From the NCBI GenBank assembly GCA_033439265.1, contig JAVTVX010000005.1, forward strand, positions 6,830,001-6,894,000: 64,000 nt of DNA. The letters run 5' to 3'. Every line of letters starts with the position of its first letter. Positions within the stretch are counted from its first letter, which is position 1. The DNA comes from Dillenia suffruticosa. Lineage: Eukaryota; Streptophyta; Magnoliopsida; Dilleniales; Dilleniaceae. Of the stretch, positions 1-64,000 are shown in pieces. The translations under genes and the position numbers were made by a program. The notes beneath the pieces are model-generated. The model was not told where the DNA came from and did not search any database. It saw nothing but the letters and a program-made list of their open reading frames with translations.

Positions 1-143
1 CTTCTAAATTTTCTTAAATTAACATAGTCTTAGTTTCTTCTAATTTTTCTAATTCATGGACATACATTCCAATTCTACCATATTGCAATTATTTCACAAT
101 CCTAGAGTAATTTTCAGAAATTAGCCCTTACCTAGTCAAGTAA

Positions 144-345
144 CCGGGCCGGGGCGGGCCCGTGCCGGTTCGAGTTCGGTTTGAGGAACCGCGGGCCGGG
201 CCGGCAGCGGTTCCTAGGCCAGTCCGGGCCGTGCCGGGCCGGTTTCAATTTTTCTTCTTGTGGAACCGGCCCGGCCCGCTGAACCGGAACCGGCGGTTCC
301 GGGCAGGGCCGGTTCCGGGCCGGGCCCAGTTCGGCCCAATTTTTT
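144..345. repeat. GC-rich subterminal repeats, left end of hAT
   Basis: A block dense in CCGGGCC, GGTTCCGG and GAACCGG variants inside otherwise AT-rich DNA. It mirrors the block at the other end of the element. In hAT elements such subterminal motifs are transposase-binding regions; that role here is inferred. A 78-codon ORF over this block is only a by-product of its composition. Confidence 0.8.
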
Positions 346-660
346 TTTTTCTTCTCTATTGCATTTTTCTAAATTTTTTTTGTAACTCTATTTTTTAATT
401 CCATTTTAATTTTATAACTCCATTTTTTTTAACTTTGTTTTTTTTTAATTCACTTTTGATAATTCACTTTTAATTAAAAATTAGAGACACAAGATTTTTA
501 GAGTGGTTCCACCGAATTAAGTGTACGTCCACTACCAATCTCATCACTTGGATTTTAAAATCCACTATTTTTTTGTTACATTATTTTGATTTTTATATCA
601 CTTTGATTTTTTTTCTATTTAAAATGACTTTTAAACAAAAGAAAAATATTAATATTATTA

Positions 661-2663
661 TTATTCTTCTTCTTCTTCTACTTCTTGTTCATCATCTTCC
701 GAGACTTTGATAATTTCTTGTATTCTTTTTTCTGCATCCTTCCAATCTTTAATGCATATTAAAGCTTCTAAAGTGTCGTCCGCTAAATTTGTACGTTTTT
801 CGGTTAACACTCGACCACCTGCACTAAAAACACTTTCGGATGGTACTGTGGATACCGGAGGGGTTAGTACATTTTTAGCCACTTGAGCCAAAATTGGATA
901 ATACGATACATTATTTTTCCACCAACCTAATATATCATATAAATCTATATCATCAAAACCTTCTAATCTAACTGTTTGTTTATATAAAAGTAATTCATTA
1001 AATGATGATGAAAAAGTTCTTTGTTTTTTCCCTAATATGTGTAAGGGATTAAATGAAAATGAAGATGATTGAATACTATTACTACTACTACTAACTATAT
1101 TATTAGTATTTAAATTATTAATTTTCTTTTCATATAATTCAAATATTGATTGTAAAGTATGAGATATTTGTTGTTTTAAAAAATGTGGGTTAATAGACAT
1201 TTCTGATGGAAAAGGTTGTGCAAAACAATCTATTAACATTTCAGCACCTTCAATCTTAACACGTGGATCTAATGCACTTGCAACTAAATATAAAATTGGA
1301 ATTTCTTCATAATATTTTAAAATTTTTTTTTTCATTGAAAGAACAATTTTACCAAATTTTTCTTCATTTTCAAATGCATTAAATACATAAATAATTTTAC
1401 AAAGATTTGGTAGCATTAAATGAGTAGTTGGATAATAATATCCAGAAAATAAATTTGTACATAAATAAAAAATTTCCAATAATTTTGTAAGTGTAGACGC
1501 AAATTCAAAAGCAGTATTATCAATAAAACCATATTCGTAATTTGAATTTGTAAATTCAATTAAAATATTTTGAAAAGGAAGAACATCTTGTAACATGTTA
1601 TATGTTGAATTCCACCTAGTATCACATTCCATTTTAAATTTTTTATATTTTTTGTTATGTAAAATACATAATTGTCTTATTTCTTGAGTTTTTACAGCAG
1701 AATTTGTTATTTGATAAATTAAATCGCGAATATGTTGTAAAAATAGTTCTCCCATTACTAAACCATTCTTAACACATAAATTAATTATATGACATGCACA
1801 TCTAACATGAAAAAAAGTTCCATTTAAAATTGTTTTTAAAGAATTTTTTAAACTATTAACCGCAATAGTATTAGCCGAATCATTATCAAAGGAAATAGAA
1901 AAAATTTTATCACTTATTCCATAATCATAAACAACATTTGAAATTATTCTAGCTATATGTGCACCGGAATGTGAAAATTTCCAACGTTGAAAAGTTAAAA
2001 TTCTTTTTTCTAAAGATCATGAATTATTTATCCAATGACATGTTACTACAACATAATATTTTTTTTTATGCTCACTTTTCCAACTATCCGAAATTAATGA
2101 AAATTTACATTGACTAGTCATAAATTGTGTAAGTATACCATTTTTTAATTCCTGATATCTATTTAATGATATCCCCTACCAGATTTTTTATTACTTTTTT
2201 TATAACCGGGTTGTAAATATTTTTGTACATATTTTTCAAATACAGGACATGCAACTATACTAAGTGGTAATTCTTTTCTTGCTAGCCATTCTATTTGTCC
2301 AATTTTTTCTTTATCCGAATTATATTTAAATGTACCAGTTATATTATCTCCTCCTGTAGAAATTTGTATTTGTTTTGTTTGTGGTAATTTATCTGGATGA
2401 TTATTAATTAAGTGTCTCTTAAGTGTGCCTACCCTCCAACCTTTTAAAAATTTATATTTTTGATGACAAATTTTACAAATTGCTTTTTGTTCATCATTTT
2501 TCCTTTCAAAAAATGTCCATATATTAAAATCTTTTTTTTTTTAGTTTGTGTTGTGTTAGATTCAGTTTCTTCCAAAAAAGTTTCAATATCTATATAATCG
2601 GGAATTTCAAAAAATGGAGGAAGAGGAGATTGTTGAGAAGATTATAAAAAGTGTGTTCCAGCC
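661..2663 (-). pseudogene. hAT transposase (BED finger, RNase H-like core, dimerisation domain), inactivated
   Basis: Read leftward. The N-terminal region (about 2540-2400) shows a BED zinc finger with CKIC and HLINNH. The catalytic region has LISDSWKS and SFDNDSANT, which resemble the first and second acidic blocks of plant hAT transposases, and CDTRWNSTYNML follows. The 364-residue ORF at 661-1755 ends with the hAT dimerisation domain (PVSTVPSESVFSAGGRVL, then KRTNLADDTLEALIC) and an acidic tail. The family resembles Ac/RICESLEEPER-like proteins. The reading frame is lost soon after the probable start near 2663, at a poly-A run near 2540, and at a G run near 2172-2175 that looks one base short. 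There is also a TGA at 2017-2019 where a Trp codon would fit. ATG 1755 is therefore internal, not a true start. Confidence 0.88.
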
Positions 2664-2889
2664 ATTTTATAAAAAAATTAAGATTAAAATTTTTAAAATA
2701 ATATATACGATAAAATTTTTTAAAGGAAATTTAAGATTAAATTTTTTAAAAAGATAATGCAAATGTAATGCAAATGCAAAAAAATAAATATGCAAAAAAA
2801 TAAAATGTACCGATTTGACGAATATCGCAGTTGTTTTTCGTAAAATCTTGAATGAGCTCCCAACCTTGAAATCTTGTCAAATCTTGATC

Positions 2890-3310
2890 AATGTAGATAA
2901 TGGGGTATAAGGTGATGAAATGGTGTAGAAATTGATGGAAATGATATAAAAAATTGTGTAAGTAATGTAGTATAAGGTAATAGAAATGGTGTAGAAATTG
3001 GTGGAAATGTAGATAATGGTGAAAATGTAGATAATGGAGAAAATGAAAATGGTGTATAAGGTGATGAAATGGTATAGAAATTGATGGAAATAGTATAAAA
3101 AATGGTGTAGGTAATGTGGTATAAGGTAATAAAAATGGTGTAGAAATTGGTGGAAATGTAGATAATGGAGAAAATGAAAATGGTGTATAAGGTGATGAAA
3201 TAGTGTAGAAATTGATGGAAATGGTATAAAAAATGGTGTAGATAATGTGGTATAAGGTAATAGAAATGGTGTACAAATTGGTGAAAATGTAGATAATGGA
3301 GAAAACGAAA
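2890..3310. repeat. Three tandem copies of a ~131-bp unit upstream of the hAT transposase
   Basis: The landmark GGTGTATAAGGTGATGAAAT recurs near 2902, 3051 and 3182. The last two copies are 131 bp apart; the first spacing is longer by an extra short internal repeat (GATAATGG-containing). Units are built of ATGGTGTAGAAATTGG-like words. An antisense 176-codon ORF across this array is low complexity and was not accepted as a gene. The array lies between the transposase start and the right subterminal block. Confidence 0.8.
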
Positions 3311-3611
3311 ATGAAAAATTAGAAATGGTGTAGAAAATGATGGAAATGATATAAAAAATGGTAATAGAAAAGAAATAATAATGAAAAATTAATGAAAATT
3401 GAGAAAATGTAGTAATATTGAGAGAATGTAGATTTGAGAGAGAAAGAAAAATTTTGTTGTGGAGATTTTGGAAATGGGGGATAAGGTATTTATAAGAAAT
3501 TTTTTGACCCTATGGACCAAAATAACCTCAAAAGTAGCCATTTTATAGCTGTTGGGAGGGGTAAAATTGGAAAATTTTCAAAATTCAAAAAAAATGGGGG
3601 AAAATTTGAAT

Positions 3612-3820
3612 CGAAATCGGCCGGGCCGGGCTCGTTCCGGGCCTGAACCGGCGGTTCCAACCGGTTTCGTGCCGGTTCCGGGCCCGGGCCGGTTCCGGTT
3701 CCGGCCCGGGCCGGTTTTCTGAACCGGGCCGGTTCACGGTTCAAATTTTTTTGGAACCAGCCCGGCCCGTTATAGTAAATGGTTCGGGGCCGGGCCGGTT
3801 CCGGGTCCGGGCTTTACCTG
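3612..3820. repeat. GC-rich subterminal repeats, right end of hAT
   Basis: Counterpart of the left block, with the same GGCCGGGCC/GGTTCCGG units, mostly in inverted orientation. It lies upstream of the transposase and so may also contribute to its promoter region. The element ends about ten bases beyond it. Confidence 0.8.
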
Positions 3821-4268
3821 GTTCAAACCTAGGGTTTTCGCATTTGCCTACCAAACCTTCGTGCGCTGTTCGATTTAATTCAAAACCTACAATGTTTCCG
3901 ATTTGAAGTAAAATTTAGTATTTAAGTTCAATCACCAAAGGAAATTTAAACACTAGAATATATCAATTGGAAATTCATACCACATGTATATGGGATGAAT
4001 TGAAATCTCGGCTAGAGTTCTCGAAAGCTTACCGATGACTGTCAAATTGGGGTCTCTTCTGCGGTTGCAGCAAGTGTTTCGGCAGAGGGCAGCACGCGAA
4101 CAGGCGAGGGAGTGAAGCAGTGGGCTGTTCGCGCGTGAGGAAGAGGAGTCGCGGCTGGTGCGCGTTGGAGCGCTCGCGAGATGGAGCTGCTCGCGGGCAG
4201 GAGCCGCTGTGCTCGCGGGCTGTAGCGTGGGAGGGAAGCCGCACGCTGCGGCTGTGCAGCGCCCGCAG

Positions 4269-4305
<37 letters not shown>

Positions 4306-4537
4306 CAAGAGTTTGTGTGTATGTAAATGAAGGGAGGGAAGTGAAGAAATTGAGAGAGGGGGAAATTGAGGGAGACGAGAGGGAGAGTGACGGGAGAGAT
4401 TGGGAGAAAGAGAGAGTAAAATTGGGAAAGTGACTTTCCCATTTAATAAAATTTTTTTTTTTTGACTTTTCAAAATTGGTATTACAATACTTAACCCCCT
4501 AAAAAGAAATTTCGTCCCCAAAATTCTGAGATTACAA

Positions 4538-6156
4538 TTATACGTCAAAGAGCTGCGGGTGTTGCTTCCGCATTAATTCTTCAGTCTCCCAAGTCTGTTC
4601 TTCAACTTGATTGTTTCTCCACAGCACCTTAACCATAGGAATCTGCTTACTCCTCAACTGTTTGATCTGCCTATCAGTGATCTTCACCGGTTGTACTTTG
4701 AAACTCAAATTCTCATTCAATTCTATTGGAGGTGCTTCCAATATATGTGAGGGATCCGGTAAATACTTCTTTAACATGGAAACGTCAAAAACGTCATGAA
4801 TCCTCTGCAACTCCGGCGGTAATTCTAGCCGGTATGCCACTTGTCCAATCCTTTCAAGAATTTTGAAGGGACCGATATAACGAGGGTTTAATTTTCCTCG
4901 TTGCTGAAATCGAACTATGCCCTTCCAAGGAGATATCTTCAAGAATACCATATCTCCCACTGTGAATTCCAATGACCTGCTCCTTTTGTCGGCGTAACTC
5001 TTTTGCCGATCTTGAACTGTCTTCATTCTTTCCCGAATTAGCTTCACCTTTTCCTTGGTAGCTTCAATCAACTCTATGCTTTCAATTTTGCATTCTCCAA
5101 CTTCATCCCAACAAAGTGGAGTTCGACATTTCCTTCCGTAGATAGCTTCATAGGGAGGCATTCCAATACTAGCTTGGTAGCTATTGTTATATGCAAATTT
5201 AATCAGCGAGAGATGCCTATTCCAACTCCCACGGAAATCCATAACGCACGCTCTCAACATATCTTCCAACGTTTGGATTGTACGTTCAGATTACCCGTCT
5301 GTCTGCGGATGAAATGCAGTGCTGAATTTCAGTTTGGTACCCAAGGCCTCTTGTAACTTAGGCCAGAATTTGGATGTGAATCGGGGGTCTCGATCTGATA
5401 CAATCGATATCGGAACCTTGTGGAGTCCGACAATCTCATCAAGATACACCCTTACTAACTTCTCCAAGGAATAAGTATTCTGAACTGGGAGGAAATGCGC
5501 TGATTTTGTGAGTCTGTCTACTATCACCCAAATGGCATCGTGACGACTTGGAGTACGTGGCAATTCTATCACAAAATTCATAGTAATATGCTCCCATTTC
5601 CATTCAAGTATAGGCAATGGTTGAAGCATTCCGACTGGCTTTTGATGCTCAGCTTTGGTTTGTTGACACACCGACATCTTGCTACAAATTCGGCTATTTC
5701 CCGATTCAAGCCTAACCACCAATAAGTTTTTTTGATAGTTCGGTACATTTTAATACTTCCGGGATGCATAGCATAAGCCGAAGAGTATGCTTCTTCCAGA
5801 ATAGCCTTCCGAAGCTCATCACTTTTGGGAACACAAATCTGTTTCTCATACATGACTATACCATCCTCCCGAACATGGAAATCACTAGTTTCACCCTTGC
5901 GAACCTTTTCCACTATTTGCTTTAACTCTTCATCGGTGGTTTGGAATTCTTTAATACTATCTACCAAGATTGGTCGAACTTCAAATTTTGCTAATAATGC
6001 ACTACTGTCATCACAAGCAATTTTGGCTCCAAGAGCATGAAATCCCACCAAGCATGAGAGGTAAGCGTCTCCCTGAATCTGAGAGGAAGATGAGAACTTG
6101 CGGTTTAAGGCATCAGCAACTACATTTGCCTTGCCCGGGTGATAATCAATCACCAA
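4538..6156 (-). pseudogene. Gypsy-1 integrase and C-terminal chromodomain-like region (fossil)
   Basis: The integrase part shows [15 protein letters not shown] and [16 protein letters not shown], the first two acidic blocks of the DDE core. The zinc-binding part lies upstream around residues H-PG-K-Y, near 5770. The downstream piece ends with a segment (VKITDRQIKQLRSKQIPMVK, then VLWRNNQVEEQTWE) typical of the integrase-linked chromodomain of Tekay-type chromoviruses, which is thought to guide insertion to marked chromatin. Broken; no function is expected. Confidence 0.88.
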
Positions 6157-6169
6157 ATCGTAGTCTTTG

Positions 6170-7176
6170 ATCAGCTCTAGTCATCTCTTTTGCCTCAAAT
6201 TGAGCTCCTTCTGGGTGAGCAGGTACTTAAGGCTCTTATGGTCAGTGAAGATTCTGCAAGTGGCTCCATATAAATAATGGCGTCAAATCTTTAATGCAAA
6301 TATAATCGCAGCCAATTCTAAATCATGTGTAGGATAATTCAGCTCATGCTTCTTTAACTGTCGAGAAGCGTAGGCGATAGTTCCGCCGCCTTGCATCAAG
6401 ACGCATCTTAACCCCTGTTTACTGGCATCGCTGTAGACAACATAATCATCACCGAGGGTAGGAAGGGTAAGTATGGGAGCCGTTTTGAGTCTCTTCTTGA
6501 GTTCTTGAAAACTCTGCTCATATTTATCCGTCCATTCAAACTTGATTCCTTTCCGCGTCAAACCAGACAACGGAGATACAATTTTGGAAAAACCCTCTAC
6601 GAATCTTCGATAGTAACCCGTCAATTCGAGGAAGCTTCTCACCTCAGTGACGTTTTTGGGTTATTCCTATTTCAGAATTGCCTCAACTTTCTTCGGATCA
6701 ACAAATATCCCTTCTCCGGATACTACATGTCCCAAGGACCCAATTTCCTTCAACCAAAATTCACATTTTGAGAACTTGGCATACAAATGCTTGTCTCGGA
6801 GAGTCTGCAACACAATCCAAAGATGATTTGAATGCTCTTCATCATTTTTGGAGTACACAAGGATGTCGTCAATGAAAACAATGACGAACTTGTCAAGATA
6901 AGAATGAAAAACTCGATTCATTAGGTCCATGAAAACTGCTGGAGCATTCGTCAAGCCGAAAGGCATCACCAAGAATTCATAGTGCCCATACCGCGTCCTA
7001 AACCCAGTCTTGGGGACAACATTTTCCTTTATCTGTAACTGATGATAGCCGGACCTCAAATCTATCTTGGAGAATACACTGGCCCCTTCTAATTGATCAA
7101 ACAAGTCATCAATCCTCGGCAAGGGGTATTTGTTCTTGATGGTCACCTTATTTAATTGTCGATAATCAATACACAA
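6170..7176 (-). pseudogene. Gypsy-1 reverse transcriptase and RNase H region (fossil)
   Basis: Reverse transcriptase motifs are clear: [47 protein letters not shown] and the catalytic [10 protein letters not shown]. The connection and RNase H part follows at 6642-6170 ([45 protein letters not shown]). This order before integrase is diagnostic of Gypsy elements. The region is broken. Confidence 0.9.
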
Positions 7177-7199
7177 TCGAAAAGTGCCATCTTTCTTTT

Positions 7200-9375
7200 T
7201 GACAAAGAGAACCGGAGCACCCCAAGGTGAAGTGCTCGGTCAGATGAATCCCTTTCTCAACAACTCTTGGAGTTGGACTTTCAGCTCTTTTAATTCTGCC
7301 GGTGCCATACCGGGAACAAGATCTATAGTGAAATCAAACTCCCGAATCGGTGGCAACCCCGATAACTCTTATGGAAAGACGTCCGGGAACTCATTTACCA
7401 CAAGGATATCGCTCAAATCAAGGCTTGCTGCCATAGTGTCAATGATATGAGCTAAATACGCTTCGCAGCCCTTATGCACTAATCTCCGTGCCTTAAGAGC
7501 TGAAATCACACAGGTCGGCAATACTCGCCGTTCACCAGCGAACACAAGTAGTGGATGTCCTGCCCTACGGAATTCTACTTATTTAGTGAAGCAATTTACT
7601 GAAACTCGGTGAAGACTTAGCCAATCCATGCCTAGGATGGCGTCAAAGTCCTTCATATCCAACGGAATCAAATCCGCTTCAAGGATTGTTTTGCCAACTT
7701 TCACCTCACAAGACTTATGTATAAAATTTCAAATCATATGCTCTCCTAAGGGAGTAATGACCAACAGTTCTTCATCAAGAGGAACTAAATCCCTATCAGA
7801 ATGTCTTGTAAATCCCGAGCTTACAAATGAATTATTCAATCCGGTATTAATGAGTATATGAGCATCCACTCAAAAAATTTTCATCATACCTATAAATGTA
7901 AACCATAAACATAATCATATCATCATACTCTTTCATTCATAATCACAAATTATCAAATCATAGTTATAATCCATAGATATCACATTTTCAAATTTCAAAC
8001 TTAAATTTAAATGAAAATTTACCTGTGACTACGTCGGGATTGATCTGAGCTTCTTCGTTCGTCATGGCAAAAACCCTAGCTTGAGCTCTCGGCTGAGGTC
8101 GCTGAGAAGGGGTAGCTAATATATTGCTTCCTGTGCCCGTCCTAGGGATGGTACTAGTGGAAAGTGTCACCGAACCTACTGGACCAGTTTTGGAGCCGCT
8201 AGAGGGACCTCTAACTTGCCGACTCCCTTGCCCTTCTTCTGTCAACTCAGGGCAAGAATAACGGAGGTGTCCCTCTTTCCCGCAATGATAACACCTCTTA
8301 GGTCCTCTGCACGGACCCGTGTGATACCCTTTACAAGTAGGGCAAGTCTGCATTCCACCTCCTCTGGGTCTTCTCCCGATCCAACATTTTCAACGCTAGA
8401 AGAATTCGATCTATGAATTTGTTGGCTTTGAGGAAATCCAACCAATCCCGAAATAAATCCACCGCTTTGATAGTCTGCAGTTCTGTTCTTCTTAGAGCTT
8501 TGGCCCGGTACAAATCCGTCGGACCTCTTCTTCCCATGGTGGTCCCTAACATTTCCCCTTTCAAGTACCATCTGTTCGGCCCTCAAGGCCAATTGCAACA
8601 CGTTTTGGTATGTGTGCTCATCCGTGACCGACATCTTCTCTCGGATATTCAGATTCAAGCCATCCTCAAACTTGAAGCGTCTGCACTCTTCGGAGGTGAT
8701 TAGCTCTGGTACGAATGAGGATAAGCTTCTAAATTTCACCTCATATTCCTTCACAGATAGATTTCCTTGGCGAAGCCGAAGGAATTCTTTTCTCTTCAAG
8801 TCCCGATCGAATCGGGTGTAGAACCTCTAGTCGAATTCCCTAAGGAAATCGTGCCAAGTGAGAGGTGCAGCTGCCCTTTCCTCTACTCCATCCTACCATG
8901 TGCTAGCATCTTTGTTCAACAATCTCACAGTTACCAAGAGTTTCAAACTATCCTCTATTCTCATATCCGTTACCGCTTTGCTAACCCTCTTGATCCATTT
9001 CTTTGCTTCCGTAGGATCACCAGATGCCGAGAAGGTTTCACAACCAAGCTGCCTTGCTTCTTTAATCAACTTGGACAACTAAATTGGAGAGCGGCTACTT
9101 GGAGTGGCAACCGGAGGAGTGGGTGCTAGTGGGGCACCGGGTGCAGTAGCTGGCACAAAAGGAGGAACAGGTGGTGGAACTGTAGTCGGCCGTGGAGCTC
9201 GGTACTATGCGCCAAAGGTACTCCACCACTCCATAACTTCCTGAAGAGCAGCGAGCCCGGTAGAAGGAGCCGAGAGTGTGGACGTAGGTGGAGAAAAAGC
9301 ATGCGAGGACGACTCGTCCTCGTGCTCCTGTGGAGGAATTTCGCTCACATTCCTTATTTTCCTTCGCGGAGGCAT
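7200..9375 (-). pseudogene. Gypsy-1 gag and protease region (fossil)
   Basis: The likely gag start is the ATG at 9375 (MPPRRKIRNVSEIPP), about 230 bp after the primer site. The retrotransposon gag domain covers about 9080-8500 (WIKRVSKAVTDMRIEDS; EFLRLRQGNLSVKEYEVKF). A zinc knuckle CYHCGKEGHLRYSC lies near 8290-8250. The aspartic protease would lie at about 7900-7500, where a match to the usual (L/I)(I/V)NTG or DTG core is faint. Broken in several places. Confidence 0.85.
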
Positions 9376-9611
9376 TGCAACCTATACAAAATAAAAAACT
9401 AGAATTAAGTCAAGGGTTAAGCGAAGACTAAAAATATTCTTAATTCCCTAAGAAAATCATGGGAAGTTCTGTACAATTTTCGAAGACCCTTTAAAAGAGC
9501 TTAACCTTTTTTCAAAAACTAAACATTTCAAAACCTTTAGAAACTTTCGGGACATTTGGAAACATTTCAAAACATTTCGAAACCATCATGCCTTTAAAAT
9601 CGTGAACCTAA

Positions 9612-9623
9612 CTCTGATACCAA
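9612..9623 (-). other. Gypsy-1 primer-binding site (initiator Met tRNA)
   Basis: Minus strand reads TTGGTATCAGAG, complementary to the 3' end of plant initiator Met tRNA. It lies six bases inside the 5' LTR boundary at 9630. The same six-base offset is seen in Gypsy-3. Confidence 0.85.
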
Positions 9624-9629
9624 TAAAGC

Positions 9630-11730
9630 TGTCACGCCCCGATCCTCGGATCGACCACGCGACAACCGCCGCGTCGTCTCGATACATGGGAAGAACCTCC
9701 CCGTATACCGGGACTCCGCAAGGCTATCAAATTTACAATAAATCATCGAAAACATAAGACTCTTCAAAACATGAAATCATATAACAATACACACGCAAGG
9801 AGCCCATCCGGCTCATCCCTGAACATTCAAACACACACATTGGCACACATCGAGGAGTGGGATCCTATTCAAGCACGCATGCGATGTTGCCATCCTAGCT
9901 ATTCAAAATTCTCACCTCAATAAAGCATGTGACAAACAAGAAGTCCCAAAACATAGCCGTCGGACTTTACCAACACTTACCTAAGGAAGACATGCCAGTA
10001 TCGGTAGAGTTCTAACGGTATGAGTTGTACAGAACTTCACAAAATCAGAGAAAAGTATCGAAATTAAGATTTACAATCCAAATGTCCCAGTACAGATATA
10101 AACGGTTTTACAAAAATAATCGAGTAATTAAGATAATAAAGAACAAATCAAAAATCAACAGATTTTATCAATACTTGCCAACAACTCGGCCAGTATCAAT
10201 GAAATCCGCACGGCAGGGGATGTACGGTCTTCCCTTTTCATGGTTTGAGATCTATAAATCTCCAAAAGTAACCCTGCATGGCCAAATACCTATACAATCC
10301 GCAAAAATACTGCACAAGCTCTGCCGAGTAGTCTCCCAACTAAGCCTCCTCTGAAAAAGGGGAAGAGAGGGGTGAGTATAGGGGTATACTCAGTAAGTGG
10401 AGTGCAATGGTGTGATTTTATTCATAAATACGAGATAAATGTGGGGCAGTCAAAGTATATCTCATAAATAACAGTTCATATGCATAAAACATTTCAACAA
10501 ATCACAATTTACAAAATATGCATCCATATCAATTATCATTTCAGAAAATTTTGGGATTCCATCGAAAAACACTTCCGTCTTAGGGCGGCCAAATCCAAAC
10601 GAAATCCCGCCAAGGGTTTTTCTGTCCAATGTCTCAAAACAAACCCCCCTACCTTGGCGTTGGCTCGTACCTCACCGGGGTGCACCAGATATAGTACGAC
10701 TTCGGCAGAGGGAGGGACGTCTAACTCCCCTGCACATCCAAACCCCAAACTACACCACCCCGTCGGGTCTCTCCGTGGTGGGAATATGACTATAGTCATC
10801 TGCGGCACCTGTCATTTCTAAATCAATTCAGTTCATAAGCAATGTGCCAAAATTTTCCATCAAATAATCAACAATCTCATGCCAAATCAATTCATAGAGC
10901 AATATCAAATAACATATGGCACAAAATCATTTTTAAACACAATGGATACGTTTATACTTTATAATTCAGTTCAGACAGCCCACAGTCACAAAACAATTCG
11001 CATAAATCATGTAAAATCTTTCGAAAATCATTTATAAAGCAATTTTAAAACAGGTTTCTCATTCATGAACATAATGAACCATCCACTCACTCCAGAGAGG
11101 GTATTCACTCCTTATACCCTATCCATACTCAAGAAATCTCCTTTCAAACTCTAATGGATTGTTCTGAAGCAACCATAACAATTCTCAAGTCATTTCTCCT
11201 CCAAACTCAAGAGTTCACAAACTTTCCTAATTTTGTTTAACCCTCATTTCTAACATTTTCTTGTTCCTATCCTCATTTTACCAATTTATCGTCATTTACA
11301 TCTTTTCAAAATTCATATTCACAACTCTCCTAGATTTTCTTAAATTAACATAGTCTTAGTTTCTTCTAATTTTTTCAATTCATGGACATACATTCCAATT
11401 CTGCCATATTGCAATTATTTCACAATCCTAGAATTATTTTCAGAAATTAGCCCTTACCTGCGCAGAGAAAGGAGTACAGATTCAGACCTAAGGTTTTTGC
11501 ATTTGCCTACCAAACCTTTGTGCACTGCTCGATTTAATTCGAAACCTGTAATGCTTCCGATTTGAAGCAAAATTTAGTATTTAGGTTCAATCACCAAAGG
11601 AAATTGAAACCCTAGAATATATCAATCGAAAATTCATATATGTACAGGGGATGAATTGAAATCTCGGCTAGAGTTCTCGAAGGCTTACCGATAATTGCCG
11701 AGTTGGGGTCTCTTCTGGGGTTGCAGCAAA
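9630..11730 (-). repeat. Gypsy-1 5' LTR, ending against a CACTA-like array
   Basis: Begins (plus strand) with TGTCACGCCCC and matches the left LTR up to GGTTGCAGCAA at about 11730, where CACTA-like repeats start. It holds the conserved GAGTAT/ATACTC hairpin block at 10345-10410 also found in other LTRs of the window. The 5' LTR would carry the element's promoter, reading leftward. A same-family LTR in plus orientation is at 43982-63658. Confidence 0.85.
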
Positions 11731-12296
11731 TTAAATTCAGCAACGGATTTTAATCCGTCGCTAAATTTTCGGATATATTTTATTTAATTATATATAAAAA
11801 ATCTAGCGACGGATTGAGATTTTCATCTAGCGACGGAAAACAAATCCGTTGCTAAATTAATTTTTAACTTAAATATTACATATTAATAAAATAAAAAGAA
11901 AAATAAAAAAATAAAATTCTATTTAAAAAATATTAAATTTTGCGATGAATTTTAAATCAGTGGCAAAATTTTACCATATTTAGCGATGAAATTTGCAACG
12001 AAAAATTTTTTGTCCCCAATTAGCAAAGAATTTAGTCACGAAAATTTTTTCGTCACTAATTAGGTACGAATTTAGCCATGAAAATTTTTTCGTCAGTAAT
12101 TAGCGATGAATTTTGCTACGAATGATGTGTCCGTCGCTAATTTAGTCACGACTTCCTTTTCGTTGCAAATTTTATGGTAAATTAGTGACGAAAAACTTTT
12201 TCGTCGCTAAATCCGTTGCAAAATAGCGACGAAAATAATGACGAATTTTTTCTGTCGCAAAAATCCATGGCTAAAACCGTATTTTTTTTGTAGTGA
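11731..12296 (+). mobile_element. CACTA-like element end: subterminal repeat array and TTTGTAGTG terminus
   Basis: An array of short units such as CGACGAATTT, TCGTCGCTAAATT and palindromic AGCGACGGATT/AATCCGTCGCT pairs. It closes at 12284-12296 with a T run followed by GTAGTG, the reverse of the CACTAC terminus of CACTA (En/Spm) transposons. In this superfamily subterminal repeats are TNPA-type protein binding sites. No matching CACTAC start was found nearby, so it is a remnant or non-autonomous copy. No transposase is present. Confidence 0.65.
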
Positions 12297-13260
12297 AATG
12301 TTATTGTGTCAAATCGAACCTAAGCATGAAAGGAGAAATCAAGTTGTATCTACCATTATACCATAATGACTTATGTGATTCTTTTTTTTTATTTGTTATC
12401 TTATGCATATATATTTTTTATAATAATAAAATGATATTTTGTTAAAAAATAATAAAATGCTAGTTAAAATAAAATAATAAAGCATTTAAAAATATATAAT
12501 AATATTATTCTTTAAACAAATAAAATAAAATGTTATTTTAAAATATTATTTAAAATATTATAAAATAATCAATATGATTTGTTAATATAAAATAATAAAA
12601 TAAAATAAAATATAAATGCTAATTTTAAAAACAAAAAAAGAGATTAATTTTTAGTGACAGATTATTAAATCTGTTGCGAAATTGATGACGGATATATATC
12701 CGTCTCTAAATCAGTCCCTAAAATAGTGACGGATTCTTAAATCTGTCACTAAGTTAATTTTTTTTTCAATTAACATTTTGTTTTTTATTTTTTTATTTTT
12801 TATTTTTTATTATTTTATTATTTTTTTTCTTTTTTATTTTATTTTTTTGAAACTATAAAATAGTCTATAAATAGACAGCCGTCTATCAATGGCCATCCAT
12901 TTCATTACCGTCGTCCTCCGAAAACCACCGTTTGATCTATTTACCAGACGAGATAAATAGCCTGACGTGGATCTATGATCTACTGTATTCATAGCTAATA
13001 ACAATAACGAATAAAGATAAATAATTGAATTTTCAAAAACGATTGAGCTACATGAGATAAGCGAACGGACATAAAAGACAAAAAATACAAAAAGTGAACT
13101 CGACAACTACGACTGATTAAAATTTATTTGTTACAGATCGGTTGATATTTATTGTTAAAAATTATCAATTTGGTGAGAATTGTAATATTTACGATTCGAT
13201 TTTGTTATTCAAAATAGCTTAAAAAGAGAGATACGGTTGAAAATATTTTCTAATAGATTA
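12297..13260. other. AT-rich stretch without a recognised gene
   Basis: Mostly A/T-rich low-complexity DNA. A cluster of near-palindromes at about 12650-12760 (GACGGATATATATCCGTC and TAGTGACGGATT..AATCTGTCACTA) uses the same core words as the neighbouring CACTA-like arrays, so this may be the interior of such an element. A 90-codon minus-strand ORF at 12834-13106 has no recognisable domain and I do not call it a gene. Confidence 0.5.
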
Positions 13261-13927
13261 TAAAAGAAATTTTATTATGAAATTAGCCATGAATTTTGAA
13301 ATACTAGTAATACATTGACGACGAATTTAGTCATGAATATTTTTTTATAACTAATTAAAGACGAATTTTGCCATGAATAATTTTTATAGCTAATTAGTGA
13401 CGAATTTAGAAACGAATTTTAGAGTTCGTTGTTAAATTTTATGACAAATATTTTTTTCATGATTAATTAGTGACGAAAAAATTTTGTAATTAATTAGCGA
13501 CGAAATTTGCAACAAAAATTTTTTGTCGCTAAATTTAGTGATGAAATTTGCAACGAAATTTTCGACGAAATTTTTTCAATACTAAATTTAGCAACGAAAA
13601 TAGTTTTCGTTGCTAAATTTAACGATAGATAATAGTATTCGTAGCAAAATTTAGCCACCAAATTTCTATTCGTCACTAATTAACGACGAATTTTGCAAAC
13701 AAAAATTTTTCGTCGCCAATTAGCAATAAATTTAGTTACAAAAACTTTTTCATTGCTAATTAACGACAAATGTAACTACGAATGATGTATCCATTGCTAA
13801 TTTAGCAACGACTCCTTTTCATCATAAATTTCGATGCAAAATAGCGACGAAAAGTTTTTTCATCACTAAATTTATCGAAAAATAGTAACGAATTTTTTTC
13901 GTCGCTAAAATAGTGTTTTTTTATAGA
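13261..13927 (+). mobile_element. Second CACTA-like subterminal array
   Basis: Repeats of ACGAATTT, CGTCGCTAAATTT and AGCGACGAAAA. Its last 250 bp are alignable with 12000-12296, sharing ACGAATGATGT, TCGCTAATTTAG and ACGACTxCCTTTTC in the same order, so it is a second copy of the same end in the same direction. It closes at about 13927 with TTTTTTTATAGAG, a degraded form of the TTTGTAGTG terminus. Copia-A LTR sequence begins immediately after. Confidence 0.6.
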
Positions 13928-14065
13928 GTACAAAAAGTGGGAGTTTCCTAAAAAAAACGCTAAACCCTCTCCCCATTTTTCTCTCTATTCAAATTCAAAA
14001 TCTGAATAGAATGGGTTTAGATTGGGTCTACTCTCATGGCAGACCCACACCATCATTTTACAACA
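13928..14065 (-). repeat. Copia-A left LTR remnant
   Basis: About 140 bp ending in TTTTACAACA align with the last 140 bp of the right LTR (22740-22888). They share the CCTCTCCCCATTTxTCTCT, TTCAAAT..GAATAGAATxGG and GGxTxTACxCTCATGG words. Only the far end of the LTR is present; it abuts the CACTA-like terminus. Confidence 0.65.
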
Positions 14066-14734
14066 TCTCTCAAATGCATATAAAAGTTAGACTCGCACAT
14101 AATATAATCATTACAATGAACACTAATTTCATATTGACAAGTGGATCATGTAACCTGCGATAATAATAAGAGTTCTAGGCTATACAGTGATTAAAGATAT
14201 ATAACAACTCATTTTTAATGTGGTGATGAGGATGTCGTATCTCGTCATATCCTAGACTTCTTTTACTAGACACAATCTATATATCTCACATCTCTCAAGC
14301 AATGTAAGAGTATACTTGACTCCAATCCAATCATATATTCATAATTACGTCTTCAAAAAGTAAGTCATAGATATAATTGATCGGTCTATAAGTACAGAGT
14401 AATGTGTCAATAAAAAACAATCTTTCTTTCTTAGTACTAACTTTTAACTTTATTTTAACTGATTTCCTAGACATATACTGTCAAATCAAATCTACCATGA
14501 TTTTTTTGTGACATATTAAAGTAGTAACACTAAAATAAAATTTTAATAGACAGTCGAAAGTTCTAAGGATATCAAATTGAGGTTAAATATGAGTTTATGG
14601 ATCTCACACAATGAGGTGAAGAGGAATGCGTCATCTCATTACCCATACACTCACATATACATACGTGGTATAAAATATGTGCTATGATATTATTTCTTTT
14701 CATTTGGAAGCATGTCTTGCATTATACAAGTTTT

Positions 14735-15650
14735 AGTCCAAGTGTACAAGACACTTGATTTGAGTTTTCCTTCTTATAAGCCCTCCAAAATCTCACAATA
14801 TCAAGGAAAACTTACATCTGACTATTAGACAAATTCAATGGATTGTGAAAAATCCATTTTGATTACCACTTATATATACACAACTAGTAATCTCATCTTA
14901 ATATTCCACTAAAGTAGCATGTATGTCAATCTACCTTAAATTAATATTGTCTCATCTTTACATATCACACAGACACTTAATCTTAGTTTTCCTTCTTATA
15001 AACCCTCCAATATCTCACAATATCAAGGAAAACTTATACCTGACTATTAGACAAATCAATGGATTTTGAAAAATCCATTTTGATTACCACTTATGTATAG
15101 ACAACTGGTAATCTCATCTTAGTATTCCACTAAAGTAGCATGTATGTCAATCTACCATGAATTAATATTGTCTCATCTCTACATATCATATAGACATTAG
15201 AGGTGATTGCTCATGTGAGAGTCCATTTCCAAAACTTGTCTGACATACCGTCAAATGTAAACACAAAAATTTTAGATACAAAAACAAAATTCAAATGTCA
15301 AGTGTACAAGACACTTGATCTGAGTTTTCCTTCTTATAAACCCTCCAAAATCTCACAATATCAAGGAAAACTTACACCTGACTATTAGACAAATTCAATG
15401 GATTGTGAAAAATCCATTTTGATTACCACTTATATATATACAACTGGTAATCTCATCTTAGTATTCTACTAAAGTAGCATGTATGTCAATCTACCATAAA
15501 TTAATATTGTCTCATCTCTACAAATCACACAAACATTAAAGGCGATTGCTCGTATTAGAGTCCATTTCCAAGACTTGTCTAACATACCGTCAAATGTAAA
15601 CACAAGAATTTTAGATACAAAAACAAAATTCAAATATCAATGAATATGAA
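14735..15650. repeat. Three direct repeats (~225-340 bp) in the 3' part of Copia-A
   Basis: The block TCCTTCTTATAA.CCCTCCAA, followed by TCTCACAATATCAAGGAAAA and TCTCATCT.TACA, occurs from about 14745, 14985 and 15320. The second and third copies are followed by a further ~105-bp shared stretch (GCGATTGCTCGT.. and CATACCGTCAAATGTAAACAC). Copies are diverged by several percent. The stretch lies between RNase H and the LTR, in element non-coding sequence. Confidence 0.8.
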
Positions 15651-16275
15651 CATTACATCATATATACTCTGCGTACAATTATAATCAAAATCGCAATTAT
15701 AATTATAGTCACGACCTATATAATCTAAATGATCTAACATGTCTCACAAATACGTTTTTTTGTACTAGTTTCGTAAAAGGGTCAACTACCATCAAATGCA
15801 TAGATATATACTTTAGTGTCATTTCTTTCTTTTCAATCATTTCTCTCTTTTCAATTATGTCTCTAACAAAATTGAAGTTTATGTTTATATATTTGGTTTT
15901 ATCATCGTATTTGAAGTCACTTATATAAACAATAGCTAATTCATTGTTACAATAATCATCACAGCTCTTACTAAGTTGTTTACTACTCCTAAATATTACA
16001 AAAATCTATTCAACAAAACTCTTTCTTGAACTACAAAAATATAGGCCACAAATTCTATTTCCATTGCACAAAATGATAAACAGGTTTGTTTATTGCTCTT
16101 CCATAAAATAGCCTTATTATTGAGCAAGAAAAACATAACCAAAGATAGATTTACTCTCATCTAAATCACCTCTCCAATCAGCTTTTGTGTATTCTTTCAA
16201 TAATAGATCATTTTCTTGATAACAAAGGAAATTATTTGCAATTCTCTTCAAATATCTCAATATCCTTTTCATAGC

Positions 16276-16972
16276 AATCCAATGACTCTTCTCTGGATTA
16301 GACTGATAGTTGCTGACTAAACCCATAGTATGACAAATGTTGGGATGAGTACATATCATAACGTATATCTAACTCCCAACCACACTAGAATATAGTACTC
16401 TACTCATTTCATATCTTTCTTCAAAGCCTCCAGACACATTTTTTGACTTACAATATATGTTATCAACATATAAGGAAAGAATCACAAATTTATCATTGGA
16501 CTTCTTTATATATACATAATAGTCTTCGTCTATTATGATAAAATTATAAGAGATCACGACTCTATTAAATCTCAAATACCATTGTCTTAAAAAATGTTTA
16601 AACTCATTAAATTGATCTATTTAATTTACATACTCTGTTTTCCTAATCTTTAATGATAAAACACTCTAGTTATATCATATAAACTTCTTCTTCAAGCTCT
16701 GCATTAAGAAAAGTAGTCTTCACATTAATACGATATAATTTTAAATACAAATTGCCAATTTTGTCAACAACAAACAAATGGATATAAATTTCACTATTGG
16801 AAAAAAAGGTTTCATCACAATCAATACCCTTTTGTTGACTGTAACCTTTTTGCCACCAGTTAAGTCTTATACCTCTCATTAGTTCTATCTGTCCTACATT
16901 GCATAGTTGTTTCCAACAACTTTGTGCCCTAGTGAAAGTTCAACTAATTCCCAAACATGATTGGATCTTATT
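16276..16972. repeat. Exact direct duplication, first copy (697 bp)
   Basis: Identical, as far as I can read, to 17510-18206 (offset 1234). The left flank of this copy and the right flank of the second copy are the parts that continue the original Copia-A sequence. Confidence 0.9.
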
Positions 16973-17511
16973 AATACCTACTCACCAGATCGATCATATA
17001 TATGCCTCATCGCATACATCAAACTATATAGCGCATGTGTAAACCTCATCGCATATAAAAGTCTGGTCATGTATGCCTCATCGCATACATCAAACTGTAT
17101 ATCACACGTATATACCTCATCGCATACACTAGAAATGTATTTTGCACTGGAATAAGGGATTCTGCTCATCTCCCTTATTTCCTTTATAAATTCTAGGGCA
17201 TGTGTCAAGATTCATATCTTTTTACCTTTAGCGATAAGAGTATCTTTTAGGTTGTCATCGCTCTTCTCGAAATGCTCAAGAATCTACCTGATGTAAAAAC
17301 TCTTGTTAAAGAGTTAACACCATTCTCAAGCGATCCCTATGGATCCAAAATCTGAGAATGAACTAAAACCTTATAACCATGTTACAATGGTCATTGGATA
17401 CTCTCTGTTGTTCCTGGCCAACAGAATGTCACCTTCATATGAGAACATGCCCATAAAGGAGTCATCGGGACGTATCAGATAAATGCAATGATCCTACTCG
17501 ATCATTACAAA
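16969..17511. repeat. 543-bp insert identical to 25167-25709 of Copia-B
   Basis: Matches the Copia-B segment base for base by eye (offset 8198) in the same orientation. It overlaps the duplication copies by TATT on the left (16969-16972) and AA on the right (17510-17511), i.e. short microhomology at each junction. In Copia-B this stretch is native, lying between reverse transcriptase and RNase H. Confidence 0.9.
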
Positions 17512-18206
17512 TCCAATGACTCTTCTCTGGATTAGACTGATAGTTGCTGACTAAACCCATAGTATGACAAATGTTGGGATGAGTACATATCATAACGTAT
17601 ATCTAACTCCCAACCACACTAGAATATAGTACTCTACTCATTTCATATCTTTCTTCAAAGCCTCCAGACACATTTTTTGACTTACAATATATGTTATCAA
17701 CATATAAGGAAAGAATCACAAATTTATCATTGGACTTCTTTATATATACATAATAGTCTTCGTCTATTATGATAAAATTATAAGAGATCACGACTCTATT
17801 AAATCTCAAATACCATTGTCTTAAAAAATGTTTAAACTCATTAAATTGATCTATTTAATTTACATACTCTGTTTTCCTAATCTTTAATGATAAAACACTC
17901 TAGTTATATCATATAAACTTCTTCTTCAAGCTCTGCATTAAGAAAAGTAGTCTTCACATTAATACGATATAATTTTAAATACAAATTGCCAATTTTGTCA
18001 ACAACAAACAAATGGATATAAATTTCACTATTGGAAAAAAAGGTTTCATCACAATCAATACCCTTTTGTTGACTGTAACCTTTTTGCCACCAGTTAAGTC
18101 TTATACCTCTCATTAGTTCTATCTGTCCTACATTGCATAGTTGTTTCCAACAACTTTGTGCCCTAGTGAAAGTTCAACTAATTCCCAAACATGATTGGAT
18201 CTTATT
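17510..18206. repeat. Exact direct duplication, second copy (697 bp)
   Basis: Second copy of 16276-16972. After 18206 the sequence continues into the Copia-A interior (GATTTCAGCCC..), which marks this as the copy next to the original right flank. Confidence 0.9.
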
Positions 18207-20050
18207 GATTTCAGCCCTTCTTCCATTACTTATTTCCATTCATTTTTTGCAGGACTAGATAGAGCCTTATTTATGTTTTTAAACTCTTTTTAATCTTCTA
18301 AAGAAACATTAAATCTTAAAATAATGTTTGGCATTGCTTTCCTAACATTTTACTAAGTTCGTAACTTAATTAAATCGTTAGAATTTAAATCTCTCATACT
18401 ATAATCAACATCTAACTCATTTTCCTACAATTTTAATGATCCAGTATGGTAGAGTCATCCTCTATATTAATTAATTCAAACAAAAACTCTATATCTTTTA
18501 CGTCATCTCTACTAGAAAATTCACTCTCCAGAAATATGATGTTCTATAATTCAATTTCTACTACAGTACCATTTTCTCATTCACCAACTTTTAAACTTGT
18601 CAACCATCTCATGAAGATATATTTTCTTTCATGGGAACTTAATTTTCCAAACTTATTGGAAAAATCTTGAATATATGCTACAATTCTCAAGGTCTGAAAT
18701 CATCCAGACACATCTTTCTACTAGTTCAAAATTCATATAGTGTCGTTGCTACTAATTTTGAAGGCACTCTGATCAAAATATAGACTGTAGTCAATGAGAC
18801 ATCTTCTCAAAAGGAAATCGGCAAGTTAGCTTGCATTATTATAGATTTTGTCATATTTGATGATGTCTTATTCTTTCTCTCTACAATACTATCCTGCTGA
18901 GATATATAAAAAATGGTCAATTGTCAGATCATATTTCTTTCATTATATAAATCTTTAAATTAATCTGATAAATATTCACGCCCTCTATCCATTCTAAAGG
19001 TCATGATTGTCCTATTCATTTGATTCCCTACTCATTTCAAATAACATCAAAGCATTCAAGTACTTCACATTTGTGAGAAATCAATTAGACATGACCAAAT
19101 CGCATGAAATCATCTATAAATGTAATGAAATACGAAACTCGATATCTCATTTTCCCATTCATTGGACCACGAATGTCTTAATGGACTAATTGCAATGGAA
19201 ATTCAGCCCGTAAGGTCTTTCCAAATGGTTTTCTCATCATTTTGTCGGCAAGACAATGTCTACACATTGGCAAATCAACTTTTATGAGTGAACTCAATAG
19301 TTTTACCTTCATTAGTCAATTCATCTTGTCTTGCCCTGTATGACCAAATCTAATATGTCATGTCACATCATCAGCAACAAATATTTAACGAATTTGTTGA
19401 TTACATTGCAACACCATGAAACATTTACAAGTTAAAATCAAAATACATGTCATTCAAATACAAATTATCCCTTTCTCTAGCAAAGTTCAAAAATATAAAC
19501 AAGTTTCAAAAGAACAATAACAAATATTAAATTCTATCTAATTTCTAACAAGTAAAGAATATCATGCAAAATGAGAGTTCGTCCACTTTGTAACTATAGA
19601 TTACTAAAACCAACTTGTCTAATCTCCACTCTTGCAATGTTCTGAACATAGATCCACCTCGTACTAGAAGGCATTTTATGAAAGTCCACAAATCTCTCAC
19701 GATCTGTTATTATATCCAGAATTGTTCTTTTGTGATCCGTCTTTATTCTTCTTTCCTTCTTACTATTTTTGGTTCCTTTTACACATAGAGCACAAGGCTC
19801 TTTTGAAACTGGACTCTATAACAAAGGTGTCAATTGTGAATCTCGAAACACCAAACTACTCATTCTCAAGATCAACGTAGCGAGCAGCATCCGATAAAAT
19901 TTTTGCACTATCATTGTAAGTCAAATTGAGTTTCAGGTGCTCCCACTTGTTAAGAATGGATTGGATTAAGATTTTAACTTTTTGTTCATCAGAGAAGACA
20001 TGACCTGTAGACTTCAACTTTGTTATTATGTTAAACAATCAAATATTATT
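18207..20050 (-). pseudogene. Copia-A integrase and gag remnants (fossil)
   Basis: The stretch at about 19300-18900 carries traces of a Copia integrase and its upstream zinc-binding part (LADKMMRKPFGK-like words). At 20038-19856 a piece with VFSDEQKVKILIQSIL and NKWEHLKLNLTYNDSAK resembles the UBN2-type gag of plant Copia elements. Coding potential is otherwise lost. Between 20050 and 22427 I see no recognisable gene; this would be leader and gag-proximal sequence of the element. Confidence 0.65.
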
Positions 20051-22427
20051 TAATAATGCGATCACCTCGTCTTTTGCAAGTATCAAACTTTGTGGTCAGC
20101 TCTCTTAGACGAGTTACACTGCTATCTTCACATTTCTCTCTGAGATACACCCAAGCGTGATGAGCTATTAAATTTTGCTAGTATTTGGGGGTCATCTCAT
20201 CAATCATAGAGCGAACCAAAATCGCTCGAGCAATGGAATTTATCTTTTTCCACCCCTAATAGACATCTTGATTTCTCCTCTGATAAATACTATTGCCCAC
20301 ACCAGGGTCCTACATTACATGCTTAATGCCATCCAAGGTATCCTATTCTTCTAACACATACCATATTTTGTGACGTCCTTTTTCATAATTGTCTCCGTTC
20401 AATTTATCACATTTATTCAAATCCGTAATAATAGATTTTAATGCTATGGTCTATATTATAAGAGGATGGATATAAGTACTAAAACTCATATCATACATAT
20501 AATTTTATATTTCAAAACTAACATGTACGACAGATCAACATTAGGTGTAGAATTGAAAGTTCATTAAGTTCTCAATCATCATCTATGGTATTAATGTATC
20601 ACCATCACAAATTTAATTTAAAACTACAAAATTCAATAGATTTTATGTTAGAATCACTCAAATTCTTCAAACCAAAAAACCTCCCACTTAAATATACAAA
20701 TAATTTAAATAATATTTTAATTTTGAATAAAAATTACTTAAATTCTACAAATTCAAAATTCATTCAAGAGACCCATGTTTTCTTTTGCATGCAAGATCAT
20801 TCGTATCAACAAATTTAGGCAACAAATGACTAATGGAAACTTTAAATTAAAATATCAAGTTTCTTTAATACATGATCATGGTCCTAACAGACAACTACAA
20901 TACACAAAAGAATACATTCAAATGCATGATCTCAATTCAAGATCTGTCCATTCGAGAAATCATATTTATCATTCACTTAGATAGTCTATTCGAAGGAAAA
21001 GATCTCCTTATAGCACGTGAACTCAAGCTATTTATACTTTGGGATAATAATTTCTTAATTTAGGTCTTTATATTCTTTACTCTCTATTTTTCTATTAATA
21101 CTGACATCACGTCATCAAGAAATATTCTCCCTCTCTCGGCAATCGTCTCATCAACCACACTAATCTAAAGAAGAATCAAAGAATTTTTCAAAATATATAC
21201 GTCATCACTCCAAAAAGAATGGTTTGGATCACAAAGTTTCTGGCTTTTTTTTTATGATCTCCAAATAATCTGGTAAAATATGATATGGTTCTATTTTATA
21301 AGTCAACATTTGACCCAACTTAATCATACACTCTGAATTTCTTAATATTCTAGCTATCCCCCGGAGAGGTCCATGAGTGAGTTTGATCCTCACAATTTTC
21401 TTGAAAAATGAAAACAATATATTGTTGGGTACACAGCCAACAATAATATGACATAAAATTTTATATACCAACTTCAAAAAATATGCTCAATTGTCAAACA
21501 ACTTTCTCTTGTAAAAACTAATTTTTCAAACAAAAATAAATAAGCATAAAACCAAATAGGTATAGAAATCCAGGTAGTTAATAATATGAAAATAATTTTT
21601 TAAGTCGTACAAAAATTTTCTACATTTTTTTGGGATAGAAAATAATTTTCTATATTTTTAAACAATTTATTGAGTTTAAAAATCAATAAAAATGATTTTT
21701 CAACACTCAAAAATAAATTAAAAATTACAAAAAAAATCACATAGGCATAAGAATTATTTTTTGTGAAAATTCTAACTTGAAACGATGCCCTTACGTGCCC
21801 TCATGCATAGACATAAAAATAATTTTTATGAAAATTTCATTCACGTGTATGTCATGAGCCACCTTTTCGATGATTTTCAACCATGAAATTTTAGCTACCC
21901 TCTATTTTTTATGCTTCTAAGTTCAATAGTGGTCTTAGTTTTCAGGTCAGACACCTCTAGCCTAGGGTATGGGATTCACGTGTCGTTGCCAAGAGTGGGG
22001 ATGGACATATTTTCTATTCATCTTCTTCATTTTTCTGTTATTCTTCTACAGTTCAAACCCATTTTTAAATTGTTATATTTTTCTCAATTTTTAACTATTT
22101 TTCGCATTCTTTATATGTTGAACAGTATTTTTCGAGAGGATTCTAACCATATAAAAATCAAATCATGAAATACAGTATTCTAAAAGATATGAGTATATAA
22201 ATTTCGACTAAGATTTGAAATATCTTATAATGTATTCAACGCATGCGTATCAAATTTTACATATTTAATTCTCATGGAATATGTATACTATTATGTAAAA
22301 TTGAGACAATTTTGTCAACCCTATTGCAAGATGCCATTAACGAATCATATACATTTTCATGGCGTTTTCATATTTTTTTAACAACCAAAAGGGGCAGGAA
22401 ATACACAAACATGGCTCTAATACTAAT

Positions 22428-22888
22428 ATCGGATATAAACAACCATCAAATTCAATTTTTTCATGCAAAAATTTTCGAATCCAAGTTGGGTTGGAATCAT
22501 TTATCTCTTGCAACGGTTGGGTATTCTAGGTGTAGAAGAGTATCATGAAAATTGGATCATTTTTTTTTTGTTCACAATTCCAATGTCCTTGATCAACCTT
22601 GTTCTCTCTCTTCAATGTAAAGATAGTTTATTCTATCTCTCTCTCTCTCTCTCTCTCTCTCAAAAGGCACGTTAGTTTCTCATCTCTACTTCACATATTT
22701 TGAATAATATGGACAGGTTTTTTCCAAAAGAGAGAGGGAGTTGTCCCACAAAGAGTGAGTCATAGGAAGAGAGGGAGTTTTCCCCAAAAAAAAAAGGCCC
22801 TCTCCCCATTTCTCTCTTTCTATTCAAATGAATAGAATAGGTTAGGATCGGGTTTACGCTCATGGACCTGCACCTCCATTTTCCAACA
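22428..22888 (-). repeat. Copia-A right (5') LTR, start approximate
   Basis: The right end, TTTTCCAACA, is supported by the left LTR remnant. The start is inferred from a degenerate primer-site-like string GGCTCTAATACTAATATC at 22413-22430. A TC dinucleotide tract lies at 22638-22662. The length of about 460 bp matches that of Copia-B LTRs. Confidence 0.5.
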
Positions 22889-23025
22889 AAAAGAAAAAAG
22901 CATAAAGTTATCGGTTCATAATTGCTTGCTAATAGAACAATGAAAATCAATTCAAAGTTGTTAGGTAATTCTTTTCATCTATATCATGTGATGTTATTAT
23001 TAATAAATATTATAATTAAATAATA
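22889..23025. other. Short spacer between Copia-A and Copia-B
   Basis: AT-rich, with no feature seen except that its last five bases (TAATA, 23021-23025) are the left target duplication of Copia-B. Confidence 0.6.
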
Positions 23026-23489
23026 TGTTGGATTTTTTTAAGGATTCTCATGCAGCGGAAGCATACAATAATTTTTGAAAAATAAATGAGATCGGGTTTA
23101 GGGTACCTCAATTCGTAGAATCTTCAAGCGGCGCTTTCCTTGATCCTATTTCGCGGTCGGGATGGTGATCACGAAGTTAGTCGAATCACCACCACAGTGT
23201 CACAACTCCCCAACCCTCTACATCCGATGATTTGCTTGACAATAGGAGATTTTCCTACGCGAAAATCTCTATCCCTCACTCTATTTTCTCTCTTAGAGAA
23301 TTCTTTGAAACCCTAACAAAATTGTCTTTCATGGTTTCCCCTATTGTTCCTTCTCACAGAAGGAAGGAAAGACCAATTTTCTTAATTGGTGGGGGGTTAC
23401 CAAATAATATTGGTTAATGGTAATTAAGGATGGAAGTTACCCCATTCCTTAATTACCCAAATGCCCATAATGGGCATAAATAACCAACA
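23026..23489 (-). repeat. Copia-B 3' LTR
   Basis: Starts TGTTGGAT and ends CCAACA on the plus strand. The polypurine tract on the minus strand (CAAGTGGGAGA, 23490-23500) lies just inside. Confidence 0.92.
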
Positions 23490-24619
23490 TCTCCCACTTG
23501 CACATTAGGGTATTTCACTTCCGTCAATCACAATATCGCAACTCATGCGATCTATCACATCACCTTACTGGACTTTTCATACTGGATTGGGTATCGTGCG
23601 ACGGGCAAGTACACCTGCAAGCAAAGACTTCTCGATACACCTGTTAGGATGATCGAGTAGTCACTGTTAGTATAAAAATAACTCGCTATACCCCAGACTC
23701 AATGCATTTACATCCATCGAGCCACTTTCCTCATCGAAAGTGATCCCCAATCAATTTGCTCGATATGTATTCATTATTATGTTTGAATCCCAACATGGAT
23801 TAACATAATAGGTCGACATATGAATACATGACAATGATGTAATGTCTATTGGCCTTCCTTTTCCCAAACTCGAATCTATCGGTCTCAATTCATCTGCTTT
23901 CCTAAACATGCCCCTTAGACCTCAATTTATCTTCCGGACCATAGGTAAACAGACTAAAATAGCAACACTGAACCAAAACTTCCAGAGACAGCCGAAAGTA
24001 ATAAGGGTATAAGAGATCCTACCCAATGGATCTCAGGTCTCACACAGTGGGAACGGGGATCAAAATCAAACTATCGTCTCAAATAATAGCTCCCACTGTC
24101 TCATGGTCGTCTCATCACACGTGGTATGAAACACGTGTCATAGTGTTATTCCCCTATCTCTCAAAGGGCATATGTCAGATTTCTCTAACACTGTACAGGT
24201 ACGGGACTCAGTCTACACATAAGACTCTACCCAGAGATCTCAGAGAGAGCATCTCAGAGACAATATCACAAATCGCAGGTGATATCTGAGATCTCAAACA
24301 TGGCTATTTACAGGCAACATGGATGTAGGTATTTCCATGTCGGTCATATCGCATATGACCTCATCCTGAACACATATCAGGGCGACTTATGTTCTAGTAG
24401 GGCTACTCTCAAAATCTCTTACAACTAGAATCCGTCTCATCTCCGCTCACTCAGAGTCGGAGGTGGTCACTCGTGTGAGAGAGTCGACCACGCCTGCCTG
24501 ACACATCTTTTATCACAAGATCACAATATATGATAATAAATGATGCATAAAATAAATATGTGACCCAATAATGCATACATGTCATATATTAAAATAAGCA
24601 TCTGAAACAGTATATAAGG

Positions 24620-26110
24620 AGAAATGTTAAAGTACACTAAACCAATGATTCCTTATCTCACAAAGGAATCTCTCACAACGGGTTTTCTGAAGAGATCAGC
24701 TCTCATGCTGTATGTCAAGGTGTACTTAGCTGTCACAATACCCTTCTCGATAATATCTCTTACAGTGGTTTTCGGTATTAATGTGTTTGGCTTTGCTGTT
24801 ACACTTAGGGTCTCATTTGTTGACAGTGTCGGTCTGATTATCACAATAATCATCACTGACCTCCCACTATCTGTCATGACCCCTAAGTCTCTCAAAAAAT
24901 TTTTGAAGCCAACCATTCTCATGAACTGCAATTGAGCATACTACAAGCTCAGTCTTTATCGTTAATAGAGATTTACTGGTTCTCTTCTTACTGCTCTGAG
25001 AAGATAAAACCTTTTGCGTTTATTCAGATCACTACTCCCAGTCAGTATCTGAATCCCAATGAAAAACACAAATCACCTCATCCGTAACACATGGAGAGGT
25101 CCGTAATTCAAATGAGATTTTTAAAAATCCTTTTTCACTATTCTACAGTGATCCCTTCAAGAATTCTATTAATACCTACTCACCAGATCGATCATATATA
25201 TGCCTCATCGCATACATCAAACTATATAGCGCATGTGTAAACCTCATCGCATATAAAAGTCTGGTCATGTATGCCTCATCGCATACATCAAACTGTATAT
25301 CACACGTATATACCTCATCGCATACACTAGAAATGTATTTTGCACTGGAATAAGGGATTCTGCTCATCTCCCTTATTTCCTTTATAAATTCTAGGGCATG
25401 TGTCAAGATTCATATCTTTTTACCTTTAGCGATAAGAGTATCTTTTAGGTTGTCATCGCTCTTCTCGAAATGCTCAAGAATCTACCTGATGTAAAAACTC
25501 TTGTTAAAGAGTTAACACCATTCTCAAGCGATCCCTATGGATCCAAAATCTGAGAATGAACTAAAACCTTATAACCATGTTACAATGGTCATTGGATACT
25601 CTCTGTTGTTCCTGGCCAACAGAATGTCACCTTCATATGAGAACATGCCCATAAAGGAGTCATCGGGACGTATCAGATAAATGCAATGATCCTACTCGAT
25701 CATTACAAAACCATAAGATATCACCTTCTTGTGAAATCTCAGGCGCCGCTGTCTAGATGATAGCTTAAGGTCGTATGTTGATTTCAAAAATCAATAGACC
25801 TCATCCACCTGATCTACTAGAACGAACCCAGAGGGATGCTCCATGTAGATCGCCTCATCTAGACTTCCAATACGAAAGCGGTCTTTACGTCCTTGTGATG
25901 TGACTCTTGATCCATGTTCGTGACAATCGCTGAAAGATAAACGGATCGAGATAAATTGGACTATGACTCATCGATAGTCCACCCCTCAGTCTAAGTGTAA
26001 CCCTCGGTTACTAGACGGGTTATTTACCTCTTCATCAATCCGTTGACCTTTATCTTGACTTTGAGAACCTACTCGTTCCCAATAGTCCATCTGCCCTCAG
26101 GTTGATCAAC
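24620..26110 (-). pseudogene. Copia-B reverse transcriptase/RNase H remnants (fossil)
   Basis: RNase H end words RDIIEKGIVTAKYTL at 24790-24740, and the RT-RNase H link ILEHFEKSDDNLKDTLIAKG near 25480-25410 followed by EMSRIPYSSA and SLMYAMRHIYD. This is the source region of the 543-bp piece found in Copia-A. A 71-bp tandem repeat lies inside it (25200-25340). Confidence 0.75.
25198..25345. repeat. Tandem repeat of 71 bp (39+32 bp subunits) in Copia-B
   Basis: The word CCTCATCGCAT occurs near 25203, 25242, 25274 and 25313, spaced 39, 32 and 39 bp. The unit corresponds to the conserved YAMR-containing stretch before RNase H. The same array is present in the copied segment at about 17000-17147. 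Confidence 0.85.
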
Positions 26111-26139
26111 TAGATCCCAGATCCCGTTGATTCTCATCA

Positions 26140-27600
26140 ACTCCTTCTCTTCATTTATGGCCTTTAATAAACGATCTTTTGCATCTTTTGCAGAACTCTC
26201 GAGAGCCTCTCGGACCGTTTTAGATTTCTCATCATCCTCTAGAGTCGCAACGAGGGTCTCACCCTCAATCGAGAAACAACGTTTAAATACGCATTCTCGA
26301 TACTCTTAGGAGGAGAGAAAAATTTTTACCTCTTAATGGATCGCTCCCACTGAGATCAAGATCTGTAGTGGATTCTTGTATCCCGCCGCTGGGCTCCCTG
26401 AGCCACTAGACTCATCCATCGCATAAAGGGTAGGGTCCAAATTGATTTCACCTCTCTTAGGGAAATCATTCTCAAGAAATATGGTATTACGAGACTCAAT
26501 ATTAATTATAGTGTCGTCTGTGTTCACCTAGGAACACGTATTTTCTTGCGGGCCTAACTCACCGTGTGAATGCGAGAATTCGTGGCACAACCCCATAACC
26601 TCAAGTGGCTTAAGTAGCTAAGGTCAGGCTGCCTCCCTGTCCAAAACTCAAATGGGGAACTGACTAATAGTCAGTAGTCTCGTAAAACTCTTCTCGAAAC
26701 AGAGTCTCATGTGTAGTTTAGACGAATACTTGCGTCCTCGCTCGGTTCTGAGAGTCTCTACTCTCAAATCTAACTGATTCTCAATCTCGTTTATGAACCT
26801 TCTGAAGCAGTCTAATGCCTCAGACTTATGCCAGATAGATGAACCGAAACGCACGTAAACGTCTATAATTATCTACACAACTCCATTTCTGGCTCTCATA
26901 CTCATAAGACCGCAAAAATAAAGAAAGGCACAATGGTCTAACTGCAATGGAGTCCCAGCTCTCATTGCATTACCAAAATGGTTTTCTTGTTATTCTGCCG
27001 GCTAGGCAAAGCTCATATACGGGTAACTCGAATCTGGTCAGTGAGTCCATTAAACCTCTCGCAACAAACCGATTCATCATCTCTTACCCTATGTGTCTAA
27101 GTCTACTATGTCATTCATTTACATCATCATCTACGCAATCAGATATAAAGACAATAATAGAACGTCAAGAAACCATTATGAGGAGCAGCACCCAGTGCAT
27201 ACAATCCATCATGGATTAAAACCAGAACAATTTATAAAATTTGTCGTATTAAAATAATGTTGTGCATATCCTAGTTAATCTTAGACAAGATACCAAATTA
27301 AAGATCCGTCGAATACCAACAGTATTAAGAACGTCATGGCAAGTGTCGTTCCCTCTGACAACGACAAATGCTTTGTCCTTAACGTAAATCCTTCAAACTT
27401 AAGGCTTCATTTGACGGAACTTTATTTACACACTCCTGTCTCGAGTTACGTGGTCGGTTGCTCCTGATTGAGAAATCAAAAGGCATAATTGTGAATGAGA
27501 CAAAACTCACACCACGTAAAGAAGAATAATATTAATTTCTTCTCGTCACACTCACGAGCGAAATGACCAAATCTACCGCAAACGTAGCAATTTACATTAG
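26140..27600 (-). pseudogene. Copia-B integrase and gag zinc-knuckle remnants (fossil)
   Basis: Integrase words RRFINEIENQLDLRVETL and TERGRKYSS lie at about 26820-26710. A linker with ENDFPKRGEINLDPTLYAMD follows at 26460-26390. A zinc knuckle of the form CYVCGRFGHFARE lies at about 27592-27545. Spacing follows the gag-integrase-RT order of Copia. Broken many times. Confidence 0.75.
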
Positions 27601-28560
27601 TCTAATCAAATTCCTTCTTCTTGCATTCTTGTATCTTGTTGTCGGTTTTATCGGATGATTTTTATTACCTGGATCTCGAGTCTCGTTCGCATACTTATGC
27701 TATTGGCTTAGCGCCAATGAAGTCCTTACTCGACTCCAATGAATTAGCATGACTCGAGTGTGGCCTACTCGCCCCTAAGTGCTCCTCATCGAGCTCACAA
27801 TACGTATTCACGTCAACGAAAGTACGAATACTTTCGTCAAATGTGAGATAGAATTTCACGGTTTTCCATGAATCAGGTAAAAACTGGATCACATCCAGTA
27901 CCTAAATTCCATCCGAAATTTGCTTGTCCGTATATTTTAACTCGGTGATCATACTCGACATTTGCCTCATTGTATGATTAGCCATTTTCTTCTGCATCCT
28001 CACATTAGGTGCCGAAGAGAGCAACAATGCTCTTATGGGACAAGACGAACCGACATTTCCATAGAATATGACTCGTAGAACGAGATTTAGTAATCGTGCA
28101 TGCCACTGATAAGTATTGCCCTAACTTGGCAATTCTTTTCTACCATGCACGATAGGTCCCTTTATCTCGTATACTCTGAGGTGCGGTGCCCACCTTGGGG
28201 CCCATCATCTCTTGCCTCAGATTTCCGTTAGATTTTGCCTCTCGAGAATAAACTGAATCTATTGATAAAATCTCGCATATCACATCATTCAGTTTACTCT
28301 CCTTACAAAAATTTAATACGACAGTTCTCAACGCATTAAGAGAAATATTTATGACTTGGACATGCTTATTATCCCATTTTTGTACGCCCTACGAATTATC
28401 AAGACCAAAATGACTTGAGTACAGACCCCAAAGCGAGCGTATGAGTCAACGGACACCATACACCACAACCCGGAATCGCATCTTACCATTTGGACTTTGA
28501 TTCGGCATACAAAAACCCACAAAAAGTCACATTTATGGATATAAGACCCCAAAAAATTTA
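27601..28560 (-). pseudogene. Copia-B gag region (fossil)
   Basis: MIQFLPDSWKTVKFYLTFDE at 27892 onward and the following ELDEEHLGA match the UBN2-type gag of plant Copia elements. The upstream part to about 28560 has no continuous frame. No activity is expected. Confidence 0.65.
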
Positions 28561-28569
28561 AAAAAATTC

Positions 28570-28965
28570 AATTTTAAGCGACCTCACGCGCAGCCATGGG
28601 GTTCACACGCGCCGCCGCACGCTGGCGGTGCACTCCATGCGCCTCCACGCGCCTTCACGCGCCGGCGGCGGTCTGCCGCACGCGCCAGACGCGCGGCGCG
28701 CCTCACACATGCCTCCACGCGCCTGGCGCGGCTTGGCTCACACGCGCCCAGTCGCGGCGCGCGGCTCACGCACCTCACGTGCTGAGCCGTGTTGAGCCGG
28801 GTCTGACCGGGTTGGTCAACGGGTCAGGGTTGACCCGAAGTCCGGTCAACGGGTCGGGTGGTCCGACCCGATTGGGTTGGTTACGGGTCGGTCACACACG
28901 CGCCTGCGGGTCTGGGTCGGGTCTTCTTCGCCCGACGGGTCCTGCAACGGGTTTTTCGACCCGTT
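28570..28965. repeat. CpG-rich repeat block in the Copia-B leader
   Basis: Two adjoining simple-repeat domains lie between primer site and gag. One is CACGCGCC-like (28576-28780). The other consists of ACGGGTC/GACCCG units (28790-28965). The surrounding DNA is AT-rich. Long ORFs on both strands here (for example 28596-29168) are composition artefacts and are not called as genes. Confidence 0.8.
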
Positions 28966-29447
28966 TTCTGAAAAACACTAATCCGGCTGTTTTTTCTTGC
29001 ATTTTTCGACTGGAAAAAATTTGTGGGCATCCTCTAAATATCCTACATTCGATTTTTGGAGATTCTAACCCAAAAATTATGGAAATCAACCACCACAGTC
29101 GCGGCCCTCCGAGGCCATTTGGAAATCCCAGTTTCCGGCATCCAATAATAAAAGACATAAAATTGTAGATCTAGATGCAAGAAACACATTTATAATTTTT
29201 TCATGCATCGATCCGCCCTCTAAAGCCACAGATCTAAGGATTTCATATCCGTACGATCGTAAACTTCGACCGCACTTTTCATGGCCCAAACATACTCAGA
29301 AAATTAAACAAAAAATAGTTTTGTAATCCCTGGGCCATGGGTATTCCTATGGTATTCTCGGATGCACGAAACTTATCCGTGATCCAGACCCCAAAATTTT
29401 AAAACCCCAAAATAATTCCGAAAATTATTTTTCCTAATCCAACATAT

Positions 29448-29460
29448 GCTCTGATACCAA
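29448..29460 (-). other. Copia-B primer-binding site (initiator Met tRNA)
   Basis: Minus strand TTGGTATCAGAGC directly abuts the 5' LTR, complementary to the 3' end of initiator Met tRNA. Confidence 0.88.
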
Positions 29461-29924
29461 TCTTGGATTTTTTTAAGGATTCTCATGCAGCGGAAGCATA
29501 CAATAATTTTCGGAAAATAAATGAGATCGGGTTTAGGGTATCTCAATTCGTAGAATCTTCAAGCGGCACTTTCCTTGATCCGATTTCGCGGTCGGGATGG
29601 TGATCACGAGATTAGTCGAATCACCACCACAGTGTCACAACGCCGCAACCCTCTACATCCGGTGATTTGCTTGACGATAGGAGATTTTCCTACGCGAAAA
29701 TCTCCATCCCTCACTCTATTTTCTCTCTTAGAGAATTCTTTGAAACCCTAGCAAAATTGTCTTTCATGGTTTCCCCTATTGTTCCTTTTCACAGAAGGAA
29801 GGAAAGACCAATTTTCTTAATTTGTGGGGGGTTACCAAATAATATTGGTTAATGGTAATTAAGGATGGAAGTTACCCCATTCCTTAATTACCTAAATGCC
29901 CATAATGGGCATAAATAGCCAACA
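29461..29924 (-). repeat. Copia-B 5' LTR
   Basis: Same length as its partner, starting at TCTTGGAT and ending CCAACA. It would supply the promoter for the leftward transcript. Confidence 0.92.
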
Positions 29925-29929
29925 TAATA

Positions 29930-32208
29930 CTTGAAGAGCTCTATCCTAGATTGATATCAAAATTAATAGCATATAACTTATTTGTTCAACCAAATTTTAC
30001 ATGTTAAACTCGATTCAAGTTTGAATATCTTAAAATTTTAAGATTATTAGAGTATCTAATCTTCGCTTCATTAACTTTCATCTCTTTTTATCAGTATTAA
30101 TCCAGTAAAAAATTTTAATCGTTTGTGTGTTTTTTTTCGATTTCTATATATTTTAACACTTCATTGGAAATTCTCTTCCCCCCCCCCCCCGTCCCGGGCA
30201 CTTGCAAAAATAAAATGTTATATTATAATTAAGCTTATAAGTTCTATTTTAGGAGACGTGGCAAGAAATATGGATTTTCCTTTTCATTTAGAATAAAATG
30301 TAGATTTACATTGTCAGGTAAAAATAAAAATAAAAAAGCTAGGTTGTCATCGAATAAATTTTTGTCCACTACATAAAACAAAATTTGGGAAGTAGAAATC
30401 CAAAACATAGCATAATTAGGTATACCTGGTGGTTGGTGTACGAGATAGATTTCTTAAAGAAATAAGTTCAACTTCAATAGTTGTGCGAAAAAATTATCTC
30501 ATTTTATAATCCTAAATGCACTGATCTCATATTAAGTTAAAAAAATATAAAATAATTGAAAATTTTGAAGGGCTAGTTTTGCCCTGCCTTTGTTCCTCAA
30601 TCACTGCCTACTAGTGTAAAAATTTTGCAAAGGTTGCCAAGGATGTGAAAATAATTGATTTCTTGCAACTATTGAGAAAAGTTGATTATCTTTTTATCAC
30701 TGCCTACTTCTTGTCCTTTGGGCATGTATATTTGGGCATTAGGATTTATTATTGGTGATACTTTGATTAGTGAGGAGGATTCCAGCAACAAAATTTGGAG
30801 AACAGGCTGGTTGGAAGATTCTGAGGTAACTGATGGTCTGACTTTGCTGATCACAGGTGAAGACGCTGAGGTTAATAACAATCTCTTGTTCTAAGTGGTT
30901 GGTCTTGATTGACCCTTGCTGCCCAATATTTGGCATGGTGTTCTGTAGAACTACTGATTTTTTAAATGACTCGTTCTTGCATTACTTCTTTTGGACCTTG
31001 TGGATTGAAGTCTATGGTACTTTTAGCAGATGTTGCCTTTACCATAATCAAAAAAAAAGGGGGGGGAATTTCTACGCTCAAATTTTAGATTTCTGTTCAC
31101 CCAAAGTTTCTAAGAATTTGTGAATAAAATGGATATTCTAATGTACTGGTGCATTTGGTTGGAGAATGCTGGGATCTTTGAGGGTCCATTCCATAATCCT
31201 TTACTTTTTTTTGGGGGGGGGGGGGGGGATTAAATGTTGTTGTTTGCCTCTCGTGCCTTGTGGTTTGCTTTGAAGTGTTCTCTCTTAATAGATTTGCTAA
31301 GCGCTCCTTTGTTTTTAAGTTTTACGACATTCTTTGTCTTTGAACTTTGTTTTCTTTAGGATGCCTCATCATTGTCCTCCTTCTCCACGTGTTTTTTCTA
31401 TTAAGGATGAAATAGACTGGGAGATGACTTATTGCATTATAAGGAAGTAAAAGTTGACACAGTTCCGGATGATGAAACCAGGTAGGTCCCATCCATTCAA
31501 ATCTCTTTTCTTGCAGGTCCCCCCCCCCCCAATACTGGATGTTTGAGTTGTATAAGTCTAGTTATTGAGAAACATATTCATTTAAATTGTATTTATTTGG
31601 TTGTTATGCAGAATGATGATACAATTTTGTCTAGTCTTCTTGCTGTTTAATAAGGTTAAAGGAGGCCTTTTGGTAGAACTTCTTATTATTGTGCAAAGTA
31701 TGTTTAAGCTCTTCTTTTAGCTTTTATACATTTAGCTTTAATAAGCAATTCTTGATAAAAGGTTTAGTTAAGCTGTAGTTGAATGGATTAAAGATTGCAA
31801 TAATAAGTTGTAATTTGTTTTGTGGATATTGAAAACACCTACTGTTATGTCCATCAGAAGCTTCTTTTTATTTATTTAGCTTTTGTTTAAGCAAATAATG
31901 TGTTCTGGGAGGTAGAGGCAAAAGTGGATCAATTGTGATTCATGTCCATATAAGTCTAGTGGCATCCCGGTTCCTTAGCCCCACGAGCACTTCGCTTGTT
32001 GCATGGGAAATCTATCACACCACAAACCTTGATTAACTCTAGTGGTGTTTTCCTTTTTGTTTCTTTTCTTTTTTACAAAGAAGGGAAAAAAATTGTAGTC
32101 TCCTTTAATTTTGTTTGATCTATCTCCTTTCTGACTTTTATAGTTCGTTAGGTTTAGTATTTTTTTTTTTTCACACTGGTGTACTTCATGGCTCATTACC
32201 TTTGGCAG
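29930..32208. other. Low-copy region upstream of the MLH1 fragment, no certain gene
   Basis: T-rich, intron-like DNA with homopolymer runs (C at 30179-30190, G at 31209-31228, C at 31517-31526). An exon-like piece lies at about 31360-31482, between TTTCTTTAG and CCAG/GTAGGT, but I do not recognise its translation in any frame. Overlapping 70-codon ORFs on both strands near 30670-30930 have no domain. This may be intron and upstream sequence of the same gene copy. Confidence 0.4.
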
Positions 32209-32431
32209 GGTCAACATGGCAGAAGGTTCCCGTTCATAAAATAGTAAGAACACTGCTTGTCCTGCGGGTAGATTGGATACTTACTTGCAACCTTGAAACC
32301 TTGAAAGCTATGCTTAAACGAATTCAAAGTTATTAGTAACCTTATTCTCTGCATCCACAGGCTTGTTGGACATTGTGAGGCATTGCACATATATTGGATT
32401 GGCAGATGACACTTACGCATTGCTTCAGCAT

Positions 32432-34856
32432 TCTCACGCCCCGAACCGGGTCGTGGACAGTCGCCTATTGTCCTTGGATGTCGGTTGTATTTTTACAGAA
32501 AATTGGACAGAACCTCCCCATAAATCGGAGGTTTTCCGTGTACAATTTAAATCTGTATAATCAAAATCACCCTGTAATTTAAATAAATGGTCATCTCGGC
32601 TCTCCAAAATTAACAAACATCACCGCCAACATTCAGAACAACGTAAGGCTACAAGTTTCTAGCAGTCCTAGCCACAGACCTCTACTGTCATGCCCAACTA
32701 GACTATGAACAACCGCCACAACGAGCGGATCTAACTTTTATCTTATATACAATAATTTTCCCAAGTAAAATTTAAATATGTACAATCGTCTCAATGCAAA
32801 TGAAATATGAGAGTTAAATTATACAGTTATCCAAAAATAAGTACACGGCCAACTACAGAGCTCAATGTCAATACCTCGCAGGATCGAAACTAGATTAGAA
32901 GTAAATCTCACCGTCAGAAATACCAACTCCGCTCTAGAGCCTGTAACGTCACTCTATCACAACAAACCTGTCTGAAGAGGGAAAAGAGAGGGATGAGTAT
33001 CATGGGAAGATACTCAGTGAGTGAGGGGGATAATATCAAGCATAAATGGCATGAGTGAATAATTTGGAGTGTCAAATAATATCATTTGAAACAAAATTTA
33101 TATTTTCGCGGCAAAATATGATATGTTTAGCAATTTGAAATTCAATTAATCAATCACAAGATAACAAGCATGTATGCATCCATTTAAAATCAAGTAACAT
33201 CAGAGCGAGCCAAAAAATGGTCCTGGCAAAGGTCAACCGTGACCAAGGACAGGCGCATCGGGAGTTTTATTATGCATGACTTCAAAACGCTCTCTACCCC
33301 GACGTTGGCCATGAGTTCGCTGGGGCTAACTCATCAACGTGTATAGGACCCAGTCCGGTGCTAGACGGTGGCGTCACACACGTCTTCCCCCTACGTGGGT
33401 TCAACCGGCCGCTCCTATAGCCTTTAGAATAAATGACGTTTGCGGATACCTCTTGCAGAAGCGTATCCGGGCAACCCGTGCCTCTACAAACGCCCTTCGT
33501 AGCTACGGAATCATCATAGTATCACAAGGGCACAACGTCCCATAGCATCACAAGGGCACAACGTCCCACAAGTATCATCACATCATCGCATAACTAGTAG
33601 GCATCCAACCCACATAGTTCATCGAAAATATCTTTAAATTTGCGTGCCAATACATCTCATCAATTCATTTCAAAACAGCATATCAATACAACGGTATAAA
33701 ATGAAATTTATACATTTTCAAATAATGGCACAATTATTGTTTCATTTCAAACCATGGATGCATAGTCATTGTAAATATAATTCAAAACACTTCAAAAATC
33801 ACAAAACAGATTTCTAAATTTAATATCATACGTCAAACGAATGCATATCAAAACATAGTTTATCGAAAACACGACAGAAAATACGTTTACTATTTTATAC
33901 AAGAGATTAGAGTCTCACTCACATGTCTAGGGAGGGTGGTCACTCCCTACTTTTCAACGACTCTCCAAAAGACAAATCTAATTAAATCATCAAATTTTAT
34001 ATCAAATAAAACCCTAATAAGGGAAAATTTATTCACACTGTGAAGTGAGTGCGTTTCTCTCACCTAGAGTTTCTCGGTTTCAGATCTAGCGTCATTCGCC
34101 CTTCGGGTTGGTTTAAAACCTATAATATTTCTGAATTTCAAATCTATTAGAAACCACTAAATTTCTAACACCAAACCCTAGAACTTTAACCAAATATAGT
34201 CATTACCTGCAGTACAGAAGATGCAGGTGAGCTCTCGAAGGGGAAAACTGGTCGCGGGCTCGCGGGTCGTCACGGGCTCCCAGGTCGGTGGGCTGGCTGC
34301 TAACGGGCTGGCCCGCTGGTGGCTCGCGGGCTCTCAGCCCGGCTTGCTGGTTGCAACGGGCTTCGCGAGTTGCAGTGGGCCGCGGCTGGACTGGGCCTTG
34401 GGCCGCTGGTGGGCTGGCCCGCTGGTGGGCTGGCCCGCTCACGGGCTAGGGCTAGGGCTCGCGCTGGTCGCGAGCTGGGTCGCGCGCTGGGTCGCGAGCT
34501 GGGTCGCACGCTGGCTCGTGCTGGGTCGCGCGCTGGCTTGCGTGCTGGCTCGCGGGAGATCGCGCGCAAGGCTCGCGATGGCTCGAGGCGGCAGCGTTCG
34601 TAGGGGATCGCACGAATGCGTGTTGTGTAGACGGTGAAGCACTGGAGCGGGGTGCGCAAGTGAGCTCCCGAGCAGGCGCGCGCTCGCGCTATGGAGCTCT
34701 TGGACAGTTGCGTGCTCGGCTGGGCTAGCGCAGCTCGTAGGAGATCGCACTGCGCGGAGGAGAAAGGCTGCTCACGGGAGGCGCTGCAGCCGCGGCGATC
34801 GCAGGAGGAAGGCGAGGCGGTGGGCAGCGGAGGAGGAGAGTAGCGGTAGAGGAGAA

Positions 34857-34893
<37 letters not shown>

Positions 34894-34973
34894 AAGGAGA
34901 ATTAGGGCTTTAAGCCCAAATTTTGACTTTTTTCTTTTTTCTTTTTTATTATTTTTTTTTCCTCGATGTTACA
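32432..34973 (-). mobile_element. Solo LTR of the Gypsy-3 (Tekay-like) family inside an MLH1 exon
   Basis: Starts TCTCACGCCCCG (a variant of TGTCACGCCCC) and ends GATGTTACA, like the LTRs at 50264-52763. It is flanked by perfect AGCAT repeats (32427-32431 and 34974-34978). It has no internal region, so it is a solo LTR of 2542 bp, normally left by recombination between the two LTRs of a full element. LTR sense is opposite to the gene. It contains the conserved hairpin block (32966-33026), a GC-rich minisatellite (34235-34600) and a GA tract (34863-34890). Confidence 0.93.
34235..34600. repeat. GC-rich minisatellite within the solo LTR
   Basis: Runs of GGGCTGGCCCGCTGGT and GAGCTGGGTCGCGCGCTGG variants with a loose 10-16 bp period. 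The corresponding part of the other Gypsy-3-family LTRs (52010-52490, 54180-54660, 61660-62040) is similar but differs in unit number. It generates long ORFs in many frames that are not genes. Confidence 0.8.
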
Positions 34974-35016
34974 AGCATAACACCCATCTTTATCTCCTAG
35001 ATTTAGTAAATGTGAG

Positions 35017-35607
35017 GTACTTGCTTCCGAACTATTTCTAAATAATTTTATAGTGCTTTCTTCCGCTTTCTTTTGCCGGGAGTTTCATTGTTTTTTCTCT
35101 CATTGTAGCTGCTCTGTTCATGCCACATGTCAAATTTATGTAGTGTTGTCATCTCTTTTTCTCCTCCTATTTAATTTTTCTGTCATTTTGCATCTATATT
35201 ACTATAATCCTCATAAATAACAGTTCTAATTGATATTTTATCAAGTAGATAGCTGTTTAGATTACCTGTCGAATGTGTCTTGTTTATTTAGGCGGTTCAG
35301 AACACATTAAACTGCTAGCTATTATATATTTGCTTATAGTTATGGGGACCCCATTACCCCCTAGTGATGCGTCATCTAGATGATACAATCAAGAACATGG
35401 TATTGTAGCACACTAGATCACTAAAATGGCTGATGCTAACTATAGATTGGTTTGAAGCAGAATACCAAATACAACCACAAAAATAGAAAAAATGTTCTTA
35501 ATTTAGAAAGTGACTATGATATTCAATACTTGTTTCTTTTTTTCTTTTTATTTGTTTTAGTATCGATTAAAGTTTATTTTTCCATGCTATATTCTCTTTC
35601 AATGGTA
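35017..35607. other. Intron-like DNA between the MLH1 exon and Copia-C
   Basis: Begins with the GT donor of the MLH1 exon and is T-rich, as expected for a plant intron. I looked for the next MLH1 exon here and in 42870-43690 and did not find it. Confidence 0.5.
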
Positions 35608-35612
35608 TTCTC

Positions 35613-36206
35613 TATTGGGAAAATTACTTGATGCAAAATATGCCAAATATCGTGTTAAATAATCGGAATCAAAACTCAAGAACTAAAACTGAAATTCAAG
35701 TTGGATGGAAGTGTACCTGACTCCATAGCCGGAAACTGAATAGAATACAAACTTGATTCAACCTTCGTCTGGACATAATCCCGGCTGTATTCTCACAAAA
35801 TCTCTCTATATGATGGGAGTATTAGGGAGAAGAGTAATTCAATGACCCAAGGACCATAACCCTTATTTATAGTTGTAGGGATGATTTTACTTCCAAATTC
35901 ATAATTGGAATTTGTCTATTTAGCTTATTCAAGTTACCTTACCTGATTCACATGAATTTAGGTAACTTTCATGCTATTCTTAAGTCACCCTTAGACATTC
36001 CCTATTTAACCCATCATAAATAGTAAATGTCCATTGGTATCTACACATTTATTTATTTCCATATCCTTTGAGATACTTAAACCCAAATTACTGAATTTTC
36101 TAAATTTACCAGATCACTTTCATATGGGCTTATCTTATGGGTTTGACAGTATGCAATACATAATTATTTTAACATATAAGTCCAACGTTGGATTAATGAT
36201 CCAACA
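35613..36206 (-). repeat. Copia-C 3' LTR
   Basis: Starts TATTGGGAAAATTAC and ends GATCCAACA. The polypurine tract (minus strand CCCAAGTGGGAGAT, 36207-36220) sits just inside. Confidence 0.92.
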
Positions 36207-36605
36207 ATCTCCCACTTGGGCTATATGTGAGACTTTATAATTATGTAATTGCTAAATAACCGAATGAGCTCAACTTCTCTATCAATACTGAAATGTATTT
36301 ACAACCAATCCCGTCCATTAATTATATCAACTTAGGATCAAGGCGGCTTTTGTTGTAATTTCGCAACTCAACCTTCAATGGTCATGTAAATTAATATAAC
36401 CAAATGACATGGATTATGATATGGATGCGTAGCGTGGAAATGTCATGCAATGTGATCTTTAACATGCCTATTTCCAACTGGTCCTCTTTAGTGAGATCAT
36501 ATCAAATCAGAGTGAATAAAAAGACTGAATCTTTATTTCTGCAGAATTTAACTGTAGTAACTCAATATTTATATCAATAGTGCATTCATGATTTACAAAC
36601 TCTCA

Positions 36606-38812
36606 CTAAAATTGTATATCCTCAAGTGGCATTACGCCCATACGAGTAACATGCTCAAGGAATACTTTGGGTGGCAAACCCTTTGTAAGTGGATCCGCAA
36701 TCATGGAGTTTGTTTCTATATGTTTTATAGACATCTGACCACTCTGTACTCTTTCTTTAACAACCAGTAACTTGATGTCTATGTGTTTGGACTTTGTCAA
36801 ACTCCTGTTGTTATTGGAATAGAGGACTGCCGATTTATTGTCACAAAATAATTTGAGTGGCTTATCAATGCTATCCACTATCCGTAGTCCCGTGACAAAA
36901 TTTCGCAGCCATATTCCATGGTTGGATGCTTCATGACACGCTATAAATTCTGCCGCCATTGTGGAAGATGCTATAAGAGACTGTTTAGCACTCTTCCAAG
37001 AAATGGCTCCTCCTGCTAGCATGTAGATATAGTCTATTATAGATTTCATGCTATCTTGACATCCCGTAAAGTCGGAGTCAGTATACCCAGTGATCTCAAG
37101 CCGTTCCGACCTCCGATACGTGAGCATATATTCCTTCGTTCTTACAGATACCGCAAGACTCGTTTGACAGCTTTCCAATGGTCCATTCCAGGATTACTTA
37201 AGTATCTGCCCAACATTCCTATAATGTACGCAATATCTGGACGCGTACATACCTGAGCATACATCAGACTTCCTACTGCTGATGCATAAGGAATCTTCTG
37301 TATTTCCCGTTTCTCAATATCATTTTGGGGGCACTGTTTGAGACTAAATTTGTCTCCTTTGGATACAGGGGTATCACCAGGTTTACAATTTTGCATGCCA
37401 TATCTCGTTAAGACCTTTTCAATATATCCCTTTTGGGACAATTGCAGAATACCTTGAGAACGATCTCGGTGTATCTGAATGCCCAATACGAAAGAACTTT
37501 CTCCAAGATCTTTCATCTCAAATTTCTTTGTGAGAAAGATCTTGGTTTCATATAATAGATCTTTATCGTTACTGGCAAGCAATATGTCATCGACATATAA
37601 AACTAGAAAAATATATTTACTCCCACAAAACTTATGGTATATACATTCATCAACTAAATTCATCTCAAAACCAAAGGAGATGATTATTTGATGAAATTTA
37701 AAATACCATTGTCGAGATGCTTGCTTGAGTCCATAGATGGATTTTTTAAGTTTGCAAACCATATTCTTTGGATCTCCCGACACAAAGTTTTCTTGTTGCA
37801 ACATATATATCGTTTCATCAATGTTACCATTGAGAAACGCCGTCTTTACATCCATTTGGTGTAACTCAAGATCAAAATGTGCCACTAACGTCATTATAAT
37901 CCTAAAAGAGTCTTTCGAAGAAACTGGAGAGAAATTCTCTTTATAATCAATGCCTTCTTTCTGTGTGAAACCTTTTGCGACAAGACAAGCTTTATATCTC
38001 TCCACATTACCTTTCGAATCCCTTTTGGTTTTAAATATCCATTTACAACCAATGAGTTTTGCTCCTTCAGGCAATCGGACAAGATCCCAAACGTCATTGT
38101 CCTTCATGGACTTCATCTCCTCATTCATGGCATCAATCCACTTTTGAGAGTTACAACATTCAATGGCTTGATGGAAGTTGATCGGATCATCTTCCATCAC
38201 TCCAATGTCAACATCATGTTCCTGAAGAAATACAACATAGTCATCCGGAATTGTATTTCTTCTTTCTCTAGTGGATCTTCTTAATGGCATAGGTTCTTGA
38301 GGTGGTAGAGTTTGTTTTTCGGAATTGGAGGGTTCTCCAACATTGTCTAACTCTATTGTGTTTTGAACAGGATCAGGGATAGAAATCTGGTCAAGTCCAA
38401 TAACACCTGTGGGAATATCAATATATTCCTCTTGAAAGACAATGTTTCTAACCATATCCCTCCCGGCAAACTCAACATCCTCAAAAAAACAGGCATTTCC
38501 CGACTCAAAAATGACCTTATTTGTGGGATCATAAAATTTGTACCCCTTAGATTTTTCAGAGTATCCTATAAAATAGCAACTAACTGTCTTAGCATCCAGT
38601 TTCCTTTCATTGGGCCTAAAAGGCCTAGCCTCAGCTAGACAACCCCAAACGCGCAGATGCTGCACACTAGGACGTTTGCCAGTCCAAAGTTCGTAGGGGG
38701 TTTTGGTAGTTGTCTTAGTAGGAATCCTGTTGACAAGGTATGCTGCAATCTTGAGTGCCTCTCCCCAGAGTGACTCAGGTAAGGCAGAATGAGCAATCAT
38801 GCTTCTTACCAT
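36606..38812 (-). pseudogene. Copia-C integrase end, reverse transcriptase and RNase H (fossil)
   Basis: After the integrase tail ([31 protein letters not shown]) comes reverse transcriptase with [53 protein letters not shown] and the catalytic [12 protein letters not shown]. RNase H follows with YTDSDFTGCQDSMKSI, AISWKSAKQSLIASSTMAAE and LFCDNKSAVLYSNN, ending at 36606. In a working element this would be part of one polyprotein. This copy is not intact. Confidence 0.9.
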
Positions 38813-39052
38813 ATCCTGAAGAGTTCTGTATCATCTTTCAGCAACACCATTCATGGCGGGTGAGCCAGGCATGGTATACTGTGGGACGATACCGCATTCC
38901 TCTAGGAAGTGAGCAAACGGTCCTGGATGCTATTCACCTGAACCATCATTTCTGCTGTAATATTCTCCACTACGATCAGATCTGACTTTCTTAATTCGTT
39001 TGCCGAGTTGATTTTCAACTTCAGCTTTATAAATTTTGAACATATCCAGAGA

Positions 39053-39838
39053 TTAGGACTTTTCTGTAAGGAGATAAATGTAGCCATATCTTGAATAATC
39101 GTCTATGAACGTAATAAAATATCGTTGACCATTCCTAGAAGTCGAAGGGAATGGTCCACTGATATCCGTATGAATCAATTCTAAGACGTCTGAAGTCCTT
39201 TTGGCTTCATAATTCCTTTTATTAGTTTGTTTTCCCTTCATACAATTTACACAAACGTCAAAATCTATTAAATCAAGGGAATTAAGAATACCTTCTGACA
39301 CAATTCTCTCTATTCTCCGTCTGGAGATATGACCTAATCTTTTGTGCCACAACGAGGAGGAATTCTCATTGGTTAATTTGCGCCTTACATTTCGAGTACC
39401 AGTATGCAGAGATTCATTAAAACAAGTCACAGTATCAAGTAAATAAAGATTATCGGATCCTAATAAAGAACCGGAACCAACTAAATTTGAATCAAGAAAC
39501 AAACTAACTTTCTCATTTCCGAAAGAACAAGTAAAACCAAATTTGTCCAATACAGAAATAGAAATCAAATTCCGTCTAAAAGACGGTACAATAAATGTTT
39601 CATGTAGATCCAAAAAGAATCCGGTCCTTAACAATAATCTAAACCTTTCTATGACTTCAACTGGAACCTTATTGTCGTCACCTACGTAGATGTATCTTTC
39701 ACCATCATTTGGCGATCGGTAATTTAGGCAACCCTGCATGGACACACTGATGTGAGTGGTTGCAGCGGAATCTAGCCACCAAGTGTGTCCTGGTACTGAA
39801 ATTAAATTAACCTCAGAACAAACTAAAGACAGAAGCAT
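39053..39838 (-). pseudogene. Copia-C protease and integrase front (fossil)
   Basis: The aspartic protease core is represented by WWLDSAATTHISV. It is followed by the pre-integrase zinc segment (LWHKRLGHISRRRIERIV, then CVNCMKGKQTNKR) and the start of the integrase core (LIHTDISGPFPSTS; YFITFIDDYSRYGYIYLL). Gag is just upstream. Confidence 0.9.
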
Positions 39839-39859
39839 ACCTTTCTTTGCACGCCAAGC

Positions 39860-40540
39860 GTGATAATTGGTACACTCCTTCTTTCTATGTCCCTCACCAC
39901 CACAAAAGAAGCATCCCTTCTTTTCCGGTTCACCCGGTACCTTTTGTTGCTTCTTCTAAGGTGTCGTACTTGCAGCATCCTTAGCGGGCTTCCTTTTCTT
40001 GCCTTTGGTCGACACTAGGTGAGCACTTTCTGTCCGATCTCGCTTCAACCTTTCCTCTTCTTGGACACAGTGAGAGATAAGTTCATTAAGAGACAAGGTC
40101 TTTTTCTGATAATTATAGCTCACTTTAAACTGATTAAACTGTCCTGGAAGAGATATTAAAATCAAATGCACAAGCAAGTCCTCAGAGAGGTCAAGCTTGA
40201 GCGCTCTTAACTTTGAAGCGATATGAGACATCTCCATGATGTACTCCCTAATATTGCCTTGACCTTTATACTTCATTGACACAAGACTTGCCAAGAGCGT
40301 ACCTATTTCTGACTTTTCATTCTTAGCAAACCTTTTCTCAATATCAGCAAGGAAGTCCTTAGCTATAGCAATAGCATCAGATATAGTGCCCCGAAAACTT
40401 TCTGGGATGGCCTTCTTCATGATCATGAGACTAATGCGGTTCGACCTCTCCCACCTTTCAAACTCCCTCTTGTCATCAGAGATACTCTTATCAGTAATTG
40501 GTGGAGGACAGTCGGTCCGTAACGCAAAGTCCATATCCAT
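39860..40540 (-). pseudogene. Copia-C gag with zinc knuckle (fossil)
   Basis: The 194-residue ORF from ATG 40540 holds a UBN2-type gag domain (KREFERWERSNRISLMIMKK; LVSMKYKGQGNIREYIMEMS; LHLILISLPGQFNQF). A zinc knuckle CFFCGGEGHRKKEC lies at about 39916-39871. The leader from 40541 to the primer site is AT-rich, with several TA microsatellites (41775-41790, 41922-41940, 42113-42139). Confidence 0.88.
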
Positions 40541-42235
40541 AACCCCGAGAACAATAAAAAGATTTTTTCGTCATGATTTGAAGTTTGAGCCATTCAACAT
40601 GGGAATAGAGTTGAGTTGGGCATTGATATTTGTGGAAATAGTGTTAACTGTCAAAATAGAGAACGGTGATCAATATATATACTCAAATGGAACTTTAAAA
40701 GCAAATAAATTCAAATATGAGAAATTCCCATCATCAGATACCGATAACTCCATTAATATTTTATCTTTGGATAAAATAAGTAATTTGTAAATGGTATCTG
40801 AATGTAGTAATCAAACACTGACAACAAGAGTATGTCAATCAACTATCTTCCTTTGGGCCGATGAATTGATCACATAAAAAAACGAATATTTGTCACGCAT
40901 TTATTACCACAATGTGCACATGCAATTCCGTCAAATACGGACCTTCCTTTGGGCCGATCGGTATCCACATGAATTGCATACACACAACCTCTTATATCTC
41001 AAAAGATAAATTAATTTCCACAAAAGAGATCACTTTGGTGACATATTGTTTCAATTAATGTATCTCGAAATATATATACAAAACCATACTCATATTTGAA
41101 TAATATCCGTAATTAAAAAAAAAAGATTCAATTTTATCTTGATGGACTCAATATCTTGAGAATTGGGCCATACCCAATCTTATAAACTTTAAATTGGGCT
41201 CGAAAACGAAAACTCAATTTTATTAAATCTGTTTCCATCATCTTTCTTTTCTATCCCTATACATTCGTTGTCGGCATAAAACCAAAGTTTTTAACCTTTT
41301 GCCGACAACTGGTCCAAAACTTGGCCAATCCCCATTCTGTAGCAGAGGACACCAGGAAAGTTCCCAGGTAGGTGGTGAGTTCGTGTAGAACCGCTTAAGA
41401 ACCAGCCAACCTTAGACTTATCCCCGTCTTATTGACAGAACTTTCCTAGACATGTCATGTCATCGCATACTAAAAGAATGACCAGTTTCGAATATAAAAA
41501 AGACAGTGAAGAATGATAAGGAAAAAAAATGTGTTCAATTGAGTCCAATGAGTTCCAAAACCTGTTATACCCCAGGTTGGTTCTGTTTGGGCCCAAAATG
41601 GCACGTACCTTAATTCTTATGTGACGTGGAATTGCAATAAAAGAAAAGTTTTACAGTGTTAAAATCTGAAAGTTTTATTCTGAAATTGGGATATCATTCT
41701 TAAAAAAAAAAAAGGAAACTAAAATCGGAAGATTTCCTTTTTTTTTATTTCCCAAAACAAAAGTTTCCTTAAATATATATATATATATTTAAGTGAATAT
41801 GACCCAAAAAAAAATGTCAACTTCCTTAAAAAAAAATATTTGCACAAGGAAATGATAGATATTAAAGATTTTTTTGTAAAAGAAAAAGGTAACTTTTCTT
41901 AAAAGAAAAATTAACTTCCTTAAAATATATATATATATATGCCAAAAGTACTTGCCATGCTCTTGCAATCTCGAGAGTATAATTTATCCCATATTTTTTT
42001 TTTTTTTGGAAACACTAGATGTCGACTTTTAATAAGAACTGAAGGTCGACTTTAAATAAAAAATTTCCATAACATTTTCCTTTATTGAAATCCACAAAAA
42101 AAGAAACTTGAATATATATATATATATGTATATATATATTTTTGTCAAAAACCAGAATATCAAAAGAATTCATAAAATACTAAAATCATAGGAAATCTTA
42201 AATATACAAAAAAATCCCGATGATTCAAACACGAG
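40541..42235 (-). other. Copia-C leader, AT-rich, non-coding
   Basis: Between primer site and gag I see no gene. It has A-runs, TA tracts and short repeated phrases (for example CTTTGGGCCGAT at about 40852 and 40946). A 134-codon plus-strand ORF overlapping the gag start is an antisense by-product. Confidence 0.6.
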
Positions 42236-42250
42236 AGGCTCTGATACCAC
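42236..42250 (-). other. Copia-C primer-binding site (initiator Met tRNA)
   Basis: Minus strand AAGTGGTATCAGAGC next to the 5' LTR, with TGGTATCAGAGC complementary to the tRNA 3' end. Confidence 0.9.
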
Positions 42251-42251
42251 T

Positions 42252-42864
42252 TGTTGGGAAAATTACTTGATGCCAAATATGTCAAATATCGTGTTAAATC
42301 ATCGGAATCAAAACTCAGAAACTAAAACTGAAATTCAAGTTGGATGGAAGTGTACCTGACTCCATAGCCGGAAACTGAATAGAATACAAACTTGATTCGA
42401 CCTTCGTCTGGACAGAATCCCGGCCACGGCCTTCCAGGTCAAATGTATTCTCATAAAATCTCTCTATATGATGGGAGTATTAGGGAGAAGAGTAATTCAA
42501 TGACCCAAGGACCATAACCCTTATTTATAGTTGTAGGGATGACTTTATTTCCAAATTCATAATTGGAATTTGCCTATTTAGCTTATTCAAGTTACCTTAC
42601 CTGATTCACATGAATTTAGGTAACTTTCATGCTATTCTTAAGTCACCCTTAGACATTCCCTATTTAACCTATCATAAATAGTAAATGTCCATTGGTATCT
42701 ACACATTTATTTATTTCCATATCCTTTGAGATACTTAAACCCAAATTACTGAATTTTCTAAATTTACCAGATCACTTTCCTATGGGCTTATCTTATGGCT
42801 TTGACAGTATGCAATACATAATTATTTTAACATATAAGTCCAACGTTAGATTAATGATCCAACA
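42252..42864 (-). repeat. Copia-C 5' LTR
   Basis: Starts TGTTGGGAAAATTAC and ends GATCCAACA. It is slightly longer than its partner. It would drive the leftward transcript. Confidence 0.92.
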
Positions 42865-42869
42865 TTCTC

Positions 42870-43690
42870 AACCCCAGCTCTTGACCTTTCTACCCATTTT
42901 TTTTAGAATATGAGAGGGTTTGTTGATAGAAGTGTCAACGATAATTTTTATCCATGCCAATGCAATATGCTTATCTTCTTTCTTGATCTAATATGAATTC
43001 GTTAAGGTATGTAATCATTTTGGTTTCGCAATACAAGCGTAATTTCACTTGTCATTCATGTAATTGCAGTGCAACCCCTTTACTTTGTTGATAAATAGGA
43101 AAAGTGTTATCCATAACAATGACTAATCTTCATGGCGAAGTCTCGGATGATTGGTAACCAAGTCAGCAACCAAAATAAAAAATTATCAACGACTGATCTT
43201 TGTTGGCATAAAGATCGAGTACTCTGGTCTAGGGATTCTAATCTAATGAGATTAGATGATGATGATGATGAGGATGATGAAGCTGGAAGAGGGAGCCAGA
43301 TGTCTGTGACCACAGATAACGACTTGGTTGTTGTTTATTGGGTGTCATCTCATTCCCAGTTGTTTATTAATATATGTTTATTGATGTATGCCAATAAACA
43401 AACTCATGTTTCATTTATTGATGTATGTATATTCACTAGATATTTATTCTGGATTCGAAAACTTCTCATCATGGATATTTTGTTGTTTTGTAGTTTCGAT
43501 TTTTATTGATTAATATTTATTCATGTTGATGCATTTTTTTTGTTTAAGATTTCTGTCTGAATGATGAAATTCAATTTTAAGGTTGGATGTGTCGAGGAGG
43601 ATTTCATATAGATATAATTTAAGACCCGATGATTCGTGTGGGTCTTGTTCAATGTAGGATTTGTGCAACTAAAATAAATTCAGTAATCTA
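42870..43690 (+). other. Unassigned low-copy stretch with one acidic ORF
   Basis: A 125-codon plus-strand ORF at 43132-43509 (MAKSRMIGNQVSNQNKK..) has a D/E run from GAT repeats (LMRLDDDDDEDDEAGRG) and then a hydrophobic, chance-like tail. I do not recognise it, and it has no visible domain, signal peptide or matching neighbour. It could be a fragment of a gene exon or simply an open stretch. No MLH1 exon was found here. Confidence 0.3.
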
Positions 43691-43981
43691 AAAACTTTTT
43701 TCAAATAATAAAAAAAATCCATCATCAAATTTGTGACAAAAAATTCATCACAAATTCGTGCCTAAAAGTTCATCGTAAATATTTCATCAATTCGTTGCTA
43801 AATTTTTGTCTCAAAATTCGTTATTAAAAATTCGTCACAAAATTCATCGCTAAAAGTTTGTCGCAAACTTCATTGCTAATTTTTCATTGGTAAATTCATC
43901 GCTAAAAGGTCTCACTAAGTTTGTCACCAACAATTGTCGCAAAGTTCGTTTCAAAATTTTCGTCGCTAAATTTATCGCTAC
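43690..43981 (+). mobile_element. CACTA-like subterminal array, left part (split by nested insertions)
   Basis: Units TTCGTCACAAATTCATCGCTAAAA and variants, the same vocabulary as the arrays at 11731-13927. It stops where the solo LTR begins at 43982. The same array type resumes at 63659, on the far side of the nest. Confidence 0.6.
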
Positions 43982-46276
43982 TGTGGCATCGACAAAAAGA
44001 AACAAAAAAAAAAAAGAAAATCAAAAGTCACTCTCCCAATTCTCTTTCCCTCATTTCTCTCCGGTCACTCTCTCTCATCTCTCGCCCCCAATCTCTCCCT
44101 CTCTATTTCTCTCATTCTCTCCCTCTCCCGATTCTCTCTCTCTCTCCCGCTCGTGTGCGACACCTTCTTCTCTCTCGCAAGTGCGACTGCCTCTTCTTCT
44201 CTCCGCGAGCACGACAACGCTCTGTCTCCCTCGCCTGTTCGTGCGCGGCACTACCGTTTGCCAAGAACCTTGCTACAATCTCCGTTGAGGCCCCAACTCG
44301 GCAGTCATCATTAGACCCTCGAAAACCCTAGCCGAGATTTCGATTCATTCCCTGCACATGTGGTACGAATTTCTGATTTATAGATTCTAGGGTTTCGATT
44401 TCCTTTGGTGATTGAACCTAAATACCAAACTTTGCTTCAAATTGGAAGCATTGCAGATCTCGGAATGAATTGAATGGCACACAAATACTAGACCTGTGAA
44501 AACCCTAGGCCTTCGTGAATCTGCACTCCCTTCTCTATGCAAGTAAGAACGATTCTCTGATTAATAGTTTAGGGATTTTGATTCTCTTGGAAATTAGGGT
44601 TAATTGCTAAAGTATGCTTCGGTTTGGAAACATTATAGGAGTTCGGACCGAGTTGTAGGCGCACGGACGCTAGGGTTGTAAGCTGCGCAAACCATAGGTG
44701 AGAGAATTTCTAAGTGCTTCAAAAATAGTTCGAGTGTAGGCTGTTTAAGATGAGAAAATGTGTTAAGATTTATGATTTGTACTATCTCGGGATTGTTATT
44801 ATTGATTTAGGAAGATCCATTGGAGCTTGAAAGGAAATCCCTTAAATATTGATAAGGTATAGAGAGTGGATACCTTCTCTAAAGGTAAGTGGATGGTCCG
44901 TTGTGTTATAAATAAGTAAAACTGTTTTAAATTCTTTTATAAATGATTTTGAATGATCTTTACATGATATATATGAAATCATTTGTGATTGTGGGATGTC
45001 TGGAATGGAAGTTTGAATTACGAATGCATCATAAGTAATTATCAATGAATCTGTGCCATTTGCATTTGATATTGGATTTATAAATACTTGTAGCATGAAT
45101 TTCGGAATTTGTTTGATAAACCATGGCACATTGACTATAATTTGAATGATTGTGAAATGATGGTGCACGAGTGTAATGGTTATAGTCATTCCCTCCACGG
45201 AGCGACTCGACGGGGTGACGTGGGTGGGATTATATTACAAGAGAGGTGTACGCGGCCTCTTCTCTGCCACGTCGGACTATCCGCATTTCACCCCGGTGAG
45301 GTATGAGCCAATGCCAAAGATGGGGGTAGTATTTTGAAATACTAAAATGGAAAACTCCTTGGCGGGCTTCCATCTGGGTTCGGCCAAACTCAGGATGGAA
45401 GTGATTTCGATGGGACCCTTGTGATTTTCTAAAGGAATGATTGATACTGATGCATATTTTATGAACTATCTGATTTATTGAGAATGCTTTTACATATAAA
45501 GTGTTGTTTACGAGATATATTTTGACTTTTTCACATTCACCCATCATTTATCACACAATCATACCATTGCACTCCACTCACTGAGTATTTTTCAATACTC
45601 ACCCCTCTTTTCACATTTTACAGAGGACACTTAGTGCGGAGACTGCACGGGGATTGAAGCTTGCGAAAGATTTTTGCTGTTTTGTGTATATATTATAGTG
45701 ATGTAGGGTTATCTTAGTTGATTTGGAAATCCATGGAAGGGAAGACTTGTATAATTCCTTTGGTATGGATTAAATTAATACTTGTTTCATATATGGGAGC
45801 AAATATTGATGGAATCCTTACATAGTTTGTGTTGGAATTCGTACGAAACTTATTCATTTTCTCTTAACTCTCATTTAGGACATTTGGATTGAAATTCTGA
45901 GTTTCGATACTTTCTTTTGGAGTTGTGAGTTTTGTACATCTCATACCGCTTGAATTTTATTGACGCTAGCTCGTTTCTACATGCGAATGTTAGTAAAATC
46001 CTGCGATTATGATTTGGGACTACTTTTGTTTTAAATGCTTTAATTGTGTTGAGAATTCTGAAACGGCTAGGATGGCCAATTTTGCTTGCGTGCATGTACA
46101 AGAACCCCCGCCCCATTTGTGTGTCGATGCATGCTCGTGTGTACAGGGATAGACCGGATGGGTCCTTTGTATGTGTATTGTTATATAATTTTCCTATTTC
46201 TGATGGAGTTGTGTATTAAATGAGTTGTTAAACTGATTTGTAGCCTTGCGGAGTCCCGATATATAAGGAGGTTCTA

Positions 46277-46624
46277 TGTAACAGTCTGAATCCTAACTGT
46301 TGAACTTGGATGCAGAGCAGTAGTTGCAAGTGTGCTTCTGGAGTGCAGAAAGGAAGGGAAAGCTGAAGAATAACCAAAGAACTGAGAGCTGAGAGAATTG
46401 AAGAGAGGAAGGAGAGGAAAAAGGAGAAGAAGGAGAGAAGGAGAAGAGAGAGACAGGAACCAAAGGTAAGGAAAGACTTTATTCTTCAACCCTTTCTTCT
46501 ATCAATGTTACAAGTATACTCACCTAGCTGCTGTAGTCAGTTAATGATGCAGTTGGTTTCGTTACAATGCAGTTACAATCCTAACAACCTTCCAACTACT
46601 TAACCACTTCTAATGTTCATTACA
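46277..46624 (-). repeat. Gypsy-2 3' LTR
   Basis: TGTAACAGTCTGAATCC to TTCATTACA. Contains a purine-rich GAGGAAGGAGAAGAAGG tract at 46395-46455. Confidence 0.9.
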
Positions 46625-46729
46625 ATTTTCCCGTCCTTCAAAAGTATCCTTGACCTCAAGGATTAAAAGTAGGGAATTGCGCTTTAATGAAATCCCAGTC
46701 TTCCCATGTAGACTCTTCAGGACTGAGGT

Positions 46730-48324
46730 TAATCTAATGAATTAAAGCTTGTATCACTGATTGATTATTCCTCCAAATAACTTTTCTCTTCAATACTGCC
46801 TCTGGCTCAACAAGAGCCTGTTTATCTGTTCCCAACAAGGGTAAAGTAGACATAGTAGACTGGTGTAGACCCAACTTCCTCTTTAGTAAGGATACATAAA
46901 ATACCGGATGTACCTTTGATCCCATAGGTAGTTTGAGTTTATAGGCAACTTTTCCAACTTTAGCCACCACCTGAAAAGGCCCATAATACTTAGAAGAGAG
47001 CTTTAGCTATCTTCTTAACTCAATGGATTGCTGCCTATAAGGCTGCAACCTGAGATACACCCAATCCCCTACTTGGAATTCCATCTCTGAACGTTTCATA
47101 TTAGCATAGAGCTTCATTCTGTTTTGAGCTTGAGCCAAATAATACTTGAGAATTTGAAAAATTGCCTGCTTATCTCTAATGAGATTCCCAACTGCTGGTG
47201 TTGCAGTTTCCATATAGGGACCCAAAAGGTATTTGCCTTGGCTGATATCCATATAAAGCCTCAAAGGGAGTCATCTGCAAACTATGGTGGAAGTTAGTGT
47301 TGTACCACCATTCAGCTAGGCTTAACCACCTAAACCACAGAGCTGGTCTGTCAGAAGTCATGCAACAAAGATAGCACTCTACACATTGATTTAATCTTTC
47401 ACTTTGCCCATCCGTTTGGGGTTGATAAGCACTACTAAGGTGAAGCTGTGTCCCCATCAATTTGAACATCTCTTGTCAAAAAAAACTTGTGAAAATCCTA
47501 TCTCTGTCAGAAATAATCGAATCAGGCAACCCATGTAGTTTGAAAATATGATCCAAGAACATTTGTGCTACCTTAGCTGCTGAATATGGATGTTGTAGGG
47601 CTATAAAGTGACTGAACTTGGTAAGTCGATCAATGACAACTAGGATAGTGTTATACCCCTCAGACTCAGGTAATCCATCAATGAAGTCCATACTAACTTC
47701 TGACCAAGCCTGTGAGGGAATAGGCAATGGCTGTAGAAGTCCTGGGTAAAGTATATTTTCATGTTTGTTCCTCTGACAAACATCACATTCTTTCACAAAC
47801 TTAACTACTGTTTCTTTTATGGAAGGCCAATAAAATACAGACTTCACCCTCTGCAATGTTCCTTGTTGCCCAGAATGTCCTCCCTCAACTAAATTGTGTA
47901 ATTGCTCCACTATTTTTTCTCTCAACTTCATGCCTTTTCCAATCAGAATCTTTTTCTTGTACTTCAGAAGTCCATCCTGAAAATGAAAATCAGGTTTACT
48001 GTCTGGTTGCAGAGTCAATTGTGCTATTAATTCCTGACACGCCTCATCATCTTCATAGCTGTGAATCACCTCATTGATCCATTGTGGCACCACTGCAGAG
48101 ACTACCAAAACTGAACCTCCTTCTTGTTGCTCCTCCTCCTGTACTTCTCTCCTTGATAAGGTATCACCAATCATGTTTTCAGCTCCTTTTTTATATTGAA
48201 TCTCATAGTCTAATCCCAGTAGCCTAGTCAGCCATTTGTGTTGCATGGTATTGGTTAGCTTCTGCTCCAGTAAGTATCTCAAACTCTGATGGTCTGTCCT
48301 TATTACGAAGTGATGTCCTAGCAA
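46730..48324 (-). pseudogene. Gypsy-2 RNase H end, integrase and chromodomain-like tail (fossil)
   Basis: RNase H end (FVIRTDHQSLRYLLEQ), zinc-binding domain (H-SGQQGTLQRVKSVFYWP; CDVCQRNKH), DDE-core words MDFIDGLPESEGYN, VVIDRLTKFSHFIAL and IISDRDRIF, then YHTSL-type and VYLRLQPYRQQS segments. The tail (VHPVFYVSLLKRKLG, then PEAVLKRKVIWRNNQSVIQ) is of the Reina type. Confidence 0.88.
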
Positions 48325-48333
48325 GTAGTGCCT

Positions 48334-49587
48334 CTATTTGGTTACTGCCATTACCACTGCCAATAACTCTTTCTCGTATATAGACAAGCCTCTACTTTTA
48401 GGTCCCAGAGCTTTACTTAGGTAAGCAATGGGCCGTCCTTCCGGCGCAAGAACTGCTCCCCATCCATATGAGCAAGCATCAGTTTCTACAATAAAGGGTT
48501 TGGAGAAATCAGGCAGCCTCATTATTGGTGCAGTACACATAGCTCTCTTGAGCTGATTGAAGGCTACCTCAGCTTCAGCAGACCAAAGAAATCCATCATT
48601 CTTCAGCAATTCATTCAATGGCCTTGAAATGATCCCATAACTTTTTATAAATCTCCTATAATACCCTGTCAGTCCTAGGAATGCTCTGAGTGCTTTGACA
48701 GATGTAGGAACTGGCCAAGAGGATATACATTCTGTCTTCTGAGCATCCATTTTTACCCTACCTTTAGTGATTACATGTCCTAGATATTCTACTTGAGGTT
48801 GTGCAAATACACACTTAGATAGCTTGGCAAATAATTGATGCTGCTTAAGCAAGGCCAAGACTGCTCTCAAGTTCTGAGTATGAACCTCTATATCAGGACT
48901 GTAAACTAATATGTCATCAAAGAAAACCAACACAAACTTCTTGAGATGTGGCTTGAAAACATGATTCATTAGAGATTGGAAAGTGGCTGGGGCATTGGTC
49001 AACCCAAAAGGCATAACAAGGAACTCAAAATGGCCATGGTGAGTTTGGAATGCAGTCTTCTCAATGTCAGAAGATTTCACTCTGATCTAATGATAGCCTG
49101 ACCTTAAGTCTATTTTGGAGAAGACTTTTGAGCCATACAATTCATCTAATAATTCATCAATATTGGGAATAGGATACCTGTCCTTGATGGTGAGCTGATT
49201 TAGCTGTTTGTAGTCCACGCAGAAATGCCAGGAGTTGTCTTTCTTTCTGACCAGCAAAACTGGAGAGGCAAAGGGACTATTGCTGGTTCTTATTATGCCT
49301 TTGTCCAACATTTCTTGGACTTGTCTCTCGATCTCTGTTTTTTTAGAGTATGGGTATCTATAAGGTTTGAGCTTGAATGGTTGAGAGCCTGGTTTCAAGG
49401 AAATAGAATGGTCATGCTGCCTCTTAGGAAGAATTGCTGAAAATTCTGAGAAGACATCCTCAAACTCAAATAATACCAAGGATATAGCTTCTGGTATTTT
49501 GGAATTTTGATCTTCTGAATTGAGTATGAGTGCCATACACCCTGGACATTGTTGTTGCCTCAATTTTTTGGTTTCTTTCCCCCCCAA
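48334..49587 (-). pseudogene. Gypsy-2 reverse transcriptase and RNase H (fossil)
   Basis: Motifs in order: [95 protein letters not shown], and the RNase H start IVETDACSYGWGAVLA. Typical Gypsy polyprotein order. Confidence 0.9.
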
Positions 49588-49599
49588 TCAACTTTATTA

Positions 49600-50258
49600 A
49601 AGGTTCTTCAGTTTTACCTTCCAAAATGACTTCATTCTCTTCATTAAAGAGCCTTACTTGTAACTTTTTAAAATCGAAAGTAATTGGACTATAATTGTAC
49701 ATCCAATCTACTCCCAATATCACATCCCACCTTCCCAATACTAATATTGTCAGAGTGAATGAAAATTTGTACCTTTGTTTTTTCCATTTCACATTTCTAA
49801 CTATTGCAGTACTCTTGATCTTGCTTCCATCTACTATTTCAGCTTGCAGGAGTTCAGCTAGTTCTGCAGTCAGTTGTAATTCAACCACCCATTTTTCATG
49901 TAAGAAGCTATTTGTACTTCCTGTGTCAATAAGGATAGATACTATCTGCCCTTTTAATGTTCCCTGTAGAGAAACGGTTTGTCTTTGCATTGAGTTAGAT
50001 AAGGCACACAATGATACCTCTAGCGTTTTCTCACAACTGTTATCCATTTCTTCTTTAACAATAGTAGCTTCTTCTTCAGTTCCTTCTTCTGCTGCTAATA
50101 TTAAATTCAAATGTTTGAACTTACATTGATATCCTGGTATAAATTTCTCCCCACACTTGAAGCATAGATTGTTACTTCTCCAATACTGCACTTCTTGTGG
50201 AGATACTCTAGGAAACTTGTTGTTATTGGTATGTTCCCATTGTGGCTTCTTACGTACT
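49600..50258 (-). pseudogene. Gypsy-2 gag end (zinc knuckle) and protease (fossil)
   Basis: A knuckle-like CFKCGEKFIPGYQCK lies near 50165-50120, and the aspartic protease core SILIDTGSTNSFLHEKW near 49950-49900, followed by DVILGVDWMYNYSPITFDF. The gag is cut at 50258 by the insertion of Gypsy-3 and resumes at 62317. Confidence 0.88.
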
Positions 50259-50263
50259 ATTGT

Positions 50264-52645
50264 TGTCACGCCCCAAATCAGGATCGTGAACAACCGCCCG
50301 TTACCCCTGGATGCCGGCTGTATTTTTACAGAAAATCGGGTAGAATCTCCCCATAAATTAGAGGTTTCCCATGTACAATTAAACCTGTATATGCAAAATC
50401 AACTTGTAATTTAAACAAATGGTCATCCCGGCCTCTCAAAAAGCAACAAATTCCATCTCCAAACATCCAGGACAATGCAAGGCTTTATAATTTTCAGCAA
50501 TCCTAGCCACAGACCTCTACTGTCATGCCCAACTAGAGCATGAATAACCGCCACACCGAGCGGACCTAAATTTTACGTAAGGTACACTAATTTTCCCAAG
50601 TAACATTTAAATACATACAATCGCCTCAATGTAAATAGAATATGAGAGTTAAATTATACAATCATCCCAAAATAAGTACATGGTCAACTACGGACCTCTA
50701 TGTCAAGATCTCGCAGGGTCAAAACTAAATTAAGATTTCATATTTCTATTTAAAGTAAATCTCACCGTCGTGAACACCGAATCTGCTCTAAAGTTTGTAA
50801 CGTCGCTCTATCACAATGAACCTGTCTGAGGAGGGAAAAGAGAGGGGTGAGTGTCATGGGAAAATACTCAGTGAGTGGGGGGATAACATCAAGCATAAAT
50901 AGTATGGATGAACCATTGGAGTGTCAAATAGCATTCGAAACAAAAATTTACATTTCGCAACAAAACATGCTATGTTTAGCAATTTGAAATCATTTAATCA
51001 ATCACACGATAACAAGCATATATGCATCCATTTAAAATCAAATAATATCTGAGTGAGCCAAAAATGGTCCTGGCAAAGGTCAACCGTGACCAAGAACAAA
51101 CGCATCGAGGGTTTTATTATACATAAACTTTAAAACGCTCTCTACCCCGACGTTGGCCATGATTTCGCAGGAGCTAACTCATCAACGTGTATAGGACCCC
51201 ACCCGATGCTAGACGGTGGCGTCACACACGTCCTCCCCTTATGTGGGTTCAACCGGTCGCGCCTATAGCTTTTAGAATAAATGACGTTTGCGGATACCTC
51301 CTGCAAAAGCGTATCCGAGTAACCCGTGCCTCTACAAACACCCTTCGTAGTTACGGAATCATCATAATATCACAAAAGGCACAACGTCCCAGGGCACAAC
51401 GTCCCAGGGCACAACGTCCCACAAGTAACATCACATCATCGCATAACTAGTGGGCATCCAACCCACATAGTTCATCAAAAACATTTTAAATTTTCGTACC
51501 AATACGTCTCATCAATTCATTTCAAAACAGCATATCAATGCAACGGTATAAAATGAAATTTATACATTTTCAAGTAATGGCACAATTATTGTTTCATTTC
51601 AAACCATGGATGCATAGTCATTGTAAATATAATTCAAAACACTCCAATAATCACAAAATAGACTTTTAAATTTAATATCATACGTCAAACGAATGCATAA
51701 CAAAGCATGTTTTATTGAAAATACGGCAGAAAACACGTTTTACTATTTTATGCAAGAGATTAGAGTTCCACTCACCTAACTAGGGAGGGTGGTCACTCCC
51801 TATTTTTCAACGACTCTCCAAAAGACAAATCTAATCAAATCATCAAATTTTATATCAATTAAAACCCTAATAAGGGATTTTATCAACAAAATTTATTCAA
51901 ACTTCGAAATGGGTGCATTTCTCTCACCTAGAGTTCCTCGGGTTTCAGACCTAGCTGTCATTCGCCCGTCAGGTTGGTCTAAAACCTGTACAAAAAATGC
52001 AGGTGAGCTCTCGAAGGGAACAGCTGGTCGCGGGTTCACGGGCTGTCACGGGCTTGCTGCTGGTGGGCTGGCGAACTAGCGGGCTGGCCCGCTGGTGGGC
52101 TCGCGGGCTCTCAGCCCGGCTTGCTAGCCACAGCGGGCTTTGCGGGTGGCAGTAGGCTCGTGGGTCAACAATAGGTGCACAGGTCGCAATAGGCCGCGGG
52201 TTGTAGTGGGCCGTGGCTGGACTGGGCCTTGGGCCGCTGGTGGGCTCGCGGCTAGTGGGTTGGCCCGTTCACGGGCTAGGGCTCATGCTCGAACAGAGGG
52301 TCGCGCTGGAACGCGTTGGCGCTCGTGCTGGGGCCGCGCTGGCTCGCGCTGGTGTCGCGCGCAGGTGTCGCGCGCTGGCTCGCTCTGGGTCGCGTGCTTG
52401 GCCGAGCGCTGGCTCGCGCACTAGGCCGCATACTGGCTCACACTGGGTCGCGCGCTGGCTCGTAGGAGATGGCGTGCAAGGCTCGCGATGGCTCGAGGTG
52501 GCAACACTCGCGGGAGGAAGGATCTGCGCAGTGGCGTGCTCGCGGGAGGGCGGCGCTCGTGGCAGGGAGATCGCACTGCGGCTGGGTGAGGTGGCGGAAG
52601 GGAGAGGCCGCGGCGGAGGAGAAAAGAAAGAGAAAAAGAGGAAGA

Positions 52646-52690
<45 letters not shown>

Positions 52691-52763
52691 GGGGAAAAAA
52701 GAGAGATTAAAACTTTTTAGCCCTAATCCAGATTTTTTTTTTTTTTAGTTCTCTGGTGTTACA
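50264..52763 (-). repeat. Gypsy-3 3' LTR
   Basis: 2,500 bp. Contains the conserved hairpin block (50821-50880), a short ACAACGTCCCAGGGC tandem repeat near 51380-51420, a GC minisatellite (52010-52490) and a GA tract (52640-52687). The adjoining polypurine tract reads AGGGGGTTAGAAAA on the minus strand. Confidence 0.92.
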
Positions 52764-52799
52764 TTTTCTAACCCCCTAAAATCATATTTCGTTCTCGAA

Positions 52800-53880
52800 A
52801 CCAAAAGAGGACTAAGCTGCAAATAAATGGGGGTATTGTCTCCTCATAGTCTCCTCGGGCTCCAGGTCTCCTCCTCGACCTGATCACTCCTCCACAAAAC
52901 TTTGACCAACGAAACTTCCTTACTCCGCAGCTTTTTGACCTGTCGATCTAGAATAGCCACGGGCTGAACTAGAAGACTAAGGTCCTCTCGTAACTCAAGA
53001 GGTGGAGGCTCAAATACATGAGAAGGATCGGTCAAGTATTTCCTGAGTACTGAGACATGGAATACGTCGTGAATACGGGAGAGTTCATCTGGCAGTTTCA
53101 ATCTATATGCCACACTTCCGACCCTCTCAAGGATACGGAAGGGCCCAATATATATAGGGCTCAACTTGCCCCACTACCTGAACCATATAACTCCCTTCCA
53201 AGGAGATATTCTCAAGAAAACCATATCTCCCGTAGCAAACTCAAGAGGTCGCCGCCTACGATCAACATACGTCTTCTGTCTGTCCTGGGTGGCTTGCATT
53301 CGCTAACGGATAAGCTTAATTTTATCCTTTGTTTGCTCAATCAACTCAACGCTGCTGAGACGTCGCTCTTCTACCTCATCCCAGCATATCGGGGTGCGGC
53401 ACTTCCTGCCATACAGTGTCTCATACGGGGGCATCCTTATACTTGCCTGATAACTGTTATTATATGCGAATTCGACCAGTGAAAAGTATCGATCCCAACT
53501 ACGCCGGAAATCCATCACACAAGCCCTCAGCATGTCCTCAAGGGTCTGAATGGTCCTCTCAGACTGGCTGTCCGTCTGAGAATGATATGTCGTGCTGAAA
53601 TTTAATCTAGTACCCAATGCCTCCTGTAACTTGGGCCAAAACCTAGATGTGAATCTGGGGTCCCTATCTGAAACAATCGACACGGGCACCCCGTGAAGTC
53701 GAACTATGGTATCAATGCAGAGACGTGCCAGCGCCTCTAAAGAATAGTCACCGCGGATAGGGATGAAATGTGCAGATTTGGTGAGTCGATCGACAGTCAC
53801 CCAAATCGCATCATGTCGTGTAGAAGTCCACGGCAACCCCATCACGAAGTCCATAGTAATATACTCTCATTTCCACTAAA
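52800..53880 (-). pseudogene. Gypsy-3 integrase core and chromodomain-like tail (fossil)
   Basis: DDE words [33 protein letters not shown] and [16 protein letters not shown]. Then YIGPFRILERVGSVAYRLKL, IHDVFHVSVLRKYL and the chromodomain-like AILDRQVKKLRSKEVSLVK with VLWRSDQVEEETW. Lies between the solo LTR and the polypurine tract. Confidence 0.88.
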
Positions 53881-53897
53881 TGTAACACCATAAAGAG

Positions 53898-53934
<37 letters not shown>

Positions 53935-54001
53935 AACAACAACAACAACAACAACAAAATCGGGATTGGGGCTAAAAAAAGCCCCAATTCTCTCTTTTTC
54001 C

Positions 54002-54062
<61 letters not shown>

Positions 54063-56518
54063 CTCTCCCTCCAGCCACCCACCGCGACTGCTCCACCTTC
54101 CTCCCGCGATCGCCGCCGTTGCAGCGCCTCCTCCCTCCTCACGTGAGCGCGCAATCAGCCCGTGAGCAGCGCTTCACCTCCTGCACAGCGCGCACTCTTG
54201 CGATCTCCCGTGAGCAGCGCTCGACCCAGCGCAAGCCAGCGCGCGACCCAGCGCGAGCGCGCCCCAACTTGCGCGCCCCTGCGCCAGCACAGTGCGCACA
54301 GCACGCAACCTGTCTGCGCGAGCGCGCACACCTCACAACGCTCGATCCTGTCGCGAGCGCACGTCTCAGCTCACGAGAGCGCGATCCAGCTCGCGAGCGT
54401 GAGCCCTAGCCCGTGAACGGGCCAACCCACCAACCGCGAGCCCACCAGCGGCCCAAGGCCCAGTCCAACCGTAGCCCACTGCAACCCGCGGCCTATTGCG
54501 GCCCATGCACCCATTGTCGACACACCAGCCCACTGCGGCCCGCGAAGCCCACTGCGGCCCGCGAAGCCCACTGCGGCCAACAGGCCGGGCTGAGAGCTCA
54601 CGAGCCTACCAACAGGCCAGCCCGCCAGCCCGCCAGCCCACCAGCCATGAGCCCGTGACAGCCGACAAGCCTGCCACCAGCTGTTCTTTTCGAGAGCTCA
54701 CCTGCATTTTCTGTACTGCAGGTAACGACTATAATTGGTTGGAGTTCTAGGGTTTGGTAGAAATTTAATTGTTACTAAGATATTTAAAATTTGGAAATAT
54801 TACAGGTTTTAGACCAACCCGACGGGCGAACGACAGCTAGGTCTGAAACCCGAGGAACCCTAGGTGAGAGAAATGCGCCCACTTCGAAATTTGAATAAAT
54901 TTTGTTGATAAAATCCCTTATTAGGGTTTTAATTGATATAAAAATTGATAATTTGATTAGATTTGTCTTTTGGTGACTCGTTGAAAAATAGAGAGTGACC
55001 ACCGTCCCTAGATATGTGAGTGGAACTGTAATCTCTTGCATAAAATAGTAAAACGTGTTTTCTGTCGTGTTTTCGATAAAACATACTTTTGATATGCATT
55101 GATCTGATGTATGATATTGAATTTCAAAACCGTTTTGTGATTATTGGAGTGTCTTAAAATATGTTTACGATGACTATGTATCCATGGTTTAAAATGAAAA
55201 CAAAACTTGTGTCATTACTTGAAAATTGATAAATTTCTTTTTCTATCGTTGCGTTAATATACTGTTTTGAAATGATTTGATGAAACGTATTGGCACGCAG
55301 ACTTGAAATGCTTTGATGAAATATGTGGGTCGGATGCCCACTAGTTTTGCGATGATATGATTTTACTTGTGGGACGTTGTGCCCTGAGACATTGTGGCCT
55401 TGTGATACTTTGGGACGTTGTGCTCTTGTGATACTATGATGATTCCGTAGCTACGAAGACGTTTGTAGAGGCACGGGTTGCCCGGATATGCATTTGCAGG
55501 AGGTATCCGCAAACGTCATTTATTCTAAAGGCTATAGGCGCGGCCGGTTGAACCCTCGTAGGGGGAGGACGTGTGTGACGCCACCGTCTAGCACTGCGCG
55601 GTCCTATACACGTTGATGAGTTAGTCTCAGCGAACTCATGGCCAACGTCGGGGTAGAGAGCGTTTTAAAGTCTATGCATAATAAAACCCCCGATATATCT
55701 ATCCTTGGTCACGGTTAACCTTTGCCAGGACCATTTTTGGCTCGCTCTGATATTACTTGATTTTAAATGGATGCATATATGTTTATTATCGTGTGATTGA
55801 TTAAATGATTTCAAATTGTTAAACATATCATGTTTTGCCGCGAAATATAAATTTTTGTTTTAAATGATGTTATTTGGCACTCCAATTGTTCACCCATGCT
55901 ATTTATGCTTGATATTATCCCCCTCACTCACTGAGTATCTTTCCATGAAACTCACCCCTCTCTTTTCCCTCCTCAGACAGGTTTATTGTGATAGAGCGAC
56001 GTTACAGGCTCTAGAGCGGAGTTGGTATTTCTGACGGTGAGATTTACTTTTAATTTAGTTTCGACCCTGTAAGGTCTTGACATTGAGATTCGTAATTGGT
56101 CGTGTACTTATTTTGGAATAACTGTATAATTTAACTCTCATACTTTATTTGCATTGAGGCGATTATACGCATTTAAATGTTACTTGAGAAAATTATGGTT
56201 TATAAGATAAAAGTTAGGTCCACTTGATGTAGCGGTTGTTCATGCTCTAGTTGGGTATGACAGTAGAGGTCTGTGGATAGAACTGCAAGAAACTTGTAGC
56301 CTTGCGTTGTTCTGGATGCTGGCGGTGGTGTTTATTAATTTTGGAGAGGCCGAGATGGCCATTTGTTTACAGTACAGGTTGATTTTGATAATACAGGTTT
56401 AATTGTACACGGGAAATCTTTGATTTATGGGGAGATTCTGCCCGATTTTCTATAAAAAATACAGCCGGCATCTAGGGGCAACAGGCGACTATTCACGATC
56501 CCGGTTTGGGGCGTGACA
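53881..56518 (+). mobile_element. Solo LTR of the Gypsy-3 family inside Gypsy-3 integrase, opposite orientation
   Basis: Reads TGTAACACCA..GGGGCGTGACA on the plus strand, the reverse complement of the surrounding element's LTRs. Flanks CTAAA (53876-53880) and CTTAG (56519-56523) are an imperfect five-base target duplication. Features in order are an A run with AAC repeats (53898-53957), a TC tract (54008-54060), a GC minisatellite (54180-54660) and the conserved hairpin/pyrimidine block (55921-55985). Length 2,638 bp with no interior, so a solo LTR. Confidence 0.9.
53898..54062. repeat. Microsatellite cluster: A run, (AAC)n, (TC)n
   Basis: About 33 A, then AAC repeats, then after 40 bp a TC tract of about 50 bp. 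It lies in the U3 start of the solo LTR. ORFs made of S/L or R/E repeats over it are artefacts. Confidence 0.9.
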
Positions 56519-57330
56519 CTTAGGAATGGGAAGAGGCTGCAGTGTGCCCGCTAGACGTTGATGCTCGGTCTTCACCTGCTGGCACACCAAGCATCGTGCC
56601 ACAAACTCTGCTATATCCCTCTTCATGACTGACCACCAATAGCTACCTCTGATGGTCCGGTATATCTTTGTACCCCCGGGATGCATAGCATATGCAAAAG
56701 AATGTGCTTCCTCAAGGATAGCACGTCGAAGATCACTATCAGCTGGGACACACACTCTGTCTCTGAATACCATGATTCCATCATCACGGACTCTGAAGTC
56801 TCCGCCCTCAACTCTGCGGACTCTATCTACAAAACCCTGAATCTCCTTATCTGTACTTTGGAGCTCTCTGATACAGTCGAACAAAGTCGGCCTGACCTCA
56901 AATCTAGCCAGTAAGCCTCCCCAATCATCGTTAGTCAAACTGACTCCTAAGGCTTAGAGTCCCACTAAACAAGAAAGTAGGCTTTCTCTGTCGACTGTGA
57001 GGATGATACTGACTTCCGACTCAAGGCATCTGCTACAACATTCGCTTTGCCCGGATGATAGTCAATAATGAGGTCATAATCTTTGAGGAGTTCTAACCAT
57101 CTCTTCTGTCTCAAATTCAGCTCCTTTTGGGTAAATTGATATTTCAAACTCATGTGATCTATAAATACCCTGCAGGTCACCTCATAAAGATAATGTCGCC
57201 ATATCTTCAATGCAAAAACTATGGCTGCCAACTTCAAATCATGTGTCGGGTAATTAACATCGTGTTTCTTCAGCTGTCGCGAGGCATATGCAATAACCCA
57301 TCCATCCTATATTAGAACACAACCAATCCC
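56519..57330 (-). pseudogene. Gypsy-3 RNase H end and integrase front (fossil)
   Basis: RNase H end [18 protein letters not shown] and [20 protein letters not shown], then [17 protein letters not shown]. The integrase zinc domain follows (H-PGGTKIYRTIRGSYWW; CLVCQQVK). The sequence reaches the solo LTR at 56518 and continues beyond it at 53880. Confidence 0.88.
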
Positions 57331-57399
57331 TATCGGATAACATCACTGTACACTATATATTCCCGACTACTAGTGGGAATGGCTAAAATAGGAGCGGAT

Positions 57400-58830
57400 G
57401 TCAACCGTTGTTTGAGCTCCTAGAAGCTCGCCACACAACGATCATCCAAAACAAACTTGACCCCCTTCTGGGTCAATCTCGACAATGGAGCAGCTATCCG
57501 GGAGAATCCCTCTACAAATCTGTGATAATACCCAGCCAAATCGAGAAAACTACAAATCTCAGTAACTGTTTGTGGCTGCTCACACTTCACTATAACCTCA
57601 ACCTTCCGCGGATCAACATAAATACCTTCCGCGAAAATAATATATACCAAGAATCCAATTTGTCTCAATCAAAACTCACATTTCGAGAATTTGGCATATA
57701 ACTGCTTCTCACGGAGTATCTGCAATACCACCCGAAGGTGCTCAACATGATCTTCATCACTCCGTGAATATATCAAGATGTCATCAATGAATACGATGAT
57801 GAACCGATCCAAATAGTCGTGAAAAACTCGATTCATCAAATCCATGAAAGCAGTTGGGGCATTAGTCAGCCCAAATGGTATGACTAGAAACTCGTAATGG
57901 CCGTATCGGGTGCGAAAAGCTGTCTTCGGCACATCTTTGGCCCGAATTCTCAACTAATGATAACCCAAACGGAGATTAATCTTAGAGAAAACCCTGGCTC
58001 CCTGCAGCTGATCAAACAAATCATCTATACGTGGCAGGGGATATCTGTTTTTTATGGTGGCTTTATTCAATTGTCTGTAATCCACACAAATCCGAAATGT
58101 ACCATCCTTTTTCTTTACAAACAGCACCAGAGCGCCCCAAGGTGAGGTGCTCGGGCGAATAAACCCTTTGTCCAAAAGTTCCTGTAACTGAGTTTTAAGC
58201 TCTCTCAGTTTAGCAGGCGCCATTCTGTATGGCGGAATAGAAATAAAATTGGTCCCGATCCTACATCAATCTCGAAATCGAACTCCCGAACTAGTGATAA
58301 TCTGGGATGCTCCCCGGGGAACACAATTAAAAATTCCTGCACCAAAAGGACATCTTCAAGCCTCGATCCCTCAACGGTGGTGTTGACAACATAAGCTAGA
58401 TAAGCCGCACAACCATGGCGTACCAAGCGTCTGGCCTTCATAATAGAGATAATACTGCGGGGCAATACTCGTCTCTCGCCCCGGAATACTAACGGTGGCT
58501 GCTTGAACCTCCTAAACTCAACCTCCTTCGTGAAACAATGCACGGAAACCCGGTATAAACTCAGTCAATCCATCCCTAGGATGGCATCAAATCCGTGATA
58601 GAGAGCGGAATTAGATTTGCTTCTAATATCACCTCCCCAATACTGACCTCACAGCCCCTATAGACTGTATCTCGAATGATATGTTTGTCAAGAGGAGTGA
58701 CTACCATAATCTCCTCATCAAGTGGTGAGAGAGGTTTATCAGAATGGCAAGCGAACATGTCGCTCACATAAAAAAAATTCGAACCGGTATCTATGAGAAT
58801 ACGGGCGTCGATACCGAATATTCGCATGGT
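57400..58830 (-). pseudogene. Gypsy-3 protease and reverse transcriptase (fossil)
   Basis: Protease core RILIDTGSNFFYVSDMFA at 58800-58750. RT words: [60 protein letters not shown] and [16 protein letters not shown]. The order matches Gypsy-1 closely. Confidence 0.88.
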
Positions 58831-58989
58831 ACCTAAAAGTAAAAGAAATCAACAGAATTTAAAATGCAAAAAAAAAAAGTGAACGAATATTTATATATAT
58901 CAAACTAGTTAAGTTTCGAAAGTTTTAACTAATCAAAACTATACATCGACATCAAAATATACAAAAAAAAATCATACATAAAGTATAAC

Positions 58990-60460
58990 AAAAGTACTAC
59001 ACTGAGGGGTCTGCGGAAGGATTACCCATAATAATATCAGGGTTTGTCTGTGCATCCTTCTGTGTCATCACAAACACACAAGCCTGGGCCGTAGGCTGCT
59101 GTCGTGACGATCTTGGCACTGTATTACTCCTAGCTGCAGTCCGAGGAGCAGTAAGAGCTGAGTGTGCAGGTGCCCCCTGCTGGCCTATGCCAGACGTACC
59201 AGTACAACTCTGCAAAGTCGATCCTCCTTAACCTAAATCGGGGCAGACACTCCTAACATGACCTTGCTTCCCATACCGGAAGCAAGTAACCGATACTCTA
59301 CATGCCCCAAAGGTATGGTGGCTACTGCATCTATGGCAGAAGGGCGGTTTTTGTGTAATAGACCGTGTAGAGCCACTAGGGGATGGTGTCCCAAAACCCT
59401 ATGGTCGAGGTCCCTGTCCTGGTGCTGCTGGTCTGAAACTAGAAAAACCTTTCAAATATCCAGAACCTCTACCCCTCTGCGACGACTGTCCACCCTATGA
59501 CCCAGTCTTCCTCTTCTGGTGACTCTCCCTCTGTCTAGCCTCTGCTCGGACGGTCTCTTCCGCCCGATATGCTGAATCAATCACATCTGATAATGTAAAA
59601 GAGGGAGTCACCGTCATATACTTCCTGATGCTCAATTGAAGGCCATCTTCAAACTTGAACCTCATCTGAGCCGGTGCAGCCATATCGGGGACAAAGGCCG
59701 CTAGTCGTCTAAGCTCAGCCTCGTACTCTGAAACTGACCTCGTCTCCTGGCGCAAGTATAGGAACTCCATCCTCATCCGGTCCTGCTGGAACGGGGTAAA
59801 GTACCTGCGGTCGAACTCTCATAAAAAGTCCTCCCACCGTAGGGTTTGAGTAGCACTATCACGGATAGCCTCCCACCACGAGAGAGCATCTCCGTCGAGG
59901 AGTCTCTTAGCAACTCTCAATCTGAGCTCCTCTGACAACCCCAAATCCGTAAGGATCCTACGAATCCTGTTGATCCAGTGTTTCGCCGCTACTGTATCAC
60001 TGGATCCTGAAAAGTCTATGCATCCGAGTTGTCAAGACTCTTTCACCAACTGAGTGAGCTCGTGGATGTGCCTCAAAGTAACCGACATCTCATCGATCAG
60101 AGTAGAAACGGAAGGGCCAGCCACCGAATGAGGAATCAGTGCCGAAGGAGCAGGTACGGCAACATGTGCGGTCGCTGGAGTCTGTAGTGGAGGCGGTGGC
60201 ATCTGCGCCCCATATCTACTGTACCACTCCTACCACTGCCTCAAGACATCGAGTGGTGGTGGAGGAATCTCGGCTGTAATAGCCGGTGGAGGTACTGGGG
60301 GTAGCGCTGGTGAGCGTGCTAGAGTAGAGGAACCAACCTCCTGTACTCGTGGCGCCTCAGGTGCCCTAAATGTATCAGGCACTGTAAGACCCTCAAGTGA
60401 GGTGAATCTAGCACCCCTCCTATCACGTCTAGGTGGCATAATTCTGCGAAAAGAATACAT
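58990..60460 (-). pseudogene. Gypsy-3 gag (fossil)
   Basis: Front end MPPRRDRRGARFTSLEG near 60440 resembles the MPPRRK start of Gypsy-1 gag. A gag domain piece (MRMEFLYLRQETRSVSEYEA; LRRLAAFVPDMA; FKFEDGLQLSIRKYM) follows at 59776-59495. A zinc-knuckle-like region lies near 59330-59240, and a Q/A-rich tail after it. Broken. Confidence 0.82.
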
Positions 60461-60717
60461 TGTTATTAAATAGAAATCAAGAGTTAGGGTTAGTTGCTCT
60501 GTAACTAACCCCTTAAAAAAATGAACTATAATTCAAAGCATTTGAATGCAAAATAACGAGTTAGAAGCGTTATGTATCCAACGCCATAATCTAAAAGCAC
60601 TTATATGTCTATGGCCAAGTTTGAGACTTTAAATGACTGTATGAAACTTTCTAATACATTGAGAACTTTTCATATACTTGGGAAAACTCTTACGACTATC
60701 TTTTCTCTAACCTAGTC

Positions 60718-60730
60718 GCTATGATACCAA
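60718..60730 (-). other. Gypsy-3 primer-binding site
   Basis: Minus strand TTGGTATCATAGC, one base from the usual initiator-Met-tRNA match, six bases from the LTR as in Gypsy-1. Confidence 0.8.
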
Positions 60731-60736
60731 TAAAAC

Positions 60737-62316
60737 TGTCACGCCCCAAATCGGGATAGTAAACAGCCACCTGTTGCTCCTGGATGCCGGGTGTATTTTT
60801 ACAGAAAATCGGACAAAATTTTCCCATAAATCGGAAGTTTCTCATGTACAATTAAACCTGTATATGCAAAATCAACATGTAATTTAAACAAATGGTCATT
60901 CCGGCCTCTCAAAAAGTAACAAATTTCATCTCCAAACATCCAGGATAACGCAAGACTTTATAATTTCCAACAATCCTACTCACAGACCTATACTGTCATG
61001 CCCAACTAGAGCATGAACAGCCGCCACACCGAGCGGCCCTAAATTTTATGTAAGGTACACTAATTTTCCCAAGTAACATTCAAATATATACAATCGCAAC
61101 GGTATAAAATGAAATTTATACATTTTCAAGTAATGGCACAATTATTGTTTCATTTCAAACCATGGATGCAAAGTCATTGTAAATATAATTCAAGACACTC
61201 CAATAATCACAAAACAGATTTTTAAATTTAATATCATACGTCAAACGAATGCATATCAAAGCATGTTTTATCGAAAACACGGCAGAAAACACGTTTTACT
61301 ATTTTATGCAAGAGATTAGAGTCTCACTCACCTATTTAGGGAGGGTTGTCACTCCCTATTTTTCAACGACTCTCCAAAAGACAAATCTAATCAAATCGTC
61401 AAATTTTATATCAATTAAAACCCTAATAAGGGATTTTATCAACAAAATTTATTCAAACTTCGAAATAGATGCATTTCTCTCACCTAGGGTTTCTCGAGTT
61501 TCAGACCTAGCTATCGTTCACCCGTCGGGTTGGTTTAAAACTTGTAATATTTCCAAATTTCAAATATATTAGCAACAACTAAATTCCTAACATCAAACCC
61601 TAGAATTTCAACCAATTATAGTCGTTACCTGTAGTACAGAAAATGCAGGTGAGCTCTCGAAGGGAACAGCTGGTCGCGGGCTAGCGGGTCGTTATGGGCT
61701 CGCGGCCGGCGGGCTAGCGGGCTAGCGGGCTGGCCCGCTGGTGGGCTCGCGGGCTCTCAGCCCGGCTGCTGGCCGCAGCGGGCTTCGCCGGCCGTAGTGG
61801 GCTCGTGGATCAACAATAGGTGCACTGGCCGCAATAGGCCGCGGGTTGCAGTGGGCCACGGCTGGACTGGGCCTTGGGCCGCTAGTGGGCTCGCGGCTGG
61901 TGGGCTGGCCCATTCACGGGCTAGGGCTCACGCTCGCACAGAGGGTAGCGCTGGAGCGCGCTGGGGTCGCGCTGGCTCGTGCAGGTGTCACGGGCTGGCT
62001 TGCACACTGGCTCGCGGGAGATTTCACGCAAGGCTCGTGATGGCTCGAGGCGGCAGCGCTCACGGGAGGAAGGATCTGCGCAGTGGCATGCTCACGGGAA
62101 GGCGGCGCCCGCAGTAGGGAGGTCGCGCTGCGGCTGGGTGAGGTGGCGGAAGGGAGAGGCCGCGCGGAGGAGAAAGCAGCGGCAGAGGAGAAGAGAAAGA
62201 GAGAAAGAGGGAGAGAGAGAGAGAGAGAGAGAGAAATGGGGAAAAAAGAGAGATTATGGCTTTTTAGCCCTAATCCAGATTTTTTTTTTTTTTTTTTTTA
62301 GTTCTCTGGTGTTACA
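60737..62316 (-). repeat. Gypsy-3 5' LTR (shorter copy)
   Basis: 1,580 bp, same ends as the partner. It retains the GC minisatellite and GA tract but not the conserved hairpin block present in the longer copy. Confidence 0.9.
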
Positions 62317-63179
62317 ATTGTCTCCTGCTAAGTAGTGGCAGTAAGAGATCCCGTATGTCTACCTTTCTTTGCTAATTTTAGGGATTGTTCTTGCAAGTTA
62401 GCTATTTCAAATGCTTGTAAAAGAGTTGCTGGTTTCATCATTCTGAGCATGGGCTTAATTTCTTCCTTCACTCCACTAATAAAACTTGAAATAAAATAGG
62501 ATTCCTGGAGGTTTGGATTACTGATCAACTTATTAGCCCACAGTTCCTCAAATCTTTCCTGATACTCTGCCAAAGAACCTTTTTGCTACAACTTATTGAA
62601 CTCCTCCACCTCATCCTGCATTCCATTATTTTCGAATCTCTGACATTTCCTTTTGGAGAATACTTCCCAACTAATTCTCTCGTCGTTATCCTCAACCCTT
62701 GGTACCAGACCTCTACTTTACCATCTAGATACATTTCAACTATATCAACCCACTACTGTGGAGGTATGTGATACATACTGAAGAATTTCAAACATTTGCG
62801 CAGCACACTCGAGAATTCTCTCCTGCGAAGATTGGTAGCTCAATCCTGGGAGGATTTGGAATCATTCCTTTAAGATTGAGGTCTTTCTTAATGGCTTGTG
62901 GTTCTGCTTATGTTCATATTCGTCCCTCAGCAGGAGTAGACAGTATTGGAGAATTGAATCCTCTATTCACATTTAGTTCTTCTTGATAGGAAGGTTTGCC
63001 AATATTATCTAATTTAGCTTCCAATTAGCCAACAGTACTTCCATTCGTTCTTTTAACTCATCGATTTTTCCGTCAAGACGAGAGTGATTATCCTTACATT
63101 CAAGTGTCAATTCTTACACACGAGCTTCATGCTTCTTAATGTGTTCTTCAATGAACTTCTGACGCGTTCCTTCTGCCAT
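62317..63179 (-). pseudogene. Gypsy-2 gag front part (fossil)
   Basis: Probable start ATG at 63179 (MAEGTRQKFIEEHIKKHEAR). The region includes MYLDGKVEVWYQGL and MAEYQERFEELWANKLISNP, then SYFISSFISGVKEEIKPML, the retrotransposon gag domain. It ends at the Gypsy-3 junction. Confidence 0.85.
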
Positions 63180-63211
63180 GGATGCTTCTTCTGAGAATCA
63201 AAAACAAAACT

Positions 63212-63225
63212 AGCTCTGATACCAA
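63212..63225 (-). other. Gypsy-2 primer-binding site (initiator Met tRNA)
   Basis: Minus strand TTGGTATCAGAGCT, three bases from the 5' LTR. Confidence 0.88.
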
Positions 63226-63228
63226 ATT

Positions 63229-63592
63229 TGTAACAGTCTAAATCCTAACTGCTGAACTTGGATGCAGAGCAATAGCTGCAAGTGTGCTTCTGGAGTGCAG
63301 AAAGGAAGGGAAAGCTGAAGAATAACCAGAGAACTGAGAGCTGAGAGAATTGAAGAGAGGAAGGAGAAGAAGAAGCAGAAGAAGGAGAAGAAGGAGAAGA
63401 GAGAGACGGGAACCAAAGGTAAGGAAAGACTTTATTCTTCAACCCTTTCTTCTGTCAATGTTACAAGTATTTATAGTTGTCCTTCACTCACCTAGTTGCT
63501 GTAGTCAGTTAATGATGCAGTTGGTTCTGTTACAATACAGTTACAATCCTAACAACCTTTTAACTATTTAACCACTTCTAATGTTCATTACA
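63229..63592 (-). repeat. Gypsy-2 5' LTR
   Basis: TGTAACAGTCTAAATCC to TTCATTACA, with the same purine-rich tract (63345-63415). Overlapping short ORFs on both strands come from this low-complexity tract. Confidence 0.9.
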
Positions 63593-63658
63593 TTCTATCC
63601 GTGTATCGAGACAATGCGACGACTGTTGCGTGGTTGATCCAAGAATCGGGGCGTGACA

Positions 63659-63905
63659 ACTATAATTTCATTACTAATAATTCGTTGTTAAATTCATCGT
63701 TAATTTACGATAAACTTTGCCACATAAATATTTTATTATAAATTTACGACGAAAATTAAAATTTTCATTACTAAATTTTTTGATACCATACTAATAACGC
63801 ATTTTTTTCATTACAAATATCATCACAAATCTTTTTTGCAACAAAATTTGTACGATTTTTCGTCACCAGTACATTGGCTAAAAAATAATATTTTTTGTAG
63901 TGTCA
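63659..63905 (+). mobile_element. CACTA-like subterminal array, right part, with TTTGTAGTG terminus
   Basis: Resumes directly after the solo LTR end (GTGACA at 63658). Units TTCGTTGTTAAATTCATCGTTAATT and ACGACGAAAATTAAAA. It ends in ATTTTTTGTAGTG at about 63893-63905, the CACTA-type terminus, then TCATGATATT. No CACTAC partner terminus was seen left of 43690. Confidence 0.6.
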
Positions 63906-64000
63906 TGATATTAAACGGCCGAGTGAAAACCCAAGCTCATTTACGTAGATATAAATTATTAAGTTTGTAAAAAAAATTATCAAACTCTTCAACAACCACA
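63906..64000. other. Flank beyond the CACTA-like end
   Basis: 95 bp of AT-rich DNA; nothing recognisable. Confidence 0.5.

Follow-up and report, generated by a model that had tools for sequence, protein, structure and literature searches.

An exact 697-bp duplication around a 543-bp copy of a neighbouring Copia element in Dillenia suffruticosa

The locus and its surroundings

The window analysed here is a single stretch of 64,000 nucleotides of the Dillenia suffruticosa genome (C5:6830001-6894000), whose assembly consists of 596,357,000 bases on 37 contigs. It is rich in reading frames of Copia- and Gypsy-type LTR retrotransposons and carries one hAT-type transposase frame (664-2016) of 451 amino acids, with a hAT dimerisation domain and an RNase-H fold. 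No tRNA genes were identified by ARAGORN. Outside the Copia elements, the segment 30017-30337 has ten copies of 78% identity on the same contig, spaced approximately 20-130 kb apart within C5:6.11-6.52 Mb, and a second non-Copia segment (30428-30554) has matches of 84-85% beside them; the two are possibly part of a tandem gene cluster. Pieces of the region at approximately 30556-32093 are 85-94% similar, in the same order, to C12:21779564-21783180, a possible duplicated (homeologous) stretch. A GC-rich repeat is present in four copies (32431-34599, 50263-52745, 53947-56521 and 60737-62319), the third of them inverted, with pieces approximately 70-94% alike. Several contigs of the assembly are of round size (18185000, 20990000, 20717500 and 25790000 among them), as though scaffolding had cut them to a grid.

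Two Copia elements, both on the minus strand, make up the locus. Copia-A (13929-22892) carries the duplication. Its limits are approximate and tentative, being taken from probable LTR remnants near 13929-14070 and 22763-22892, which are identical at 105 of 127 aligned positions with a further 18 gap columns; BLAST gives 74.8% for the remnant at 13933-14065. An earlier note on this DNA described Copia-A as heavily decayed, which agrees with the stop codons that interrupt its duplicated segment in all three minus frames and with a best relative across that whole segment of 78% identity (own genome, best 40 of 941 candidates). Copia-A also contains an older complex tandem duplication (14739-15640) of three units that are 92-96% identical in pairwise comparison, the first unit lacking its last third.

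Copia-B (23026-29924) has LTRs of 464 bp (23026-23489 and 29461-29924) that differ at 18 positions (K2P 0.040) and a 5-bp target-site duplication, TAATA. It is the younger of the two elements. The longest stop-free piece of Copia-B in the translated stretch 24600-27400 (minus strand) is only 95 codons, though its LTRs are 96% alike, and the element may have been defective already when it moved.

The structure within Copia-A has the form A-B-A', and its anatomy can be seen directly. Segment A (16276-16972, minus strand) is a 697-bp part of the reverse-transcriptase region and is repeated without a single difference as A' (17510-18206, minus strand), which runs on into the right flank; continuity with that flank is also found in relatives of the element. 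Between them lies B (16969-17511, minus strand), a 543-bp filler identical throughout to 25167-25709 of Copia-B. Both identities, as first noticed from the letters of the sequence, hold exactly and are maximal at these coordinates, so that the host segment stands twice around the insert with no gap. At the first junction, A on its right side and the donor on its left side have the motif TATT in common (16969-16972, no strand assigned); at the second, AA (17510-17511, no strand assigned) stands both at the donor's right end and at A's left end. These overlaps of 4 and 2 bp were likewise given correctly in the earlier note, as was the donor distance of 7.7 kb, which amounts to 7656 bp by coordinates. 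All parts of the structure and the donor lie on one contig. No other exact repeat found in the window comes near the 697-bp and 543-bp pairs in length; the longest after them measures 109 bp and belongs to the paired LTRs of a third Copia element.

In the Copia-C frame (37145-38830, 562 aa), the tblastn counterpart of A runs from approximately residue 554 to residue 245, the latter extrapolated. Two stop-free pieces of A match Pfam RVT_2 with E-values of 0.00032 and 0.00075, both under the curated cut-off. The one stop-free piece of the donor that was scanned (25179-25409) has no Pfam match, and the assignment of B to the reverse transcriptase therefore rests on tblastn.

Ancestral state, donor and age

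The state of the locus before the event was sought among relatives of Copia-A. Segment A and the right flank were used as queries against the plant's own genome and the best 40 of 941 and of 1950 candidates, respectively, were scored. A subset of these became loci, which represent 24 distinct places of the Copia-A family outside the window (L011-L028, L030-L034 and L036; L035, L037 and L038 are repeats of places already counted). Each was aligned to a construct of the left flank, one A and the right flank. Among the matches listed, up to six alignments per locus, 20 of the 24 relatives run from A into the right flank within one alignment, and nine of the 24 also run from the left flank into A in that same alignment; in L016, L020, L031 and L034 no single alignment bridges A and the right flank. 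Neither junction of A-B-A' occurs in any of the 24 relatives. Exact 28-base junction strings are found at four of the 38 loci (L001, L009, L010 and L029), all of which are the event locus itself, and a search of IMG/VR with the junction string gave 0 matches. Among the loci examined, A-B-A' thus occurs at the event locus alone; the single A seen directly in the relatives is the ancestral state and A-B-A' the derived one, with a net gain of 1234 bp.

None of the 24 relatives holds an A-A' intermediate with the same ends. One relative, L023, has a tandem duplication of its own, 263 bp long and 96% alike, over the right part of A (1774-2298 of that locus; G000:C12, approximately 16633717-16634241). 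It has no filler, its end points are unlike those of A-A' and it is unrelated to the event described here; it does show that the A region can be duplicated without an outside template. The other 23 relatives contain no repeated part of A longer than 7 bp. A further local duplication in the family is found at G000:C17:11887969-11892162 (L011, L038), where a segment of the right flank (query 404-1076) is present in three consecutive copies, 75-77% identical to the query.

Among the genomic matches to B, the local copy stands at 100% and its closest rival at 95% (best 40 of 3070 candidates). Five diagnostic sites, none of them gaps, are common to B and the local donor and set them apart from all six other copies compared. 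If the source of B had diverged as much as the LTRs of Copia-B, the observed 0 differences in 543 would have a probability of 5e-10. The nucleotide comparison therefore identifies the donor (25167-25709, minus strand) as this very copy of Copia-B. The donor is still in place: B was copied and not moved. It lies in cis, 7.7 kb away, within a 596-Mb genome that has many copies of its family, which counts in favour of template switching.

Transposition was considered and rejected as the source of B. Copia polyprotein homology continues through both donor ends by tblastn, and both ends of B fall inside the polyprotein region of Copia-B; B thus has no element ends, which contradicts its insertion as a retrotransposon. 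Nor does the 697-bp repeat qualify as a target-site duplication, being unlike the 5-bp duplication around Copia-B.

The two exact pairs together show 0 differences in 1240 positions, compared with 18 in 464 between the LTRs of Copia-B (Fisher p = 5.3e-11). On this count the event is younger than the insertion of Copia-B, in line with the recent date that had been proposed for it. At substitution rates of 1.3e-8 and 6.5e-9 per site per year, which are general background values, the 95% upper bound on its age is approximately 93 or 186 thousand years, respectively, although polishing or gene conversion could make the apparent age fall below the true one.

The joints and the origin of the structure

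Beyond TATT and AA, identity does not extend to either side of the junctions. In simulated draws of random junctions between Copia-A and Copia-B, an overlap of at least 4 bp has a probability of 0.021 and one of at least 2 bp a probability of 0.178; for the two junctions together, an overlap sum of at least 6 has a probability of 0.015, the whole test being post hoc. The overlaps of 4 and 2 bp are weak microhomology, of which the 2-bp one is within chance, and a role for microhomology at the junctions is suggested but not proved.

The register of the joints is informative. In polyprotein coordinates obtained by tblastn, junction 1 connects residue ~245 of A (extrapolated) to residue 545 of B, and junction 2 connects residue 388 of B to residue 554 of A'. 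These joints are directly seen to be out of homologous register, and homology therefore did not guide the exchange. Unequal crossing-over and gene conversion would place the junctions at homologous positions of the repeats, and the register speaks against both as their source. The left ends of A and B are approximately 9 codons apart (residues 554 and 545); we take this closeness as a coincidence, because the ends that are actually joined do not match. A global nucleotide alignment placed 16276 near 25453 of Copia-B, against the protein register; with matches in just 1612 of its 3223 columns, it was set aside. The junctions are non-homologous under both the nucleotide alignment and the protein register. 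Hairpins were also considered as a cause of the breakpoints. The left end of A (16276) coincides to the base with the start of a 6-bp stem (hairpin at 16276-16299), and a 7-bp stem (hairpin at 25685-25704) stops 5 bp short of the right donor end at 25709. Only one of the four ends lies within 3 bp of the edge of a stem of at least 6 bp, against a background of approximately 11.5%, which is no enrichment, and hairpins were rejected.

We consider it somewhat more probable than otherwise that A-B-A' arose in one recent event of repair or replication synthesis with two template switches, that is, as a cycle of templated insertion with a single template, of the MMBIR/FoSTeS type. FoSTeS and MMBIR proceed by serial template switches at short microhomology, and A-B-A' may share with them the serial switches and, in its overlaps of 4 bp and 2 bp, the microhomology. 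A growing DNA end would have copied A up to 16972 and then detached. TATT would have let it re-prime within Copia-B of the same chromosome, at 25167, and after 543 bp of synthesis there it would have detached a second time; through AA it would then have resumed at the beginning of A, either on the sister or on the original template, copied A again and run on into the right flank. The product would be A-B-A' with its net gain of 1234 bp and an unaltered donor. The starting lesion may have been a collapsed fork, as in MMBIR/FoSTeS, or a break with two overhangs that were filled in and bridged by the filler. That a polymerase switched templates, that synthesis ran in this direction and that a single event was involved is what we infer. 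The first reading of the sequence had proposed template switching or break repair with templated filler, with an assembly error as the main alternative, and it gains support from the single-A relatives, the identity of the donor, the order of ages and the register of the joints.

The closest competitor is a staggered ('patch-mediated') break, a reading that we regard as possible but would hold only tentatively. Two nicks 697 nt apart on opposite strands would have produced overhangs that were filled in and joined through a filler from Copia-B, by strand invasion in the manner of SDSA or by polymerase theta. Template switching and break repair with filler lead to the same finished product and are indistinguishable from it, so that the sequence fits the break almost as well as it fits template switching. 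A direct duplication of break-flanking sequence with filler between the copies is indeed present, and relative L023, with its filler-free 263-bp tandem duplication, also speaks for such repair. Excerpts of the rice literature add to this: insertions arise most often by tandem duplication, with perfect ones reaching 4.9 kb (PMC7971508), and those of 10-1000 bp include partly tandem duplications as well as ectopic donors (PMC7407515). Size speaks against the break: in rice the share of tandem duplications among insertions shrinks from 70% to 5% once 200 bp is reached (PMC7971508), and the published fillers in the excerpts are shorter, at 1-123 bp for rice excisions (PMC4423477) and 1-131 bp for maize (PMC2686159). 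The break would in addition require two overhangs of approximately 700 nt. Serial template switching is preferred because the duplicated and inserted lengths both exceed those of the usual fill-in duplications and fillers.

It is unlikely that the structure is an artefact of the assembly or library, in which a chimeric molecule or a wrong join created A-B-A' and polishing equalised the copies. The perfect identity of both pairs is what an assembly copying error would give, and A and B both lie within repeats. Yet the joins rest on 4 and 2 shared bases, and assemblers use overlaps far longer than this; the assembly is highly contiguous, with 37 contigs for 596 Mb, and the window contains no N. 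Random chimeras would also show no preference for a donor as near as 7.7 kb; intramolecular chimeras can.

The remaining explanations have little to recommend them. A 1234-bp extrachromosomal circle of A and B that returned into A by homologous crossing-over would, with one crossover, yield exactly A-B-A', and reintegrated circles have been proposed for duplications at human loci in the part of PMC7188851 that treats them. This route needs two ligations, a small circle that persists and a crossover back at its own locus, and the sequence does not call for a circle; we judge it very improbable. Two separate events, a tandem duplication of A followed by insertion of B at the seam, would each be of a known kind, and a filler-free tandem duplication with other end points exists in L023. 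The second event must, however, have struck the exact base of the first seam, and A-A' with these ends occurs in none of the 24 relatives, which leaves this sequence of events slightly more improbable still. Reverse transcriptases switch templates, and Copia-A and Copia-B are both Copia elements in the same orientation, but a mosaic formed between their RNAs before insertion has next to no probability: it predicts that A and A' are as old as the insertion of Copia-A and is contradicted by the age order, since the two are identical while the LTR remnants are strongly diverged, and moreover the decay in A is common to both copies and the insert has the private sites of the neighbouring genomic Copia-B copy.

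Known systems and wider meaning

Several described systems resemble A-B-A' in part. Cycles of templated insertions, as characterised in PCAWG tumour genomes, re-replicate a host segment and string one or more outside templates between the copies, according to the passages of PMC7025897 that describe them. A-B-A' has this arrangement, with A present twice and an outside template between the copies. The cycles in those passages come from human tumours and their templates typically come from other chromosomes, whereas A-B-A' lies in a plant and has one template 7.7 kb away. The patch-mediated tandem duplications of rice (Vaughn and Bennetzen 2014, as reported in excerpts of PMC7407515 and PMC7971508) share with it a direct duplication at the repair site, sometimes with ectopic sequence; A-B-A' exceeds most of that class in length, and the 543 bp of its filler were copied from a neighbour that has been identified. 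At repaired plant breaks, as at maize p2/p1 (PMC2686159) and at rice excisions (PMC4423477), filler DNA is likewise copied from other sequence. The fillers in the portions of these reports that concern them measure 1-131 bp and usually come with a deletion, in contrast to the 697-bp duplication seen here.

As far as the excerpted account of PMC7407515 defines them, A-B-A' falls within the range of rice insertions made up of partly tandem duplications and of ectopic sequence. It belongs to a known kind, of which it is a large and exceptionally complete example, and represents no new mechanism. A literature search made by mechanism, and not by locus or organism, found no paper describing the locus.

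The interest of the locus is that it is a clean and datable scar: its donor and recipient are known, and so are the two junctions and the ancestral state. The locus indicates that copying from a neighbour on the kilobase scale can build mosaic retrotransposon sequence without transposition, and mosaics of this sort could mislead the classification of elements. It is doubtful, but conceivable, that cycles of templated insertion on the kilobase scale with local donors (<10 kb) take place regularly in the germline and give rise to mosaic elements in retrotransposon-rich plant chromatin. If they did, A-B-A' would stand as a fresh example beside the older array at 14739-15640 and the duplications of L011/L038 and L023.
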